Shown here in pieces: positions 1 through 64,000 of a stretch of DNA of 64,000 bases. Numbering within the stretch: the stretch's first letter is position 1; every line of letters begins with the position of its first letter. Made by a program: the position numbers and the translations under genes. Source of the DNA: a virus; the IMG/VR virus record IMGVR_UViG_3300035703_000043, positions 30,591 through 94,590 of that record; one strand, given 5' to 3'. The notes under the pieces were generated by a model. That model saw only the letters and a program-made list of their open reading frames with translations, was not told the DNA's origin and ran no database searches.

Positions 1-132
1 GAAGCAGATGACGAACAGAGTGGAAACTACTTGATTAAAGAATTAAGACATCATTTTGAAGGAAACCAAATGGTTACAAGTGTAAAACTAATTCGTGATA
101 GTTACGGTCTTTACGGTCCTCAAAACGGGTAA
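1..132 (+). CDS. C-terminal end of a baseplate hub-like protein (partial)
   Basis: Open from the first base in frame 1 to a TAA at 130-132, so only the last 43 residues are present. The visible pattern SGNYLIKEL-RHHF followed by VTSVKLIRDSYG resembles the C-terminus of phage hub proteins of the gp27/late-control-D type, which form the ring on which the gp5 spike sits. Its position just upstream of a gp5-like gene agrees with this. The rest of the protein lies outside the window, so the family assignment is an inference from a short tail; another baseplate protein is possible. Confidence 0.5.
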   Translation, partial: EADDEQSGNYLIKELRHHFEGNQMVTSVKLIRDSYGLYGPQNG

Positions 133-137
133 GAAAA

Positions 138-347
138 ATGAATTTACAACAATTCATACATAATATAAATGATGAATTAGGAAATTCATCATTAAATAAA
201 CAAAGAAAAAGATACTTAGAAGCACATTTGGAAGAACTTTTGGAATATCAAAAGAACAATCCAAATAATACTTTAATACCAAATGCATTAGAACTATTTT
301 GCGATTTAAACCCAAACGCACTGGAGTGTAGAATTTACGATGATTGA
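138..347 (+). CDS. small conserved phage protein upstream of the gp5-like gene
   Basis: A 69-aa protein starting 5 nt after the preceding stop. Its stop overlaps the start of the next gene (ATG at 340) by 8 bp, which suggests translational coupling with the baseplate hub genes. It is predicted mostly helical and charged, with a Lys/Arg-rich stretch around residues 20-27 and a C-terminal FCDLNPNALECRIYDD segment containing two cysteines. I recognise no enzymatic motif. Location argues for a baseplate assembly or regulatory role, but the function is unknown. Confidence 0.75.
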   Translation: MNLQQFIHNINDELGNSSLNKQRKRYLEAHLEELLEYQKNNPNNTLIPNALELFCDLNPNALECRIYDD

Positions 348-2553
348 AGAGGCTTTATTGAAATCCAATTACATTGGTAAAGATGGTTTTTATTGGTGGA
401 TTGGGCAAGTAGCAAATCAAAACTCTTGGAAAAGTAAATCTCAGTTTTCGGAGGAAAAGGGTTCTGATGGTAAAGTGTGGGCAGCAAGATGTAAGGTAAG
501 AATTGTTGGTCATCATACTTTTGATGGTAATGTTCTTCCTGATGATGATTTGCCTTGGGCACAGATTATGATGGACCCTGCTTTTGGAAGTGGGCAAGGT
601 GGTATGGGGGCAACAATAAATTTAAAGGGTGGTGAGACTTGCTTTGGATTTTTTATTGACGGAGATGACGCACAACAACCGGTTATAATGGGTCTTCTTC
701 ATCGTAGTGATGGAGTTAAGAATTTAATCAGTGAAGATGTAATAGCAAAGGAAAAAAGTTCTCAATTTAAACCATTTACTGGTCACCCTGGAAATAATAT
801 CCCATCAACTCAAAGAAGTCATAGAAAAGATAAGGAAATTAATCCAGAAAATCCACAGGCAGAAACTTCTCCACTATCTGCAAAAGATAAGGTAGATATT
901 GCTTTTAATCCTACTGTCGGTTTTTATACTGGAACCTCTCGTGTTTTTCCTCAATATGGAGATAGACTTCAATTTGATGCATCATCTATATGGCAAGTTG
1001 CGAAAAAAGCAGACATAGAAATTACAATACCAAGTGGTTGCCAGAATGGATTGATAGGTGATATTACACAAGGTCTTCAGGACTTTATGGCAATTACAAA
1101 TGGATTGGATAAGTATTTGAATGTTTATGTAGATACGGTATTAAATGAAATCGTAGATATAGGAAATCAAATCCGTAAGACTGCACGGTCAATACTTGGA
1201 ATTGTAAAACTGATTATCAATAATCTAAGAAATACAATTATGAAATGTATTACTTGGGCATTTAGAAAATTAGTTGGACTTATTATTCCGCAACCACAAC
1301 AAAAAATTGTTCTGGAAGCAATGAAAAAAATTCTTGATATAATTTTTTGTATCCTGGAAAAACTCCCAGCAAGTCTTTTGGATTTTATTACAAATGCTTT
1401 ACGAGATTTGGTAGATAGGACATTAAATGTTCCTCTTTGTGCAGCAGAACAATGGACTGCAGGGATTCTTGCCAAATTAATGAATGCAATTGAGGATGCA
1501 TTATCTGGAATAATGTCTGGTATTAGTTGGTTAACTGGGGGATTGGGAACAATTTCTGGAATCTTAAATCAGGCAAGTTCATTGGCATCGCAAATTTTTA
1601 GCTTTCTTGAATGTACTGGACTTGCGTGTAAGCAACCTCATACTTGGGCAGCAAAATTCGGACCAAGTGAAAAGGAAGCAGATGACTGGAAAAAAATGGT
1701 TAGTAGTGTTAATGTGTTTAAAGATGCTGCTAAAGCAGGAAGTTCAATAGAGGATGCTCTTCGTGATACTCCTTTATATTCTGCGACTGATACTTTTGGT
1801 GCTGGATTTGGTGGACTGATTGATAGTGCTTTAAGAAATGCATCGTGTGCTTCTAAAGTCATCAACCCAACCAATCAAGATGATTTAATGAGAATGCCGA
1901 TTGGAAGTAGATGGAAAACTTGCATACCTCCACAAGTTTATATCACTGGTAATGGAGTTGGTGCTAAAGCAATCCCAATAGTTGGGGATAATAATAAAAT
2001 TTTATCTATTGAAATACTCAATAGAGGTGTTGGTTATATAAACGGTACAACGGATATAAGAATTGTTGATAAAAGTAATTATGGTTTAGGTGCGATTGCA
2101 GAAGTTGAAGTTAATGAAAATGATGGTGGTATTGATAAAGTTATAATTTTAAATTCTGGTAATGGTTATTGTAAAGGTAATGTTGGTCTTGGCACGACTG
2201 TAGTTGGTCTTGGGACAACTGCACCTGGAATAAGTTCTTCCATAACAGGAATAGTTACTGATATTATAGTAAAATCACCAGGATATGGATATACGACTGG
2301 TGATACAGTCACTGATGGTAAAAATACTTATACACCAATTGTTACTCCTGAAAGTGGGGCAATTGTAGATGTCTCTCTCCCAACGAATATTGTGGGAGGA
2401 TTCAATAGCATCCCAGTATTGACTATAAATACCAACACGGGAGTAGGTGCAGAACTCATAGCAGTTATGAAATATACTCCAAATTATGTTTCAACAACTG
2501 GAATTTCAGCAGTATCTGGAATAGCAGTAACTTCAGTGATAGATTGCGTATGA
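340..2553 (+). CDS. 5: gp5-like baseplate hub/spike protein with OB-fold, no visible lysozyme domain
   Basis: 737 aa. Residues ~15-125 match the OB-fold of T4 gp5/VgrG-like spikes: WWIGQV, a charged KVRIVGHH strand, LPWAQIMMDP, a Gly-rich GSGQGGMGA stretch, and GDDAQQPVIMGLLHR, the typical end of this domain. T4 gp5 carries a lysozyme domain after the OB-fold. Here residues ~150-520 are instead hydrophobic helices rich in Ile/Leu (around 270-430) without a recognisable lysozyme active site. The C-terminal third contains beta segments with GxGY turns (GVGYING, GNGYCKG, GYGYTTG) also found in the fibre proteins further on. Overlaps the next gene by 10 bp. The gp5 call is firm for the N-terminus; the remaining domains are unassigned. 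Confidence 0.8.
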   Translation: MIEEALLKSNYIGKDGFYWWIGQVANQNSWKSKSQFSEEKGSDGKVWAARCKVRIVGHHTFDGNVLPDDDLPWAQIMMDPAFGSGQGGMGATINLKGGETCFGFFIDGDDAQQPVIMGLLHRSDGVKNLISEDVIAKEKSSQFKPFTGHPGNNIPSTQRSHRKDKEINPENPQAETSPLSAKDKVDIAFNPTVGFYTGTSRVFPQYGDRLQFDASSIWQVAKKADIEITIPSGCQNGLIGDITQGLQDFMAITNGLDKYLNVYVDTVLNEIVDIGNQIRKTARSILGIVKLIINNLRNTIMKCITWAFRKLVGLIIPQPQQKIVLEAMKKILDIIFCILEKLPASLLDFITNALRDLVDRTLNVPLCAAEQWTAGILAKLMNAIEDALSGIMSGISWLTGGLGTISGILNQASSLASQIFSFLECTGLACKQPHTWAAKFGPSEKEADDWKKMVSSVNVFKDAAKAGSSIEDALRDTPLYSATDTFGAGFGGLIDSALRNASCASKVINPTNQDDLMRMPIGSRWKTCIPPQVYITGNGVGAKAIPIVGDNNKILSIEILNRGVGYINGTTDIRIVDKSNYGLGAIAEVEVNENDGGIDKVIILNSGNGYCKGNVGLGTTVVGLGTTAPGISSSITGIVTDIIVKSPGYGYTTGDTVTDGKNTYTPIVTPESGAIVDVSLPTNIVGGFNSIPVLTINTNTGVGAELIAVMKYTPNYVSTTGISAVSGIAVTSVIDCV

Positions 2554-3119
2554 CAACCCCAGACCCACATTTAAGGCAAACTGACCATTTTATAGAAGCT
2601 TGTGGAGTAGATAGTCCCCATAATGGAAAGATAGATTATTCTTGCACAACAAAAAAAGGACAAGGACACATTTTCTATGAAAATGGAGATTTGGATATTG
2701 TTAATGACAAAACATCAAAGGAAGTTTGTGGTAGAAAAATAACAAATGAAAATGAACCTGCAAAAATTATTCGTGCTGAAAATGGAGGAATAATTTTATC
2801 AGCACCAAATGGAACTGTGACAATTGTTGCTGCAAACATTCGTTTTGTCGCTGTTGACGGTGGAGATGGTGGAGAGATTACTTTCCAAGCATCTAAAATA
2901 ATTAATCAAGATTCACCAACAAATAATACACAAGGAACAAATATAACATCTGCAGCATCACAAAATGCATCTGTTACAGGAAGTACCGCAAATCTTAGTG
3001 GAAATACACAGGCAGAAGTTCAATCAGGAATAGATTCTGATAAGTCATCAGTTTTGGGTAAAATATTGGATGCAATTACAAAATTTAAAAATTTCTTTAA
3101 CTCAATTTGTTCTGGATAA
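2544..3119 (+). CDS. baseplate spike/needle-associated beta protein
   Basis: 191 aa, starting inside the end of the gp5-like gene (10-bp overlap). The central part (residues ~65-125) alternates short beta segments and Gly turns (GGIILSAPNGTVTIVAANIRF, then DGGDGGEITF), as expected for a small beta-helical or beta-prism spike segment. This is followed by a Ser/Thr/Asn-rich linker and a C-terminal amphipathic stretch ending in NSICSG. A spike or needle component attached to gp5 is plausible from context, since T4 gp5 has its own C-terminal beta-helix and here that role may be carried by a separate protein. No specific family was recognised. Confidence 0.55.
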   Translation: MRMTTPDPHLRQTDHFIEACGVDSPHNGKIDYSCTTKKGQGHIFYENGDLDIVNDKTSKEVCGRKITNENEPAKIIRAENGGIILSAPNGTVTIVAANIRFVAVDGGDGGEITFQASKIINQDSPTNNTQGTNITSAASQNASVTGSTANLSGNTQAEVQSGIDSDKSSVLGKILDAITKFKNFFNSICSG

Positions 3120-3134
3120 TCCTGGAGGAAAGTA

Positions 3135-3968
3135 ATGGCAGATTTTACAATTGTTAATGCTGCGGAAAAATTAATTGTAGGACAATTGGATATGTCCTTT
3201 TTAACTGCTACTGATAAACTCACTCCAGGAACTGCAGTTATTAATGGTCCTTGTTACATTGGTTTGACTCCACAGATAGGTGTTGCGAGAGCAACTTGTA
3301 TGATTGGTCCACCATTGCCTGGTCTTTCTGTCCCTGCTTCTCTTGAAGTTACTGGAATTACAAATTTCGTTGGAATCACAAACACTACAGGAGTTTTAAA
3401 TGATTTAGCATTATCAAATGTTTTTGGGTTTACAAATAAAATTGGAGCAGAAATTCAAGCAGCATTCAAAGCAATTTTTGGGGTAAAAACAAATAATTCG
3501 GTACAAATTACCAATGGACCAAAATCTTGTTCCGCAGTAGCAACAACACCTCTTTTGAGAGCAGATGTTGGTAGATTTGGGACTTGTCAGGCTGATTTGG
3601 GAATATTTTCTTCTGTTGCTGCACCTTTCAAGCAATTTGATATTCCTCATCCAAATAAAAAAGGAATGAGACTAAGACACGCTTGCATTGAAGGTCCAGA
3701 AGTTGGAGTATATTATCGTGGAAGATTGGTAGATTCAAATGTAATTGATTTACCAGAATATTGGAGAGGTTTGGTGAATGCAGAAACAATTACTGTTTCA
3801 CTGACACCACATACATTTTATCAAGAGTTATATGTTAAAAATATTGAATGGGGATGCAAAATCAATATAGTAAATAATGCTGGTGGTTCAATTGACTGTA
3901 GTTATGTTGTTTATGCTGAAAGAAACGACGTAGAAAAATTAGAAATAGAGTATAAAGAAGAATCGTAA
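3135..3968 (+). CDS. virion structural protein with HPNKKGMRLRHACIEGPE domain
   Basis: 277 aa. Preceded by a good ribosome-binding site (GGAGGAAAG, ending 2 nt before the ATG). The N-terminal half is Gly/Thr/Val-rich beta sequence. The C-terminal half has a pattern I recall from tail-fibre or baseplate proteins of marine T4-like phages: FDIPHPNKKGMRLRHACIEG, then VGVYYRGR, IDLPEYWRGLV and ITVSLTP. This probably forms a compact beta domain at the end of a trimeric structural protein. It sits between baseplate and fibre genes, so a baseplate or fibre-attachment role is likely. Confidence 0.6.
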   Translation: MADFTIVNAAEKLIVGQLDMSFLTATDKLTPGTAVINGPCYIGLTPQIGVARATCMIGPPLPGLSVPASLEVTGITNFVGITNTTGVLNDLALSNVFGFTNKIGAEIQAAFKAIFGVKTNNSVQITNGPKSCSAVATTPLLRADVGRFGTCQADLGIFSSVAAPFKQFDIPHPNKKGMRLRHACIEGPEVGVYYRGRLVDSNVIDLPEYWRGLVNAETITVSLTPHTFYQELYVKNIEWGCKINIVNNAGGSIDCSYVVYAERNDVEKLEIEYKEES

Positions 3969-3970
3969 TT

Positions 3971-5857
3971 ATGGCATTATCAACAGAGGCACAACAAGAT
4001 ATTAATGAAATTTATAATTCAGTTGCAAGATATTTTGCATCTACTGGAGGTTCTCAACCAAGCACTGACCCTAAAACTTATGCTAAAGATGGGGAATATG
4101 CTAAAAATGAATCTACCCAAAAGGTGTCAGATCTTCAGCAATTGTTAGATGATAAACTTAATGAAAAACCAAAGAGGAGAAAAACACTTACTGAGACTTT
4201 TATTGACGATATAAAAGAACAAATCAAATATAAAGAAAGTGAAGTTGAAATGCTGAAAGATCAACTGACAATATATGACCTTAAAATTGATCAGTATGAT
4301 ATTGTTATAAGCAATATAGACAAAGAAATTATTCCATTAATTAATGAAATTAATGTTGGAATTGCTTCTGTCAAAACTGCTTATGATAATAGAGTTGCTG
4401 CTGGATGCAAAAGTGATTTGTATTGGGAATTAACTACTAAAAGAACTTATTTTCGTGTTATGGGTTTTTTTGATGATGATTATTATGTTGAAACATATAC
4501 CTGCAAAAAGAATCCAAGTGTAAGAGAAGATTATAATTATTACGGTGCAAAGTATTATAGAAAACCACAAAATCAAGATTATGGTGCAAATATTGTCACC
4601 GAATTTCTTGGAACAATAGGTGTTGGGGAAACAATATTAGGGATAGTTGGTTCTTCCAGTACACTTAGATTTCAGATTGGAGATAAAGTTTTAGACAATA
4701 TTGATAATCCTGTTGTTTTTTCTTCAAATAATATACCAACAATATTATCTTTTGGTACTACTTCTCTTGTTGGTGCTACCACAAGTTTTGGTGGAACAAT
4801 TAGTTCTGGTTCTACAATTATAGCACATACAGGAATCGGAACCACCACTGATATTAGTATTGGAGATACAGTAAATCTTACAAATGTTTTGCCCATAAAC
4901 ACAAAAGTTGTTGGATTTGGAACTACAACAACTACAATATTAAATGTTTGGGATCCTAATGCAAATGGTCCTGGGTCTGGTGCTTTCATAAGCACTACTG
5001 GAGAAACAAATAGTTTAATTATAAGTTCAGCATCTATTGGTAGTACATCAATTGGAACTTTTTCCGTTGGACTATTGACAAGTTATCCTGCAGTGATTCT
5101 TGATACTCAAGCACTTCAGGATGCAGAAAATACTAATTTTACATTAATAAGAGATACGCAAATAACACCTACAGAGTTTGATTATACAAATAATCCAATA
5201 GACCCAGTGACAATCGGTATAATGGGTAATTCTTCTATTGGTTTAGGGCATAAATTAACTCTTGTGAACAATGGAAGTCCTATTGGTCCCTTTCAATGGC
5301 ACGAAGTGAGAGGAGAAGAGTTTGCTCCTGAACCACCTTGTGGTGCTGATTACGCAAGATATTATCCTGGAAATAATTCTTGGCCTGTTGCAATTAGTTA
5401 TACTTATAGCACAGATGGAATGTTTTTATCTCAATCTTCTTCTTATGCTACGGAGGGTCAAATTCTTAATGTAGGTGTTGGTAATACTCCAGCTTTTGGT
5501 ATAGGAACTACTAATATTTCAGCATTAAATCCTTCAGCAGGAACTTGTTCTGCTTTGACTTCTATAATTACAGCATCAGAAACAAGTCGTAACGCAATTA
5601 TTGCAAAAAATGTCCCAAAAATTCAAGGATTGTTAGTATCCGGAAATGCATTAAAAAATCTAAGGGATAAATTAGAAAGTAGAGCATTTGCAATACTTCA
5701 AGGTAGAGTATCTGCTGACGTAGACCTCAACAAATTAAAACAAGATCTTTCTGCACTTCAATCATTAGATTTAACCCAATTTGAACCCAGTGCTTATTAT
5801 TTTGATTCAAGTAAAGGAAAAACCTCTTCATCAACTGTTGGTGTTGTGACCTCTTAA
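3971..5857 (+). CDS. large virion structural protein with coiled-coil segment
   Basis: 628 aa, starting 2 nt after the previous stop. Residues ~60-140 are strongly charged and helical (EQIKYKESEVEMLKDQL and following), a likely coiled coil. The middle (~215-360) is Gly/Thr/Ser/Ile-rich beta sequence with GIGTTT-type repeats like those of the downstream fibres. A second helical stretch follows near 530-600 before the C-terminus. The cysteines near residues 145-180 have no obvious metal-site spacing. Its place in a cotranscribed baseplate/fibre block suggests a tail structural protein; no named family was recognised. Confidence 0.6.
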   Translation: MALSTEAQQDINEIYNSVARYFASTGGSQPSTDPKTYAKDGEYAKNESTQKVSDLQQLLDDKLNEKPKRRKTLTETFIDDIKEQIKYKESEVEMLKDQLTIYDLKIDQYDIVISNIDKEIIPLINEINVGIASVKTAYDNRVAAGCKSDLYWELTTKRTYFRVMGFFDDDYYVETYTCKKNPSVREDYNYYGAKYYRKPQNQDYGANIVTEFLGTIGVGETILGIVGSSSTLRFQIGDKVLDNIDNPVVFSSNNIPTILSFGTTSLVGATTSFGGTISSGSTIIAHTGIGTTTDISIGDTVNLTNVLPINTKVVGFGTTTTTILNVWDPNANGPGSGAFISTTGETNSLIISSASIGSTSIGTFSVGLLTSYPAVILDTQALQDAENTNFTLIRDTQITPTEFDYTNNPIDPVTIGIMGNSSIGLGHKLTLVNNGSPIGPFQWHEVRGEEFAPEPPCGADYARYYPGNNSWPVAISYTYSTDGMFLSQSSSYATEGQILNVGVGNTPAFGIGTTNISALNPSAGTCSALTSIITASETSRNAIIAKNVPKIQGLLVSGNALKNLRDKLESRAFAILQGRVSADVDLNKLKQDLSALQSLDLTQFEPSAYYFDSSKGKTSSSTVGVVTS

Positions 5858-5916
5858 TAATGGTTGTAAAGATGACACCTATATATTATAACGGTAAAAG
5901 CACTGCAAAATAAGTA

Positions 5917-8900
5917 ATGGCGGACAGATTTCCACTAATAGCAAATCCAACAACCAAACAGATTGAGGAGTTAGCACCTGGAGATAATCTTAATCTGCAA
6001 AACAGTGGAATAGTTGGTGCCACTACAATTACTGCGAATAAATTTATTGGAAGTTTAGAAGGAAATGCAACGACTGCGAGCACATTAAATAATGCCGCAA
6101 ACATAACTGCTGGAACGATTAGTTCTTCAAGATTATCTGGAAGTTATAATATAACTGCGTCAAATGCAAACAATCTATCTAATGCTGCAAATATTAGTGC
6201 AGGAACAATCAGCAGTGCAAGATTGTCTGGGTATTATCCAATTTCAGTTGATTCCTCGTTTTCTTCTGATGCTCTTACTGATGCATCAAATATCACAGGT
6301 GGCACAGTTCCGTCTGCAAGATTGTCTGGATTTTACGACATTAATGTAGGAACAGCAAATACTGCAAATATTATTACTCCTGGAAGTTTTCAAAATATTG
6401 ATATTGGGGGAAATGCTGCCACTGCCACTACAGCAGTGAATCTTTCTGGTGGAACAGTTTCTGGTGTTGATTTAAATATTATTGGTATTGGGACAATTGG
6501 TACTTTGGGAGTATCTGGTCTCACAACAACAACCAATTTAACTATAACTAACTTAGCTTCAATTGGATTTGCAAGTGTAGGAATTGCAACAATTGGTTTT
6601 GGGTCATTTACAAATATTAGAGTATCAAGTGCTGCTACGATAGGATTTTTAACAGCAACTAATATTCGTGTTTCTGGCATTGCTACTGTTGGATTTCTAA
6701 CAGCAACTAATTTAAATTCACCCAATGCAACTTTAGGAATTGTTACTGCAACCACAGTCACTGGACTGAATACACTTTCGGCATATGATTCTACTCTTGA
6801 CTTCATCAATAATACAAGAATAAACTCAGGTTTATTGGTTGGAACTGCAGCATCAATTGGAATTGCAACAATAGGATTTGGAACTTTTACTAATGTTAGA
6901 GTATCTGGTATTTTAACAGCAGGTACATTTTCAGGTAATTTTAGTGGGGGAATAGTTGCAACTGCTGCTTCCATTGGAATCGCAACAATTGGTTTTGCAA
7001 ATATTGGTCTTGCATCTGTTGGTATTGCAACAGTAGGATTTGCATCTATTGGCATCGCAACAGTTGGATTATTAACAGCAACTGATGTTCGTGTTTCTGG
7101 TACTGCCACTGTTGGATTTTTGACAGCAACAACACTATATTCCAATAATTACCTTGGAAGTGGAGCAACTTTAGTTGGAATTGTAACACAAATCAATGTT
7201 GGTACTGGTCTTACCTTATCATCAACACAAACTTCCGGGAAGGGAATAGTTCAAGTTGGAATTCGCACATCTATAGGAAAAACAATCTTCGTTTCTTATG
7301 AAGGCAATGATTCAAATACTGGATTGCTGAATAATGATGCAAAGAAAACTATAAAAGCAGCAGCAGCACTTGCTTTGTCTGGTGATACAATTAAAGTTTT
7401 TCCAGGAACTTATGTTGAAAATAATCCAATTGTTTTATCAAAAAATGTTTCTGTTGAGGGAACTGAACTTCGTAACTGTTTAGTTTCACCACAAAATTCT
7501 GGACTTGATTTATTCCACGTTAATGATGGTGTTCATATTACTAATTTAAGTTTTATTGGTGCTCCATCAACAAATGGTGCATCAGTGATAGCACTTCAAC
7601 CTCTTGCTGGAGTTTCTACTCATAGATTCTTTGATGCAGCAAGAATGATTCGTATGAATCTTGACTTTATTGCCGAAGAAACGGTTGGATATCTGACAAG
7701 TACTGATTATAAAAATCCAGCATTCAATTCCGGAATATCTACAATTAAAGAGGGAATTATTTCAACTCTTAAAGCAATTTGTTATGACACTACAAGAGGT
7801 GGAAATTCAAAGTCTGTAGGAGCAGGCAAATCATATTATAACCAAGCAGGAGTACTTCAAAATATAGTTGGAATTAAATCAGAAACAATTGATGCTTTAA
7901 ATTATGCTGTTGGAATTGCAAGATCTTGCGTTAATAATGTTTCTTTTGCAAAAACAAGTGGTGGAAATTATCAATATCATTACACACAAGTAAAAGATGT
8001 TTCCATTCAAGCAGATTCGGCAACTGGTTCTAATACTGATTTGAATTCTTGTTCTAATGTAATTTCTGCATTATATTCTTGTGTTGGGATTGTAACAACG
8101 ATTATTAATAATGGATTAAGTGCTCTTGGTGGTGCTGGAATTAATACGACAACTCCATCATCATATGATGGTCAAGTAAGTAACAATTGGTCCAGCACAA
8201 AACTTGAAGGAACAACGTTCTCACCTGGTGTTGGAATTGTTTCAAAAGGTCCTTATATTCGAAACTGCACAAATTTCATACCAAATAGCATTGGATTAAA
8301 GGTAAATGGTTTTGATGCAGAACCTGGAGATGAAATTGATAATGGTATTCAAGGTTCTATGAGTGTTGATTCATATACTCAATATAATCAAGGAGGAATT
8401 GGAGTTTCAATTACTAATGGTGGATATGCACAATTGGTTTCTATCTTTACAATTTGCGATGATATTGCAATTTATACGTCTTCTGGTGGTCAATGTGATA
8501 TTACTAACTCTAACAATTCATTTGGAACTTATGGATTATATTCAAATGGTGTAGGGGATTATTATAGCAGATCGATTTTCAGATATACTGGTGCTGCAAA
8601 TACAGACGCTACTATAGGTCAAAACACAATTTCTATTTCTGGTTTGGGAACTAATAGACCATATCAAGGGCAAGCAATTTATTTTGGAAACTTATATTAT
8701 TCTGTTGAATCAATAAGTGTTACTGATGGTGGTTCTGGTTATACTTCGGAACCAATTGTTACAATTAGTCCTCCAACTGGTCCAAATGGAATTACTGCCG
8801 AGGCATTTCCTGTAATTGAAAATGGAAAAGTGGTTTCAATCAATCTCATTAGTACTGGAAATCAATATTTAACTACACCAACTGTAACAATTAGTGGTCC

Positions 8901-9339
8901 TGGTGCTGGAGTTACGGCAACTGCTTCTGCAAATCTTGCACCAATATATTATAAAGTCGATGGTGCAACTTTACCATCTGCTGGCATTTCGACTATCACA
9001 TTAACTGAGAATCTAAATAATACAGTCAGTGCAGGAACTACTGCTTATTTCTCTAGAATGAGTTTGCAGGTTGCTTCCACAATATCATTTGAATATATAG
9101 GAGCAGGTAATACAATTGAATCTGCAAGACCATCCAAAGGTGGTGTGACAAGACAACAGAATGAAGTCGTTAGGATAAATGGAGGAGAAGTGGTTTATAC
9201 TAGCACTGACCAGTCAGGAAACTTTAGAATTGGTGAGGGTGTAGTCATTAATCAGTTAACTGGAACTATTAGTGGAAGATCCTTCAGCCAAAGTTTGTTA
9301 AATACAGTAACACCTTTACTCATTGCATTAGGAAGATAA
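5917..9339 (+). CDS. tail fibre with beta-repeats and pectate-lyase-like beta-helix domain
   Basis: 1140 aa. The N-terminal ~420 residues are fibre repeats of the ISAGTISSARLSG and GIATIGF(G/A)S(F/V) types, likely a trimeric beta-structured shaft. From ~450 comes a right-handed parallel beta-helix domain (TIFVSYEGNDSNTG, TIKAAAALA, GDTIKVFPGTYVENNPI), the usual opening of pectate-lyase-fold phage proteins. Later segments (~930-1010) carry GGSGYTSEP and related GxGY repeats. The last ~50 residues (VVYTSTDQSGNFRIGEGVVI to the C-terminus) match the C-terminus of the protein at 26100-27887. Followed 1 nt later by a small partner gene that is also duplicated there. Receptor recognition or fibre-base function is likely; enzymatic activity is unproven. 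Confidence 0.7.
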   Translation: MADRFPLIANPTTKQIEELAPGDNLNLQNSGIVGATTITANKFIGSLEGNATTASTLNNAANITAGTISSSRLSGSYNITASNANNLSNAANISAGTISSARLSGYYPISVDSSFSSDALTDASNITGGTVPSARLSGFYDINVGTANTANIITPGSFQNIDIGGNAATATTAVNLSGGTVSGVDLNIIGIGTIGTLGVSGLTTTTNLTITNLASIGFASVGIATIGFGSFTNIRVSSAATIGFLTATNIRVSGIATVGFLTATNLNSPNATLGIVTATTVTGLNTLSAYDSTLDFINNTRINSGLLVGTAASIGIATIGFGTFTNVRVSGILTAGTFSGNFSGGIVATAASIGIATIGFANIGLASVGIATVGFASIGIATVGLLTATDVRVSGTATVGFLTATTLYSNNYLGSGATLVGIVTQINVGTGLTLSSTQTSGKGIVQVGIRTSIGKTIFVSYEGNDSNTGLLNNDAKKTIKAAAALALSGDTIKVFPGTYVENNPIVLSKNVSVEGTELRNCLVSPQNSGLDLFHVNDGVHITNLSFIGAPSTNGASVIALQPLAGVSTHRFFDAARMIRMNLDFIAEETVGYLTSTDYKNPAFNSGISTIKEGIISTLKAICYDTTRGGNSKSVGAGKSYYNQAGVLQNIVGIKSETIDALNYAVGIARSCVNNVSFAKTSGGNYQYHYTQVKDVSIQADSATGSNTDLNSCSNVISALYSCVGIVTTIINNGLSALGGAGINTTTPSSYDGQVSNNWSSTKLEGTTFSPGVGIVSKGPYIRNCTNFIPNSIGLKVNGFDAEPGDEIDNGIQGSMSVDSYTQYNQGGIGVSITNGGYAQLVSIFTICDDIAIYTSSGGQCDITNSNNSFGTYGLYSNGVGDYYSRSIFRYTGAANTDATIGQNTISISGLGTNRPYQGQAIYFGNLYYSVESISVTDGGSGYTSEPIVTISPPTGPNGITAEAFPVIENGKVVSINLISTGNQYLTTPTVTISGPGAGVTATASANLAPIYYKVDGATLPSAGISTITLTENLNNTVSAGTTAYFSRMSLQVASTISFEYIGAGNTIESARPSKGGVTRQQNEVVRINGGEVVYTSTDQSGNFRIGEGVVINQLTGTISGRSFSQSLLNTVTPLLIALGR

Positions 9340-9340
9340 A

Positions 9341-9694
9341 ATGGCAGTAGTAGCACTTAATACATTTAAAACTGTAAGGAAAACTTTAACCACTTCCAAC
9401 GTTGGAATTTATACTTGTCCTTCTGGAGTTGCATCAATTGTAATTTTGGCACAAGTAACAAATGTCTCAGCAGGAACAACCACTTATACAGTATCTGCTG
9501 TCCATTCCAGAAGCACAGAATCACCCACTGATTATAAATTTGCAAATAATGTTTCTGTTCCACCAAACGATTCGGTAAATCTAATTCCAGATGGAAGACT
9601 TGTGTTGGAAACTGGTGATGTAATTAAAGTTTCGGCAAGTTCTGACAATAACTTAAATATTGTATTAAGTGTTTTAGAAACTGCAAAGGGATAA
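9341..9694 (+). CDS. small beta-sandwich virion protein, first copy
   Basis: 117 aa of beta-rich sequence without cysteine pairs or catalytic motif. Clearly paralogous to the 109-aa protein at 27891-28220: both have an N-terminal NxFxTV, a segment ending in ILAQV or LLAQV, a NDxxNLxxGxLVLE(T/S)GD block and a terminal LE(T)A/T. In both places the gene lies directly between a beta-helix fibre gene and a fibre gene starting with MxKYxS. The conserved three-gene order suggests a fixed sub-assembly, perhaps a connector between two fibre segments. Confidence 0.6.
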   Translation: MAVVALNTFKTVRKTLTTSNVGIYTCPSGVASIVILAQVTNVSAGTTTYTVSAVHSRSTESPTDYKFANNVSVPPNDSVNLIPDGRLVLETGDVIKVSASSDNNLNIVLSVLETAKG

Positions 9695-9699
9695 TTTAA

Positions 9700-11142
9700 A
9701 TGTATAAGTATATTTCCGGAAGAGCCAAAAAGGAAACAAGAACTGGACTAACATCCGATAGGTATGAATTTTTAGGACTAAATCAAGCAGAGCCAGATCT
9801 TGGAGATCCATTGGTTGGTCCTTCTTCTATTGGTGCAAATCCATCACCACCTTCAGTATCTGGTGATCAATATTTACTTGTTGCTAATAAAAATAATCCT
9901 GGCAAAAGATATTGGGTTGCATCTTCTCAGATATTAACTGGTGGTTTAATTCCTGGGTCTTTCAGTGTTTTTGATGATAACATTCAAGTAGGTGCAGCAA
10001 ATAGTTTCAATGTTTTTAATCTAGTTGGTGATATTGTATCCGTAGATCCAGTTGGTTCTGGTGTTTCAGAACAAACTGGAATTGCAACGATAAGATTTTC
10101 CCTAAAAGCACCTGGCCAATTAAATCAAATAATGTATCACGGTAGTGGTGGTTTAATTAGAGCAGCAAGTGGATTTGTATATTCTTCAGGAAATATTGGA
10201 ATTGGAAGCAATTCACCGACAGAATTGTTAGATGTAGAAGGAAATGGAAAATTTCTTGGATCTGTAAGTGCTTCAAGTTTTGTTGGTGATTTGACAGGAA
10301 CAGCCTCATTTGCATCTGGGTTTAGCACAACGGCAAATATCAATACATCAGGTATCATAACTGCTTCAAGTTTTGTTGGAAACTTAACTGGAACAGCAAC
10401 CACTGCTTCTGGTGTTTCTACAGAAATAAACATTAACACTACAGGAATTATAACTGCTTCAAGTTTTGTAGGTAACTTAACTGGAACAGCAACTACAGCA
10501 ACCATAGCATCCACCGCACTTGGTGTGTCAACATCAATTAGTATAAACACTACTGGTATTATAACTGCTTCAAGTTTTGTAGGTAACTTAATAGGCACAG
10601 CAACTACAGCATCCAATGTAAGTTCCACTATCAACATAAACACTACTGGTATTATAACTGCTTCAAGTTTTGTAGGTAACTTAACAGGCACAGCAACTAC
10701 AGCAACGAATGTAATTAGTGGTATTGCATCTGTTTCTTCATTGAATGTCTCTGGCATAACTACGATTGGAAGTGCAACAACTTCCACAAATACACCATTA
10801 CAAGTTGAAACTTATGGAGTGAAAACAGGAACTGGTAATTTTATTGCTTCAGTTGGAATTACTACATTCATAGATAGTTTTTCCATTACAACTACAGACT
10901 TTAAATTAGTTGAATATTCTGTTCATATTGGATTTAGTAGCAGTATTCAAGTTCAAAAAGTTTTAATTATGCAAGATGGCATTATTGCAAATGCTGAATC
11001 TTATGGCATTATGTATAACAAAAATGCTTTGGTTGCAATTGGAGCAACTTTGGATGGGACTGACTGTAAATTGCAAGTTACACCTCAGTCTGGAGTAAAT
11101 GGAGTGACCACATATAGATTCGTAAGAGGAAGTTTATTATAA
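9700..11142 (+). CDS. tail fibre with repeated ITASSFVGNLTGTATTA units, first-cassette copy
   Basis: 480 aa. The N-terminus (MYKYISGRAKK) resembles that of the giant protein at 28229 (MAKYLSNRQKN), supporting a duplicated cassette. Residues ~150-350 contain about five tandem units built on IN(T)TGIITASSFVGNLTGTAT, a shaft repeat also seen in the next gene. The C-terminal ~110 residues lose the repeat and look globular (FIDSFSITTTDFKLVEYSVHI onward, ending in TTYRFVRGSLL), probably a receptor-facing or trimerising tip. A long fibre component is most likely. No S74 chaperone motif is present. Confidence 0.65.
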   Translation: MYKYISGRAKKETRTGLTSDRYEFLGLNQAEPDLGDPLVGPSSIGANPSPPSVSGDQYLLVANKNNPGKRYWVASSQILTGGLIPGSFSVFDDNIQVGAANSFNVFNLVGDIVSVDPVGSGVSEQTGIATIRFSLKAPGQLNQIMYHGSGGLIRAASGFVYSSGNIGIGSNSPTELLDVEGNGKFLGSVSASSFVGDLTGTASFASGFSTTANINTSGIITASSFVGNLTGTATTASGVSTEININTTGIITASSFVGNLTGTATTATIASTALGVSTSISINTTGIITASSFVGNLIGTATTASNVSSTININTTGIITASSFVGNLTGTATTATNVISGIASVSSLNVSGITTIGSATTSTNTPLQVETYGVKTGTGNFIASVGITTFIDSFSITTTDFKLVEYSVHIGFSSSIQVQKVLIMQDGIIANAESYGIMYNKNALVAIGATLDGTDCKLQVTPQSGVNGVTTYRFVRGSLL

Positions 11143-11166
11143 TTAATTTATCATTTCAAATGAAAA

Positions 11167-11174
11167 CATAAATA
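11167..11174 (+). promoter_or_regulatory. T4-type late promoter CATAAATA
   Basis: CATAAATA lies 13 bp upstream of the ATG of the 1606-aa fibre gene, just after a small inverted repeat (TCATT-TCA-AATGA, 11149-11161). It matches the TATAAATA-type -10 element used by T4-like phages with their own late sigma factor. The leader would be very short, so the exact start point is uncertain. Confidence 0.6.
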
Positions 11175-11187
11175 CTTAAAAACTCTC

Positions 11188-14100
11188 ATGGCAGATAAAA
11201 GTTTCGGTTTAAATCAACTAAATTTTACTGGAATAGCAGGAACTTCATTAATTGAGAGTGGAGATACTCTACAGATCAATTCTCCTTTAGTTTCTGTTAG
11301 CACAGATTTTTCTGTCGGTGGGAAGGTAAACTCAAATATAATTCTCTCAAGTTCTTATTCTATTGGTATTGGTTCTACTCAACCAAAAGAAAAACTTGAT
11401 GTTTTAGGGAATGTAAATGTTTCTGGTTCAGTAACTGCAACATCTTTTGTGGGGTCTGGTACTGATCTCATTGGAGTAGCAAAAAATACAATATCTGCAA
11501 TTGATGAAAATACTTATTATTATCCGGTTTTTACCCCATCGGATGCAAATGCTGGAACTTATTCAACAGTTGTAATACCATCAAATAAACTTGTTTTTAA
11601 CCCATCAGGTTTGTTGGGAATTGGAAGCACATCTCCAAATTATAATTTAGATGTTGTTGGTACTGGAAGATTTACAGGAAATTTAACTGCTTCAAGTTTT
11701 GTAGGTAACTTAACAGGAACAGCAACTAGTCTTTCTGATGCTGCAAATATAACTACAGGAACCATTAGTAGTTCTAGATTATCAGGAAGTTATGGAATCA
11801 GTATAACTGGTACAGCAAATAGTCTTGCTGATGCTGCCAATATTACTACAGGAACTATAAGTTCATCAAGACTTAGTGGTTCTTATGGAATCAGTATAAC
11901 TGGTACAGCAAATAGTCTTGCTGATGCTGCCAATATTACTACAGGAACTATAAGTTCATCAAGACTTAGTGGTTCTTATGGAATCAGTATAACTGGTACA
12001 GCAAATAGTCTTGCTGATGCTGCAAACATAACTACAGGAACCATTAGTAGTTCTAGATTATCAGGAAGTTATGGAATCAGTATAACTGGTACAGCAAATA
12101 GTCTTGCTGATGCTGCAAACATAACTACAGGAACCATTAGTAGTTCTAGATTATCAGGAAGTTATGGAATCAGTATAACTGGTACAGCAACTAGTCTTGC
12201 TGATGCAGCAAACATAACTACAGGAACCATTAGTAGTTCTAGATTATCAGGAAGTTATGGAATCAGTATAACTGGTACAGCAACTAGTCTTGCTGATGCA
12301 GCAAACATAACTACAGGAACTATAAGTTCATCAAGACTTAGTGGTTCTTATGGAATTAGTATAACTGGTACAGCAAATACAGCAACTACGGCAACTGGTG
12401 TATCAACAACAATCAACATCAATACCACAGGAATTGTAACTGCTTCATCTCTAAGAGTTGGGACTAGTGCAACTGAATCGATTGGAATTACTACAAATAT
12501 TATCAGTGGTGGAAATTTATTACTCATAAATCCTGCCACCGTAGGAGTTTCTACAGGAACAGTTAGAATTCTTGGTAACTTGATTGTTGATGGAACAACA
12601 TCCACTACTCAAGAATTAGTATTAACTTCTTCAGATAAACTTATAGCAATTGCAAGTACAATAGGAAATGTTATTGACTTGGATGGGGCTGGAATAGGAA
12701 TTGGTTCCACATCTATAAGAAAATTTATACGATGGAATTATGCATCCAGTTCATTAAAGAGTTCCGAGAATTGGAATTTAGAATCTAATAGAAATTATCA
12801 AATAAATGATTCTATTGTCCTTTCCTCAACAACATTAGGAACTGGTGTAACAATATCCAGTCTTAGAAGTGTCAGTTCTGGAATAATAACAGATAGAACA
12901 GAACTCACTTCTGGGCAAGTATCGGCTAGTGATTATTTGCTAATTTATGATGTAAGTGACCCAACAAACTTGAAGAAAGCAACAATACAAAATGCTGCTC
13001 TTCAAGGTCTTCAGGGCACTCAAGGTACACAAGGAACTCAAGGAACTCAAGGTACACAGGGAACTCAAGGACTTCAAGGAACTCAAGGAACTCAAGGTAC
13101 ACAGGGTACACAAGGAACTCAAGGATCTCAAGGTACTCAAGGAACTCAAGGAACTCAAGGACTTCAGGGTACTCAAGGACTTCAGGGGACTCAAGGTACA
13201 CAGGGAACTCAAGGACTTCAAGGCACTCAAGGTACACAGGGAACTCAAGGACTTCAAGGCACTCAAGGTACACAGGGAACTCAAGGACTTCAAGGCACTC
13301 AAGGTACACAGGGAACTCAAGGACTTCAGGGTACTCAAGGTACACAGGGAACTCAAGGACTTCAGGGTACTCAAGGTACACAGGGAACTCAAGGACTTCA
13401 AGGCACTCAGGGCACTCAAGGTACTCAAGGAACACAAGGTACTCAGGGTCTTCAAGGAACACAAGGAACTCAAGGACCACAAGGACTTCAGGGAAGACAA
13501 GGAACACAGGGAATCGGTGGAAATAATGGTTCTTCTAATTGGACTCCAATTTTAGTTAATGTGTCTCAATCAAGTTCAGACCCATCTATATTCACAAAAA
13601 CTGGTGGAACTGATTCCCAATGGGATTCGTCTGTTTATTCAAAACAGGGGTTTGTTCTTGGTTCTTATGTATCCACAAGAATATCATCAACAAGTGGTAG
13701 TGCCATAGTTGGTTTAGGGACAAATCCATCAGCATCTAGTAATCAAAATTTTGATTACGGCATTTATTTAGATAATGGAGACATTAAATCAATTGAAAAC
13801 GGTTCTGTTACTAATCTTAGTAATACATATATAACTAATGATTTTGTTTCAATTACTTATGATGGTGCAAATATCAGATATTATAAAAATTCATCTTTAT
13901 TGAGAACTGTTGCTCGTGCTGCAGGAAATGCACTATATCTTGATAGTTCAATTTTTTCAAGTGGTCTTGGATTTGAAGACCTTACATTTGGTCCTATGGG
14001 ACCTCAGGGAACTCAAGGTCTTCAGGGTACACAAGGAACTCAAGGTCTCCAAGGCACACAAGGAACTCAAGGCACTCAAGGCACTCAAGGTCTTCAAGGC

Positions 14101-16008
14101 ACACAAGGAACTCAAGGCACTCAAGGTCTTCAAGGAACTCAAGGAACTCAAGGCACTCAAGGTCTTCAAGGTACTCAAGGAACTCAAGGCACTCAAGGTC
14201 TTCAAGGTACTCAAGGAACTCAAGGTCTTCAAGGAACTCAAGGAACTCAAGGCACTCAAGGACTTCAAGGCACTCAAGGTACACAGGGAACTCAAGGACT
14301 TCAAGGCACTCAAGGTACACAGGGAACTCAAGGACTTCAAGGTACTCAAGGTACACAAGGAACCCAAGGTCTTCAGGGTACACAAGGAACTCAAGGTCTT
14401 CAGGGTACACAAGGAACTCAAGGTCTTCAGGGAACTCAAGGCACTCAAGGTCTCCAAGGCACACAAGGAACTCAAGGCACTCAAGGTCTCCAAGGCACAC
14501 AAGGAACTCAAGGCACTCAAGGTCTTCAAGGCACACAAGGAACTCAAGGCACTCAAGGTCTTCAAGGAACTCAAGGGACTCAAGGAACCCAAGGTCTTCA
14601 AGGTACTCAAGGTACACAAGGAACCCAAGGTCTTCAAGGTACTCAAGGAACTCAAGGCACTCAAGGTCTTCAAGGTACTCAAGGTACACAAGGAACCCAA
14701 GGTCTTCAAGGTACTCAAGGTACACAAGGAACCCAAGGTCTTCAAGGTACTCAAGGAACTCAAGGTCTCCAAGGCACACAAGGAACTCAAGGCACTCAAG
14801 GTACACAGGGAACTCAAGGTCTTCAAGGTACTCAAGGTACACAAGGAACCCAAGGTCTTCAAGGTACTCAAGGAACTCAAGGAACTCAAGGAACTCAAGG
14901 TCTTACTGGCCCAGTAGCAGGTTCTGCAAATCAAGTTGTTTATAAAGATTCCTCCAATACAGTAACTGGGTCAAGTAGTTTAACTTATACTGGTCCAACT
15001 GGATCTGGAATTGGAACATTAGGAATTGGAACAGTTATTACTATTAAGCACAATGATACTTTAAATTCCGGGACTTTAATCTTTGAAGGTTCTGCAGGAC
15101 AATTATTTACAATTACAAATAATCTTACCAGTGGTTCTATATTCTCTGTATCCGATTCTTCTGGTATTCCAAGTATTGATGTAAATGCAGATGATACCGT
15201 TTTATTAGCACCTTATAATGGCAATGTTGGTATAGGAACCACAATTCCAAGAGCAACTTTAACTGTAGTACCAACAACAACAAGTATTGCTGGACTCTTT
15301 TCTGGAACCACATCAAGTGATATGGTTCGTATCACTCAAACTGGAACTGGTAATGCTCTTGTAGTCGAAGATGAAACAAATCCAGATTCAACTCCTTTTG
15401 TCGTCAAAGCAAATGGTAGTATTGGTATAGGGACCACAAATCCACAGTACATTTTAGACATTATAGTTGCTCCTGGTAATTATGCTCGTATACCTGTATT
15501 AAATACTTTACTACTAAATTCTCCGACTGGTGATTTATATCTTGAAGGCACTGGTATTAAGGCTGACGGTAATATTACTGTAGATGGATCTGTTGGAATA
15601 GGAACCACAAATCCAACCTCAAAACTTTTTGTAGATGGTGAAATAAGAGCGACAGGAAATGTTATTGCTTACTATTCATCAGATATTAAACTAAAAAACA
15701 ATATTGAAAATATAAAAAATCCAATCAAAAAACTGATGCAAATAAATGGAGTTGAATTTGATTGGACCGATGAATATATTCAAAATAAAGGAGGAGTTGA
15801 TGGTTATTTCATAAGAAAACATGATATTGGTGTCATTGCTCAAGAAATAGAAAAAGTTCTTCCTGAAGCAGTGGCAACAAGAAATGATGGTGAAAAAGCA
15901 GTGAAGTACGAATTGATTGTCGCATTGTTGATTGAAGCAATTAAAGAGCAACAGGGTGAAATAAATAATCTCAAAGAAAAGATGCTTCAATTATCGGAGA
16001 AAATTTAA
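11188..16008 (+). CDS. 1606-aa collagen-like tail fibre with C-terminal S74 chaperone
   Basis: Layout: residues 1-180 fibre base; ~181-397 seven copies of a 31-residue SLADAANITTGTISSSRLSG unit; a globular stretch; collagen-like GTQ/GLQ block 1 (~607-774); a globular insert (~775-935) resembling one in the 2882-aa fibre; collagen-like block 2 (~935-1242); beta domains with IGIGTTNP repeats; and finally an S74 intramolecular chaperone. The latter shows SSDIKLKNNI, GVEFDW, DIGVIAQEIEKVLPEAV and a coiled-coil end. In this family the chaperone trimerises the fibre and cleaves itself off before the Ser of the SDIKLKxxI motif. Likely a trimeric distal fibre that binds the host surface. The triplets contain almost no proline, so stability would depend on Thr/Gln packing or modification. 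Confidence 0.85.
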   Translation: MADKSFGLNQLNFTGIAGTSLIESGDTLQINSPLVSVSTDFSVGGKVNSNIILSSSYSIGIGSTQPKEKLDVLGNVNVSGSVTATSFVGSGTDLIGVAKNTISAIDENTYYYPVFTPSDANAGTYSTVVIPSNKLVFNPSGLLGIGSTSPNYNLDVVGTGRFTGNLTASSFVGNLTGTATSLSDAANITTGTISSSRLSGSYGISITGTANSLADAANITTGTISSSRLSGSYGISITGTANSLADAANITTGTISSSRLSGSYGISITGTANSLADAANITTGTISSSRLSGSYGISITGTANSLADAANITTGTISSSRLSGSYGISITGTATSLADAANITTGTISSSRLSGSYGISITGTATSLADAANITTGTISSSRLSGSYGISITGTANTATTATGVSTTININTTGIVTASSLRVGTSATESIGITTNIISGGNLLLINPATVGVSTGTVRILGNLIVDGTTSTTQELVLTSSDKLIAIASTIGNVIDLDGAGIGIGSTSIRKFIRWNYASSSLKSSENWNLESNRNYQINDSIVLSSTTLGTGVTISSLRSVSSGIITDRTELTSGQVSASDYLLIYDVSDPTNLKKATIQNAALQGLQGTQGTQGTQGTQGTQGTQGLQGTQGTQGTQGTQGTQGSQGTQGTQGTQGLQGTQGLQGTQGTQGTQGLQGTQGTQGTQGLQGTQGTQGTQGLQGTQGTQGTQGLQGTQGTQGTQGLQGTQGTQGTQGLQGTQGTQGTQGTQGTQGLQGTQGTQGPQGLQGRQGTQGIGGNNGSSNWTPILVNVSQSSSDPSIFTKTGGTDSQWDSSVYSKQGFVLGSYVSTRISSTSGSAIVGLGTNPSASSNQNFDYGIYLDNGDIKSIENGSVTNLSNTYITNDFVSITYDGANIRYYKNSSLLRTVARAAGNALYLDSSIFSSGLGFEDLTFGPMGPQGTQGLQGTQGTQGLQGTQGTQGTQGTQGLQGTQGTQGTQGLQGTQGTQGTQGLQGTQGTQGTQGLQGTQGTQGLQGTQGTQGTQGLQGTQGTQGTQGLQGTQGTQGTQGLQGTQGTQGTQGLQGTQGTQGLQGTQGTQGLQGTQGTQGLQGTQGTQGTQGLQGTQGTQGTQGLQGTQGTQGTQGLQGTQGTQGTQGLQGTQGTQGTQGLQGTQGTQGTQGLQGTQGTQGTQGLQGTQGTQGTQGLQGTQGTQGLQGTQGTQGTQGTQGTQGLQGTQGTQGTQGLQGTQGTQGTQGTQGLTGPVAGSANQVVYKDSSNTVTGSSSLTYTGPTGSGIGTLGIGTVITIKHNDTLNSGTLIFEGSAGQLFTITNNLTSGSIFSVSDSSGIPSIDVNADDTVLLAPYNGNVGIGTTIPRATLTVVPTTTSIAGLFSGTTSSDMVRITQTGTGNALVVEDETNPDSTPFVVKANGSIGIGTTNPQYILDIIVAPGNYARIPVLNTLLLNSPTGDLYLEGTGIKADGNITVDGSVGIGTTNPTSKLFVDGEIRATGNVIAYYSSDIKLKNNIENIKNPIKKLMQINGVEFDWTDEYIQNKGGVDGYFIRKHDIGVIAQEIEKVLPEAVATRNDGEKAVKYELIVALLIEAIKEQQGEINNLKEKMLQLSEKI
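11728..12378 (+). repeat. seven tandem 93-bp repeats in the fibre gene
   Basis: Seven in-frame copies of a 93-bp unit (31 residues, SLADAANITTGTISSSRLSG to ITGTAN). Copies 2 and 3 share one synonymous spelling (aatattact..tcatcaagact), copies 4-6 another (aacataact..agttctagatt), and copy 7 joins the start of one to the end of the other. This shows recent duplication and recombination within the array. Function: fibre-shaft length. Confidence 0.9.
13006..13509 (+). repeat. collagen-like GXQ tandem repeat, block 1
   Basis: About 168 residues of uninterrupted Gly-X-Gln triplets, mostly GTQ and GLQ with rare GSQ, GPQ and GRQ. At DNA level it is a 9-bp imperfect tandem array (ggtactcaa-type units) that stays open in several frames. 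Confidence 0.9.
13990..14913 (+). repeat. collagen-like GXQ tandem repeat, block 2
   Basis: Begins GPMGPQGTQGLQ and continues for about 300 residues of GTQ/GLQ triplets, ending GLTGPVAG. The GLTGPVAGSANQVV exit sequence is repeated after the blocks in the 2882-aa fibre, marking a shared module boundary. Confidence 0.9.
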
Positions 16009-16334
16009 TGAATAATATAGAATACTCTTGGAAAATAAATTCTTTAAATAAAAAGAATACAGAATTGCATAATGATGTAATTTATAATGTAGTCTGGACA
16101 AGAAGTGGATTGGATTTAGAAACCAATATTGCAACCTCAGTGACTTCCAGTTTACAACTTGAAATACCAATTGAATCTGAAGTATTTGTTCCTTACTCAA
16201 ATTTATCAGAAAATATAATTATTGAATGGATTCTGAGTAAAATTGATATTGAAAAAGTTGAAGAAAATATTCAAAAACAAATTGAATATAATAACTCATT
16301 AGTTGTTGAATCTCAATTTCCCTGGAACTTATAA
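16008..16334 (+). CDS. small tail-associated protein downstream of the S74 fibre
   Basis: 108 aa whose ATG overlaps the previous stop (TAATG). Beta-rich N-terminal half (YSWKINSLNKKN, DVIYNVVWTRSG), then VFVPYSNLSENIIIEWILSKI and a charged helix ending PWNL. Small proteins of this shape, with a V(I)WxxxG strand, a WI helix and a C-terminal PW, recur beside fibre genes in T4-like cyanophages; I recall them only as uncharacterised. A fibre assembly or accessory role is an inference from position. Confidence 0.55.
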   Translation: MNNIEYSWKINSLNKKNTELHNDVIYNVVWTRSGLDLETNIATSVTSSLQLEIPIESEVFVPYSNLSENIIIEWILSKIDIEKVEENIQKQIEYNNSLVVESQFPWNL

Positions 16335-16336
16335 AT

Positions 16337-16846
16337 ATGGTTCTCCCCATTTCCGGTCAAATTAGTTTGCTATCTCTTCAAAATGAATTTGGAGGATCAA
16401 ACCCAATTGGAATGGATGAGTATTATGGAAGTGGGGGTGCTCCTGGTTCTGGTCAAATTGGAATTAATACTTTTTATGGTCGGTTTGCAAATTGGACCGA
16501 GTATATGATGGGCAATGGTATTAGTATAAATTCTTATTCAGGAAACATTGTAGTTCCTGGTTCATCCCGTAGTCCAACAGTTTTTACTATTAATTTTAAC
16601 AGAACTACAACAGATTTTACGGGGACTTTAAGTATCTATGTAAATGAAGTTTTGAATTCTACTTACAGCAATGGTGCGATTGGAAATATAAACGTAGCGA
16701 ACCCAAGTATAAGTTTTGGGAGTTCCAATATAAGATTTTCTTCTATAATAATAGATACAAATCAAAACAACGATACACCATCAGAGTGGAAAGTTTCTGT
16801 CGGTAGCACTTTAGTATATTATCATTCTTATGATAATAATACATAA
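16337..16846 (+). CDS. small fibre-like structural protein
   Basis: 169 aa starting 2 nt after the previous stop. The N-terminus (LPISGQISLLSLQNEFGGSN) followed by GIGINTFYG-like sequence is a motif of many cyanophage fibre or adhesin proteins, which begin by pairing SGxIS(L) with (N/Q)xEFG. The remaining ~115 residues are beta-rich (VFTINFNRTTTDFTGTLSIY, then ISFGSSNIRFSSIIID) and suggest a jelly-roll-like domain. A virion surface or fibre component is likely; receptor unknown. Confidence 0.5.
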   Translation: MVLPISGQISLLSLQNEFGGSNPIGMDEYYGSGGAPGSGQIGINTFYGRFANWTEYMMGNGISINSYSGNIVVPGSSRSPTVFTINFNRTTTDFTGTLSIYVNEVLNSTYSNGAIGNINVANPSISFGSSNIRFSSIIIDTNQNNDTPSEWKVSVGSTLVYYHSYDNNT

Positions 16847-17558
16847 TAATTTGAACATACATTATCAAAAAAAAGTTTTAGATTCAATAAATCAAATATC
16901 AGAAGAATATAGTTATTTTTTATCTACTGATGAGCACCCAAAGATGTCTCTTATTGGAGATGTTTCCTCTGATTTAAAATATATTTTCCCAAGTCCATTC
17001 AGTAAAGAAGAATTATATGAAAATTTGTTTAAGCAGTTTGAAATACAATATTCGTTGATAGATAAATCAAAAAACCCATATCTGAAATTCAACTTCAAAA
17101 AAGAAAAAAAATTAACTTTTACTACTGGTTATGGAATTATAGTTTCAAATAGTAATCTATTAGTTTTAGATGTTGATAATCAATATCAACTTGAAGAGAT
17201 GAAATCAATATGCCCAAATATTATAACCAATTGTAAATTCAAAAGAATAAACACTGATAATCAGAATAGACTTCATTTATATTATAAAAAACCTAAAGAT
17301 TTTAATCCTTCTGAAAAAATTAGAAGAATTAATTTAAAAAAGACAAATTTGTGGGTGTGTGGAATGAATTGTACTAAAGATTTGATATTTGGATTAGACA
17401 CTGCACATTTTTTTCGTAATCCATATTTTAATTATGAGTTAGTTGGACATATGGACGATATAACTGAGTGTCCATCGGAAATTATTCATAGAATTATTGA
17501 AAGTGAAAAACGATACGATTATTTTCACAGCAATAGTAGGGGCAAAATTACCACTTGA
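16830..17558 (+). CDS. possible primase/polymerase (PrimPol)-like protein
   Basis: 242 aa, overlapping the preceding gene by 17 bp. Residues ~98-116 (TTGYGIIVSNSNLLVLDVDN) fit the first motif of bifunctional primase/polymerase N-terminal domains, where a hydrophobic strand ends in an acidic DxD metal site (D114, D116). Residues ~147-153 (RLHLYYKK) fit the second, His-containing motif. A clear third Asp motif was not found. An alternative is a viral protein with a coincidental DVD. The gene ends inside the early promoter at 17555, and is an oddity between fibre genes. Confidence in function is low. Confidence 0.4.
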   Translation: MIIIHNNLNIHYQKKVLDSINQISEEYSYFLSTDEHPKMSLIGDVSSDLKYIFPSPFSKEELYENLFKQFEIQYSLIDKSKNPYLKFNFKKEKKLTFTTGYGIIVSNSNLLVLDVDNQYQLEEMKSICPNIITNCKFKRINTDNQNRLHLYYKKPKDFNPSEKIRRINLKKTNLWVCGMNCTKDLIFGLDTAHFFRNPYFNYELVGHMDDITECPSEIIHRIIESEKRYDYFHSNSRGKITT

Positions 17559-17583
17559 CAACCAAAAGTTTTTGTGCTATGAT
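17555..17583 (+). promoter_or_regulatory. consensus sigma70-type early promoter
   Basis: TTGACA at 17555-17560, a 17-bp spacer and TATGAT at 17578-17583. Transcription would start near 17590, about 19 nt upstream of the ATG at 17609. The same TTGACA-N17-TATGAT layout occurs at 52901-52929. It implies host RNA polymerase-driven early expression of the two small genes downstream. Confidence 0.8.
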
Positions 17584-17608
17584 AGTAGAGACCCAATATT
17601 ACTACAAA

Positions 17609-17782
17609 ATGCAAATTAGTCGTGAAACTCTTCGTGAACTTCAGGGAATGCAGGAGGACGTTGCATCTCATTTTACAGAAGAATTTTTTCCTATTAGTGG
17701 AGAAACTTATTGGACTTGTGTTCAGTGTCTTGCAGAAGCAAAATTGGCAGAGCTTCGTGGTGAATTGATTTATGCTAATTGA
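17609..17782 (+). CDS. small early protein, unknown function
   Basis: 57 aa beginning MQISRETLRELQGMQEDV. An upstream in-frame ATG at 17555 would place the first codons inside the promoter, so the ATG at 17609, just after the predicted transcription start, is preferred. The protein is acidic and mostly helical, with one CVQC pair in YWTCVQCLAEAK. It is probably one of the small host-takeover or regulatory early proteins of T4-like phages, but no family was recognised. Confidence 0.6.
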   Translation: MQISRETLRELQGMQEDVASHFTEEFFPISGETYWTCVQCLAEAKLAELRGELIYAN

Positions 17783-17784
17783 GT

Positions 17785-17792
17785 TCTAAATA
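17785..17792 (+). promoter_or_regulatory. late promoter-like TCTAAATA
   Basis: TCTAAATA sits 20 bp before the ATG at 17813. CTAAATA variants recur upstream of several genes in this window at similar distances, consistent with a relaxed T4-type late -10 element. Confidence 0.4.
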
Positions 17793-17812
17793 AAGAAAAT
17801 CAGGTTCGTTCT

Positions 17813-18085
17813 ATGAAATACCGCATAGACACTACTTACTGTTGGTATAATGGTGGAAAAGAAATAGTGTTTATGTATTTTATAAATGGCATTCCATTTA
17901 CATTTGATGAGTTACCTCACACTGGAATGTACACAACAGAAATAGTAGAACACGCAAATAGTGAACTGTCATATGAACCTGAAGATTTATATCAAGCATC
18001 TTATTATTTGATGCTTGAAGAATGTCATCCACTGATGTTTGAATTGGAATTAGAAAACCCAGAATTACTTCCTTGCGATGACTAA
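17813..18085 (+). CDS. small acidic protein, unknown function
   Basis: 90 aa, strongly acidic at the C-terminus (ELELENPELLPCDD). Aromatic-rich N-terminus (YRIDTTYCWYNGGKEIVFMYFINGIPF) suggesting a small beta sheet, followed by helices. No catalytic motif is visible. It lies between the early promoter at 17555 and the next late promoter, so it may be read from both. Function unknown. Confidence 0.6.
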   Translation: MKYRIDTTYCWYNGGKEIVFMYFINGIPFTFDELPHTGMYTTEIVEHANSELSYEPEDLYQASYYLMLEECHPLMFELELENPELLPCDD

Positions 18086-18093
18086 AACCAAAA

Positions 18094-18120
18094 TTGACCT
18101 TTAATTACAAAAAGGGTCAA
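18094..18120 (+). terminator. terminator-like hairpin
   Basis: TTGACC at 18094-18099 plus TTT pairs with AAA plus GGTCAA at 18111-18120, with one bulged G. There is no T-run on either strand immediately after the stem, so efficiency as an intrinsic terminator is doubtful. It separates the small early genes from the fibre gene at 18197. Confidence 0.35.
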
Positions 18121-18158
18121 AAAAATTTCCCGCAAAATTTTTTAGTGTAAGGTTTTTG

Positions 18159-18166
18159 ACTAAATA
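18159..18166 (+). promoter_or_regulatory. late promoter-like ACTAAATA
   Basis: ACTAAATA lies 30 bp upstream of the 2527-aa fibre gene in a 111-bp intergenic gap, downstream of a hairpin. Matches the (N)(A/T/C)TAAATA late element seen repeatedly here. Confidence 0.5.
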
Positions 18167-18196
18167 CAACTATAAAAGATTTATAGTGCTAATAAA

Positions 18197-21100
18197 ATGC
18201 CTCTGTCAAGATTAGAGAATTTTTTAAAGAACGCTGAAGGAAATATTCTTTACGTAAATCCTTCAGATTTTGATGCTACAGATAGTTATGAGAATCAAGG
18301 TAATTCTCTAACTCGTCCATTCAAAACAATTCAAAGAGCATTAATAGAAGCAGCAAGATTTTCGTATCAAAGTGGAAAAAATAACGACAGAATTGATAGA
18401 ACTACTATATTAGTTTATCCAGGAACTCACTATATTGATAATAGACCTGGATTTTCAATCTCAAAACAAGGGTCAAATGCTGTTTATAAAAAAAGAACAG
18501 GTACATCAACTTGGACTGAGGTTACTTTACCAGAATTAAATGAAAATACAAATTATAATATTTTAGACACAAATAACGATTTATATAAATTTAACTCAGT
18601 TCTTGGTGGTACAATTCTTCCCCGTGGAACTTCAATTATTGGATATGATTTAAGAAAAACAAAAATTCGTCCTCTATATGTACCAAATCCAGAGGATTCA
18701 ACTGTTGATAATACAAGCATTTTTAATGTAACTGGTACTTGTTACTTTAGTACCTTTACATTTTTAGATGCCGATTCTACAAAAACAGTATTCAGAGATT
18801 ATACTGACAATCGTTTTGTTCCTAATTTTTCACACCATAAAGTAGTTTCGTTCGCTTATGCAGATGGTGTGAATAAAGTTGCTCTTGGGACAGAGCAGAC
18901 TGATTTGACTGACCTTGATATGTATTATTACAAGGTCGCAAGAGCATATGGAGATATTACAGGAAGAGGAATTGTTGATTATCCATCTCTGAACGATTTT
19001 GAACCATCTAAAGATGAATTTAGAATTGTTGGTGAGTTGCAAGCAAATCCACTTGGTATTTCAAGCATTAGTGGTGGTGATGGAATTACTAAGGCAACAA
19101 ATGTAATTACAGTTACGACAAAAAATATTCAGACTGGAGAGGAAATTCCTCATGGACTTTTTGTAGATAGTCCTGTTTTAATTTCTGGAATTACTACAGA
19201 TGCTTCTGCATTTAATGGTTCCTTTACAGTTAGAGAAGTTGTTGGAGTATCAACTTTCACATACACTTCAACATCCTCACCATCAAATCAGAACCCACAA
19301 GTCGCAGATTATGAGTCGGGAATCGTAACAATTGAAGCAGATAGTGTAAGTTCTGCATCACCTTATGTCTTTAACTGCTCAATTCGTTCTGCATATGGAT
19401 TATGTGGAATGTGGGCAGATGGAAATAAGGCAGATGGTTTCAAGAGTATGGTTGTTGCCCAATTTACTGGGGTTTCACTTCAAAAAGATGATAATGCATT
19501 TATTATCTTCAATAAAACCACAGGAAAATATGAAGGAAATGATGTCTTAGCATTAACAAGTAATGAAAGACCATTGCACACAAATGGAAATGCAATTTAT
19601 AAACCAGATTATGAAAGTTATCACATTCGTGTTTCAAATAATGGTTTCGTTCAATGCGTTTCCATCTTTGCAATTGGATTCGCAAAACACTTTATAACTG
19701 AATCGGGTGGTGATATGAGTATCACCAACTCTAACTCAAACTTCGGTGCAATTTCACTTGAATCTGTTGGTTATAGGAATGAGTCATTTGATAGGGATGA
19801 TGTAGGTTATATTACTCATATCATACCACCAAAAGAAATAGATGCACCAGAAAGTAATATCAATTGGCTTTCTTTTGATGTTCAAAAAACTATATCTGTA
19901 GGAGTAACAGAAAAATTATATCTTTATAATTATAAAAACAAAGAAGTTTCACCATCAAAGGACGTAGATGGTTTTAAGATTGGTGCAAAAACAAATGATT
20001 CTTTAAATCTTAATATTGTTATAGGAACTGCTCAAACAGTTTATACTTCACCAATATTAATGCCAGTTAGTGTTGGGATTGGAGTTACGGCAAGAAAAAC
20101 ATATACTATAGCAAGGTCTGGCAATTTAAATCAAATTTCAAATAATGTTTTAACTTTATCATCTAACCATCAATTAATTAATGGTGAAAGTGTTAGAATT
20201 TTCTCAGATACTGGGGAAGTTCCAAATGGTCTGACTGTGAATACAGTTGCTTATGCAATTACAACTGGGTTAGCAGCAAATCAAGTTAAACTCGCATACT
20301 CATTGAATGATGCAATTGCACAAAATGAAATCAAAGGAATTAATGATAGAGGTGGCATTCTTACCCTTGTAAGTTCTGTAACAGATAAAAAACCAGGAGA
20401 AATTGGAAGTCCAATTCAATATGATGATGCAAACGGACAATGGTATGTATTGAGTAGTAATGATTCAAATAATAAAATATACTCTGCAATTGTTGGTTTT
20501 GGAACAACTTCATTAGGAAATGAGTCATCTTCAACTTACGTAAAACGTAAATTAGATAATCGTTCAATACAAGATAGAATTTATAGATTAAGGTATGTAG
20601 TTCCTAAAGAGTATACAAACGCAAGACCACCACAAGCTGGATTTGTACTACAAGAGTCTAAGACTGTTGGAATTAGTCCAATTTCTTTTGATTATACACA
20701 ATCTATTACTGAGCAAACTCCACCAGCATATCTAAGAAATGAAAAGATAATTAAAAATGCTACCGTTGGTGCTGTTTCTGGTGGTAAACAAACCGTAACT
20801 ATTACCACCGAAAAACCTCACAAGTTTTTTGTTGGAGATAAAGTTAAAATTCAAAGAATCAAAAGTGAAAATAATTCTTCTGCAACTGGAATTACTTCAA
20901 CATATAATGGTTCTTATTTTATTACTTCTGTACCGAGTTCCAAAACGTTTACATATGAAATTTCTGGTGTAAAAATCAATCCAGGGGCATTTACTAATCA
21001 AATTGATGAACGTGATACAAGTCAAGAAAGAAGTCAAATTCCTTTGGCATCCAGAGAAGAATATAAAAATGATTTTTATATCTATAGAGTAGATACAATT

Positions 21101-24100
21101 AAATCTCATATTCCAGGATTAAATGGTCAAGATGGTATCTATCATTTGATAGTATTATCTTCAAATGTATCCCCTTCTTCTGATATTGGATATAATCTTT
21201 CATCTAAGGCATTCAATCAAGATGTTAGAAATTTATATCCACAAATTGATCTTGATAATTTCAATTCTGACCCATCAGAATCAGTAAGTTATGCTTATTC
21301 ACCTGTAATTGGAAAAGTCATAACAGATGATAAGAGAAAGTCAATCACAAGAGAAAGTATAAACACATTTTTAAAGAATGCGAATGTAGGATTTGCAATT
21401 ACAGGAGTTACAGTAACTGGAACTGGATATACTACAGTAACTCTTCATACAAATGTTGAGCACAATTTTAATTCAATCAAATCAATATCAATAAAAGATC
21501 CAACTGGAGCAGGAACATCAGGGGCAGGATATGGAAATACAACAATTTATTCTTCTAATTTAATAGGAGGAAGTGGTCAAGGTGCTTCCCTTTTTGTTCC
21601 TGTTGTTGGTTCCACTGGAACAATTAATACAAATTCAATTAGAATAGTTGATGCTGGTTCCGTTTATTCGGTTGGAAATGTACTTGACGTTTCTGGTCCA
21701 TCTGGAATTACTCCGACAATTTATGCAAAGGCAGAAGTCATAGAAATAAACAATAATATTGGAGATTCTCTTGAAGTACGTGGTTTTAATACCACAGATT
21801 TAGATGGAGTTTATAAGATTACAAATGTTCCATCATCAAAATCTATAGAAATTTATGTTCCTAATGGAGTTCCATCATATCAATCAAATACAAATGGTAG
21901 AACTCCATTAGCAGCTTTAGTGTCAAAAGGTATTGGAATTAACTCATTTACATTTAATGATGTTAATACTGGAATTGTAACAGTTACAACCAGTATTTCT
22001 CATGGTTTACTTAGAGGAAATAAATTTACAATTGTTGGTAGTGGTCATACAATATATGATAAAACATTTGTTGTAAAAGAAAATGTTGGATTAAATACTT
22101 TTACATTCAATGTTGGAGTTGTTACGCAAACAGCAAATTCAACAACTGGAACACTTCTGAAGCATTCATTAAGTTCAAATGAACTTGTACTATCAAGAGG
22201 TGAAGACACTCTTGGATCTAGAGCATCTTATTTTTATGCAGGAATTACAACTACGATTTCTTCTGCATTGAATTTGTCAGATACAACAATTACCTTAACG
22301 AGTTCAAAGGGATTTGACCGTGGTGATTACATAGTCATCAATAATGAAATCATTCGTCTTGCCAATTCAACAAGCACAAATCAATTCAACGTCATTCGTG
22401 GTAATTTTAGTACATTTAAAACAACTGCTGAAGCAGGAACACAAGTCAAAAAAGTAAATGTAATGCCAATGGAGGTTCGTAGACCTTCATTTATGAGAGC
22501 ATCTGGTCATACATTTGAATATCTTGGATATGGACCAGGAAATTATTCAACTGGTATGCCTCAAAAACAAACCAGAATTTTAACAGAAGATGACGTTCTT
22601 GTATCTCAAGCAAGAAAACAAAAAGGTGGTGTAGTTGTCTACACTGGAATGAACGATGTTGGTGAATTTTATTCTGGTGCAAAGAAACTAAGTTCATCAA
22701 CAGGTGAAGAGAAAATTGTTGAAGCACCAATTCTCAGTTACACTGGAGATGATGCCGAAGGAACAAATACCAATAAGTTAGATGTAACATTTGATAATGT
22801 TTTAGCAAGAGGAAGAATTACTGTTGAGGGTGGTGATGGAGCAAAAGAGACAAGTCAATTTTATGGACCAGTAAGTTTTAATAAAAAAGTAGTAAGTACT
22901 TCCGATGAAGGTGTTAATGTTGAAAATCTTTATGTAAAAGGTGACACCACAACTTATAAATTAATTACAGTCGGGGTATCAACTCCAACTGATGCAAATT
23001 TAGTAAATCGTGGTAATATTTCCCTAAAATCACTTCCAAACGAAGGTTACATTGGGCAAGTTTATGTTGATGGGGAATGGAAAAAATATGGTCCAATCAG
23101 TCAATCTAAAGATATTTTAGATTTTAAAGTTGATAAAATTGGAATTGGTAATTCCAATGATTTTACAAATACTTCAAATCCTGGAGTTAATGATGTTATA
23201 TTTTATGTTGGTGGAAAATCAAAATTCAAGGACGTAGTGTTTGCTGGTCAAGTTGAAATTGAATCTGGAATTACCTTAGATGATGTCAATTTTAATAATA
23301 TTAATATTAGAAAAACTGCATTTTTTAGTGGAATAGGTGCTGGTACAAGTTATGCCATTTATGTTTATAATCCAGGAGATGTAGTAAATGGTTCAAATGT
23401 ACCAAGACTTAGAAGTAGATTTTATGATTTAGAAGTTGCTGGAGTTTCTACATTTAGTGGTCTTGTAGGAATCGGAACAACAATTTTTACTGGAACTTCC
23501 AATCAATTGTTGCAGATTGATAGTGGTGCTTATATAAGTGGTTCTGTAGGTATAGGAACCACAAACCCAACAGATAAATTGTCTATAATTGGTGATGTTG
23601 GAATTCAAACCAGTTTGAATTTATATTCCTCAAATCAAGTCAAAAAAGGAACAATACAAGCAGTAGAGACAACTGAAAAATATCAATCCGGTTTAGTAAT
23701 TAACGTTCCTAATGGTAATGAAATTGCATTTTCTGATGGTGAATCAAGAAATGTTGTTATAACTGGTAATGGAAATCTTGGAATTGGAACCACAACTCTA
23801 TCATCAAAATTACAAGTTCACGGAACAATCGGAATATCTTCTACTGGAGATACAGAAGAACTTGTACCTGGAGGAAGAACACAATTTAGTTCAAGTAGCA
23901 CCTCTGGATTTGTCTTAAATCACAATCACAGCACCGATATAGTTTTCCAAAATCAAGGAATTGAAAGATTTAGAGTTGGTAGTGGAATAACAGCAACTTA
24001 TACAAGTCTTAGTGCTGGTTCTGACTTGACTGGAAGTCATTTCAAACTTAAAAATGATGGGACTGGAGACGTTGTTCTTTCTTGGTTCACAGATGATTTG

Positions 24101-25780
24101 AATAATCGTAGATGGTATGCTGGTATTGATGTAAGTGATTCTTATTCTTGGAAATTAGCAAGTACAAATAGTTCTGTTTCACCAGGACAAGAAAGTTTTG
24201 ATTCAGTTGGTGAGAATACAGCAAGAAATCAAATTGAAACTAAACTTAAACTCAATCAAGATGGTGATTTAAGTGTTCTTGGTGCATTGACTCTAAATGG
24301 TTTGAACACACCATCAAGATTTGAAGTCGGAAGTGTTGGAGTTTCAACCATTAGAGGAAATTTAAATCTTTTCAATCTTGTTAATACTAGTGGTCAAACA
24401 GTAACTGTCTCTGATTTTAAAATCAATACTGACAAATTTACTGTTGCAGGAAATACTGGAAATATTACTACAAAAGGAACAATTGTTTCTGATGGAACTT
24501 TGACTGTCAATTCTCAAGGAAATTCATCTTTTAATGGCACTCTTGGAGTTACTGGTAATGTAACTGCTTCTGGATTTGTTGTGAATGGAAATCCAACGAC
24601 AAATGGCATTTCAAATATACTAAGGGCAAATGGAACTAATTCTGCACTACAAACACAGGAGGTGATAAATGCTCTTGGGTTTACTCCTCAACCCCCAATT
24701 GCAACATCAAATTTACCAATAGGAAACTCTGAAGTATTGAAGGATATTAGTGGTTTATTTAATGGACATCCAAAAACTGGAATATCATTCCAGTTATTTA
24801 GAACTTCGATAGATCCAGAAACTGACACAAATTTACCATTTGTGCCACTTGGTCCTGATAATTTAATTGTTTCTCTTGGTGGTGTAATACAAAAACCATC
24901 TACTGATTATACAATCCGACAAGTTAAAGTCTCTGGACTTGGTGAGGAAGATCGTTACGCTTATACAAATATAATTGATTTTGTTGAAGCTCCTCCTGAA
25001 GGAACTCCTTGTTTCATTCTTGCTCTTGGTGGGCAGGGAAGTCTCAAATCTAATCAGGATTGGAACAATAAAGGTGAAATTCTTGTTGCAACAGGAGATA
25101 ATGCAGCAACAACACTTGCTGTCGGTGCCAATGGAACAATATTAACTGCTGATAGTAGTAAATCTGGTGGTGTTGAGTGGAAAAACTCTCTGGATCTTAA
25201 TGGTTCTATTACTGGAACTTCATTAAGTGCTGGTTCTGGTTCCATTAATGGTGGTTCTATTACTGGAACTTCATTAAGTGTTGGGACTGGTTCTGTTACT
25301 GCTGGTTCATTTGTTGGAAATGGAACTATTCCAGTTGGTGGGATTATTATGTGGTCTGGTTCTACCATACCTACTGGATGGGCTCTTTGTAATGGGTTGA
25401 GTGGAACTCCAGATTTGAGGGATAAATTTATTGTTGGTTCTGGTAGTGGTTATGATATTGGAGCTACTGGTGGTAGTGCTAATGCAACTTTGGTATCTCA
25501 CAGTCATACTATGGTTGCAGACGGGTCTCATAGACATGGATATGTTTATGCGACTGGAAGTAGCATTGATGGAAATGGAACTGCAAATCATGTTAATCAA
25601 GGTGGCATTAATGAATTAGAGCAAAGTGGAAGTCCAGATGGTAGAGGATTGAGGAAATTTTTTGCAGACACTTCAGAGAATGGATTTCACTCACACACAA
25701 TCAATCCCGAAGGTTCTTCAGGAGCCAATGCAAATCTTCCTCCATACTATGCACTTGCTTTCATTATGAGAACTACATAA
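18197..25780 (+). CDS. 2527-aa tail fibre with N-terminal beta-helix and C-terminal tail-collar domain
   Basis: Residues ~15-80 open a pectate-lyase-like beta-helix (NILYVNPSDF, RPFKTIQRALIEAARF, TTILVYPGTHYIDN). This is followed by beta domains including several GxGY/Ig-like segments (~950-1400) and fibre repeats (VGIGTTNP, LGIGTTT). The last ~140 residues are a phage tail collar domain: VGGIIMWSGSTIPTGWALCN, then GTPDLRDKFIVGSG, SHSHT, GFHSHT and LPPYYALAFIMRTT. This domain is found at the tips of short or long fibres and in microcystin-dependent-protein-like proteins, with paired His that can bind metal. Preceded by its own late promoter. Likely the largest receptor-reaching fibre or a baseplate-attached fibre. 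Confidence 0.8.
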   Translation: MPLSRLENFLKNAEGNILYVNPSDFDATDSYENQGNSLTRPFKTIQRALIEAARFSYQSGKNNDRIDRTTILVYPGTHYIDNRPGFSISKQGSNAVYKKRTGTSTWTEVTLPELNENTNYNILDTNNDLYKFNSVLGGTILPRGTSIIGYDLRKTKIRPLYVPNPEDSTVDNTSIFNVTGTCYFSTFTFLDADSTKTVFRDYTDNRFVPNFSHHKVVSFAYADGVNKVALGTEQTDLTDLDMYYYKVARAYGDITGRGIVDYPSLNDFEPSKDEFRIVGELQANPLGISSISGGDGITKATNVITVTTKNIQTGEEIPHGLFVDSPVLISGITTDASAFNGSFTVREVVGVSTFTYTSTSSPSNQNPQVADYESGIVTIEADSVSSASPYVFNCSIRSAYGLCGMWADGNKADGFKSMVVAQFTGVSLQKDDNAFIIFNKTTGKYEGNDVLALTSNERPLHTNGNAIYKPDYESYHIRVSNNGFVQCVSIFAIGFAKHFITESGGDMSITNSNSNFGAISLESVGYRNESFDRDDVGYITHIIPPKEIDAPESNINWLSFDVQKTISVGVTEKLYLYNYKNKEVSPSKDVDGFKIGAKTNDSLNLNIVIGTAQTVYTSPILMPVSVGIGVTARKTYTIARSGNLNQISNNVLTLSSNHQLINGESVRIFSDTGEVPNGLTVNTVAYAITTGLAANQVKLAYSLNDAIAQNEIKGINDRGGILTLVSSVTDKKPGEIGSPIQYDDANGQWYVLSSNDSNNKIYSAIVGFGTTSLGNESSSTYVKRKLDNRSIQDRIYRLRYVVPKEYTNARPPQAGFVLQESKTVGISPISFDYTQSITEQTPPAYLRNEKIIKNATVGAVSGGKQTVTITTEKPHKFFVGDKVKIQRIKSENNSSATGITSTYNGSYFITSVPSSKTFTYEISGVKINPGAFTNQIDERDTSQERSQIPLASREEYKNDFYIYRVDTIKSHIPGLNGQDGIYHLIVLSSNVSPSSDIGYNLSSKAFNQDVRNLYPQIDLDNFNSDPSESVSYAYSPVIGKVITDDKRKSITRESINTFLKNANVGFAITGVTVTGTGYTTVTLHTNVEHNFNSIKSISIKDPTGAGTSGAGYGNTTIYSSNLIGGSGQGASLFVPVVGSTGTINTNSIRIVDAGSVYSVGNVLDVSGPSGITPTIYAKAEVIEINNNIGDSLEVRGFNTTDLDGVYKITNVPSSKSIEIYVPNGVPSYQSNTNGRTPLAALVSKGIGINSFTFNDVNTGIVTVTTSISHGLLRGNKFTIVGSGHTIYDKTFVVKENVGLNTFTFNVGVVTQTANSTTGTLLKHSLSSNELVLSRGEDTLGSRASYFYAGITTTISSALNLSDTTITLTSSKGFDRGDYIVINNEIIRLANSTSTNQFNVIRGNFSTFKTTAEAGTQVKKVNVMPMEVRRPSFMRASGHTFEYLGYGPGNYSTGMPQKQTRILTEDDVLVSQARKQKGGVVVYTGMNDVGEFYSGAKKLSSSTGEEKIVEAPILSYTGDDAEGTNTNKLDVTFDNVLARGRITVEGGDGAKETSQFYGPVSFNKKVVSTSDEGVNVENLYVKGDTTTYKLITVGVSTPTDANLVNRGNISLKSLPNEGYIGQVYVDGEWKKYGPISQSKDILDFKVDKIGIGNSNDFTNTSNPGVNDVIFYVGGKSKFKDVVFAGQVEIESGITLDDVNFNNINIRKTAFFSGIGAGTSYAIYVYNPGDVVNGSNVPRLRSRFYDLEVAGVSTFSGLVGIGTTIFTGTSNQLLQIDSGAYISGSVGIGTTNPTDKLSIIGDVGIQTSLNLYSSNQVKKGTIQAVETTEKYQSGLVINVPNGNEIAFSDGESRNVVITGNGNLGIGTTTLSSKLQVHGTIGISSTGDTEELVPGGRTQFSSSSTSGFVLNHNHSTDIVFQNQGIERFRVGSGITATYTSLSAGSDLTGSHFKLKNDGTGDVVLSWFTDDLNNRRWYAGIDVSDSYSWKLASTNSSVSPGQESFDSVGENTARNQIETKLKLNQDGDLSVLGALTLNGLNTPSRFEVGSVGVSTIRGNLNLFNLVNTSGQTVTVSDFKINTDKFTVAGNTGNITTKGTIVSDGTLTVNSQGNSSFNGTLGVTGNVTASGFVVNGNPTTNGISNILRANGTNSALQTQEVINALGFTPQPPIATSNLPIGNSEVLKDISGLFNGHPKTGISFQLFRTSIDPETDTNLPFVPLGPDNLIVSLGGVIQKPSTDYTIRQVKVSGLGEEDRYAYTNIIDFVEAPPEGTPCFILALGGQGSLKSNQDWNNKGEILVATGDNAATTLAVGANGTILTADSSKSGGVEWKNSLDLNGSITGTSLSAGSGSINGGSITGTSLSVGTGSVTAGSFVGNGTIPVGGIIMWSGSTIPTGWALCNGLSGTPDLRDKFIVGSGSGYDIGATGGSANATLVSHSHTMVADGSHRHGYVYATGSSIDGNGTANHVNQGGINELEQSGSPDGRGLRKFFADTSENGFHSHTINPEGSSGANANLPPYYALAFIMRTT

Positions 25781-25783
25781 TAG

Positions 25784-25791
25784 CATAAATA
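25784..25791 (+). promoter_or_regulatory. T4-type late promoter CATAAATA
   Basis: CATAAATA located 24 bp upstream of the small gene at 25816. Same element as at 11167. Together with the hairpin at 25983 it would give this short gene its own late transcript. Confidence 0.6.
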
Positions 25792-25815
25792 CCCTCATAG
25801 TTATTCTATAAAATT

Positions 25816-25977
25816 ATGACTAAACAAGAAATGATTAGTTCTTTAACACAAAAGGCAGTTCAAATTCGTGATGAACTTGTTGCATTGGAGCAACAATTTA
25901 ATGCCAAAAAAGAAGAATTCCTTAAAGTTCAAGGAGCACTTGAGGCATTAAATGAATTGGAGACAGAAGAAGAATAA
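25816..25977 (+). CDS. small coiled-coil protein
   Basis: 53 aa: MTKQEMISSLTQKAVQIRDE, then a heptad-like helix (LVALEQQFNAKKEEF, ALEALNELETEEE). The whole chain is predicted to be one amphipathic helix with an acidic end, so it may form a coiled coil with a fibre or act as an assembly cofactor. It has its own late promoter upstream and a hairpin downstream, which supports it as a real gene despite its length. Function unknown. Confidence 0.65.
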   Translation: MTKQEMISSLTQKAVQIRDELVALEQQFNAKKEEFLKVQGALEALNELETEEE

Positions 25978-25982
25978 ATAAA

Positions 25983-26003
25983 AGGGACAGAGATATTGTC
26001 CCT
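25983..26003 (+). terminator. hairpin after the small coiled-coil gene
   Basis: AGGGACA (25983-25989) pairs perfectly with TGTCCCT (25997-26003) around a 7-nt loop, followed by CTTGTAATT. The short T content makes it a weak-to-moderate intrinsic terminator. The rest of the gap to 26100 holds only a small ATTAC/GTAAT inverted repeat and no clear late promoter. Confidence 0.55.
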
Positions 26004-26099
26004 CTTGTAATTAAAAATTGAAGTTCCTACCATTACTTTAGTAATTATAGAACAGGGGAAGTATCTATAGATTCTGAGGTTATTTTCTCCTAATATCAG

Positions 26100-27887
26100 A
26101 TGGATAATATTAAAGTAAGAGTAGGAACTAATAATGCTATAAAAGTAATTTCAGCAAATCGTGCTGATGCAGTACAAGTAAATTCTGATTATGTAGTTTC
26201 AAATATCTTATATGTCACAGAAGACGGAAACGATTCAAACACAGGAAAAAAACTCGGAGAAGCAAAAGCAACTATCTCAGCAGCAGTTGGAATTGCAACA
26301 GAGGGAACTGTTATTAAAGTTAGTGCTGGAACTTACATAGAAAATAATCCAATTATTTTACCAAAACAAATTAGTATTGTTGGAGACAACCTAAGAGAAG
26401 TTACAGTTGTCCCTCAAAATTCAAATGCTGATTTGTTTTATGTTAACAATGGAAATTATATTTCCAATATGTCTTTTTCTGGAAGTTTAAATTCAGGAAA
26501 AGCAGTTTTTGCTTTCAATCCAAATAAACCTGTTTATATAAACCAATCACCCTATATTCAAAATTGTACTAATTTTATTCCAAATAGTATTGGATTAAAA
26601 GTTGATGGATCTAAAGCAATAGGACCAACTAAGAGTATGGTTTTAGATTCCTATACACAATACAACCAAAATGGAATTGGAGCATCAATTACAAATGAAG
26701 GATACGCACAGTTAGTATCTATGTTTACTATTTGTAATGATATTGCTGTTTATTGTGGTTCTGGTGGTGGTTGCGATTTAACAAATTCAAATTCCTCTTT
26801 TGGTAATTATGCTCTTGTTGCAGATGGAGCCAGCGTTAAAAAATACACAGGAATTGTCACAGTATCTGCATCTGAAAATTCTGATACTTTTGTTTTAGAT
26901 TTAAATACACCAACTTTAAATGTTACAAACGCAGTTTATGACAATGTAACTGGTTTAACAACTATCACTGTCAGTCAAAATCATAATTTCAGTGTTGGAA
27001 TGGGAGTCTCAATTAGTAATCTTACTTTTACTTGCCCATCTGGGGAAGGAACTGCGGTATTTCCTTCTGGCAATAATGGATATGTTTTTGAAGTTGCAAA
27101 TTTACCATCATCAACGTCATTTGAAGTTTATGTTGGAGTTTCCACCATTCAGCACACTTATTCATCTGGAGGTTATGTAAAAACAAATGTAGTTCGTCCA
27201 TTTGATGGACAAGTTGTTTATTTTGGGCAACCTTATTATACAATTGGGGGAGTAACAGTAAGTGCTGGTGGAACTGGTTATACAGGAAATGCATCAGTTA
27301 TATTTGATTCACCACAAACTTCTTGGGGAATATCTGCCTCAGCAGTTGCAGAAGTTAAGAATGGGTCAGTAGTTAACGTCGAGATGGTATCTTCAGGAAG
27401 AGGATATAGTTCAGCATCACCAACAGTAACTTTTAGTTCTCCTGATGTTGGAATAAATACTGCAGTAGGAGTTGCCAATTTAGTTCCAACATATTATACG
27501 ATTCAAAGTTCTACTCCAATTGTGTCTGGAATTTGTACAATTACTTTAAATGATGTTGTTCCTTTTCCTGTTGGGGTTGGTACTACAACTTTCTTCTTTA
27601 AGCAAAGTCGTATTTTGGCATCTGGACATTCTCTTGAATACATTGGTTCTGGAACAAATATTGCGTCTGCTTTACCAGTCACTGGTGGTGTTGCCATTCA
27701 AGAAAATGAAATTGATATGAGAAATGGTGGTCTTGTTGTTTATACAAGCACTGACCAATCTGGAAACTTTAGAATTGGAGATGGTGTCGTAATTAATCAA
27801 CAAACAGGAACTATTAGTGGAACATTTTATTCTAAGAGTTTATTTTCATCAATGACACCATTTATCTTAGCACTTGGAGGAGAATAA
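26100..27887 (+). CDS. beta-helix tail fibre protein, second-cassette copy
   Basis: 595 aa. After ~30 residues it enters a beta-helix start (NILYVTEDGNDSNTG, KATISAAVGIA, GTVIKVSAGTYIENNPI) closely matching the C-terminal half of the 5917-9339 fibre. Both share SYTQYNQ(G/N)GIG, QLVS(I/M)FTIC(D/N)DIA(I/V)Y and the terminal VVYTSTDQSGNFRIG(E/D)G. It lacks the long N-terminal repeat shaft of that protein. A GGTGYTGNAS/GRGYSSASP repeat lies at ~385-440. Likely a structural or host-contact protein; polysaccharide cleavage cannot be judged from the sequence. Confidence 0.7.
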   Translation: MDNIKVRVGTNNAIKVISANRADAVQVNSDYVVSNILYVTEDGNDSNTGKKLGEAKATISAAVGIATEGTVIKVSAGTYIENNPIILPKQISIVGDNLREVTVVPQNSNADLFYVNNGNYISNMSFSGSLNSGKAVFAFNPNKPVYINQSPYIQNCTNFIPNSIGLKVDGSKAIGPTKSMVLDSYTQYNQNGIGASITNEGYAQLVSMFTICNDIAVYCGSGGGCDLTNSNSSFGNYALVADGASVKKYTGIVTVSASENSDTFVLDLNTPTLNVTNAVYDNVTGLTTITVSQNHNFSVGMGVSISNLTFTCPSGEGTAVFPSGNNGYVFEVANLPSSTSFEVYVGVSTIQHTYSSGGYVKTNVVRPFDGQVVYFGQPYYTIGGVTVSAGGTGYTGNASVIFDSPQTSWGISASAVAEVKNGSVVNVEMVSSGRGYSSASPTVTFSSPDVGINTAVGVANLVPTYYTIQSSTPIVSGICTITLNDVVPFPVGVGTTTFFFKQSRILASGHSLEYIGSGTNIASALPVTGGVAIQENEIDMRNGGLVVYTSTDQSGNFRIGDGVVINQQTGTISGTFYSKSLFSSMTPFILALGGE

Positions 27888-27890
27888 AAA

Positions 27891-28220
27891 ATGGCATTAC
27901 CGTTAAATGTATTTCAGACAGTTACTGCAGTTGTGTCTACAAGTCCATCCGAAATTTACACTGCTCCAGTTGGATATACTGGTGTTGTTCTTTTAGCACA
28001 AGTTGCAAACATTGGTGCAACTTCTCAAGATATTACGATGCTTCATCGCAGAAGTTCTACTGATACAGAAATGTTAAAGCAATATCCAGTTGCTGGAAAC
28101 GATACAATAAATCTTCTTTCTGGAAAATTAGTTCTTGAAAGTGGTGATAAATTAGTTATATCTGGTAGTAATGCAACTAATCTGAAATTTGTCGCAAGCA
28201 TTTTAGAAACACTTAACTAA
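27891..28220 (+). CDS. small beta-sandwich virion protein, second copy
   Basis: 109 aa, paralogue of the protein at 9341-9694 with the same order of motifs (VFQTV near the N-terminus, VVLLAQVANIG, NDTINLLSGKLVLESGD, SILETLN). It sits 3 nt after the beta-helix gene and 8 nt before the giant fibre gene, mirroring the first cassette. Conservation of the trio suggests its product bridges or caps its fibre neighbours. No enzymatic motif. Confidence 0.6.
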   Translation: MALPLNVFQTVTAVVSTSPSEIYTAPVGYTGVVLLAQVANIGATSQDITMLHRRSSTDTEMLKQYPVAGNDTINLLSGKLVLESGDKLVISGSNATNLKFVASILETLN

Positions 28221-28228
28221 TACCAAAA

Positions 28229-31200
28229 ATGGCAAAGTACCTCAGCAATCGTCAAAAAAACTTTAAGATTGGTATAAGTTCTTATACTGAAAATAAAACA
28301 GTATTGGAGATTACTGGGAATGTTGGTATTGGAACAACAAATGCAACATCTGATTTGTATGTAGTTGGAGATGGATATTTTACTGGTGTTGTAACTGCTT
28401 CTAACTTTTATGTTGGAAATGAATTAGTTGGTGCTGGTGGTTCATTTGCACAACTTTATGTATCTGGTATCGCTACTCTTGGAGCAAATGGTGGTATTAC
28501 TACAACTGGCGGAAACTTATATGTCGGTGGAGATTTACAAGTTTCTGGATCTTCTAATTTTATAGGAACAGCAATTTTTAGAGGTGGAACAATTGGAATT
28601 GGTGACTCTACTTCTGATGACATTAATGTTGGTGGTGAATTTGTATCAAATTTAGTTCCAAAATATGACAATACGTATGATATTGGTTTAGAAAGTAATA
28701 GATGGAGAAACGCAAGATTTTCTGGTTTAACAACAACTGGTAATCTTTATGTATCTGGTGTTGGTACAGTAGCAAATTTATATTCTACCACTGGTATTAT
28801 TAATTATCTCTCTGGTACTGACCTTAATTTTAGTGGTATTAGCACTCTTGGAGTCACATCTGCAACACAATTAACTTCTCAAAGTCTTACTGTTTCGGGA
28901 AATAGTAATTTATCAATTACTGACATAACAGTCAATAGTTCTTCCAATGCATTAACAATTACTCAAACTGGGACTGGAAACGCATTAATTGTTAAAGATG
29001 ATAATTCAGATTCCAGTCCTTTTGTAGTTACTGGTATTGGTTCTGTTGGTGTTGGTGTTGAAAATCCTGCAGAAAAACTTCAAGTTGATGGAAATATAAG
29101 ATTAGGTTCTTCAGACTCAAATTATATTGCATTTAAAGGTACAACTGGAGATTCTCCTAATGGAGGATTTACTCATACCTTTATTGGAGAAAGAATTTAT
29201 ACTCCTGGAACAGAAGAATCCGAACTTCTTATATTTAAAGGAAACGACCACGATTTATCAGTTGAAGGACCAGATAGAATTCGATTAGCAGCAGCAGAAA
29301 TTAGATTTGACACTTATACAATTCCAACTTCAGGTTCTTTTGAAGAAGTTGCTACTTCTGGAAATTTAGATACGAAATTTATAATAAGAGACAACGGTTT
29401 TGTTGGAGTAGGAACAGCAAATCCATCTTCAACACTTGATGTTAGTGGAAATTTGAATGTCAGTGGAATTGGCACCATCAATACATTAGATGCCAATATA
29501 GTTGACATTGAGAATTTAACTGCCACTAATATTAATTCTTCTGGAATTTCTACATTAGGAATCGCATCAATAAATCATCTTTATGTTTCTGGTCTTTCTA
29601 CATTTGTTGGTGTAGGAACATTTAATGATGATTTGTATGTTGGTGGTGATGTTAGAATATCTGGCATTTTAACAGTTGGTGGAAATAGTGTAGTAATAGA
29701 TGGGGAAAATGACCTTATTAAAATTGGTTCTGGAGTTACTTTAGGTTCTTCATCTGGAACTATAGTTTATTTGAGTGGTACTAATTTAAATTATAGTGGC
29801 ATTGGTACGATTGGAACTTTAGATACCAATATTGGTACAATTGATTATCTCTCTGGTACTGATTTAAATTATAATGGTATTGGTACATTTGGTACTTTAG
29901 CAGTAACTGGATTAACAACTACAAAAGATTTACGAGTTGTTGGAATTACAACACTTGGAGTTACAACAGTAACTAATTTAACAGCACAGAATATTAACTC
30001 TTCTGGTATTGTAACTGGTTTTACATTCCGTCCAAGTAGTGGATATTATCAGTCTGCAAATGGAACTAACTCTTTCTATGTTTATGATGGTACAGGGAAT
30101 GTAGCATTCCAAGGAACAATTGGTGCAAGTCAAATCAATAATGCTTCTGGATATAAAGTTATTGGATTTGCTGGAACCAATATTACTTTTGAAAATAATG
30201 CTTATATTGCAGGCATTACAACCTCTGTTGGTGGTTTTATAGGAAATCTGACAGGAACTGCAACAACCGCAACTAAACTTGAGACTGCAAGAGCATTTGA
30301 AATTACTGGAGACATTGTTGCGTCTGCGATTAGTTTTGACGGAACTGGCAATGTATCTTTAGCAGCAACAATTCAACCAAATAGTGTTGCTCTTGGTTCA
30401 GATACAACTGGTGATTATGTTCAGTCAATTACTGGAACTTCAAACCAAATTACTGTTACAGGTGGAACTGGTGAAGGTTCTACACCAACTTTAAGTCTTC
30501 CAAACAATTTAATTCTTCCACAAGATGTTACAGTTACAAGAGACTTACAAGTCAATCGTAACTTAAATGTAACAGGTAATATTACGATTGGCGGTTCAAC
30601 TGCATTTGTGAATGTTCAAGAGTTAGTTGTTACTGACCCAGATATTATTCTTGGTTATAGAACAGATGCATTTGGTAATGATGTTTCAAATGATAATACT
30701 GCTAATCACGGTGGTGTTGCTCTTGCTTCTACAGAAGGAACTCCATTAGTTAATCTTTTTGTTGCTGGTATTGAAACAGCACCTGCCACATATAAGAAAA
30801 TTATGTGGTTCAAGGAAGGCACTTTTGCTGGACTTGGAACTGATGCTTGGTTAATCAATTATGCAGTCGGTATTGGTTCAACACAATTCCCAACTGGAAC
30901 AAGACTTGCTGCTGGTAATGTACAATTTACTGAAAATGATTTAGCAGTTGTTAGAAATATTAATTCTTCTGGTCTTATAACAGCAACCAGATTTATTGGA
31001 ACAGCAACAAATCTTGATATTAATGGTCTTACGACAATTAATGACCCACAAAGTAATGATTTTATAGCACTTTATGATGTGAGTGGAGCAGTTGTAGGAA
31101 AGGCAACTATTCAAAATGCTGCTCTTCAAGGTCTTCAGGGAACTCAAGGCACACAAGGTATACAAGGTACTCAGGGTCTTCAAGGAACTCAAGGTACTCA

Positions 31201-34200
31201 AGGTACTCAAGGTCTTCAGGGAACACAAGGTATTCAAGGAACTCAAGGCACACAAGGTACTCAAGGTACTCAAGGTCTTCAAGGTCTTCAGGGAACACAA
31301 GGTATTCAAGGAACTCAAGGAACTCAAGGAACTCAAGGTACACAAGGTACTCAGGGTCTTCAAGGAACACAAGGTACTCAAGGTACTCAGGGTCTTCAAG
31401 GAACACAAGGAACACAAGGTACTCAAGGTACTCAGGGAACTCAAGGTACTCAGGGTCTTCAAGGTACACAAGGTACTCAGGGTCTTCAAGGAACTCAAGG
31501 TACTCAAGGTACTCAGGGAACACAAGGTACTCAAGGTACTCAGGGAACACAAGGTACTCAGGGTCTTCAAGGAACACAAGGTACTCAGGGAACTCAAGGT
31601 ACACAAGGCACACAAGGTACTCAGGGTCTTCAAGGAACACAAGGTCTTCAAGGTACACAAGGCACTCAAGGAACTCAAGGAACTCAAGGCACACAAGGTA
31701 CTCAGGGTCTTCAAGGAACACAAGGCACTCAAGGAACTCAAGGTACTCAGGGTCTTCAAGGTACACAAGGTACTCAGGGTCTTCAAGGAACTCAAGGTAC
31801 TCAAGGTACTCAGGGTCTTCAAGGTACACAAGGCACACAAGGTACTCAAGGTACTCAAGGTACTCAGGGATCACAAGGTCTTCAAGGTCTTCAGGGAACT
31901 CAAGGTACTCAAGGTACTCAAGGAACACAAGGTACTCAGGGTCTTCAAGGAACACAAGGTACTCAGGGTCTTCAAGGAACACAAGGTCTTCAAGGTACAC
32001 AAGGTACACAAGGAACTCAAGGAACACAAGGTACTCAGGGAACTCAAGGCACACAAGGTACACAAGGTACTCAAGGTCTTCAAGGAACACAAGGTCTTCA
32101 AGGTACACAAGGCACACAAGGAACTCAAGGCACACAAGGAACTCAAGGAACTCAAGGTCTTCAAGGTACTCAGGGTACTCAAGGTACTCAAGGTACTCAG
32201 GGAACACAAGGTACTCAAGGTACTCAGGGAACACAAGGTACTCAGGGTCTTCAAGGTACACAAGGTACTCAAGGAACTCAAGGCACACAAGGTACTCAAG
32301 GTCTTCAAGGTCTTCAAGGTCTTCAAGGTCTTCAAGGTACACAAGGTACTCAGGGAACTCAAGGTACTCAGGGAACTCAAGGTACTCAAGGAACTCAAGG
32401 AACTCAAGGTACTCAAGGAACTCAAGGAACTCAAGGTACTCAAGGTACTCAAGGTCTTCAAGGTCTTCAAGGTACTCAAGGAACTCAAGGAACACAAGGT
32501 ACTCAAGGCACTCAAGGTACTCAAGGTCTTCAAGGTCTTCAGGGAACTCAAGGTACTCAAGGTCTTCAAGGTCTTCAGGGAACTCAAGGTACTCAAGGAA
32601 CACAAGGTACTCAGGGAACTCAAGGAACACAAGGTACTCAAGGTACTCAAGGTACTCAAGGTACTCAAGGTCTTCAAGGTCTTCAGGGAACTCAAGGTAC
32701 TCAGGGAAGACAAGGAACACAAGGCACACAAGGTACTCAAGGTCTTCAAGGTACACAAGGTACTCAAGGAACTCAAGGACTTACTGGACCAGTAGCAGGT
32801 TCGGCAAATCAAGTTGTTTTTAAAGATGGTTCTAATAATCCAACTGGTTCTGCGAACTTAACTTTTGATGGAACGACTCTGAGTGCTTATAATGTTAGCA
32901 TCACTAATAATTTAAGTATTGGTGGAACAACAACAATTATTACTGCTCAAGATTTAAGAGTTCTCGATGCTGATATTATTCTTGGTTTCACAACCAATGC
33001 TTTAGGTCAAGATGTTTCTACAGATATAACAGCAAATCACGGTGGTATTGCTGTTGCTTCTACTGAAGGTAATCCATTAGTAAATCTGTTTATTAGTGGA
33101 ATTGAGACAGCACCTTCAACATATAAGAAAATTATGTGGTTTAAGTCTGGAGCATTTTCTGGACTTGGCACTGATGCTTGGTTAATCAATTATGGTGTTG
33201 GTATTGGATCAACTCAAGTCCCATTTGGTGTAAGACTTGCTGCAGGAGGAATGCAAGTTACTGATAGTAAAATATCTTCTCCAAATCTTGACATATCTGG
33301 AATTGCAACTATCAATAAACTTGATGTTAATCAATTATCTCCAAATGGTACTGATTTTGGTACTGCTTCTTATGTTCCAATTGCAGATGGTACAGGAAAT
33401 TGGAGTTGGCAACCAGTAACTTCTGCTGGTGCTGGAACATTAAGTGGTTTTACTGTTCGTGACGAAGGTTCAGTTGTTGGAACTGCGGGTAGTGTCACAA
33501 ATCTTGACTTCAAAGGAAATAATATTATTGCAACATCAGTAAGTGGTGGTACGATTGCAACAGTTACGGTTTCTGATACACCAACATTCAATTCTTTAGT
33601 TGTATCTGGAGTATCTACATTTACAAATGGACCTGTATTGATTGGAACTACAACTTCATCAGCAGGAGTTAAACTTGATGTTGTTGGTGGTGAAATAAGA
33701 GCAGGTAGAGTTGATACTAATGAAGAAGGTGGTCAGGTAAGTTTTAGTAGAGCAAGTGATAATCTAACTGCTTGGTATATTGATGTTTATGGTAATACTT
33801 CAACACCAAATCTTCGTTTTGTTGATGTTAGTAATGCAGCAGTAAGAGCACAAATTGATGGTAGTGGAAACTTTAATTTTGAAAGTCCTATTAAATTAAA
33901 TTCCACATTAAAGGACATCTATAGTAATGTAGGTGCTGCTGGTTCAATTCTTGTTTCAACTGGTGCTGGTGTTTCTTGGACTGCTCCATTTGCTGCTGGT
34001 ATCCAAGGAATTCAGGGAACTCAAGGAACTACAGGTTCTCAAGGTTCTCAAGGTACTCAAGGTACTCAAGGTACTCAGGGAACTCAAGGTACTCAAGGTC
34101 TTCAGGGAACTCAAGGAACTCAAGGTACTCAGGGAAGACAAGGAACTCAAGGAACTCAAGGAAGACAAGGAACTCAAGGCACACAAGGTCTTCAAGGTCT

Positions 34201-36877
34201 TCAAGGTCTTCAGGGAACTCAAGGAACTCAAGGAACTCAAGGCACACAAGGTCTTCAAGGTCTTCAGGGAACTCAAGGAACTCAAGGTACTCAAGGTACT
34301 CAAGGAATTACTGGACCTGTTGCTGGTTCTGAAAATCAAATTGTCTATAAAGATGCTTCTAACAATCCAACAGGTTCTAATAGTTTAACTTATGTTACCC
34401 CAGTATCAGGTGTTGGTACTTTAGGTATTGGAACAATTATTGATGTTGTTCATTATGACACTTTAAATTCTGGAACTTTATCTTTTGAAGCTTCTGCTGG
34501 ACAGTTATTCAGTATTACAAATAATCTTACTTCTGGTTCTATTTTTTCTGTTAATGATGTTTCCGGAATTCCTTCTATTGATGTAGATGCGAGTGGAACA
34601 ATTGAATTGGCACCTTATGGTGGAAATATTGGTGTTGGTGAAACAAATCCAACACAAAAATTAGATGTTAATGGAAATATAAGATTAAGAAGTGGACTAT
34701 ATGATTTTTACAATACTGTAGGTGTCGCTGGTTCTATTTTAGTTTCAACTGGAACTGGAGTAAGTTGGACTGCTCCTTATGCTGCAGGAATTCAAGGTAC
34801 TCAAGGTACTCAGGGAACTCAAGGCACACAAGGTACTCAAGGTCTTCAAGGTCTTCAAGGAACTCAAGGTACTCAAGGTACTCAAGGTACTCAAGGAACA
34901 CAAGGAACACAAGGAACACAAGGCACACAAGGTACTCAAGGTCTTCAAGGTCTTCAGGGAACTCAAGGATCTCAAGGAACTCAAGGTACTCAGGGAAGAC
35001 AAGGAACTCAAGGCACACAAGGCACTCAAGGAACACAGGGAACTCAAGGTCTTCAAGGTACACAAGGTACTCAGGGAACTCAAGGTACTCAAGGCACTCA
35101 AGGTCTTCAAGGTACTCAAGGAACTCAAGGAACTCAAGGAACTCAAGGTACTCAGGGAAGACAAGGAACTCAAGGCACTCAAGGAACACAGGGAACTCAA
35201 GGTCTTCAAGGTCTTCAAGGTCTTCAAGGTACTCAAGGTACTCAAGGTACTCAAGGTACTCAAGGTACTCAAGGAACTACAGGTTCCCAAGGTTCCCAAG
35301 GTACTCAAGGTACTCAAGGTACTCAAGGAACACAGGGAACTCAAGGTCTTCAAGGTCTTCAAGGCACTCAAGGCACTCAAGGCACTCAAGGCACTCAAGG
35401 CACTCAAGGTACTCAAGGAACTACAGGTTCCCAAGGTACTCAAGGAACTCAAGGAACTACAGGTTCCCAAGGAACTACAGGTTCCCAAGGAACTACAGGT
35501 TCCCAAGGAACTACAGGTTCCCAAGGAACTACAGGTTCCCAAGGAACTACAGGTTCTCAAGGCACTCAAGGTATTTCTGGGTCTGGACAATGGACTGCAA
35601 ATGTATATCCAACTACTGGATTTGCTAATATTTTAAGTGGAAGTTCATTTTCTGATGCTGGACTTAGTGGTGGCATATATTCTTCCGAAGGATATACTAG
35701 AGGTGTATATACTACATTTAAATATTTCAGTGGAGGAAATACTTATGTTGGTTTAAGCACAACTAATAGTACTCTTTCTGGAACTTCTTATTTAGATTAT
35801 GCTTGGCATTATGATAATAGTACTAGTACTGCATCCATTTATGAATCTGGAACGCAAATTACTTCATTTTCTTCTATAAGTTCAGCAACTATTTTTAGTA
35901 TTACATATGATGGCAATAATATTAGATACTGGACTGATGGAACTATAAGAAGAACAGTATCAAGAACAATTGGAGTTCCTTTATATTTTAGATCTTATTT
36001 CCAAGGTACTTGTACTATTTCTTCAGTTGGATTTGGTCCAATGGGGGAACAAGGTGCTCAAGGATCTTCAGGATCTGGTGGAGGTGGTGGTTCTGGAACA
36101 TTTGATACTGGAATCACAACTTCTGTTTATATTTCTGCCATTTCTGGTTTAGGAACAAACACAACCACAAATAATGATATTTTTGTTGGTCCTGGAGTTG
36201 CGGGAACTTCTTTCGGAATTGGACTTTCATTTCCATCAACAGCAAGCAGAGAATATGTGATTGAATCAATTCACGTCACTAATACATATTCAAATGAATT
36301 ATATTTAACTGCAAGACAAGATTTTTATGTTTCTGGAACTACTTGGAGAGCAGTTCCGATTACACAGAGACTTATAGTTCCTTATCAAGGTTCTGTGGAA
36401 CTTATTAATCAACCAATGATTGCCTCACCGAATGATCATTTAAGATTCCAAGCATTTTCTGGAGTTGGAGCAACGGCAACTGGAATTGATGGTGGTCTGG
36501 ATGTATTTACCGTTTATTCTACAAAAACTGATACAAACTTTGTTGGTGTTGGTTCAACCGTAGCAAGTACAACTGGTGCAGAAGTTTATCGTTCAACAAC
36601 CTATCCCTCAGTTGTTCAATCAATTCGTCTTTGTAATTATAATTTGAATATTGATGTTGATGCTTCAGTCTCCATTTATCGTGGAGGAACAGCAGGTTCC
36701 GTTGTATCCACTGGTGTAAGACTTGGATATTTGACATATAATATGACTATACCTAAAAATAGTGTCGTTGAAATACTTGATAAACCAAAATATCTTGCTA
36801 CAAATGATACGATTGTTGCTGTTGGATCTACAATCAATTCAATATCTGCTTGCGTTGCTGCCAAATTAATCGTATAA
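28229..36877 (+). CDS. 2882-aa giant collagen-like tail fibre
   Basis: N-terminal ~960 residues are fibre beta-repeats (VSGIGTINTLD, LSGTDLNYSGIGTLGT). Three collagen-like GTQ/GLQ blocks follow (~968-1521, ~1924-2030, ~2187-2451), separated by globular modules. A ~105-residue module (VTDPDIILGYRTDAFGNDV to GIGSTQ) occurs twice, at ~805 and ~1575. A probable lectin-like beta-sandwich after the last block (QWTANVYPTTGFANILSG to VGFGPMGEQG) resembles the insert in the 1606-aa fibre. The C-terminal ~270 residues are beta-rich with two related halves and no S74 chaperone. If the triplets form a triple helix the blocks would be long flexible stalks. This is among the longest genes of the phage and surely virion-exposed. 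Confidence 0.8.
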   Translation: MAKYLSNRQKNFKIGISSYTENKTVLEITGNVGIGTTNATSDLYVVGDGYFTGVVTASNFYVGNELVGAGGSFAQLYVSGIATLGANGGITTTGGNLYVGGDLQVSGSSNFIGTAIFRGGTIGIGDSTSDDINVGGEFVSNLVPKYDNTYDIGLESNRWRNARFSGLTTTGNLYVSGVGTVANLYSTTGIINYLSGTDLNFSGISTLGVTSATQLTSQSLTVSGNSNLSITDITVNSSSNALTITQTGTGNALIVKDDNSDSSPFVVTGIGSVGVGVENPAEKLQVDGNIRLGSSDSNYIAFKGTTGDSPNGGFTHTFIGERIYTPGTEESELLIFKGNDHDLSVEGPDRIRLAAAEIRFDTYTIPTSGSFEEVATSGNLDTKFIIRDNGFVGVGTANPSSTLDVSGNLNVSGIGTINTLDANIVDIENLTATNINSSGISTLGIASINHLYVSGLSTFVGVGTFNDDLYVGGDVRISGILTVGGNSVVIDGENDLIKIGSGVTLGSSSGTIVYLSGTNLNYSGIGTIGTLDTNIGTIDYLSGTDLNYNGIGTFGTLAVTGLTTTKDLRVVGITTLGVTTVTNLTAQNINSSGIVTGFTFRPSSGYYQSANGTNSFYVYDGTGNVAFQGTIGASQINNASGYKVIGFAGTNITFENNAYIAGITTSVGGFIGNLTGTATTATKLETARAFEITGDIVASAISFDGTGNVSLAATIQPNSVALGSDTTGDYVQSITGTSNQITVTGGTGEGSTPTLSLPNNLILPQDVTVTRDLQVNRNLNVTGNITIGGSTAFVNVQELVVTDPDIILGYRTDAFGNDVSNDNTANHGGVALASTEGTPLVNLFVAGIETAPATYKKIMWFKEGTFAGLGTDAWLINYAVGIGSTQFPTGTRLAAGNVQFTENDLAVVRNINSSGLITATRFIGTATNLDINGLTTINDPQSNDFIALYDVSGAVVGKATIQNAALQGLQGTQGTQGIQGTQGLQGTQGTQGTQGLQGTQGIQGTQGTQGTQGTQGLQGLQGTQGIQGTQGTQGTQGTQGTQGLQGTQGTQGTQGLQGTQGTQGTQGTQGTQGTQGLQGTQGTQGLQGTQGTQGTQGTQGTQGTQGTQGTQGLQGTQGTQGTQGTQGTQGTQGLQGTQGLQGTQGTQGTQGTQGTQGTQGLQGTQGTQGTQGTQGLQGTQGTQGLQGTQGTQGTQGLQGTQGTQGTQGTQGTQGSQGLQGLQGTQGTQGTQGTQGTQGLQGTQGTQGLQGTQGLQGTQGTQGTQGTQGTQGTQGTQGTQGTQGLQGTQGLQGTQGTQGTQGTQGTQGTQGLQGTQGTQGTQGTQGTQGTQGTQGTQGTQGLQGTQGTQGTQGTQGTQGLQGLQGLQGLQGTQGTQGTQGTQGTQGTQGTQGTQGTQGTQGTQGTQGTQGLQGLQGTQGTQGTQGTQGTQGTQGLQGLQGTQGTQGLQGLQGTQGTQGTQGTQGTQGTQGTQGTQGTQGTQGLQGLQGTQGTQGRQGTQGTQGTQGLQGTQGTQGTQGLTGPVAGSANQVVFKDGSNNPTGSANLTFDGTTLSAYNVSITNNLSIGGTTTIITAQDLRVLDADIILGFTTNALGQDVSTDITANHGGIAVASTEGNPLVNLFISGIETAPSTYKKIMWFKSGAFSGLGTDAWLINYGVGIGSTQVPFGVRLAAGGMQVTDSKISSPNLDISGIATINKLDVNQLSPNGTDFGTASYVPIADGTGNWSWQPVTSAGAGTLSGFTVRDEGSVVGTAGSVTNLDFKGNNIIATSVSGGTIATVTVSDTPTFNSLVVSGVSTFTNGPVLIGTTTSSAGVKLDVVGGEIRAGRVDTNEEGGQVSFSRASDNLTAWYIDVYGNTSTPNLRFVDVSNAAVRAQIDGSGNFNFESPIKLNSTLKDIYSNVGAAGSILVSTGAGVSWTAPFAAGIQGIQGTQGTTGSQGSQGTQGTQGTQGTQGTQGLQGTQGTQGTQGRQGTQGTQGRQGTQGTQGLQGLQGLQGTQGTQGTQGTQGLQGLQGTQGTQGTQGTQGITGPVAGSENQIVYKDASNNPTGSNSLTYVTPVSGVGTLGIGTIIDVVHYDTLNSGTLSFEASAGQLFSITNNLTSGSIFSVNDVSGIPSIDVDASGTIELAPYGGNIGVGETNPTQKLDVNGNIRLRSGLYDFYNTVGVAGSILVSTGTGVSWTAPYAAGIQGTQGTQGTQGTQGTQGLQGLQGTQGTQGTQGTQGTQGTQGTQGTQGTQGLQGLQGTQGSQGTQGTQGRQGTQGTQGTQGTQGTQGLQGTQGTQGTQGTQGTQGLQGTQGTQGTQGTQGTQGRQGTQGTQGTQGTQGLQGLQGLQGTQGTQGTQGTQGTQGTTGSQGSQGTQGTQGTQGTQGTQGLQGLQGTQGTQGTQGTQGTQGTQGTTGSQGTQGTQGTTGSQGTTGSQGTTGSQGTTGSQGTTGSQGTTGSQGTQGISGSGQWTANVYPTTGFANILSGSSFSDAGLSGGIYSSEGYTRGVYTTFKYFSGGNTYVGLSTTNSTLSGTSYLDYAWHYDNSTSTASIYESGTQITSFSSISSATIFSITYDGNNIRYWTDGTIRRTVSRTIGVPLYFRSYFQGTCTISSVGFGPMGEQGAQGSSGSGGGGGSGTFDTGITTSVYISAISGLGTNTTTNNDIFVGPGVAGTSFGIGLSFPSTASREYVIESIHVTNTYSNELYLTARQDFYVSGTTWRAVPITQRLIVPYQGSVELINQPMIASPNDHLRFQAFSGVGATATGIDGGLDVFTVYSTKTDTNFVGVGSTVASTTGAEVYRSTTYPSVVQSIRLCNYNLNIDVDASVSIYRGGTAGSVVSTGVRLGYLTYNMTIPKNSVVEILDKPKYLATNDTIVAVGSTINSISACVAAKLIV
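31130..32791 (+). repeat. collagen-like GXQ tandem repeat, block 3
   Basis: About 550 residues of Gly-X-Gln triplets, over 1.6 kb of 9-bp imperfect tandem DNA. GTQ dominates, GLQ recurs irregularly, and GIQ, GSQ and GRQ are rare. Ends in the same GLTGPVAGSANQVV exit as block 2. Confidence 0.9.
33998..34318 (+). repeat. collagen-like GXQ tandem repeat, block 4
   Basis: About 107 residues of GTQ/GLQ triplets with GTTGSQ and GRQ variants, entered by APFAAGIQG and left by GITGPVAGSENQIV, a variant of the shared exit sequence. Confidence 0.9.
34787..35581 (+). repeat. collagen-like GXQ tandem repeat, block 5
   Basis: About 265 residues. Its 3' part is a nearly perfect tandem array of GTTGSQ hexapeptides (six or more 18-bp copies around 35450-35560), a different unit from the GTQ/GLQ triplets elsewhere and probably a recent expansion. 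Confidence 0.9.
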
Positions 36878-36898
36878 TTAATTAAAATTGGAGAAATT

Positions 36899-37558
36899 AT
36901 GTCTATCTTGATTGCGATGCCTTGTTATGGTGGATTAGTAAGTGATAAAACGGCAAAGGGTCTATTTAATCTTGGAAAGGAATTAAGAACTGCTGGATTA
37001 GATCACGGATTATTGACGACAGCTAATGATAGTTTGATTACTCAAGCACGTTCAAGAATTGTTAATTTCTTTATGAACAATACAGAATATGAAAGAATTC
37101 TGTTTATTGATGCCGATATTGGATTTACACCAGAAGATGTTTTCAATCTTTTAAAACAAGATAAAGATATTGTATGTGGTGCTTATCCTATGAAAGGTAT
37201 TCCATTAAGATACAATTATAATATTACAAAACCAGAAGTTGTTGAAGGTGAACTTGTAAAGATTGAGAATATTGGATTTGGATTTTCTCTAATTAAAAGA
37301 AAAGTATTTGAAGATATTGCAAGAAGATATGGAGAAGAGTTGAAGTATTACCCACCAACAGATAATAGTTCAACACCACCAACAGAAAAAGAATATCATA
37401 ATTCTTATCATTACTTTTTGGAACTCAAGAAAGAAATGAGATATTTACCAGAAGATTTTTCATTCTTTGAAAGAGCACGAAGTGTTGGATATGATGCTTG
37501 GTTAAATACTAATATTAGATTAGCACACGTTGGTTCTCACGTTTATCAAGAAGGATAA
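36899..37558 (+). CDS. GT2-like glycosyltransferase
   Basis: 219 aa with a GT-A type fold pattern: SILIAMPCYGG at the N-terminus, TTANDSLITQARSRIVNFFM (choice of a starting nucleotide-sugar site), and ERILFIDADIGF with the DxD metal/nucleotide-binding motif (D75-A-D77). Then GAYPMKG and IENIGFGFSLIKR, the acceptor region of related transferases. Ends with a charged AHVGSHVYQEG. RBS GGAGAAATT precedes the ATG. It begins the surface-modification island; the sugar and acceptor (host glycan, fibre or DNA) cannot be inferred. Confidence 0.7.
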   Translation: MSILIAMPCYGGLVSDKTAKGLFNLGKELRTAGLDHGLLTTANDSLITQARSRIVNFFMNNTEYERILFIDADIGFTPEDVFNLLKQDKDIVCGAYPMKGIPLRYNYNITKPEVVEGELVKIENIGFGFSLIKRKVFEDIARRYGEELKYYPPTDNSSTPPTEKEYHNSYHYFLELKKEMRYLPEDFSFFERARSVGYDAWLNTNIRLAHVGSHVYQEG

Positions 37559-37562
37559 TTAA

Positions 37563-39500
37563 ATGGCAACTGGGGTCTTCAGTCTTCGTAAGGTTTATAT
37601 TAAGCAATATCAAAATGTAGATAATCGTAACTTTGCGAGTTGGCCTGAAAGTGCGACTTATGGGTATTATGGTGGTGGTGTAAGTAATAGTACAATTACA
37701 AGACTTGATTTTTCAAATGAAACAGTAAGTAATCCAGGAAAAAACTTACTATCAGCAAGAAGTAAATTATCTGCAACCTCAAGTAGTTCTTATGGTTACT
37801 TTGGTGGTGGTTATACTCCTCCTTTATATGTTATTACAATTACAAGACTTGATTTCTCTAATGAAACCGTAAGTAATCCAGGAAAAAACTTACCAACAGC
37901 AAGAGGATTTTTAGCAGCAACCTCAAGTAGTTCTTATGGGTACTTTGGTGGAGGTCTGTCCACTCCCGGTACCGCTAATTATATTAGTACAATCACAAGA
38001 CTTGATTTCTCTAATGAAACCGTAAGTGATCCGGGAAAAAACTTACCAACAGTAATAACTCAATTAGCAACAATCTCAAGTAGTTCTTATGGTTATTTTG
38101 GTGGTGGTTTCACTCCACCATTAAATGCTCGTATTAGTACAATCACAAGACTTGATTTCTCTAATGAAACTACAAGTAATCCAGGAAAAAACTTACCAAC
38201 AGCAAGAGGAGCATTAGCAGCAACCTCAAGTAGTTCTTATGGTTATTTTGGTGGTGGTTTTAATCCTACTAGTGAAATTAGTACAATATCAAGACTTGAT
38301 TTCTTTAATGAAATCGTAAGTGATCCAGGAAAAAACTTACCAACAACAAGAAGTGAGTTAGCAGCAACCTCAAGTAGTTCTTATGGTTATTTTGGTGGTG
38401 GTGTAAGTAATAGTACAATTACAAGACTTGATTTTTCAAATGAAACAGTAAGTGATCCAGGAAAAAACTTACCAATAGCAAGAGGTCAATTAGCAGCAAC
38501 CTCAGGAGGTCAATCAATTGATCGTGGGTTTAAGACTTATGGATATATTACTGGTGGTGCTAACCCTCCTGCAGTTGGTACAGTAAGTCTTGCTGTCAAT
38601 AAGCACGATCTTTCAACTACTACTGTTACCCCATTACCCCCAGGTAATACACTACCAGCATTAGGTCCTTCTCCAGCTGGAACGGGAAGATCTCGACATT
38701 TTGGATTTTCAACTAATTATTTTGGATACTTTAGTGGTGGTTTCCAACCAGGAGGTGTTCCTGGAGTTTCAAATAGAGTTTCAAGACTTGATTTTTCAAA
38801 TGATACTTGGAATGATCCTGGTAAAGATTTATTTGTTACAAGATATAATCACACTGGTGTTTCTGCACCCCAAAATTATAATCGTGGATATTTTGCAACA
38901 GGTGAAACATTTACATTTCCAAGTCCAGGACCATCATATTTAACTACAGTAACTCGAATTGAATATTCCAGTGAAACTGTGAGTGATCCGGGAATAAATC
39001 TGCCAATGAGATCTGTGGGAACTTCTGGTGTAAAAACTAACTCATATGGTTATTTTGCTGGAGGAATAACTCCAGTAAATTTACCTGTTCCTACTCAATC
39101 ACAAGTATTTTCTCACATTGCCAGACTTGATTTTTCAAATGAAAGTGTTACTGTACCCGTAAATCTTCCACTTCCAAGACATAGTATGTTTTCATTCCAT
39201 AATCAATCTTATGGTTATTTTTGTGGTGGCACTGGACCAAATCCAGTCCCACCAACACCAACAAGTCACTGTAGAATAGAAAGACTTGATTTTTCAAATG
39301 AAACTATAAGTAGTAGAACAAATATGCCTACTGCTTTTCCAGCTTCTACATCTATTAGTTCTCAATTTTTTGGATTTACCTACGGATCTGTAAATGTAAC
39401 TCAAATTCATCGTTTTGATTTTTCAAGTGAAACTTTTGCTCCCTATACCTCAACACCTTTAGGTCTTGCATCCTCGGCAGCAGTTACAAACGGAATTTAA
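37563..39500 (+). CDS. kelch-like repeat protein 1 (predicted tandem six-bladed propellers)
   Basis: 645 aa built of ~45-residue repeats: YGYFGGG, variable loop, TITRLDFSNETVS, PGKNLPTAR, LAATSSSS. The GG pair, the (R)LD strand, the spaced T and the LPxxR element are the hallmarks of kelch blades. I count twelve: six before and six after a conserved linker GGQSIDRGFKT. The second half is more degenerate (YGYITGG, FGYFSGG, RGYFATG, YGYFAGG, YGYFCGG, FGFTYGS). Starts with a head region (YIKQYQNVDNRNFASWPES) shared with the paralogues at 40331 and 44842. Likely a binding protein, perhaps for carbohydrate on the cell or virion surface. No signal peptide is visible. Confidence 0.7.
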   Translation: MATGVFSLRKVYIKQYQNVDNRNFASWPESATYGYYGGGVSNSTITRLDFSNETVSNPGKNLLSARSKLSATSSSSYGYFGGGYTPPLYVITITRLDFSNETVSNPGKNLPTARGFLAATSSSSYGYFGGGLSTPGTANYISTITRLDFSNETVSDPGKNLPTVITQLATISSSSYGYFGGGFTPPLNARISTITRLDFSNETTSNPGKNLPTARGALAATSSSSYGYFGGGFNPTSEISTISRLDFFNEIVSDPGKNLPTTRSELAATSSSSYGYFGGGVSNSTITRLDFSNETVSDPGKNLPIARGQLAATSGGQSIDRGFKTYGYITGGANPPAVGTVSLAVNKHDLSTTTVTPLPPGNTLPALGPSPAGTGRSRHFGFSTNYFGYFSGGFQPGGVPGVSNRVSRLDFSNDTWNDPGKDLFVTRYNHTGVSAPQNYNRGYFATGETFTFPSPGPSYLTTVTRIEYSSETVSDPGINLPMRSVGTSGVKTNSYGYFAGGITPVNLPVPTQSQVFSHIARLDFSNESVTVPVNLPLPRHSMFSFHNQSYGYFCGGTGPNPVPPTPTSHCRIERLDFSNETISSRTNMPTAFPASTSISSQFFGFTYGSVNVTQIHRFDFSSETFAPYTSTPLGLASSAAVTNGI

Positions 39501-39503
39501 TCT

Positions 39504-40331
39504 ATGAAAACTTTTTATTTTATGTCTGGACTTCCACGTTCAGGTTCAACTTTATTAACAGCACTACTCAATCAAAACCCAGAGATACACGCATCTACAA
39601 ACTCACCACTTCTGGATACAATACATTATACGGAAGAGTATCTTTTATATCAATCAGAACAATACAAAGCACATCCAAAACCAGAGTGTGCTCATAAGGT
39701 CTTGTCTTCTATTGCTCCCAACTATTATTTTGATACTCCACAGAATATTATTGTAGATAAGTCAAGAGGTTGGGTGAATCAAATACAACATATTCAAGAT
39801 TATATTACTCCAGAACCAAAGATTATTTGTCCTGTAAGAAATATTCTTGATATTATATCTTCATTTTTAAATCTCATTTATCATTCCAAAACAACTTCAT
39901 TCATTGATGAAGGTCTTATAGCAAACAACTTGGAAATTAGTAATGACAATCGTGCCGACTATCTAATGTCCCCCCAAGGTATTATCGGACAATCTTATCA
40001 CGCACTTGCTGAAGCATTTCGTAAAGGTAATGATAAGTATTTGTTATTAGTTGAGTATGATGATTTAGTTCAAAATCCACAACAAGAACTAAACCGAATT
40101 TATGATTTCTTACAACTCCCAAAATTTACTCATACCTTTGAGAATATAAAACCAAAGTTTGATGAGAACGATGAGGTTTATAAGTTAGAAAATATGCATA
40201 CTGTAAGAAGCAAAGTAGAAAAAATACATCGTGATAACTCAAAGTTCTTAAGTGACTATGTAATCAATAAATATAATCATATGGAGTTCTGGAAAAAGGG
40301 AACTCAAAGATATTCTATTTTTGGTTTATAA
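39504..40331 (+). CDS. sulfotransferase
   Basis: 275 aa with the 5'-phosphosulfate binding loop of PAPS-dependent sulfotransferases near the N-terminus (SGLPRSGSTLLTALL, residues 8-22). A downstream PVRNILDIISSFLNL segment fits the 3'-phosphate binding region (usually a conserved R followed by a S within ~8 residues). The enzyme would move sulfate from PAPS to a hydroxyl or amine on a glycan, protein or small molecule. Placed between two kelch-like genes, overlapping the next one by one base (TAATG). Substrate unknown; decoration of a surface glycan or fibre is a reasonable guess. Confidence 0.75.
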   Translation: MKTFYFMSGLPRSGSTLLTALLNQNPEIHASTNSPLLDTIHYTEEYLLYQSEQYKAHPKPECAHKVLSSIAPNYYFDTPQNIIVDKSRGWVNQIQHIQDYITPEPKIICPVRNILDIISSFLNLIYHSKTTSFIDEGLIANNLEISNDNRADYLMSPQGIIGQSYHALAEAFRKGNDKYLLLVEYDDLVQNPQQELNRIYDFLQLPKFTHTFENIKPKFDENDEVYKLENMHTVRSKVEKIHRDNSKFLSDYVINKYNHMEFWKKGTQRYSIFGL

Positions 40332-42229
40332 TGCCAGTATTTTCCTTAAAAGAAGCAAAAGAACTTCAAGTTAAAAATATATCGGAGAGCACTTTTAAAT
40401 ACTGGCCTGAAAGTGCGACTTATGGGTATTATGGAGGTGGAGCAAATGCTCTCGGTTATTTTAATACCATCGCAAGACTAGATTTTTTTTCTGAAAGTAT
40501 AAGCAACTCATCTGGCGGTTTTCCAATAGCAACTGCAACTGCTGCAGCAGTTGCAAATAATTTTTATGGTTATTTTGGTGGTGGTGCTGCTCCAGGTCCA
40601 TCTTATGGACCTGGGCAAATAATGCAAATTTCTTCTGTTCAAAGATTTGAATTATCCAATGAGACCTTTAGCAATCCAGGAAGAAATTTGCCAGTACAAC
40701 TACAAAATGCTGGAGCAGTATCAAACCCAAATAATTCTTATGGTTATTTTGGTGGTGGATATAGAAGTTTTTATTTGGGTTCTTCTTCTGTCCTTAGTAC
40801 AATTTCAAGACTTGATTTTACAAATGAAACTATAAGTCTTCCTGGAAAAAATTTTTCCACAACCAGAACTGGTACTGCTGGAGTTTATAATCAAACTTAT
40901 GGGTATTTCGGTGGATCTGGATGTGTAATTAGTCGTCTTGATTTTACCAGTGAAACTTTAAGTGAACCATCGTCAAGATATTTACCAACAAATAGATCTC
41001 TTTCTGGAGCAGTCTCAAATATTTCCTATGGTTATTTTGGTGGAGGATTTATTCCAACACCTCCATATTATTCAAGTACAATATCAAGACTTGAATTTTC
41101 AACTGAAACTGTAAGTGATCCAGGAAAAAATTTCTATCTTGGTATATTTCCTGGTCCTGATTTTTCAAGATATGCGAATGCAGGAGTTTCGGCAAGTAGT
41201 GCTGGTTACTTCGGTGGTGGATTTGTTAGCCCACCCAGTGCTTCAGGAAGGATGAGTACTATAACTCGTATTGATTTTACTACTGAAATACTTAGTAATA
41301 TTTCAAGTACTTTTCTAACTGAGCGTTCTTCAATGGCATCAATTTCTGCAGGTCAATCAATCTATCGTGGTTCTAAGACTTATGGATACTTTGGTGGGGG
41401 TTATGCTCCAACTGCAGTTTGTGTTATAAATCGTTTAGATTTTGCTTCAGAAACAATATCCACCCCAATTCCTCAACTATCTACAACAAGAGCATTTTTT
41501 GCAGGAGTCTCTAATAATTATTATGGATATTTTGCGAGTCGTTTTCCTGCAAATCAATCTAGAATAGATCGTTTAGATTTTTCTAACGATAGCATTTCAG
41601 TTCCAGTATATCCATTTTCACCATTAAGATCCAATTTAGCAGCAACCTCAAGTAGTTCCTATGGTTATTTTGGTGGTGGATACTCTCCGGGAGGTCAGAG
41701 ACATTCTACAATTACTCGTATAGATTTTTTTAATGAAACTACACAATTACTTCCTACAGTATTATCTGCACAAAGATATAATTTGTTTGCAGTTTCAAGT
41801 AGTTCTTTTTGTTATTTTTCTGATGGATTTAGTCCTGTTGGAGTTTATTGTTCTATAGATCGTTTAGATTTTTCCACAGAAACTAATACACTACTTACAC
41901 CACAATTACCGTATGCAAAGGAGAGTAGTGCTACAGTTTCAACATCTGGATATGGATATTTTGCTGGTGGTGCTCCCGCAACAAATCAAACACGTAGATT
42001 AGAGTTTTCAAATGAAACTACATCAACTATTCTTGCAACTCTTCCTACAACAACATTTAATGCCGCAGGATCTTCTAGTTCTTTTTATGGTTATATTGCT
42101 GGTGGAAGTACTCCAACTGCAGTTTGTAATATAAATCGTTTAGATTTTTCAGCAGAAACAATATCCATTCCAACTTCTAAATTAACACAACCAAAAATTG
42201 GTTTAGCAGCAGTCTCAAACTCAAACTAA
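40331..42229 (+). CDS. kelch-like repeat protein 2 (predicted tandem six-bladed propellers)
   Basis: 632 aa, paralogous to 37563-39500 and 44842-46728, with the same KYWPESATYGYYGGG opening. Twelve blade repeats are countable: six (YGYYGGG, YGYFGGG x2, YGYFGGS, YGYFGGG, AGYFGGG), then the linker AGQSIYRGSKT, then six more (YGYFGGG, YGYFASR, YGYFGGG, FCYFSDG, YGYFAGG, YGYIAGG). Loops and blade strands are more diverged than in the other two copies, suggesting different ligands. Closing segment PKIGLAAVSNSN matches the last residues of copy 3 (NLAAVSNSN). Confidence 0.7.
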   Translation: MPVFSLKEAKELQVKNISESTFKYWPESATYGYYGGGANALGYFNTIARLDFFSESISNSSGGFPIATATAAAVANNFYGYFGGGAAPGPSYGPGQIMQISSVQRFELSNETFSNPGRNLPVQLQNAGAVSNPNNSYGYFGGGYRSFYLGSSSVLSTISRLDFTNETISLPGKNFSTTRTGTAGVYNQTYGYFGGSGCVISRLDFTSETLSEPSSRYLPTNRSLSGAVSNISYGYFGGGFIPTPPYYSSTISRLEFSTETVSDPGKNFYLGIFPGPDFSRYANAGVSASSAGYFGGGFVSPPSASGRMSTITRIDFTTEILSNISSTFLTERSSMASISAGQSIYRGSKTYGYFGGGYAPTAVCVINRLDFASETISTPIPQLSTTRAFFAGVSNNYYGYFASRFPANQSRIDRLDFSNDSISVPVYPFSPLRSNLAATSSSSYGYFGGGYSPGGQRHSTITRIDFFNETTQLLPTVLSAQRYNLFAVSSSSFCYFSDGFSPVGVYCSIDRLDFSTETNTLLTPQLPYAKESSATVSTSGYGYFAGGAPATNQTRRLEFSNETTSTILATLPTTTFNAAGSSSSFYGYIAGGSTPTAVCNINRLDFSAETISIPTSKLTQPKIGLAAVSNSN

Positions 42230-42232
42230 ATA
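42226..42232 (+). promoter_or_regulatory. late promoter-like CTAAATA
   Basis: CTAAATA overlaps the stop codon of the preceding gene and lies 21 bp upstream of the ATG at 42254, the usual distance of these elements in the window. Confidence 0.45.
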
Positions 42233-42253
42233 AAATACCTACATCATTTTGAT

Positions 42254-43957
42254 ATGAAATCTGGAGCAACTGAAAGTTCTTTTTATTATCTCAATCAATA
42301 TTATTCATTTCCAAATAATGTTGAAGTTTCAAGAAGTATAGAAGTCTTAGCACAATCAAATAAACAATATAAAATACTCTGGGCACACGATAATTGCGAC
42401 CAACCACAACTTTTAAGACTTCCAGAACTTGTATCGCAGATTGACTTGATTGTCTGTGTATCAAACTGGGAAGCAGAGCAATATATCAAATACAACCGAG
42501 CACCAGCAGAAAAGATTGTAGTCATTCCAAATGGTGTTGCGGATATTTTTCATCTCAAATCACCAAAATCCAAGACGGCAATTTACTTTTCTGGTCCTCA
42601 TAAGGGCATTGCACCACTTCCAAAAATCTGGAAACAAGTCATTAAAAATCATCCAGATGCAAAGTTAAAAGTCTTTTCTTCTCATAATCTTTATGGAGAA
42701 CAATACGAACAACACTTTAAAATTCCAGAACACTTAGAAGCAATTGAAGAACTAAAATCTCTTCCTGGAGTAGAGTATTCCCCTTGTATTGACCGAGAAC
42801 AACTTTTACCTCACATACAAGATGCTGCATTCTTCGTTCATCCTAATGTTTGGGAAGAGACCTTCTGCGTGTCTATGGCAGAAGCAATGGTTTGTGGTTG
42901 CTACCCCATCACGAGTGATATAGGGGCACTGAGAGAGGTCTCATTCAATCGTGGTAAGTATATTCCAATGACTGGAAAAAATACACAAGTTGGTTGGGAA
43001 CCATCTCCAAAGTTTATCAATGAGTTTGCACAAGAACTTTCAAGGTGTTTTGATTTCTTTGATAAAGAACCTCAAACATTTTATGCTGCGACAAAAGAAC
43101 TTTCTCAAATTACAAAAGAAACTTATGATTGGAAAAGGATTGCAGTTGTTTGGGAAAATTTGATACTGGGTCTTTCAAAAGAAGAACAACAAAGACCAAG
43201 ATATTATTGTATGACGACAATGCAGTCTTCTGAAAAATATACTCATTATGCTTTAGATACATTTTTTAGAAACAGTATTTTCGGAAAGCAAGATAAGTTT
43301 TTTTTAATTGATAATGATAAAACCTTTTCAAAGCATTATGATAATGTTACAGTGATTTCAAATGCCTCATCAAAATCATTTGCCGAGAATATGAACTTTA
43401 TTCTCAAGCAAGCAATTATGGATGGTGCTGATTTTGTTGGACTGAATAATGATATTATCTTTACAAAAAACTGGAATCAAAATTTAGGAGACTTAAATTC
43501 AGTTTCTATTCCTTTATGTAATCAACATTTACAAGGTGATTGGATAAGGAGTGAAATGGAACTTGAAGAATTTATTGGGAAAGAAGAATTATTAAATCAA
43601 ATTGCTTCTCAAATTATATCTCAATCGCAGAATGTAGCACCAAATCTAATCAAAGCATTCTATTGTTTTTATGTTCCTTATGAAGTCAGTTCAAAGGTTG
43701 GTTTATTGGATGAAGAGTTTGGAAAAGGTGGTGGTGAAGATATTGATTATGGATTAAGAGCAGAACAACTTGGATTTGAAACAAAGTTTAATTCAAATTC
43801 TTATCTTCTTCATTTTTCTCATAGAACTTTAGAGCACGAAACAAAAGAAGAAAAGGACAAAAGAACAGAGCAGTTATACTTACACTTCTGTAAAAAGTGG
43901 GGTAAGGAAGTTGCTGATAGAAGATTGTCTCTTGCAGTAACGCAGAGATTTTCTTGA
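42254..43957 (+). CDS. two-domain glycosyltransferase (GT4-like plus GT2-like)
   Basis: 567 aa. N-terminal domain (~1-310) has GT4 features: VCVSNWEAEQYIKY, IPNGVADIFH, YFSGPHKGIAPL, and the C-terminal EETFCVSMAEAMVCGCYPIT with a SDIGALREV donor-binding segment. The C-terminal domain (~315-567) is GT2-like: FFLIDNDKTF, GLNNDIIFTKNW (DxD-like N-N-D) and FGKGGGEDIDYGLRAEQLG (catalytic E-D region). Two active sites in one chain suggest it adds two different sugars in sequence. Has its own CTAAATA element upstream. Probably builds a surface glycan or modifies a phage protein; substrates unknown. Confidence 0.75.
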   Translation: MKSGATESSFYYLNQYYSFPNNVEVSRSIEVLAQSNKQYKILWAHDNCDQPQLLRLPELVSQIDLIVCVSNWEAEQYIKYNRAPAEKIVVIPNGVADIFHLKSPKSKTAIYFSGPHKGIAPLPKIWKQVIKNHPDAKLKVFSSHNLYGEQYEQHFKIPEHLEAIEELKSLPGVEYSPCIDREQLLPHIQDAAFFVHPNVWEETFCVSMAEAMVCGCYPITSDIGALREVSFNRGKYIPMTGKNTQVGWEPSPKFINEFAQELSRCFDFFDKEPQTFYAATKELSQITKETYDWKRIAVVWENLILGLSKEEQQRPRYYCMTTMQSSEKYTHYALDTFFRNSIFGKQDKFFLIDNDKTFSKHYDNVTVISNASSKSFAENMNFILKQAIMDGADFVGLNNDIIFTKNWNQNLGDLNSVSIPLCNQHLQGDWIRSEMELEEFIGKEELLNQIASQIISQSQNVAPNLIKAFYCFYVPYEVSSKVGLLDEEFGKGGGEDIDYGLRAEQLGFETKFNSNSYLLHFSHRTLEHETKEEKDKRTEQLYLHFCKKWGKEVADRRLSLAVTQRFS

Positions 43958-43963
43958 TAAATA
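43956..43963 (+). promoter_or_regulatory. T4-type late promoter GATAAATA
   Basis: GATAAATA overlaps the TGA of the previous gene and lies 31 bp upstream of the ATG at 43995. A later gap of ~30 bp contains no terminator. Confidence 0.55.
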
Positions 43964-43994
43964 CAAACAACACTATTAGTTAAATTGGATAAGT

Positions 43995-44834
43995 ATGTCT
44001 AACAATTATGAATCAATTGCACTTGCAACATCTAAAGAAGTTTTAGGTGATGATAATGAGTTTATGCTCAAAGTTCTTCAAGAGGCAACTCGTTGGGAAC
44101 AAAGTGAAACAGAACTCGCACAAGGTCGTTCAGATTTCCAGATTGAAAAGTTTATCATTCACGATAATTTTACAATCCCATCAGCATTTAAGGCAGCACT
44201 TGTTAATCGTAGAAGTGTAGCAGAAGGTCTTCTACAACAAGTCATTGATGCAAAAAGAGCAGCAAGAGAATTTCACTATAAGTGGGACGGAAAAGATAAG
44301 ACACAACCAATTTGGTGGAAAACAAGACAAGGTGGTGAAGAATTATCTTGGTATGATATTGATGAGTTTCATTTTCATCGTATGCTTGAAGGTTTGAATC
44401 GTGGATTCAAAGCATGTGTAGAAGAACTTGAGTGTTTTGATAAACTCATTAATCGTTTGATTGAACTGAATGGTGGTAAGTTAATTACCAGAGAACAATA
44501 TAATGAGGACCAACCAAACTATTGGGAACGTAGACTTGCGAATCAATCACTTGATGATTTGCTTGCCGCAAGAACTGGTGTCAATGCTGGTAATATTCGT
44601 TCAATGAGAAGAGCAAGTGCTCCTACGGTTCTTACAGATGATGTTAATCGTACCAAAGGAACGTTTGGTGATCCTAATAATCCTATGGATTTCCTGAATA
44701 GTCTTCAGCAAGCAGTTGCTGCTGGTATTGAAGAGATTACTGGTATGGATCAACAACTTCTTCGTGGTATTGAAGAACAAGAGCAAAAGCAAATTCCTCA
44801 ATCGTTATTCAATCCAGACCTTAAGATAGAGTAA
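43995..44834 (+). CDS. unidentified alpha-helical protein
   Basis: 279 aa, helical and strongly charged throughout (LQEATRWEQSETELAQGRSD, LLQQVIDAKRAAREF, ECFDKLINRLIELNGG), with a Pro/Gln-rich acidic tail (GIEEQEQKQIPQSLFNPDLK). No catalytic motif is visible. Sits between the double glycosyltransferase and kelch-like protein 3, with its own late promoter. It could be a structural protein or an assembly factor for neighbouring products; the family is not recognised. Confidence 0.55.
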   Translation: MSNNYESIALATSKEVLGDDNEFMLKVLQEATRWEQSETELAQGRSDFQIEKFIIHDNFTIPSAFKAALVNRRSVAEGLLQQVIDAKRAAREFHYKWDGKDKTQPIWWKTRQGGEELSWYDIDEFHFHRMLEGLNRGFKACVEELECFDKLINRLIELNGGKLITREQYNEDQPNYWERRLANQSLDDLLAARTGVNAGNIRSMRRASAPTVLTDDVNRTKGTFGDPNNPMDFLNSLQQAVAAGIEEITGMDQQLLRGIEEQEQKQIPQSLFNPDLKIE

Positions 44835-44841
44835 TTTTCAA

Positions 44842-46728
44842 ATGCCTCAAGTTTTTATAGGGGATGTTTTTGGATTAAGTTCTGTTTATGATAAACAAGT
44901 TTTAAATGTAGAAAATAAAAACTTTGCGAGTTGGCCTGAAAGTGCGACTTATGGTTATTTTGGTGGTGGTTTTGTTTCAGGTGCTGTTCCTGGAATTTTT
45001 AGTGCAATATCAAGACTTGATTTTTCAAATGAAACAGTAAGTAATCCAGGAAAAAACTTACCAACCGCAAGATATGGTCTAGCAGCAACCTCAAGTAGTT
45101 CTTATGGTTACTTTGGTGGTGGGGTTCAACCACCTTTTATCGTCACAATATCAAGACTTGATTTCTCTAATGAAACCGTAAGTGATCCAGGAAAAAACTT
45201 ACCATCAGTAAGATCGTATTTAGTAGCAACTTCAAGTAGTTCTTATGGATACTTTGGTGGTGGTTTTTCCCCACCTTACATTAACACAATCTCAAGACTT
45301 GATTTTTCTAGTGAAACCGTAAGTAATCCAGGAAATAATTTACCAACAGCAAGAAGGGATTTGGCAGCAACTTTAAGTAATTCTTATGGATATTTTGGTG
45401 GTGGTTATTCATTTCCAGTCGCAACTTATTATTGCACAATATCAAGACTTGATTTTTCAAATGAAACAGTAAGTAATCCAGGAAAAAACTTACCAACCGC
45501 AAGATATGGTCTAGCAGCAACCTCAAGTAGTTCTTATGGATACTTTGGTGGTGGTTTTACACCTCCTTATATCAATACAATATCAAGACTTGATTTTTCT
45601 AATGAAACCGTAAGTAATCCAGGAAATAATTTACCAACAGCAAGAAGGGATTTGGCAGCAACCTCAAGTAGTTTTTATGGGTATTATGGTGGTGGTTATT
45701 TTACTCCACTGCCAACTCATTATTGCACAATATCAAGACTTGATTTCTCAAATGAGACCATAAGTAATCCAGAAAAAAATTTACCCACAGCAATAGGTAG
45801 ATTAGCAGCACTCTCAGGAGGTCAATCAATAAATCGTGGTTCAAAGACTTATGGATATTTTGGTGGGGGTTCCACCCCAACTGAAGTTTCTACCATTGAA
45901 AGAATAGATTTTTCAACAGAAACTACATCAATACCAGGAAAAAATTTACCTCAAGCAAGATTTAGTCTATCGGCAGTTTCAAGTAATTTTTATGGTTACT
46001 TTGGTGGTGGCAGTACTTCAGCAAAATCTTATTTTAGCACCATTGATCGTATAGATTTCTCCAATGAAACCATATTGTCACCAGGAAAAAATTTAAGTGA
46101 AGAAAAACGTTATTTAGCATCACTGTCCAGTTATAGTTATGGATATTTTGGTGGTGGTCAACTGGCAACAGGATCTGCCATTAGTACCATAAACCGTCTG
46201 GAGTTTTCTAATGAAACTACATCAACACCAGGAAAAAATTTATCTACGGCAAGATTTCAGTTAGCAGCAACTTCAAGTAATTTTTATGGCTATTTTAGTG
46301 GTGGTGCCTATAACGATGGGACTATTGAACGTATGGATTTCTCCAACGAAATTGTATCAATAGGATACCAACCTTTACCGGTGGGGAGACATTCTTTAGC
46401 AACAACTTCAAATAATTCTTATAGTTATTTTGGTGGTGGTTATGGTTTTTCTTCTTCTTCAGACATTATCGAACGTCTTGATTTTTCAAACGATACTATA
46501 AGTAGTCCTGGAAAAAATTTATTATTTTCATTTCACGGTCTTTCGGCAACTTCAAGTAGTTTTTATGGGTATTTTGGTGGTGGATATTTTATTGATTTTC
46601 CTATGGGTGCTCCTTATATCTTTTCAACAGTACAAAGACTTGATTTTTCAAGTGAACTTGTGAGTCTTGCACCAAAAAATTTATCAACGGCAAGATACAA
46701 TTTAGCAGCAGTCTCAAACTCAAATTGA
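44842..46728 (+). CDS. kelch-like repeat protein 3 (predicted tandem six-bladed propellers)
   Basis: 628 aa and the most regular copy. Head segment NKNFASWPESATYGYFGGG, then repeats with nearly invariant RLDFSNETVSNPGKNLPTAR strands. Six blades precede the linker SGGQSINRGSKT and six follow (YGYFGGG x3, YGYFSGG, YSYFGGG, YGYFGGG). Neighbouring repeats in the first half are almost identical at DNA level, indicating recent expansion or gene conversion. Its stop overlaps the stop of the convergent minus-strand gene by 9 bp. Confidence 0.7.
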   Translation: MPQVFIGDVFGLSSVYDKQVLNVENKNFASWPESATYGYFGGGFVSGAVPGIFSAISRLDFSNETVSNPGKNLPTARYGLAATSSSSYGYFGGGVQPPFIVTISRLDFSNETVSDPGKNLPSVRSYLVATSSSSYGYFGGGFSPPYINTISRLDFSSETVSNPGNNLPTARRDLAATLSNSYGYFGGGYSFPVATYYCTISRLDFSNETVSNPGKNLPTARYGLAATSSSSYGYFGGGFTPPYINTISRLDFSNETVSNPGNNLPTARRDLAATSSSFYGYYGGGYFTPLPTHYCTISRLDFSNETISNPEKNLPTAIGRLAALSGGQSINRGSKTYGYFGGGSTPTEVSTIERIDFSTETTSIPGKNLPQARFSLSAVSSNFYGYFGGGSTSAKSYFSTIDRIDFSNETILSPGKNLSEEKRYLASLSSYSYGYFGGGQLATGSAISTINRLEFSNETTSTPGKNLSTARFQLAATSSNFYGYFSGGAYNDGTIERMDFSNEIVSIGYQPLPVGRHSLATTSNNSYSYFGGGYGFSSSSDIIERLDFSNDTISSPGKNLLFSFHGLSATSSSFYGYFGGGYFIDFPMGAPYIFSTVQRLDFSSELVSLAPKNLSTARYNLAAVSNSN

Positions 46729-47163
46729 ATTATTGTAGAGAATATTTTTCCCCATCATTTCTTGACGAAACTCTAAAGGTCCATAATTATTCCAACCCTT
46801 TGAAACTTGAATTCTCAAAGGAGTATTTGTCGTAAGATGATGAATAAAAAACCAATTAAGAACTTCAGAATCAATCTTTCGATTAGTTTCAAGAACTTCT
46901 AGATAATCTCCACCAGACCATTTTCGTTTTGTAATAATAACTCCTGAAATGTTTGGTTTCATCCATTCTGGAATATCAAGATTACTTAACCATTCGCACT
47001 TATAAATTTTACATACATTTGGACGATTTTCATAAATGGAACAACCAGATTCGCATTTAAAGTGGCATGGTCTTCCTGGTTGAGCATAATGTTCATGAAC
47101 TTGAACAGACAACCACCCTTCGCAGCAACCAGTACATTCACCACATTCTCTTTTGTATTTCAT
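46720..47163 (-). CDS. YkgJ-like Cys-cluster (metal/Fe-S chelating) protein
   Basis: 147 aa on the minus strand. Residues 4-40 show the CxxCxxCC arrangement of the YkgJ family (ECGECTGCCEGWL), then PCHFKCESGCSIYENRPNVCKIYKC, completing a set of about nine cysteines expected to bind a metal or Fe-S cluster. Family members are small proteins of uncertain function, sometimes linked to 2OG-oxygenase or iron metabolism. The neighbour at 47252, divergently arranged, is a 2OG-Fe(II) oxygenase, making an iron supply or partner role attractive but unproven. The promoter is probably within the AT-rich 47164-47251 gap. Confidence 0.65.
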   Translation of the reverse strand: MKYKRECGECTGCCEGWLSVQVHEHYAQPGRPCHFKCESGCSIYENRPNVCKIYKCEWLSNLDIPEWMKPNISGVIITKRKWSGGDYLEVLETNRKIDSEVLNWFFIHHLTTNTPLRIQVSKGWNNYGPLEFRQEMMGKNILYNNSI

Positions 47164-47221
47164 TATTATATAATAAAGTTTAAAAATTTTTTGATTTTTA
47201 ATATATATCTTTTTATTTGAA

Positions 47222-47229
47222 ACTAAATA
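47222..47229 (+). promoter_or_regulatory. late promoter-like ACTAAATA
   Basis: ACTAAATA lies 22 bp upstream of the oxygenase ATG in an AT-rich divergent gap. The same gap has TTATATAAT-like sequence reading toward the minus-strand gene. Confidence 0.5.
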
Positions 47230-47251
47230 AAAACATCTACAGTATTCTACT

Positions 47252-47911
47252 ATGAATGATATTCTTGCGAATGTTTTGATTCAACCCAAAGTCGTTACAC
47301 CAGAAGGGTTGAAGTTTTTAACGGATCATATGAGAAAATCTCATAAAGAACAAATGGCCGTTTTTGATGCTGAAAATAGTGATAAGACCAGAGAAAGACA
47401 ATCAAAAATTGACTTATCGGCAAGAAATGTAAAGTGTGCTGATTTACTTCCAGTTTTTCCACAAGTTAAAGAGTTGCTTGATAATGTGGTAAAAAATGTA
47501 ATCAATCCTTTTTATGGATTTGAAGTCAGAGATAGTGAAGAACCACAACTGCTCTGTTATGAACCAGGAGGACACTATAAACCTCACAATGATGCCGAAG
47601 GTTTATGGACAAATCCAGACGGAACACAAATTTGGAAGAAGACAATAGACCGTGATGTATCTACTGTTCTTTTTTTAAATGATGACTTTGAAGGTGGATA
47701 TTTTTCTTTTCCAGATTTGAGAATTAAAATTAAACCAGAACCAGGTCTTCTTGTTTGCTTTCCATCCTCAAGGTGGTATACACATATGGTAGAACCAGTA
47801 ACTTCTGGAAATCGTTATACTCTTGTAACGTGGATGAGAGTCAAAGGATTTAAAACAAAAGATGAGATGGATAAAGAAATTGCCGATAAATACAATATAG
47901 AGGTTTATTAA
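47252..47911 (+). CDS. 2OG-Fe(II) oxygenase, prolyl-4-hydroxylase-like
   Basis: 219 aa with the double-stranded beta-helix signature of 2-oxoglutarate/Fe(II) dioxygenases of the P4H type: CYEPGGHYKPHNDA (HxD iron ligands H112, D114), STVLFLNDDFEGGYFSF, WYTHMVEPV (distal H178) and GNRYTLVTW (R188, 2OG carboxylate). Such enzymes hydroxylate proline or other residues; T4-like cyanophages often carry them. The gene follows its own CTAAATA element and is divergent from the Cys-cluster gene. A phage fibre or host protein are equally possible substrates. Confidence 0.85.
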   Translation: MNDILANVLIQPKVVTPEGLKFLTDHMRKSHKEQMAVFDAENSDKTRERQSKIDLSARNVKCADLLPVFPQVKELLDNVVKNVINPFYGFEVRDSEEPQLLCYEPGGHYKPHNDAEGLWTNPDGTQIWKKTIDRDVSTVLFLNDDFEGGYFSFPDLRIKIKPEPGLLVCFPSSRWYTHMVEPVTSGNRYTLVTWMRVKGFKTKDEMDKEIADKYNIEVY

Positions 47912-47913
47912 AG

Positions 47914-48621
47914 ATGTCTCAACTTCTGAAGCACTATTGGATTAATCGTGATACTGGTGGATGGGCAACCGACACACCTTATGGATTAATGATGCCCAAT
48001 ATTAGGGGGTTGGAGGTTAAGTATAATTTATTTACTGAAGACAATATTCAGTATTGTTTATCCACTGCTCCTGAGTATTTTGAATATGAGGTTACAGTTT
48101 CTCAAGAGCAACTAACTGAATATCAAAACAATACAAATATTACAGTAGTTAGTTCTATAGAAAAACAAGTTGAAGTTCCTAATCGTCCTGGTTTAGAATC
48201 AACCGAAGAAACAAGAACAGAAACTGTTTATGATGTTGTCTACCAAGAATCATACATTATTCAGGAAACTGAAGGTGAGGGTCTTAAGGTTATCACTCAA
48301 CAGGAATGGGATATTGAAATTGAAGAATTTGATAATCGTCAGCAAGAAAAAAGATATGACATTTTAAGAGAAATTCGTGATAAAATACTTGAAATTACTG
48401 ATTGGATGGCAATTAAATCCTTAGAGCAAGAAACCCTTTCAGCAGAATTTAAAACTTGGAGACAAACTTTAAGAGATTTGCCAAACTCAAGCACATTCCC
48501 AACAGGGTTTCCAACTCTTCCAACTGAACTTCAAAATCATACAGAAACTCAAGAACTTTATAATAGATTTGATGAGGTTAGATCTATTTTTATGATTCAA
48601 GATCCATTAAGTAACTCATAG
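47914..48621 (+). CDS. tail fibre assembly-like protein with Phage_tail_APC-type C-terminus
   Basis: 235 aa starting 2 nt after the oxygenase. N-terminus contains LKHYWINRDTGGWATDTPYG and an EVTVSQEQLTEYQ element. Residues ~150-205 read RYDILREIRDKILEITDWMA followed by FKTWRQTLRDLPNSSTFP. This is the pattern of phage tail assembly chaperone domains (R..LL..sDW..., W..YRQ.LRD.P). Such proteins act in trans during fibre folding or attachment. Its 3' end overlaps the convergent minus-strand gene by 25 bp. Confidence 0.65.
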   Translation: MSQLLKHYWINRDTGGWATDTPYGLMMPNIRGLEVKYNLFTEDNIQYCLSTAPEYFEYEVTVSQEQLTEYQNNTNITVVSSIEKQVEVPNRPGLESTEETRTETVYDVVYQESYIIQETEGEGLKVITQQEWDIEIEEFDNRQQEKRYDILREIRDKILEITDWMAIKSLEQETLSAEFKTWRQTLRDLPNSSTFPTGFPTLPTELQNHTETQELYNRFDEVRSIFMIQDPLSNS

Positions 48622-49178
48622 CATTTTTTGTTTTTATCATAAGCATATTCGGCACAAGGACCATTTTTTCGCACAAAGTGTAGAAAGAGTTGCATAAAAC
48701 GATCATTCTTGTGAGTTCTCATAGGACTTCTCCAATGAGGAACGGTCATTCCAAGATAGGCAAGACCACAACCAACAGGAGTTATAACTGATTGGTTGTT
48801 GCCTTCTAAATCTTTAAGTTTAATTGGCCAAGCAGCATCACCACAGATATTCATTGTGACTGATATTTCACAAGAAGGACGATCTGTATGGCAATTCATC
48901 CATCCTTTATTGTGATATGTTGTAGAAAACCAGTATGATGGTATAAGTTCTTCACCAACTAAGTGTTCTAATGTTGGTTGAATTCTTTTCATCACAAAGG
49001 CACAGGCAGGTGGAGCATAACAAGTTAATACATTTCCTCGTTCTGGGTCAAAGTGAGTTTTTAACCCACCTAAATCATTTATAGCACCAAGTAAATTTTT
49101 ATATTTGACTTGCAATGCTTCTTCTTTTGTAATTATATCTGGTATATAATACCAACCCTTTCTTAAAAAATCACTCAT
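48597..49178 (-). CDS. 2OG-Fe(II) oxygenase (minus strand)
   Basis: 193 aa. WMNCHTDRP (H97, D99) gives the HxD iron pair, YLGMTVPHW the distal His (H148), followed by R154 or R160 for 2OG binding. Upstream beta strands (YWFSTTYHNKG) and the SVTMNICGDAAWPIKL stretch complete the double-stranded beta-helix. A second free oxygenase of different subfamily from the one at 47252. It reads against its neighbours and has its start near 49178, facing the GH130-like gene at 49227 across a 48-bp gap. Confidence 0.75.
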   Translation of the reverse strand: MSDFLRKGWYYIPDIITKEEALQVKYKNLLGAINDLGGLKTHFDPERGNVLTCYAPPACAFVMKRIQPTLEHLVGEELIPSYWFSTTYHNKGWMNCHTDRPSCEISVTMNICGDAAWPIKLKDLEGNNQSVITPVGCGLAYLGMTVPHWRSPMRTHKNDRFMQLFLHFVRKNGPCAEYAYDKNKKCYELLNGS

Positions 49179-49226
49179 TTTATCTATGTTAAATAGTCAT
49201 ATATTTCATATTTATTTTGATAGTTT

Positions 49227-50201
49227 ATGAATAATTTTGTTAAACTTGCATTGGAAAGTGGTGGAGTTATAAAACCATTACTTATTGACTCCCAAGATCT
49301 CACTGGACCTTCTCTAAACAATCCATCCGTTTTGATCTTAGGTGATAAAATATTACTTAATATTAGAAACGTAAACTATACTTTATATCATTCAGAATTA
49401 GATCGGTTTGAACATATTTGGGGACCACTAACATATGTTCACCCAGAAGATGATATGCATCTTAGAACCTGGAATTATATTGCAGAGTTAGATGAAGATT
49501 TAAATATAACACACTATTCAAAAATAGACACTTCAAAATTTCCAGATCAAGAACTTTGGGAATTTGTAGGTCTTGAAGATGGTCGTTTGGTAAATTGGGA
49601 AGATAAAATTTATTTGTGTGGTGTTAGAAGAGATACAACACCCAATGGTGTTGGAAGAATGGAATTATGTGAACTTGAATTTGATGAATACACAGTAAAA
49701 GAAATTTCAAGATATAGAATTCCCGGACCACCACCAGATGATGAATATTGTATGAAAAATTGCACTCCAATAGAAGGAAAACCATTTCATTTAATTAAGT
49801 GGACTAATCCAACTTGTATCCTGAAATTTGATTCAAATGGTGGTGAATCTTCAGTTTATGAAACAACTTCTTATATTCCTGGATTTAATGACATGAGAGG
49901 TGGTTCTCAAGTTATTAAATATAAAGATGGTTATTTAACCATTATACACGAAACCGATTTATATAATTCAGTTCAAGGAAGAAAAAATGGGACATATAGA
50001 CATAGATTTGTTTATTGGAACCACGATTTCACTGAGCAAAAATTTTCTAAATTATTTTCATTTTTAAATATGAAGATTGAGTTTTGTTGCGGGTTGGCAA
50101 AATATAAAGATAGTTATTTAATTACTTTTGGTGCATCAGATAATGCTGCATATATCTTAAAAATTTCTGAGTCTTTTTTGGAGGATTTTTTAAATGACTG
50201 A
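49227..50201 (+). CDS. GH130/GH43-like five-bladed propeller protein
   Basis: 324 aa. Recurrent features of the GH130/GH43/GH32-type five-bladed propeller: NNPSVLILGDKILLNIR (first blade strand), FVGLEDGRLVNWEDKIYLCG (residues 113-132, resembling the EDPR acidic motif), RGGSQVIKYKDGYLTIIHE, and CGLAKYKDSYLITFGASDNAAYILKIS near the C-terminus. GH130 members phosphorolyse beta-mannosides. Here the substrate and even activity are uncertain; a glycan-binding role is equally possible. Overlaps the next gene by 8 bp, suggesting joint expression with the fusion enzyme at 50194. Confidence 0.6.
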   Translation: MNNFVKLALESGGVIKPLLIDSQDLTGPSLNNPSVLILGDKILLNIRNVNYTLYHSELDRFEHIWGPLTYVHPEDDMHLRTWNYIAELDEDLNITHYSKIDTSKFPDQELWEFVGLEDGRLVNWEDKIYLCGVRRDTTPNGVGRMELCELEFDEYTVKEISRYRIPGPPPDDEYCMKNCTPIEGKPFHLIKWTNPTCILKFDSNGGESSVYETTSYIPGFNDMRGGSQVIKYKDGYLTIIHETDLYNSVQGRKNGTYRHRFVYWNHDFTEQKFSKLFSFLNMKIEFCCGLAKYKDSYLITFGASDNAAYILKISESFLEDFLND

Positions 50202-52074
50202 ATTGATTGATTTTTGTTTGGATACAGAAAATCCAGAAAAAAATTATAAATTAGCTCAGTGGTATGAAAAACAAAATCATACCGCATCAGCACACGTTTA
50301 TTATTTTAGAACAGCAGAAAGAACTGATGATAAAGATTTTGCATATACTTCACTTCTTCGTTCTTCTATTTGTTATAAAAGTCAAGGAAAACGAGATGCG
50401 ACTGAAAAATTATTAATTCATGCTGCTTTATCTTACTTACCCGAAAGATCAGAAGCATATTACTTACTTTCTTTATTTTATGAGAAAAAAGAAGAATGGG
50501 ATCAATGTTATTTGTATGCAGATTTTGGATTAAAGTGTTATGAAAATGAGATTGAATCAATAGATTTGCCAGAATATCAAGGAAAGTACGCACTTATTTG
50601 CCAAAAAGCAATTGCCTCATGGTGGTGGGGAAGAGGGGAAGAAAGTAAAAAACTTTTTCAGTTACTTAAAGATGAATATTGGAATGTGATGAACAGTGAT
50701 TATAAAAATCTTGTGAATGAAAAGATGAATGCTTTTTTTGGAATTTCTAATAATGTGGAAAGAGAATATACTAAAAAAACAATAAATCTTAATAATTCAA
50801 TTTTGGATGTATATGAAATGAAGGAGAACAAAAGTGAAGAAGTCGTGGAACCAAATACAATAAGAAAAAAAATAGGTTTTGATGTTGGAGCATGTGTTGG
50901 TGAAACAATCTCTAAATTTGATGGGTTTGATAAAATCTATGCATTTGAACCAGCTCCTTATGTATTTAATATTCTTGTTGAAAAACATAAAAATGATCCA
51001 AGAATTGAATTTTATGAGATGGCAATATCTGATGAAAATGGGGTAAAATCTCTAAAGTATCATGACAATTATGGTTATTCTTCATTTTTAGAAATTGATA
51101 AAGAAGGAGAATTTGCAAAAAAATGTCAAGAGATTGATCCGGGGTTTGATAATATCATATCAATAATTGATGTTCAAACGAAAAGGATTGATACTTTTAT
51201 GCAAGAACATTGCATTGAACATATAGATTTTCTCAAAATAGATACACAAGGAAATGATTTAAATGTAATTAAATCTCTTGGTAAAATGATCGATAAAGTT
51301 GATACTATAGAATTGGAAGTTCAGATTAAACCTTTGTATAAAAATTCAAGTTCTAAAGAAGAAATTGTAGATTTTATGCAAAAAAATAATTTTGATCTCA
51401 TATCAAAAGAAGCAAATAATTTTTTACTAAAAGAATATGAAGAACGACTAACTTTTAAGCAAAAAAAAGATAAATCTTGTTTTTCTATTAATGAATATAA
51501 AAAATCAACTTCTTGGATTGTAGATAATTTTTATGATAATCCTGATGAGATTCGTAAATTTGCTTTAGAGCAAGAATTTGGAGATGAAAGTGTAATTACT
51601 GGATTTGTTGGAAGAAGAACATTTAATCAATTTTTATTTCCCGGATTAAAAGAAGCATTTGAATCTGTGATGGGTAAAAAAATCACAAAGTGGGAAGAAC
51701 ACGGAATGAATGGAAGATTCCAAATCTGTTGGTCTGGGGAAAGATTAGTCTATCATTGCGATGAACAAATGTGGGGAGGTATGATTTACCTTACACCAAA
51801 TGCTCCATATCAATGTGGAACTACATTATATGCTGATAAGAAAAATAGAGCAAGAACTTATTATGACCCAGGATGGGATGAATATTGGGCTAATACTCCA
51901 GGAGATTGTCATTTAGACAGAACACCATTTGAACCAGTAGATGTCCTTGGTAATGTTTATAATCGTCTTGTAATCTTTGATGCAAGTTGCATTCATTCTG
52001 CCTCAGAATACTTTGGAACTAATAAAGAAAACGCAAGACTATGGCAAATGTTTTTCTTTGATACGGAGGATTGA
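50194..52074 (+). CDS. TPR-like / FkbM methyltransferase / 2OG-Fe(II) oxygenase fusion
   Basis: 626 aa, apparently three domains. Residues 1-185: helical repeats resembling TPRs (ASAHVYYFRTAERT, AYYLLSLFYEKKEEW). Residues ~226-410: FkbM-type SAM methyltransferase, with FDVGACVGETISKFDGFD (SAM motif I), YAFEPAPYVFNIL and FLKIDTQGNDLNVI motifs. Residues ~430-626: a 2OG oxygenase-like domain with YHCDEQMWGGMIYL (H521, D523), CIHSASEYF (H601) and ENARLWQMFFF (R615). One chain could methylate and hydroxylate the same target; the substrate is unknown. Followed by the GT25 gene with a good RBS. Confidence 0.75.
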   Translation: MTELIDFCLDTENPEKNYKLAQWYEKQNHTASAHVYYFRTAERTDDKDFAYTSLLRSSICYKSQGKRDATEKLLIHAALSYLPERSEAYYLLSLFYEKKEEWDQCYLYADFGLKCYENEIESIDLPEYQGKYALICQKAIASWWWGRGEESKKLFQLLKDEYWNVMNSDYKNLVNEKMNAFFGISNNVEREYTKKTINLNNSILDVYEMKENKSEEVVEPNTIRKKIGFDVGACVGETISKFDGFDKIYAFEPAPYVFNILVEKHKNDPRIEFYEMAISDENGVKSLKYHDNYGYSSFLEIDKEGEFAKKCQEIDPGFDNIISIIDVQTKRIDTFMQEHCIEHIDFLKIDTQGNDLNVIKSLGKMIDKVDTIELEVQIKPLYKNSSSKEEIVDFMQKNNFDLISKEANNFLLKEYEERLTFKQKKDKSCFSINEYKKSTSWIVDNFYDNPDEIRKFALEQEFGDESVITGFVGRRTFNQFLFPGLKEAFESVMGKKITKWEEHGMNGRFQICWSGERLVYHCDEQMWGGMIYLTPNAPYQCGTTLYADKKNRARTYYDPGWDEYWANTPGDCHLDRTPFEPVDVLGNVYNRLVIFDASCIHSASEYFGTNKENARLWQMFFFDTED

Positions 52075-52076
52075 TA

Positions 52077-52844
52077 ATGAACGAAAAATTAATAAATTTT
52101 CCCCCAGTTTATTATGTTTCTTTAAGTGATTCTACCGATAGACAACAATCATTTGAAAATCAATTTCGTTTAAATGGAATTCAAAATGTAAAAATGATTG
52201 AAGCATATGATGGCAGAAAGGAGGATTATAAAAATAAACCCGATATTGTTGATGGTCTTCATTTTGGGTCTATGGATTCTGGTGCAATTGCTGCTACAAT
52301 TTCCCATTTAAAAGCAATTTCAGAGTGGTATTATAATTCAGAATCTGATTATGCAATCTTTTTTGAAGATGATATAACAATTGACTCTGTAAATGATTGG
52401 GATTTTAATTGGAATGACTTTGTAAGTATATTTCCCGAAAATTGGAAAGCAATTCAATTATCTTTGATTAAAGATGATATCACAGAAGATGATATGAAAT
52501 TAAATCAAAGGGTATGGTGGAATTGGTCTGCTGGAAGTTATTTGATTCGGAGGAATTATGCAAAAGAATTGATTGATTATTTTTATCAAAATGACAAATA
52601 TTATTTAAAAATCAAAGGAGATGATAATGCAATTCCTTGCATAGAACATTGTTTATTTTCTTTAGCATGTGAGAACGCATATACAATTCCTTTATTTTAT
52701 GAAAATATAAATTTTGTTTCTACATTTTATCAATATTTTATTCAGAATACCCATAAAGATCATCAAATTGAATCTTCAAATTATGTTCGTTATTGGTGGA
52801 AAATAAAAGGGAAAGAATTATCTTTAAATTATTTGAAGTTATAA
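52077..52844 (+). CDS. GT25-family glycosyltransferase
   Basis: 255 aa from the ATG at 52077; an in-frame TTG at 52071 is less likely because AGGAGGA-like sequence (52063-52070) is well spaced for the ATG. GT25 signature: VYYVSLSDSTDRQQSFENQF, IEAYDGR, GAIAATISHLKAI, SDYAIFFEDDIT (acidic EDD metal site near residues 98-99) and AGSYLIRRNYAKEL. The family includes LPS galactosyltransferases and the collagen beta-galactosyltransferases. A phage enzyme acting on surface glycan or phage protein is likely; no specificity can be read from the sequence. Confidence 0.75.
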   Translation: MNEKLINFPPVYYVSLSDSTDRQQSFENQFRLNGIQNVKMIEAYDGRKEDYKNKPDIVDGLHFGSMDSGAIAATISHLKAISEWYYNSESDYAIFFEDDITIDSVNDWDFNWNDFVSIFPENWKAIQLSLIKDDITEDDMKLNQRVWWNWSAGSYLIRRNYAKELIDYFYQNDKYYLKIKGDDNAIPCIEHCLFSLACENAYTIPLFYENINFVSTFYQYFIQNTHKDHQIESSNYVRYWWKIKGKELSLNYLKL

Positions 52845-52900
52845 TTTATCTTCAAACCCAACAGAGTGATTTTAGTTAAATTTTTACATCTTGTCAACAC

Positions 52901-52929
52901 TTGACACTTAAAAGTTGTTAATGTATGAT
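52901..52929 (+). promoter_or_regulatory. perfect-spaced sigma70 early promoter
   Basis: TTGACA 52901-52906, exactly 17 bp, TATGAT 52924-52929. Transcription should start near 52935-52937, right at the base of the first hairpin of the structured RNA below. Same layout as the promoter at 17555. Confidence 0.85.
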
Positions 52930-52935
52930 GAAAAG

Positions 52936-53031
52936 GTCTTCGCAACTTTGTAGCTTTGAGTTGCAAGACTCGTCCTGTGGTGGGGACGGTTTAACTGGTG
53001 GAACAACGGGGGTCTCTGACCCCTTTTTTTT
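52936..53031 (+). ncRNA. structured small RNA or leader RNA with three hairpins
   Basis: Begins at the predicted start of the promoter at 52901 and ends in the T-run of the terminator. Hairpin I: 52936-52940 with 52965-52969 and 52942-52947 with 52959-52964 (11 bp, one bulged C, 11-nt loop). Hairpin II: CGTCC 52971-52975 with GGACG 52984-52988. Hairpin III: GGGGTC 53009-53014 with GACCCC 53018-53023, then eight T. All three are perfect or nearly so in an AT-rich genome, which argues against chance. It may be a free ~96-nt regulatory RNA, or an attenuator or leader for the VWA gene that starts 35 nt later. No known RNA family was recognised by eye. Confidence 0.7.
53009..53031 (+). terminator. 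strong intrinsic terminator upstream of the VWA gene
   Basis: GGGGTC-TCT-GACCCC (6-bp GC-rich stem, 3-nt loop) followed immediately by TTTTTTTT. It would stop the transcript from the promoter at 52901 before the VWA gene unless read-through is allowed. Confidence 0.85.
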
Positions 53032-53065
53032 CTGCTATGATGAATGGAGTTCAAAAGCAAACCAG

Positions 53066-55255
53066 ATGTCGGTAAATCTAGAAGTTAAAGGAATGCTGGC
53101 TAAATGCCTTGCGATGGAAAATATTATCATTGAGCATAAAAAAGTTCCAACTGCTATGTTTGATGTTGAACGTAGGGTATTGACTTTGCCGACTTGGGAC
53201 AAAGCAAGTGATACGGTATATACACTTTTGGTTGCCCACGAAGTGGGCCATAGTTTGCATACCGATAATATTGACTGGACAAAAGATTACCCAGAAGTTC
53301 CTAAAGACTTTGTAAATGTTCTGGAAGATGTTCGTGTTGAACGTCTGATGAAGAAAAAGTATCCTGGTCTTTCTCGGACTTTCTACAATGGTTATAATGA
53401 ACTCAACAACGATGATTTCTTCTCCACCAAAGATGAGAAACTGGATGATTTGAGTTTTATTGACCGAATCAATCTCTACTTCAAGATTGGTGCATTTCAC
53501 AACATTGCTTTCAATGATGAGGAGAATGAATTTCTGACTCGTGCTTCTCTTACTGAAACTTTTGATGAAGTACTGCAACTTTCAAGAGAAATTGTTGAGT
53601 TTGTGAAATACAAACGTCAAAAAATCAGCAATATGCCCACTCCTGGTGGTGGTGAAGAAATGTCTGGTCCTGGTGGAGAAGAAGTAGAAACTCCTCAACA
53701 AACGTCGTCATCTGAAGATGGTGATAGTTCTAATGGAAAGAACAAAACTGAACTGGAGCAAGACTCACAGGGACAATCTCAATCTGAAGGTGAATCTTTC
53801 GGTGAAGAAATGTCTAAGTCTATTGAAGCACCAGAGGGTGGTGGATATGGTCAAGACCCAAGTGATAAGCACGGAAAAACTCTTGAAGATGAACTAAAAT
53901 CCAAAACTTCTCGTTCTTTTGATGAAAAGTCTAAAGATTTGGTGGATAAGTATGCTCAAGAAACTCATTATGTGGAACTTCCCAAAATGAATCTTGAGAC
54001 AATGATTATTCCCAATAATTATATTCATTATAAAGCAAAAGAGCATTATGCAAGTGTTGGTTCTTGGGTTCGTGATGCTTATGATATTGCTTGTAAGGAA
54101 TATAATACCTACAAGAAATCAGCAGAGAAAGAAGTTTCTTATCTGGTAAAGGAGTTTGAGTGCAAGAAATCTGCCGATCAGTATGCTCGTTCTAGTGTTG
54201 CTAGAACTGGTGTTCTTGATACGCAGAAACTTCATACTTACAAGTTTAACGAAGACTTGTTTAAGAAAGTTTCTGTAGTCCCTGATGGCAAGAATCACGG
54301 TCTTATTTTCATTCTTGACTGGTCTGGTTCAATGGGTGAATTCATTCTGGATGCATACAAGCAACTTCTAAATCTCATTTGGTTCTGCCGTAAGGTGAAT
54401 ATTCCTTTTGAGGTTTATGCTTTTACTCTTGATTGTCATTCTTATGCGGAACTGCAACCAAATCATCCTCCTGTCTATGAAAGGGTTGAGAATGTTCTAT
54501 CACCTGAGAATTCTTTCCGTTTGATGAACTTCTTCACCAGCAAAACAAATACTCGTGTTCTTGAAGAACAACTGAAAAATATTTGGGTTGCTTGTTACTT
54601 CTTTCAAAAGCAAATGGGTTCTGTTCCTCGTCATCTTGACCTTTCTGGTTCTCCTATTGGGGAATCTTTGATGGCACTACACTCTTTGATTCCTGATTTC
54701 CAGGCAAAAAATAAACTACAGAAGGTCAATGTCATCTTTCTGACTGATGGTGAGGGGTATCAGAATTCTGTGACAACTGAAAGAAAACTTGGAGATGGTA
54801 CAACCAGAATTGGTCATACCAAACACTCTCGGACTTCAATTCGTGATCGTAAGACTGGTAGAATCTATCAACCTTTGAATTACGATAACTTCCCTTTGTA
54901 TGCTAAAGTTCTTCTTCAAACAGTCAAAGATAAATTCCCTATGGTGAATGTGATTAACTTCCGTATCACTCCCAGTCGTGATTTTTCAAACTGTTATCGT
55001 TGGTATGGTGGTGGTCAGTCTTCGGAATACGAAAAAATCAAAACTGAATATCGTAAGGAAGGTTGTGTTCAATTCAAGAACACTGGGTTTGACCAATTCA
55101 ATGTAATTGCCTCTACTTCTTTGTCTCAAGATGAAGAGTTCTCTGTTCCTGAAGATGCTTCCAAAGCACAAATCAAAACAGCATTTGTGAAGATGTTGGG
55201 TAAGAAAAAGACCAACAAAAAACTCTTGAGTTCTTTTATTGGTCTTGTTGCCTGA
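53066..55255 (+). CDS. CobT-like VWA protein with HEXXH metallopeptidase motif
   Basis: About 729 aa from the ATG at 53066. An in-frame ATG at 52925 would run through the RNA and terminator and is rejected. N-terminal part: ERRVLTLPTWD and VAHEVGHSLH, an HEXXH zinc motif, followed after ~30 residues by NVLEDVRVERLMKKKYPG, the third-ligand type EDxRxE of CobT-like proteins. Middle: Ser/Gly/Glu-rich disordered linker (~200-290). C-terminal VWA domain with the MIDAS motif DWSGSMGEF and FLTDGEG. CobT is the VWA partner of AAA+ CobS ATPases; the CobS-like gene lies 1 kb downstream. Known in T4-like cyanophages, often annotated peptidase. The target of the pair in the phage is unknown. Confidence 0.8.
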   Translation: MSVNLEVKGMLAKCLAMENIIIEHKKVPTAMFDVERRVLTLPTWDKASDTVYTLLVAHEVGHSLHTDNIDWTKDYPEVPKDFVNVLEDVRVERLMKKKYPGLSRTFYNGYNELNNDDFFSTKDEKLDDLSFIDRINLYFKIGAFHNIAFNDEENEFLTRASLTETFDEVLQLSREIVEFVKYKRQKISNMPTPGGGEEMSGPGGEEVETPQQTSSSEDGDSSNGKNKTELEQDSQGQSQSEGESFGEEMSKSIEAPEGGGYGQDPSDKHGKTLEDELKSKTSRSFDEKSKDLVDKYAQETHYVELPKMNLETMIIPNNYIHYKAKEHYASVGSWVRDAYDIACKEYNTYKKSAEKEVSYLVKEFECKKSADQYARSSVARTGVLDTQKLHTYKFNEDLFKKVSVVPDGKNHGLIFILDWSGSMGEFILDAYKQLLNLIWFCRKVNIPFEVYAFTLDCHSYAELQPNHPPVYERVENVLSPENSFRLMNFFTSKTNTRVLEEQLKNIWVACYFFQKQMGSVPRHLDLSGSPIGESLMALHSLIPDFQAKNKLQKVNVIFLTDGEGYQNSVTTERKLGDGTTRIGHTKHSRTSIRDRKTGRIYQPLNYDNFPLYAKVLLQTVKDKFPMVNVINFRITPSRDFSNCYRWYGGGQSSEYEKIKTEYRKEGCVQFKNTGFDQFNVIASTSLSQDEEFSVPEDASKAQIKTAFVKMLGKKKTNKKLLSSFIGLVA

Positions 55256-55261
55256 CCACCT

Positions 55262-55287
55262 GGGGGAGTATTTATTACTCCCCTTTT
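55262..55287 (+). terminator. intrinsic terminator after the VWA gene
   Basis: GGGGAGTA (55263-55270) pairs with TACTCCCC (55276-55283) around a 5-nt loop, followed by TTTT. The T-run overlaps the TATAAATA late element, so the end of the early VWA transcript and the start of a late transcript are joined. Confidence 0.85.
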
Positions 55288-55294
55288 ATAAATA
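55287..55294 (+). promoter_or_regulatory. T4-type late promoter TATAAATA
   Basis: Perfect TATAAATA 20 bp upstream of the ATG of the capsid-targeted gene at 55315, starting in the T-run of the preceding terminator. Confidence 0.75.
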
Positions 55295-55314
55295 CCTAAA
55301 AAGTATCAGTAGAA

Positions 55315-55758
55315 ATGAAAACTTTTAGGGAGTTTATATTGGAGTGTGAGTTGGTTGAGGGTAAAGTAGAGTGGGATAATCCAAAAAGACCACTACAATC
55401 TGGACTAACTCCAAGAGAAAAGAATAGAGCAAAGAGGATTTCTACTAATGTTGAAAATCCAAATAGAGTTTCATTTGGTGGAAAATCTTGGGATCTAAGT
55501 GATAAAGATTATGAGAGATATGGAAAACTAAAAACCGCACACGACGAACAAAAAGATAAAAAAGTTCCAAAAGATAAAATACATCAGTTTAAACAGACAC
55601 GAAATGCCGAAGGAAATCGTGCTGGGACAAGGGGGCAATATAAGAGAAGATGGAAAGACCAAAAAAATCTTCCAAATAACTCAAAACTTTGGAAGCAAGA
55701 TGAAAGACAAAAAGTTTATCATCATAATGATTTGAAAGAACCAAAAGAACGAAAATAA
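55315..55758 (+). CDS. probable head-packaged protein with capsid-targeting N-terminus
   Basis: 147 aa starting MKTFREFILECELVEGK. The first ten residues match the T4 capsid-targeting sequence MKTYQEFIAE in spacing, including the cleavable (I/L)xE (here ILE at 8-10, LVE at 13-15), so the mature protein would begin after one of these. The mature part is very basic (Lys/Arg-rich, KRRWKDQK) and is paralogous to the partial protein at 63424: both contain GKVEWDNPKRPLQSGLTPRE and EYERYGKLKxAHD. Likely an internal head protein, perhaps DNA-associated. Read from a perfect late promoter. Confidence 0.7.
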   Translation: MKTFREFILECELVEGKVEWDNPKRPLQSGLTPREKNRAKRISTNVENPNRVSFGGKSWDLSDKDYERYGKLKTAHDEQKDKKVPKDKIHQFKQTRNAEGNRAGTRGQYKRRWKDQKNLPNNSKLWKQDERQKVYHHNDLKEPKERK

Positions 55759-55762
55759 AGTG

Positions 55763-55795
55763 CAGACGTTATCATATAAATAATGATAACGTCTG
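55763..55795 (+). terminator. 13-bp perfect hairpin with a late promoter in its loop
   Basis: CAGACGTTATCAT (55763-55775) pairs with ATGATAACGTCTG (55783-55795) without mismatch, 7-nt loop ATAAATA, then TTTTA. It serves as a terminator of the preceding gene. TATAAATA at 55775-55782 (last stem base plus loop) is a perfect late -10 element. Confidence 0.8.
55775..55782 (+). promoter_or_regulatory. T4-type late promoter TATAAATA within hairpin loop
   Basis: Lies 24 bp upstream of the preferred HNH start at 55807. On double-stranded DNA it is a normal promoter; on the RNA of the upstream gene it becomes the hairpin loop. Confidence 0.6.
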
Positions 55796-55806
55796 TTTTA
55801 ATCTTT

Positions 55807-56253
55807 ATGGAAAAAGAAGAAAAGAATCGTAAAGAAAGAGAAAGATATAATGCTAAAATAAAGGATGATGTATTCAAAGAGAATAAAAGAAAAAGAGATT
55901 TAGAATACTATCATAAGACAAAAGAAATAAGAGTTGCCAAACAAATTGAAAGAAGAAAAGAACTTTTAAACGAAGCAAAATTATCTTTAGGTGGAAAATG
56001 TATTTGGTGTGGAGCAACTGAAAACCTTGAATTTGACCATATTGATGATTCAAAGAAAGAGAATAATGTGGGAAATGCTGTAAGAAATACAAGAGAAGTT
56101 TTTTGGAATGAAGTTAGTAAGTGTCAATTATTATGTGTAAGTTGTCATAATAAAAGGACTACCGCACAAAAAAGAGCAAAACAAAAACTATGGTTATCAT
56201 TGCCACTTGAAGAACGAGAAAGATTATTGTCGGATGAACTCAAGGACAACTGA
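55807..56253 (+). CDS. HNH endonuclease (possible homing endonuclease)
   Basis: 148 aa from the ATG at 55807 (MEKEEKNRKE); the in-frame ATG at 55783 lies within the terminator hairpin and is less likely. N-terminal half is a long basic helix (RKERERYNAK, KRKRDLEYYH). The C-terminal half is a Cys4 HNH domain: GKCIWCGATENLEFDHIDDS, then LLCVSCHNKRTT, with the zinc cysteines and the DH/H-N-H catalytic residues visible. Such free-standing HNH genes in T4-like phages are often mobile and sit next to conserved genes; here next to the CobS gene. Target unknown. Confidence 0.8.
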   Translation: MEKEEKNRKERERYNAKIKDDVFKENKRKRDLEYYHKTKEIRVAKQIERRKELLNEAKLSLGGKCIWCGATENLEFDHIDDSKKENNVGNAVRNTREVFWNEVSKCQLLCVSCHNKRTTAQKRAKQKLWLSLPLEERERLLSDELKDN

Positions 56254-56271
56254 CCAACTGTCCATTGCGGG

Positions 56272-56300
56272 CAGACAGGGAACCGAAAATGTCCTATACT
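56272..56300 (+). promoter_or_regulatory. possible early promoter of the cobS-like gene
   Basis: CAGACA (56272-56277), 17 bp, TATACT (56295-56300): four of six and five of six matches to the consensus, with the same 17-bp spacing as the two strong early promoters. It overlaps the annotated start, so transcription from it would favour the ATG at 56331. Confidence 0.4.
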
Positions 56301-57437
56301 GTAAGGGTAGTCAAGACAGACCAACTTATTATGGAAACCGCAATTGAACTGCTGAAGATAAAATTTGGCACAGAGTTTGGTGCAGAAGCAGTTCGTGCTG
56401 TTGCTGATGAACTCGGAACCAGTTATGCAACTCTTTCCAAGAAACTTTCTAACTTTAAAGTTTCTAGGGGGAAGTGGAATCTTGAAATTACTCAAGAAAA
56501 AATTGATGAACTTGAAGAAACCTATGCCTCCCCTTCTGTGGAACCTGTAGCAGTTATGGAAAATGTAAAGCAAAACCTTATTCCTGAAAAAGATGATACC
56601 TTCGTCAGCTTTGGCAACTTTACTGATGTTAAAAAAGTTGTTCAATCTGGGATTTTTTATCCTGTGTTCATCACTGGTCTCTCTGGTAATGGTAAAACTT
56701 TTAGCATTGAGCAATCTTGTGCTCAACTGAAACGAGAACTTATTCGTGTTAATATCACGATTGAGACCGATTCTGATGATTTGCTCGGTGGTTTCCGACT
56801 CGTGAATGGGGAAACTGTGTGGCACAATGGTCCTGTGGTAGAAGCAATGGAACGTGGTGCAATTCTTCTGCTTGATGAGATTGACCTGGCATCTAATAAG
56901 ATTATGTGTCTGCAATCTGTCCTGGAAGGCAAAGGTGTCTTTCTGAAGAAGATTGGTAAGCACGTTGTTCCTAAAGCAGGTTTCAATGTGATTGCAACTG
57001 CAAACACAAAAGGTAAAGGTTCTGATGATGGTCGTTTTATCGGCACCAACGTGCTGAATGAGGCATTCCTGGAAAGATTTCCGATTACCTTTGAGCAGGA
57101 TTATCCTACTCTTGCAACAGAGACTAAAATCTTGACAAAGGTTGCAGAATCACTTAACATTCCTATGATTGGTGAGCATACTGATTTCGTCAAACACCTT
57201 TGCACTTGGTCTGAGATTATTCGTAAGACCTTTAACGATGGTGGTATTGATGAAGTCATCAGCACTCGTCGTCTTGTTCATATCATCAAGGCATATTCTA
57301 TCTTCGGTAAGAAGGACAAAGCAATCAAGGTTTGTCTGAATCGTTTTGATGATGAAACCAAAACAACTTTCATTGAGTTGTATGATAAGATTGATGCTGA
57401 ATTTCAGCAAAATCAAACGCAAGATGTTCCTTTTTGA
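56289..57437 (+). CDS. cobS: CobS-like AAA+ ATPase
   Basis: 382 aa (alternative ATG at 56331 starts METAIELLKIKF and would fit the putative promoter). N-terminal ~80 residues look like a small DNA-binding or adaptor helix bundle (LGTSYATLSKKLSNFKVSRG). The ATPase core shows Walker A ITGLSGNGKTFSIEQS, a MoxR/CobS-type DLLGGFRLVNGE insert, Walker B GAILLLDEIDLA, sensor-like VIATANTKGKG and an arginine-finger region NEAFLERFP. CobS-type ATPases work with CobT-type VWA proteins, one of which lies upstream. Cyanophage cobS is usually linked to cobalamin (cobaltochelatase) function, but without CobN this is unproven. CTG-rich codons differ from the late genes. Confidence 0.85.
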   Translation: MSYTVRVVKTDQLIMETAIELLKIKFGTEFGAEAVRAVADELGTSYATLSKKLSNFKVSRGKWNLEITQEKIDELEETYASPSVEPVAVMENVKQNLIPEKDDTFVSFGNFTDVKKVVQSGIFYPVFITGLSGNGKTFSIEQSCAQLKRELIRVNITIETDSDDLLGGFRLVNGETVWHNGPVVEAMERGAILLLDEIDLASNKIMCLQSVLEGKGVFLKKIGKHVVPKAGFNVIATANTKGKGSDDGRFIGTNVLNEAFLERFPITFEQDYPTLATETKILTKVAESLNIPMIGEHTDFVKHLCTWSEIIRKTFNDGGIDEVISTRRLVHIIKAYSIFGKKDKAIKVCLNRFDDETKTTFIELYDKIDAEFQQNQTQDVPF

Positions 57438-57487
57438 GGGCATCTTGCCTATATAAGAACAAATCCTCTAATCCCCCACTGATTCCT

Positions 57488-57616
57488 ATGACTTCACTTT
57501 TTTTGGAAAAAGATTCGGATACAATCTATGAAGATTTTCAAGATATAACTGAAGATAATCAAGAGGAAGAATATAGAGAAGATAGAATGGATCAAATGAT
57601 TTCTAAGTATGGTTGA
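57488..57616 (+). CDS. small acidic protein
   Basis: 42 aa starting MTSLFLEKDSDTIYEDF. An upstream in-frame start at 57434 overlaps the cobS end and lacks support, so the ATG at 57488 is chosen. Strongly acidic (DITEDNQEEEYREDRMD), mainly helical. A TATATAA sequence at 57450 might be a -10 element. Function unknown. Confidence 0.45.
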   Translation: MTSLFLEKDSDTIYEDFQDITEDNQEEEYREDRMDQMISKYG

Positions 57617-57627
57617 TAGGAGGTCTT

Positions 57628-57768
57628 ATGATTCAAGAAATGGAAGAGATTATTAAAAACAATCATATAGAAGATCTAAAAGAGTTTGCCACTTATCTTG
57701 GTATAGATTTTGAAGATTACTTGGAGTTTTTACATCCAGATGTAGATTTTGACGATTACTCAAGATGA
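57628..57768 (+). CDS. small acidic early-type protein
   Basis: 46 aa: MIQEMEEIIKNNHIEDLKEF, then ATYLGIDFEDYLEFLHPDVD. Preceded by AGGAGG 4 nt before the ATG, the best ribosome-binding site in this stretch. Its TGA overlaps the next ATG (ATGA). Highly acidic; no known motif. Such proteins in T4-like phages often modify host functions early in infection, but nothing specific can be said. Confidence 0.6.
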   Translation: MIQEMEEIIKNNHIEDLKEFATYLGIDFEDYLEFLHPDVDFDDYSR

Positions 57769-57938
57769 CACAAGAACATGAAATTGACGGATATGTCAGT
57801 CCGAACAGAATGTGGGCAGCAGTTCCTTGGGTAAATGGAAAATATATTTCCATTTACAATGGGCAACAAATCTGTGTTCATCATAGTTTAGAAACTGCTA
57901 AAAAATTTATTCAAAGAGAAACCAGAAAAAGAAAATGA
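57765..57938 (+). CDS. small protein in overlapping early cluster
   Basis: 57 aa starting MTQEHEIDGYVSPNRMWAAV. Overlaps both neighbours by ATGA junctions, which indicates translational coupling. A short beta N-terminus with NGKYISIYNGQQICV and a basic helical end (KFIQRETRKRK). No catalytic motif; function unknown. Confidence 0.55.
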   Translation: MTQEHEIDGYVSPNRMWAAVPWVNGKYISIYNGQQICVHHSLETAKKFIQRETRKRK

Positions 57939-58183
57939 TTTTATCTATTGATGAAATAAAACAAGAAGATGATTTGGTTTTCATAAGAGCAGTTGTAGAA
58001 GACGTTGTGCAAACTTATTCTCAGACATATTATGAACCTGCAGAATATGGTCCAGCATTATGTGAGGCATCGTTTTATCTGGATGAAGATGATCAACTCC
58101 CAAAAATTGAAGAACAACTTTTAGAATACTTAAATAGTTTGGACATTTCTTGGGAAGTTCTTCCTAAAGATTGGGATTATTAA
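57935..58183 (+). CDS. small acidic protein
   Basis: 82 aa, ATGA overlap with the previous gene. Contains VRAV-like beta segments and a long acidic helix (EQLLEYLNSLDISWEVLPKDW). Aromatic and acidic overall; no recognised family. Likely part of the early small-protein cluster. Confidence 0.55.
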   Translation: MILSIDEIKQEDDLVFIRAVVEDVVQTYSQTYYEPAEYGPALCEASFYLDEDDQLPKIEEQLLEYLNSLDISWEVLPKDWDY

Positions 58184-58207
58184 AATAAAAATTGTTTCAT
58201 CGCATAA

Positions 58208-58450
58208 ATGAATTACTATTACGTTTCTTTCATTATATTTGCAATAGTTGCCTATCTTATAGTAACAGATAATAGTATTGCTACTGCTTTTAATTATGTG
58301 ATGAAACTAATTCGTTTTGATTTTGAAAAAATTAAATGGTGGATACAATATTCTCCTGATAATTTAATTGTTCGTTTATTGATTCGTAGAAGATCTATGA
58401 AGATGGCAAGGGAACTTATGAAAGAGTTTGAAGAAAAAGAAAAAAAATAA
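58208..58450 (+). CDS. small single-span membrane protein
   Basis: 80 aa. One N-terminal hydrophobic segment (residues ~6-19, VSFIIFAIVAYLIV) and a strongly basic/charged helix afterwards (RLLIRRRSMKMARELMKEF). Topology is probably N-terminus outside or in the membrane and basic tail inside. Small membrane proteins of this type are common in T4-like phages; function unknown. Confidence 0.55.
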   Translation: MNYYYVSFIIFAIVAYLIVTDNSIATAFNYVMKLIRFDFEKIKWWIQYSPDNLIVRLLIRRRSMKMARELMKEFEEKEKK

Positions 58451-58468
58451 TGTCTTACTGGTCCTTTT

Positions 58469-58476
58469 AATAAATA
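58469..58476 (+). promoter_or_regulatory. late promoter-like AATAAATA within a hairpin
   Basis: AATAAATA lies in the loop of CCTTTT/AAAAGG (58463-58468 with 58481-58486), 16 bp upstream of the MKTF gene at 58493. Same layout as at 55775, with a weaker stem. Confidence 0.45.
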
Positions 58477-58492
58477 AAAGAAAAGGTTTAAG

Positions 58493-58672
58493 ATGAAAAC
58501 TTTTCAGAGTTTTTTAGAGCAAGCAGAAGAAGCAGAAAAAAAAATTCTTGCGGATAAAAAACGTTCTGCTGATTATACTAAAGCACAAATTCGTGCTGGT
58601 ATGAGACATAGACTGCACGTTCACAATGAGTTAGAACAAAGACAAGAAACAGAAAAAAGAAATATGATGTAA
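58493..58672 (+). CDS. small capsid-targeted-type protein (MKTFQSFLEQ)
   Basis: 59 aa, beginning MKTFQSFLEQAEEAEKKILA and very rich in Lys, Glu and Arg. The N-terminus fits the MKTFxxFLE leader family, but the (I/L)xE cleavage site is less clear than in the other members (LEQ instead of LxE). The rest is one basic helix (HRLHVHNELEQRQE). Preceded by a late-like element. Probably an internal head protein; confidence is lower than for its relatives. Confidence 0.55.
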   Translation: MKTFQSFLEQAEEAEKKILADKKRSADYTKAQIRAGMRHRLHVHNELEQRQETEKRNMM

Positions 58673-58693
58673 GGCACTTAACTAAGTGTCACT

Positions 58694-58729
58694 CACCCTT
58701 CCCCAAAAACGAGTGAAGGGTGTTATAAT
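58694..58729 (+). promoter_or_regulatory. extended -10 promoter overlapping a hairpin
   Basis: TGTTATAAT (TG at 58721-58722, TATAAT at 58724-58729) is a perfect extended -10 element with no good -35. The TG pair is also the end of a CACCCTTC/GAAGGGTG stem (58694-58701 with 58715-58722). It would drive the gene at 58756; the hairpin may terminate the preceding one. Confidence 0.5.
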
Positions 58730-58755
58730 ATAGAGAGACCCACTCATACGTTCTA

Positions 58756-59010
58756 ATGGCACCTAAAAAAGAAAAGGAAGAAACAAAACCAGATTTTCCC
58801 CACGCACAGTTTCCTATTCTTGTTATACATAAAGATGGAAAGGAATTGAAAGACACTAAAAAGTGTTACTTTCAAAATATGAATCACGCAGAGAAATACA
58901 TCTCTAAGTGCAATTTCAAACAAAAAGATTATCAATTATTCATTAAACCAGGAACAAATGTGGAGACTGTGGTGCAAAGCACTGGGAGAAAAAGTAGGAA
59001 AAAACAATAA
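58756..59010 (+). CDS. small basic protein, unknown
   Basis: 84 aa, strongly basic at both ends (MAPKKEKEETKPDF and the C-terminal GRKSRKKQ). A middle section FPILVIHKDGKEL, CYFQNMNHAEKYISKC with two Cys reads as a small alpha/beta fold. Overlaps the next gene by 53 bp. The preceding extended -10 promoter makes it probably early. Confidence 0.55.
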   Translation: MAPKKEKEETKPDFPHAQFPILVIHKDGKELKDTKKCYFQNMNHAEKYISKCNFKQKDYQLFIKPGTNVETVVQSTGRKSRKKQ

Positions 59011-59164
59011 AGAAGCAGATAAGATTGCACTTATCAGAACAATTCTGTTTGCAACTTATTTGATAACTAACATATTCATATGTGCTGGTGTAATTCGTCA
59101 TTGGAATGACAGCACAGAAATTTATATTCAAGTTGATGGAGTTCAAAGTGGAACAACTTTATGA
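58958..59164 (+). CDS. small membrane protein, overlapping reading frame
   Basis: 68 aa, ATG located 53 bp inside the previous gene. Positively charged N-terminal helix (MWRLWCKALGEKVGKNNKEA) followed by a hydrophobic span (TILFATYLITNIFICAGVI). This architecture, with MWRLWxKALGEK, recurs in T4-like cyanophages as I recall it. Function unknown; probably an inner-membrane peptide. Confidence 0.6.
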   Translation: MWRLWCKALGEKVGKNNKEADKIALIRTILFATYLITNIFICAGVIRHWNDSTEIYIQVDGVQSGTTL

Positions 59165-59357
59165 TGATTGCTTTTATGTTCAAGAAAAAAAATATGGTCT
59201 CTGGTATTCAATAGATAAGGAAGGAAACGGACTTATTACATCGTTAACTAAAGAATCTTGTGTCAGTGCAACAAGACAATATTTAAAGTGGAAGCAAGAA
59301 AACCGCCTAAATGATGTAGGAGTTTCCTACGAGGGCACAGTGGGTGGAAAACTTTAA
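59136..59357 (+). CDS. small protein, unknown function
   Basis: 73 aa when starting at MEFKVEQLYDDCFYV (59136); a more upstream in-frame ATG at 59106 would increase overlap with the membrane gene. Beta-rich YGLWYSIDKEGNGLITSL followed by a short helix (SCVSATRQYLKWKQENR). It looks like a compact alpha/beta domain. Overlaps both neighbours. Function unknown. Confidence 0.55.
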   Translation: MEFKVEQLYDDCFYVQEKKYGLWYSIDKEGNGLITSLTKESCVSATRQYLKWKQENRLNDVGVSYEGTVGGKL

Positions 59358-59553
59358 ACACGGAGATAAAGTAATCTACATTGGTTGTACACAAGAACAA
59401 ATTAATTGGGGTTCCAATGATGACCCAAGAAAAATATTATTTGAAAATACTGTGTATTACGTAGAAAAAGTAAAAGTTCATTCTCAACATACAAAATTGA
59501 CTTTAAGAGGGATTTGTGGTAATTTTAATAGTGTCTGCTTTAAAAAAATATGA
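59344..59553 (+). CDS. small SH3-like protein with GTG start
   Basis: 69 aa beginning at a GTG (59344); no ATG is available in this frame upstream. The pattern NFKHGDKVIYIGCT, NTVYYVEKVKVHSQHTKLTL, GICGNFNSVCFKKI looks like a five-stranded SH3-type barrel. Its TGA overlaps the following ATG. Function unknown. Confidence 0.5.
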   Translation: MENFKHGDKVIYIGCTQEQINWGSNDDPRKILFENTVYYVEKVKVHSQHTKLTLRGICGNFNSVCFKKI

Positions 59554-59687
59554 CTAAAAGAACTTATACGCAAAAAGATGGAACAATTTGGGAATGGAAC
59601 GAAACTGCAGAACTTTCTAAGTTCATTAAACAACTACACACAAAAGAGCCAATTCCCCCAGTTAGACCCAACAACACCGTGGTTTGA
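59550..59687 (+). CDS. small protein MTKRTYTQKDG, overlaps the next frame
   Basis: 45 aa (MTKRTYTQKDGTIWEWNETA and PIPPVRPNN). The ATG overlaps the previous stop. The following gene at 59578 occupies another frame over 110 bp of this one, which is unusual. Either two genes truly overlap, or a frameshift splits one ancestral protein. Function unknown. Confidence 0.45.
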   Translation: MTKRTYTQKDGTIWEWNETAELSKFIKQLHTKEPIPPVRPNNTVV

Positions 59688-59790
59688 ATTTAATAGTTAC
59701 ATTGAGTGTTGTAACAGTTTAGGAAGACCAGTAAGAGTTGGTAGGTTTATAAGATATCAAAATTACCTAAAAGAAATAGGAGTATTATGA
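59578..59790 (+). CDS. small protein in an alternative frame
   Basis: 70 aa, starting MEQFGNGTKLQNF. The C-terminal half (PWFEFNSYIECCNSLGRPVRVGRF, with an adjacent YQNYLKEIG) looks like a real small domain; the N-terminal part is dual-coded with the gene at 59550. Its end overlaps the next ATG (ATGA). Confidence 0.5.
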   Translation: MEQFGNGTKLQNFLSSLNNYTQKSQFPQLDPTTPWFEFNSYIECCNSLGRPVRVGRFIRYQNYLKEIGVL

Positions 59791-60014
59791 GTGAGGGTTA
59801 TTGGTTTCATAAAAAATGGGGTCTTAAACAGAATACTCCTATGGATGATGTTTATGAACGTTTAACTCAACTTGAAAATGAAGTCAACAAACTAAAAAAA
59901 GAAAATATAGAATTGACAAATTCGTTGTATGAGGTTGAAAACAGATTACAAGCAAAGATTGACAATATTCATCCAGTAACCTACAATTTAAGTAATTATA
60001 CCCTTGATAAGTAA
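59787..60014 (+). CDS. small coiled-coil protein
   Basis: 75 aa with a long heptad-like helix (YERLTQLENEVNKLKKENIE and following) after a MSEGYWFHKKWGLKQ head. Probably dimeric or trimeric through the coiled coil. ATGA overlap at the start, TAATG overlap at the end. Function unknown. Confidence 0.6.
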   Translation: MSEGYWFHKKWGLKQNTPMDDVYERLTQLENEVNKLKKENIELTNSLYEVENRLQAKIDNIHPVTYNLSNYTLDK

Positions 60015-60214
60015 TGTACGAAAATTTAACACCTTATGAAAAGGCACTTGCTACTTTTGGTGATAGAGCAGCACTGATTGCTGGTCTTGAAATTAGTGAT
60101 AAACTCTCTCCTGAAAACGCATTTCAGGAAATCAAACGAATGTACAAAGAACTCAAAACACTTCGTAAAACTGAAAAAAGAGAGTGGGAAACTGCTGATT
60201 TGAGTGATGTCTGA
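60014..60214 (+). CDS. small helical protein, unknown
   Basis: 66 aa: MYENLTPYEKALATFGDRAA, IAGLEISDKLSPENAFQEI and a charged KTLRKTEKREWETADLSDV tail. The ATG overlaps the previous stop by one base. Resembles a small helical hairpin. No functional motif. Confidence 0.55.
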   Translation: MYENLTPYEKALATFGDRAALIAGLEISDKLSPENAFQEIKRMYKELKTLRKTEKREWETADLSDV

Positions 60215-60368
60215 AGATAGTCTCAAAATATCACAAAATGAAGATGGGTCCTTTTCAATGGATTGGGATCCACAAGACTCAAATTGGAAGTGGTTAAATG
60301 GATTGACTTCCAAAGAGATTCAGGTTATTATGCAAGAAGCAATCAAGGATTTTACTAATGGACTTTGA
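60207..60368 (+). CDS. small acidic protein, unknown
   Basis: 53 aa beginning MSEDSLKISQNEDGSFSMDW and ending EAIKDFTNGL. Overlaps the previous gene by 8 bp and the next by 11 bp. The WDPQDSNWKWLNGL segment is aromatic, the rest acidic helix. Conservation of overlaps is the only support for function; unknown. Confidence 0.55.
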   Translation: MSEDSLKISQNEDGSFSMDWDPQDSNWKWLNGLTSKEIQVIMQEAIKDFTNGL

Positions 60369-60945
60369 CTACAAGAAGCATTCTCTTGAACAACTTAAAA
60401 ACTGGGTGAGAGATGCTTTGGTTACTGCTGAAGTATCTCCACAAGAAATCTATGATACCATTAAAGGTGTTGTAAATGAAGAGTATCATTACTTCAAGCA
60501 TCATACTGGTCGTTGTTATGATCTTCTTGCTCTTCTAAATGGCAATGGTAAGGGGCATATTCAAGGTTGGGATGAATGGGAAGAAACTTATTATCCCGAA
60601 GAATCTCAAAAGTCTTGTGATAGAAATGATCCATCACCAGAATGTAAAAAGTCTTGGACTTCCTTCTGGGAAGAAACTGATGATGGTATGAAACCTTGTG
60701 GACATAGTGATTTGGAATACCAAGTTGCAAATTCCAAAAAAGATAAAGTAAAAAAGTGGGTTCTTCCTGTTGAAGAAACTAAAATTTCAGAAACTGATGA
60801 AACAGAATACTTTGTATCATTCCCTGATGATTTACTGGAAGCAGCAGACCTAAAAGAAGGTGATAAGGTAGAATGGATTGATAGTGGTGATGGTACTTGG
60901 ATGATTCGCAAAGTTACAAAACCTATTACAATGGAGCAATGTTGA
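60358..60945 (+). CDS. protein with C-terminal AbrB/MazE-like swapped-hairpin domain
   Basis: 195 aa. C-terminal ~40 residues (YFVSFPDDLLEAADLKEGDK, then VEWIDSGDGTWMIRKV) match the AbrB/MazE-type DNA-binding fold (xxxxLPxxlrexxxLkxGDxVxxxxxdxgxixlxk). The N-terminal ~140 residues are helical with CYDLLALLNGNG and ESQKSCDRNDPSPECKKSW. The domain usually binds DNA as a dimer and represses or regulates; a phage transcriptional regulator is plausible. The N-terminal domain is not recognised. Confidence 0.55.
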   Translation: MDFDYKKHSLEQLKNWVRDALVTAEVSPQEIYDTIKGVVNEEYHYFKHHTGRCYDLLALLNGNGKGHIQGWDEWEETYYPEESQKSCDRNDPSPECKKSWTSFWEETDDGMKPCGHSDLEYQVANSKKDKVKKWVLPVEETKISETDETEYFVSFPDDLLEAADLKEGDKVEWIDSGDGTWMIRKVTKPITMEQC

Positions 60946-61170
60946 ATGGCACTATCACAATCAGTTGAAGAATCTCTCAAAGAAGCAGAAGCATCTCTTA
61001 GGAATGCATTAGCATATGCTGCTCGTCAAGAACGTCCAATGGTTTGCAGTGTCATTGCGGATATGATTTCTCGCATTCAAACTCTACAAAGCACTGATGC
61101 AATTCTTGATAAACTTGAGAATCGTAAACCAGGAGACTCTGGTTTCTTTGGAACTATGTTTGGAGGATAA
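60946..61170 (+). CDS. small helical protein, unknown
   Basis: 74 aa, with a helix-rich N-terminus (SQSVEESLKEAEASLRNALA) followed by CSVIADMISRIQTLQSTD and a Gly/Phe-rich tail GDSGFFGTMFGG. The ATG follows the TGA of the preceding gene directly. No motif recognised. Confidence 0.55.
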   Translation: MALSQSVEESLKEAEASLRNALAYAARQERPMVCSVIADMISRIQTLQSTDAILDKLENRKPGDSGFFGTMFGG

Positions 61171-61529
61171 TGACTGAACCTAACGAATTTGGCAAAGCAA
61201 TGCAAGAGTGGTGGGATTCTGATGCTTGTAAAGAACTACAGAAATCACATCAAGAAAGTTTAGAACGAGCAGTAGGAAAGTATCACATGCTTTCCGAAGA
61301 AGATAAACTGGATATGGTAGAGGCAATTACTTATATTATGTGTAAAGCAGAACAAGAAGGTTGTTCTCATCGTGGTCTTATGGATGCTTTGGGTATCTAT
61401 CCCTCTGGGTTTTGGTGCCATTCTCTAATGGATACACATAATGCTTTATGGTCTGAATTTCATAAACGTAAAAATGATGCTGAGTTAGATCGAGAAATCA
61501 AGTTGTTGCAAGACTTTATTGAAACCTAA
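61170..61529 (+). CDS. small protein, unknown
   Basis: 119 aa, ATG overlapping the previous stop by one base. Charged helices (EFGKAMQEWWDSDACKELQK, EEDKLDMVEAITYIMCKAEQ) with LGIYPSGFWCHSLM in the middle. Three cysteines and one His are spread without metal spacing. Function unknown, probably an early regulatory or takeover protein. Confidence 0.55.
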   Translation: MTEPNEFGKAMQEWWDSDACKELQKSHQESLERAVGKYHMLSEEDKLDMVEAITYIMCKAEQEGCSHRGLMDALGIYPSGFWCHSLMDTHNALWSEFHKRKNDAELDREIKLLQDFIET

Positions 61530-61602
61530 AGACATTCTTAAGGAAACTGCATATGTATAGATATTATGTTAGGATATGCTGATAAAACGGGAGAAATGTT
61601 CA

Positions 61603-61758
61603 ATGAGTTTAAGTAAAGAAGAATTTAACGAAATGGATGTTTTGCGTAAAGCAATTTCGCAAAATCCAGCATATGTTCATCCAGATAAACAGGAACGATT
61701 TACTGAGCTCTTTGTAAAATCACTTTCATATGTTCATTCTCCTGCATACAATAAATAG
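61603..61758 (+). CDS. small protein upstream of the nuclease gene
   Basis: 51 aa from the ATG at 61603 (MSLSKEEFNEMDVLRKAI); an in-frame ATG at 61576 exists but GGGAGA sits better upstream of 61603. Charged, helical. Ends 22 bp before the next gene, with AATAAATA at 61750-61757 overlapping its end. Confidence 0.5.
   Translation: MSLSKEEFNEMDVLRKAISQNPAYVHPDKQERFTELFVKSLSYVHSPAYNK
61750..61757 (+). promoter_or_regulatory. late promoter-like AATAAATA
   Basis: AATAAATA lies 23 bp upstream of the HNH-like gene at 61781. The bases after it form a TAGATA/TATCTA inverted repeat (61756-61779). Confidence 0.45.
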
Positions 61759-61780
61759 ATATAAGTGTTTTTGTATCTAA

Positions 61781-62587
61781 ATGCTTGACGAAGCAAAGAA
61801 AAGAGAAAAATTGGCAAATGCCTTTCTTGCAGCAACAATGGCAGCATCTGCTGCCCAATCACCAAAAGATTTCGTAAGAACAGGACATATAGAAAGTCCT
61901 GGAACTGCTCTTATGCAAATATGGGCAAAGAAGAGAGGAGAAGCAGAAAGAAATCTTGATAGTGGTAGAGTTGTTGCAAGAAATAAAAAATTGAAAACAT
62001 TTAAAGAGTTTGTAGAAGAATCTTATATTGTTGAAGCACAAAAAACTTTCTCAAGTCGTGCAGAATTAGAAAAGCATCACGGTGGGATTCCTTCTGGATA
62101 TTATCCTAATAATGCAGGAAGCACTGAAAGTCCAAAGTGGAGATTGAAGCCAAAGTCTGGTGGTGTTAAGGAAAGACAAGCAAGAGCAGAAAGAATTACA
62201 AGTTTAAGTTCTCCAGAAGAGAGAGCAGCAGCAGATGCTAAAAAAAGGAAATTAAAAAAAGCAGGTCTTGAAGCTCATCATATTACTCCAACACATTACT
62301 CTGCAAAATTGAAAGCATCTATGACCGATGCTGAGTGGAAAGCAAGAAAGGCAAAAGATGCTGAAAGTGGAATCTATCACGGTCATCATCCCAAAAATGT
62401 AATGGGAGTAACAACAGAAAACACACCAGAAAGTAGTAGAAGAAGAGGAATTGCTCATAGAGCAGGTGGAGCACACGAATTGGAAGGAAAAACAAAAGAT
62501 TTATATTCTACTGCAATCTCTCATAAAGATTTGCTTTCTGCCGCACATAGAAGAAAGTTAAGAAAAGAAAGAGAGACAAATAAATAA
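61781..62587 (+). CDS. HNH-like nuclease with an internal capsid-targeting motif
   Basis: 268 aa. Residues 71-85 read LKTFKEFVEESYIVE, a capsid-targeting-like segment placed inside the protein rather than at its start; cleavage after VEE or IVE would release a C-terminal part. Residues 1-70 are Ala- and Lys-rich and helical. Residues ~158-235 contain AGLEAHHITPTHY, GIYHGHHPKNVMGVT and RRGIAHRAGGAHE. This His-rich arrangement resembles HNH/His-Me finger nucleases, with HH and N as catalytic candidates. It suggests a nuclease packaged in the head and delivered with phage DNA. The Asn/His pattern is not a textbook HNH, so the fold needs checking. Confidence 0.6.
   Translation: MLDEAKKREKLANAFLAATMAASAAQSPKDFVRTGHIESPGTALMQIWAKKRGEAERNLDSGRVVARNKKLKTFKEFVEESYIVEAQKTFSSRAELEKHHGGIPSGYYPNNAGSTESPKWRLKPKSGGVKERQARAERITSLSSPEERAAADAKKRKLKKAGLEAHHITPTHYSAKLKASMTDAEWKARKAKDAESGIYHGHHPKNVMGVTTENTPESSRRRGIAHRAGGAHELEGKTKDLYSTAISHKDLLSAAHRRKLRKERETNK
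62579..62586 (+). promoter_or_regulatory. late promoter-like AATAAATA
   Basis: AATAAATA overlapping the end of the nuclease gene, 18 bp upstream of the MKTF gene at 62605. Confidence 0.45.
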
Positions 62588-62604
62588 AAGAAAACCATAA
62601 GCAA

Positions 62605-63018
62605 ATGAAGACCTTCAAAGAGTTCCTGGAAGAAGCATATCTCGTTGAGATGCGTAAAGAAGATAAAGTGAAGGGAAAGAAGAAGACTCCACTTTACTTA
62701 GATAGAACTCATAAGACAATTGACCGTTCTCCTGAAGGTAGGTGGGAAAGAAAAGATATTACAATTAAAAGACCAAATCCTGAAGCACAAATGGGAAGAT
62801 TCAGACAAGGAATGGACCACAGACCTGAGTTTAGTTCTACTGGAGGTGCTGGATATGGTTATAAACGACAACCACACGGTAGTGGTGGAGAACTTCGTGG
62901 TGTGAAGAAAAAAGACCAACCAGCACCAAAATTTCAAGGAAGAACACCAGCACAAAAAGTTGCAGATAAAAGACAAAAAGCAGCATACACTGAATACGAT
63001 TACAAGAAAGGTTATTAG
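62605..63018 (+). CDS. basic head-packaged-type protein with capsid-targeting N-terminus
   Basis: 137 aa beginning MKTFKEFLEEAYLVEMRKED. LEE at 8-10 and LVE at 13-15 are candidate prohead-protease sites. After it the protein is very basic and Gly/Pro-rich (KGKKKTPLYLD, SSTGGAGYGYKRQPHGSGGE), likely disordered and possibly DNA-binding or packed with DNA. No enzymatic motif. Neighbours are the nuclease and the GNAT-like gene, both with the same leader type. Confidence 0.65.
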   Translation: MKTFKEFLEEAYLVEMRKEDKVKGKKKTPLYLDRTHKTIDRSPEGRWERKDITIKRPNPEAQMGRFRQGMDHRPEFSSTGGAGYGYKRQPHGSGGELRGVKKKDQPAPKFQGRTPAQKVADKRQKAAYTEYDYKKGY

Positions 63019-63029
63019 GGATATTCGTG

Positions 63030-63413
63030 ATGAAAACTTTTCAGCAATTTATTGCAGAGGCACAAGAAAAGTCTCACGATGAAGTAATGAAAACTATGAG
63101 TAAAAAGTGGGAAAGAAATAATCCTGGTTCTAATTTTAACGTTCAATTTAGACCTTCGGAAGATGGAAAAAAAGACCACATTTATCTTGGTTTAATTGAT
63201 GTGCAGAAAGGAAAAAGAAGAGCAGGAAAGGGGTCCAGATTTGTTCGTGGAATCACAAGATATGCGGACAAGCATAAATTGCCTGTAAGTGTGAAACCAG
63301 TAGCAGAAAAAGGATATGAAGATAAATTAAAGTCTTTTTATTCTAAACACGGATTTGAAGATAATAAGACTAAAGATATTGCACCCCATCCGATGATACG
63401 CAAACCTAAATAA
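63030..63413 (+). CDS. GNAT-like acetyltransferase with capsid-targeting N-terminus
   Basis: 127 aa from the ATG at 63030 (MKTFQQFIAEAQ; an extra ATG lies directly upstream). The IAE at 8-10 matches the T4 internal protein cleavage site. The rest fits a small GNAT fold: IYLGLIDVQKGKRRAGKGSR contains a (R/Q)xxGxG/S-like acetyl-CoA loop, followed by a long helix (FVRGITRYADKHK), and LKSFYSKHGFEDN is the typical fourth motif. Catalysis is plausible but the acetyl-CoA loop is only partly canonical. If packaged, it could acetylate a host protein at entry. Confidence 0.55.
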   Translation: MKTFQQFIAEAQEKSHDEVMKTMSKKWERNNPGSNFNVQFRPSEDGKKDHIYLGLIDVQKGKRRAGKGSRFVRGITRYADKHKLPVSVKPVAEKGYEDKLKSFYSKHGFEDNKTKDIAPHPMIRKPK

Positions 63414-63423
63414 AAATAAAACG

Positions 63424-64000
63424 ATGAAAACCTATCAAGAGTTTATTGAAGAAGCAAAGAAGTGTTGGCCTGGATATAAGAAGAAAGGCACACAAAAACT
63501 CTTTGGAAAGACTTATAATCGTTGTGTGAAAGAAGGTAAAGTAGAGTGGGATAATCCAAAGAGACCACTTCAGTCTGGATTGACTCCAAGAGAAAAGAAC
63601 AGAGCAGTAAGAAAAAGATTAGGTATTGAAAACCCTGATACTGATAAACCATCATTCTTCAAAGATGGTCCTGGTGAAAAGGAATATGAAAGATATGGAA
63701 AATTAAAAGCAGCACACGATGCTGAAAAAGATAAGGATGTCCCTGAAGATGAAAGACATAAGTTTAAGTCAGTAGCAAAAGGTCGTCTTGGTGGTGAGCA
63801 TAGTGCTGGTAGAATAAGAAGAATGGCAGGAGTCCATAAAGGTGCAGAGATAGCTAAAAATGCTGAAAAAGGGAAGGGTAGATATGCTGTAATGTCTCAA
63901 GTTCAAGGTGCAGAAAAAGTAAGAGAAAAACATAAGAAGAGATATGGTGATTATGCTGACTTGAAGAGATTGCAAGAACCAAAAGAAGAATTTGAGTATG
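63424..64000 (+). CDS. capsid-targeted protein with CWPGY motif (partial, runs off window)
   Basis: Open from the ATG to the window end (192 residues). MKTYQEFIEEAKK differs from the T4 internal protein leader MKTYQEFIAEA by one residue. Next comes CWPGYKKKGTQKLFGKTYNR, a Cys-Trp-Pro-Gly-Tyr motif, then a stretch paralogous to 55315-55758 (GKVEWDNPKRPLQSGLTPRE, EYERYGKLKAAHDAEKDKDV). The later part (KGRLGGEHSAGRIRRMAGV, KGAEIAKNAEKG) is basic and helical. Its real length and C-terminal domain are unknown because of the window boundary. Confidence 0.65.
   Translation, partial: MKTYQEFIEEAKKCWPGYKKKGTQKLFGKTYNRCVKEGKVEWDNPKRPLQSGLTPREKNRAVRKRLGIENPDTDKPSFFKDGPGEKEYERYGKLKAAHDAEKDKDVPEDERHKFKSVAKGRLGGEHSAGRIRRMAGVHKGAEIAKNAEKGKGRYAVMSQVQGAEKVREKHKKRYGDYADLKRLQEPKEEFEY

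Follow-up and report, generated by a model that had tools for sequence, protein, structure and literature searches.

Why do six genes near the end of a viral contig encode proteins with the same short leader? The window analysed here, the whole stretch of 64,000 bases, is the last part of the 94,590-bp contig IMGVR_UViG_3300035703_000043. Judged by its gene content, the source virus is a T4-like cyanophage: the record holds what we take from the sequences to be baseplate, fibre and CobT/CobS-like genes (CobS also by match), and, upstream of the window, presumably psbA, psbD, phoH and thyX. DNA matches to cultured phages fall nearly all within the CobS-like gene, at 72-78%, and the annotations of many cyanophages include a similar CobS gene. 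The CobT-like VWA gene (52925-55255) and the CobS-like AAA ATPase gene (56265-57437) flank the first gene with the leader, which starts at 55315.

Elsewhere in the window, 11188-16008 and 28229-36877 encode very long fibre-like proteins with collagen-like GTQGTQGLQG repeats. Three paralogous proteins with many YGYFGGG...RLDFSNET repeats (37563-39500, 40331-42229 and 44842-46728) are interleaved with sulfotransferase-like and glycosyltransferase-like genes.

Six proteins with a T4-type leader

The T4 leader reads MKTYQEFIAE/A, a slash here and below marking a cut or candidate cut. A leader of this type was found in six plus strand proteins between 55.3 and 64.0 kb, N-terminal in five and internal in one. 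The genes, named below by their start positions, and the promoter-like boxes ahead of them are as follows:

55287..55294, + strand: T4-late-promoter-like box TATAAATA, 28 nt before the 55315 start
55315..55758, + strand: 147-aa basic protein, leader MKTFREFILE/CELVE/GKVEW, candidate cuts after residues 10 and 15
58469..58476, + strand: late-promoter-like box, 24 nt before the 58493 start
58493..58672, + strand: 59-aa protein, leader MKTFQSFLEQ, with Q at residue 10
61750..61757, + strand: late-promoter-like box, 31 nt before the 61781 start
61781..62587, + strand: 268-aa precursor of N-module (residues 1-70, starting MLDE/A), internal leader and HNH-like cargo
61991..62035, + strand: internal leader LKTFKEFVEESYIVE of this precursor, residues 71-85, candidate cut after IVE
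62579..62586, + strand: late-promoter-like box, 26 nt before the 62605 start
62605..63018, + strand: 137-aa basic protein, leader MKTFKEFLEE/AYLVE/MRKEDK, two candidate cuts
63030..63413, + strand: 127-aa GNAT-fold protein, leader MKTFQQFIAE/A
63406..63412, + strand: CTAAATA box, 18 nt before the 63424 start
63424..64000, + strand: basic protein, incomplete as it runs off the record end, leader MKTYQEFIEE/AKKCWPGYKKKG

The five N-terminal leaders lie where the initial annotation had placed them, and the internal LKTFKEFVEE that it had noticed in the 61781 ORF was located at 61991, residue 71. Four of the five N-terminal leaders have (I/L)xE at residues 8-10, as it had claimed, the exception being 58493 with LEQ. 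Its statement that the mature parts are unrelated needs narrowing, given that 55315 and 63424 have EGKVEWDNPKRPLQSGLTPREKNRA in common. Between 58493 and 61781, a further gene (60358-60945) encodes a protein of 195 aa whose C-terminal domain is MazE/AbrB-like (Pfam E 3e-4, below the cut-off).

In T4, targeting is set by leader residues 4 and 7 and processing by residues 8 and 10 (PMC9026906). Aromatic residues at positions 4 and 7 of the approximately 10-residue leader are present in all six window proteins. I/L at 8 together with E at 10 is seen in 55315, 62605, 63030 and 63424, and these four canonical-leader proteins carry, at the level of sequence, the testable features of the T4 internal-protein class. 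The other two are regarded as variants rather than members of the T4-type capsid-targeted class, because 58493 has Q10 and the internal leader of 61781 has V at leader position 8, with IVE at 13-15. A second (I/L)xE site at residues 13-15 is found in three window proteins, and in the 62605 family it occurs in 24/24 leader-bearing members. Q10 is likewise a family trait (5/5 leader-bearing members of the 58493 family), and another small leader family has D at residue 10. A T4 leader with Asp at 10 is blocked in processing but not in targeting (PMC9026906); the Q10 family and the small D10 family are predicted to be targeted and left uncut.

With the record's own amino-acid composition, 8e-5 MKT[FY]xxF[IL]xE starts would be expected by chance among 477 ORFs. 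Scanned in six frames over its full 94,590 bp, the record showed no leader ORF outside these six places. Between the six genes, codons for the same leader residue differ synonymously in 31/65 comparisons, hence it is the leader peptide that is conserved, rather than DNA that was copied recently. The box NATAAATA is present within 35 nt of the start in 4/6 leader genes compared to 10/86 other ORFs (hypergeometric about 0.004), which would fit late expression.

Leader residues and head genes across viral contigs

A total of 253 unique leader proteins was collected, falling into 80 cargo clusters, 50 of them singletons. Across this set the conserved positions are the T4 functional residues (4, 7, 8 and 10). 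Among the 78 leader proteins that were not selected by pattern, E10 is present in 71 and [ILVM]xE in 70. Leader proteins are matched by the PHROG families 'internal head protein' and 'internal virion protein'; for those of the window, the match covers the leader only. As a positive control, the leader pattern also pulled out coliphage internal-protein families.

We examined 45 leader-bearing viral records for gp21 and gp23. A gp21 homologue and a T4-type gp23 are both encoded in 12/12 such records of at least 160 kb. Both are missing from five leader-bearing records of 105-146 kb, which may be fragments. The present record is itself a fragment, and gp20-24, including gp21, were not found in its 94,590 bp. 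The gp23 of relatives carries LxE at residues 54-59 and then A, S or T, as at the leader (LAEA in S-CRM01, LTEA in S-CREM2).

It could be argued that the leader, which is short, amounts to a common amphipathic N-terminus, or to a domain shared for some other purpose, and is no packaging signal. This appears extremely improbable, as the exact T4 determinants recur on unrelated cargos, a degenerate DNA pattern for the leader finds at least 120 stretches in the viral contigs compared to 0 for a scrambled-order control with the same codons, the leader co-occurs with gp21/gp23 and, as described below, 5/5 leader ORFs of S-CREM2 are in its virions. Leader-directed packaging is the likely reading.

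Virion proteomes of related cyanophages

The published virion proteome of S-CREM2, determined by mass spectrometry, lists 52/219 ORFs (PMC10665884 Table 3). A relaxed pattern, [MVL]xx[FYL]xxF[ILVMF]xE, written after inspecting the S-CREM2 N-termini, matched exactly five ORFs when the genome was scanned in six frames. Each of the five begins at an annotated start, and 5/5 are in the virion list of that table. These are a SAM hydrolase (MKDFDSFLEE), a kinase (VKRFDAFLTE), a cytidylyltransferase (MKNFSSFLTE) and two proteins with unassigned roles, ORF13 (MKDLHSFLTE) and ORF136 (MQTFSMFFSE). On the tabulated proteins, the chance of such an outcome is 6e-4, or 5e-5 among non-structural genes. A reversed-motif control gave 0, 1 and 1 matches in three genomes compared to 5, 2 and 5 for the leader. 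A possible location inside the capsid has been proposed for such S-CREM2 proteins (PMC10665884), and the passages of that paper on S-CREM2/S-CRM01 virion proteins do not mention the leader. The table also includes ORF12 of S-CREM2 (L252:7704-10313), a Cas9-like nuclease with an internal leader-like RFASFMAE/A at residues 18-25.

A virion-reported kinase of S-CRM01 has the N-terminus MISFDQFLSE. The S-SZBM1 proteome is shallower (30 proteins), and one of two leader-type proteins was detected in it. The detected one is a cytidylyltransferase with MRFRQFIIE/A, a leader one residue shorter that the relaxed pattern misses; the gene with MKSFKSFLSE was not detected among the 30. The published virion proteomes speak for packaging in S-CREM2, where the listed virion proteins provide the strongest support, and more weakly in S-SZBM1.

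The internal leader of the 61781 precursor

The leader of 61781 lies behind a conserved 70-aa module. A TTG codon sits exactly at this leader, and in contigs L145 and L148 the same HNH-like cargo begins with an N-terminal ATG leader, so that the gene might be thought to start at TTG (61991), with an N-terminal leader and a separate upstream module. However, most relatives have AAA or AAG as the codon preceding KTF, residues 1-70 are conserved in frame (53-91% identity), and a late-promoter-like box precedes the 61781 ATG. The TTG start is very improbable and was rejected; because the codon is AAA/AAG in most relatives, the leader is truly internal rather than a missed start.

The N-module starts M[IL]xE/[AG], with x variable; residue 2 is I/L in 32/33 cases, E and A/G having been set by the search pattern. 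In contigs L185 and L206 it lies within longer ORFs, after IVE and VSE, and among relatives one N-module precedes differing cargos. Because the 70-aa module begins with its own gp21-type site, 61781 may act as a small polyprotein. We put forward, tentatively and with slightly more doubt than belief, that the T4-type capsid-targeting element also works internally, a module bounded by gp21-type sites being followed by leader and interchangeable cargo in a gp21-processed polyprotein that would deliver several peptides to the head, and that the Q10/D10 class is packaged uncut.

The cargo of 61781 has an invariant HH...YHG...N...H, typical of HNH nucleases, with a sub-threshold Pfam HNH_2 match (E=0.075). 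Its structural model is weak (pTM 0.44) with no PDB match, and a fold assignment was rejected on these grounds. For the other window cargos, Pfam yielded nothing useful. In two relatives, fusion proteins of 533 and 694 aa (L205:4001-5599 and L208:4001-6082) combine what the window encodes in separate genes: the N-module, CWxGYxKKG modules and the MRKEDK module. The T4-GC119 protein, which contains a CWPGYKKKG module, was set aside as a virion protein, the basis being a 'structural protein' annotation in S-P4.

Cargo identity and exchange

The initial annotation had listed a GNAT-like protein among the cargos, and the modelled 63030 protein indeed has the GNAT fold (pLDDT 82), with Foldseek probability 1.00 to Naa50, AcrVA5 and TacT (E from 4e-4). 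AcrVA5 is an anti-CRISPR acetyltransferase. The glycine-rich RxxGxG-type stretch (acetyl-CoA motif A) conserved in the family is degenerate in the 63030 protein, and acetyltransferase activity is putative. All 16 relatives are leader-bearing, one as MKSY, and the homologues in S-CRM01 and B23 have 64-71% identity. The protein also resembles a domain of the DarB-like anti-restriction proteins of phages Skulduggery and Parlo. The 55315, 62605 and 63424 products are basic proteins with unassigned roles; relatives of the last are about 280-440 aa.

The gene order HNH-62605-63424 is kept in L249 and also in L248, there without GNAT between, and in L250 the GNAT gene comes after the N-module gene. 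Comparison of these orders thus indicates that cargos swap under a constant leader. Leader-tagged cargos in other phages include an ADP-ribosyltransferase, a SAM lyase, a nucleotidyltransferase and others. One of them, L033:6037-6813, is a leader-tagged ART-PolyVal ADP-ribosyltransferase (Pfam E 1e-23), a parallel to Alt of the T4 head.

A net basic character is seen in about 95% of the 253 leader proteins, and T4 core proteins are likewise gp21 substrates (PMC9026906). Hence, the leader proteins could instead be prohead core, scaffold or DNA-condensing parts, cut up or left behind as basic peptides that play no part in the next host. We consider this rather unlikely overall: cargo differs between close relatives, whereas essential scaffold parts would be conserved; the cargos include enzyme domains (GNAT, ADP-ribosyltransferase, SAM hydrolase, kinase, cytidylyltransferase); and T4 Ip1-3 turned out to be restriction inhibitors (PMC12373910). 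Individual small basic cargos may nevertheless be core or DNA-condensing proteins, while the GNAT and HNH-like cargos would fit effectors.

Proposed mechanism

In our preferred reading, the region forms an island, expressed late, that encodes proteins packaged in the head of a T4-like cyanophage. Each protein would carry a capsid-targeting sequence whose aromatic residues 4 and 7 direct entry into the prohead core. The prohead protease gp21 would then cut after (I/L)xE, at residue 10 and/or about 15, freeing the cargo in the head, from which it would leave with the DNA at infection. In the 61781 precursor, the internal leader would follow a 70-aa module with its own gp21-type site. Taken as a whole, we hold this to be the best explanation with good confidence. 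Cleavage of most of the six window proteins is probable and, by analogy to the T4 internal proteins and Alt, injection of the cargo is plausible. We infer packaging and cleavage of these particular window proteins, as well as early takeover or anti-defence roles. The idea of the initial annotation that the phage packages a set of effectors is strongly supported as regards packaging, by the retained T4 residues, the co-occurrence with gp21/gp23, the late-promoter-like boxes and the virion mass spectrometry of relatives; its effector part would fit some cargos, as set out above.

A simple sequence tag could in this way predict head-packaged hypothetical genes in abundant aquatic T4-like phages, and head packaging would imply probable delivery at time zero of infection. 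The leader can explain why cyanophage virions contain a SAM hydrolase, a kinase and a Cas9-like nuclease. It also points to candidate proteins for anti-defence or takeover (GNAT, ADP-ribosyltransferase, SAM lyase, HNH-like). For this phage, at least six tagged proteins suggest swappable cargo that is packed with the DNA and probably delivered into the next host cell.

Comparison with known systems

The 63424 leader differs from that of T4 at one of ten residues. The T4 proteins IPI, IPII and IPIII (PMC9026906, PMC12373910) share with the window proteins the same leader, the positions for targeting and cleavage, small basic cargos and variability of cargo, and all three leader-tagged T4 Ips inhibit GmrSD restriction enzymes (PMC12373910). 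The window differs in its cyanophage host and in GNAT, HNH-like and other cargos, which replace the known IP families. As read from the sequences, what is new relative to T4 is the internal leader behind a 70-aa module with a gp21-like site, the second site in three proteins and the predicted-uncleavable Q10 class. A literature search, with subscription papers and preprints outside its scope, returned no report of the leader in cyanophages.

T4 Alt is a head-packaged ADP-ribosyltransferase that is cut by gp21, losing a 7-residue propeptide. The likeness lies in a packaged, gp21-cut enzyme, echoed by the leader-tagged ART-PolyVal proteins of other viral contigs; among the window cargos, no Alt-like protein was found. 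The SAM hydrolase, kinase and cytidylyltransferase reported for S-CREM2/S-CRM01 virions (PMC10665884) have the relaxed leader, and the strict form is found on members of their families in viral contigs. The cargos of these listed virion proteins are other than those of the window. P1 DarB-like or polyvalent proteins are head-packaged anti-restriction proteins. In the DarB-like proteins the GNAT-resembling domain is part of a larger protein, whereas the window GNAT stands alone as a small cargo behind a T4-type leader.
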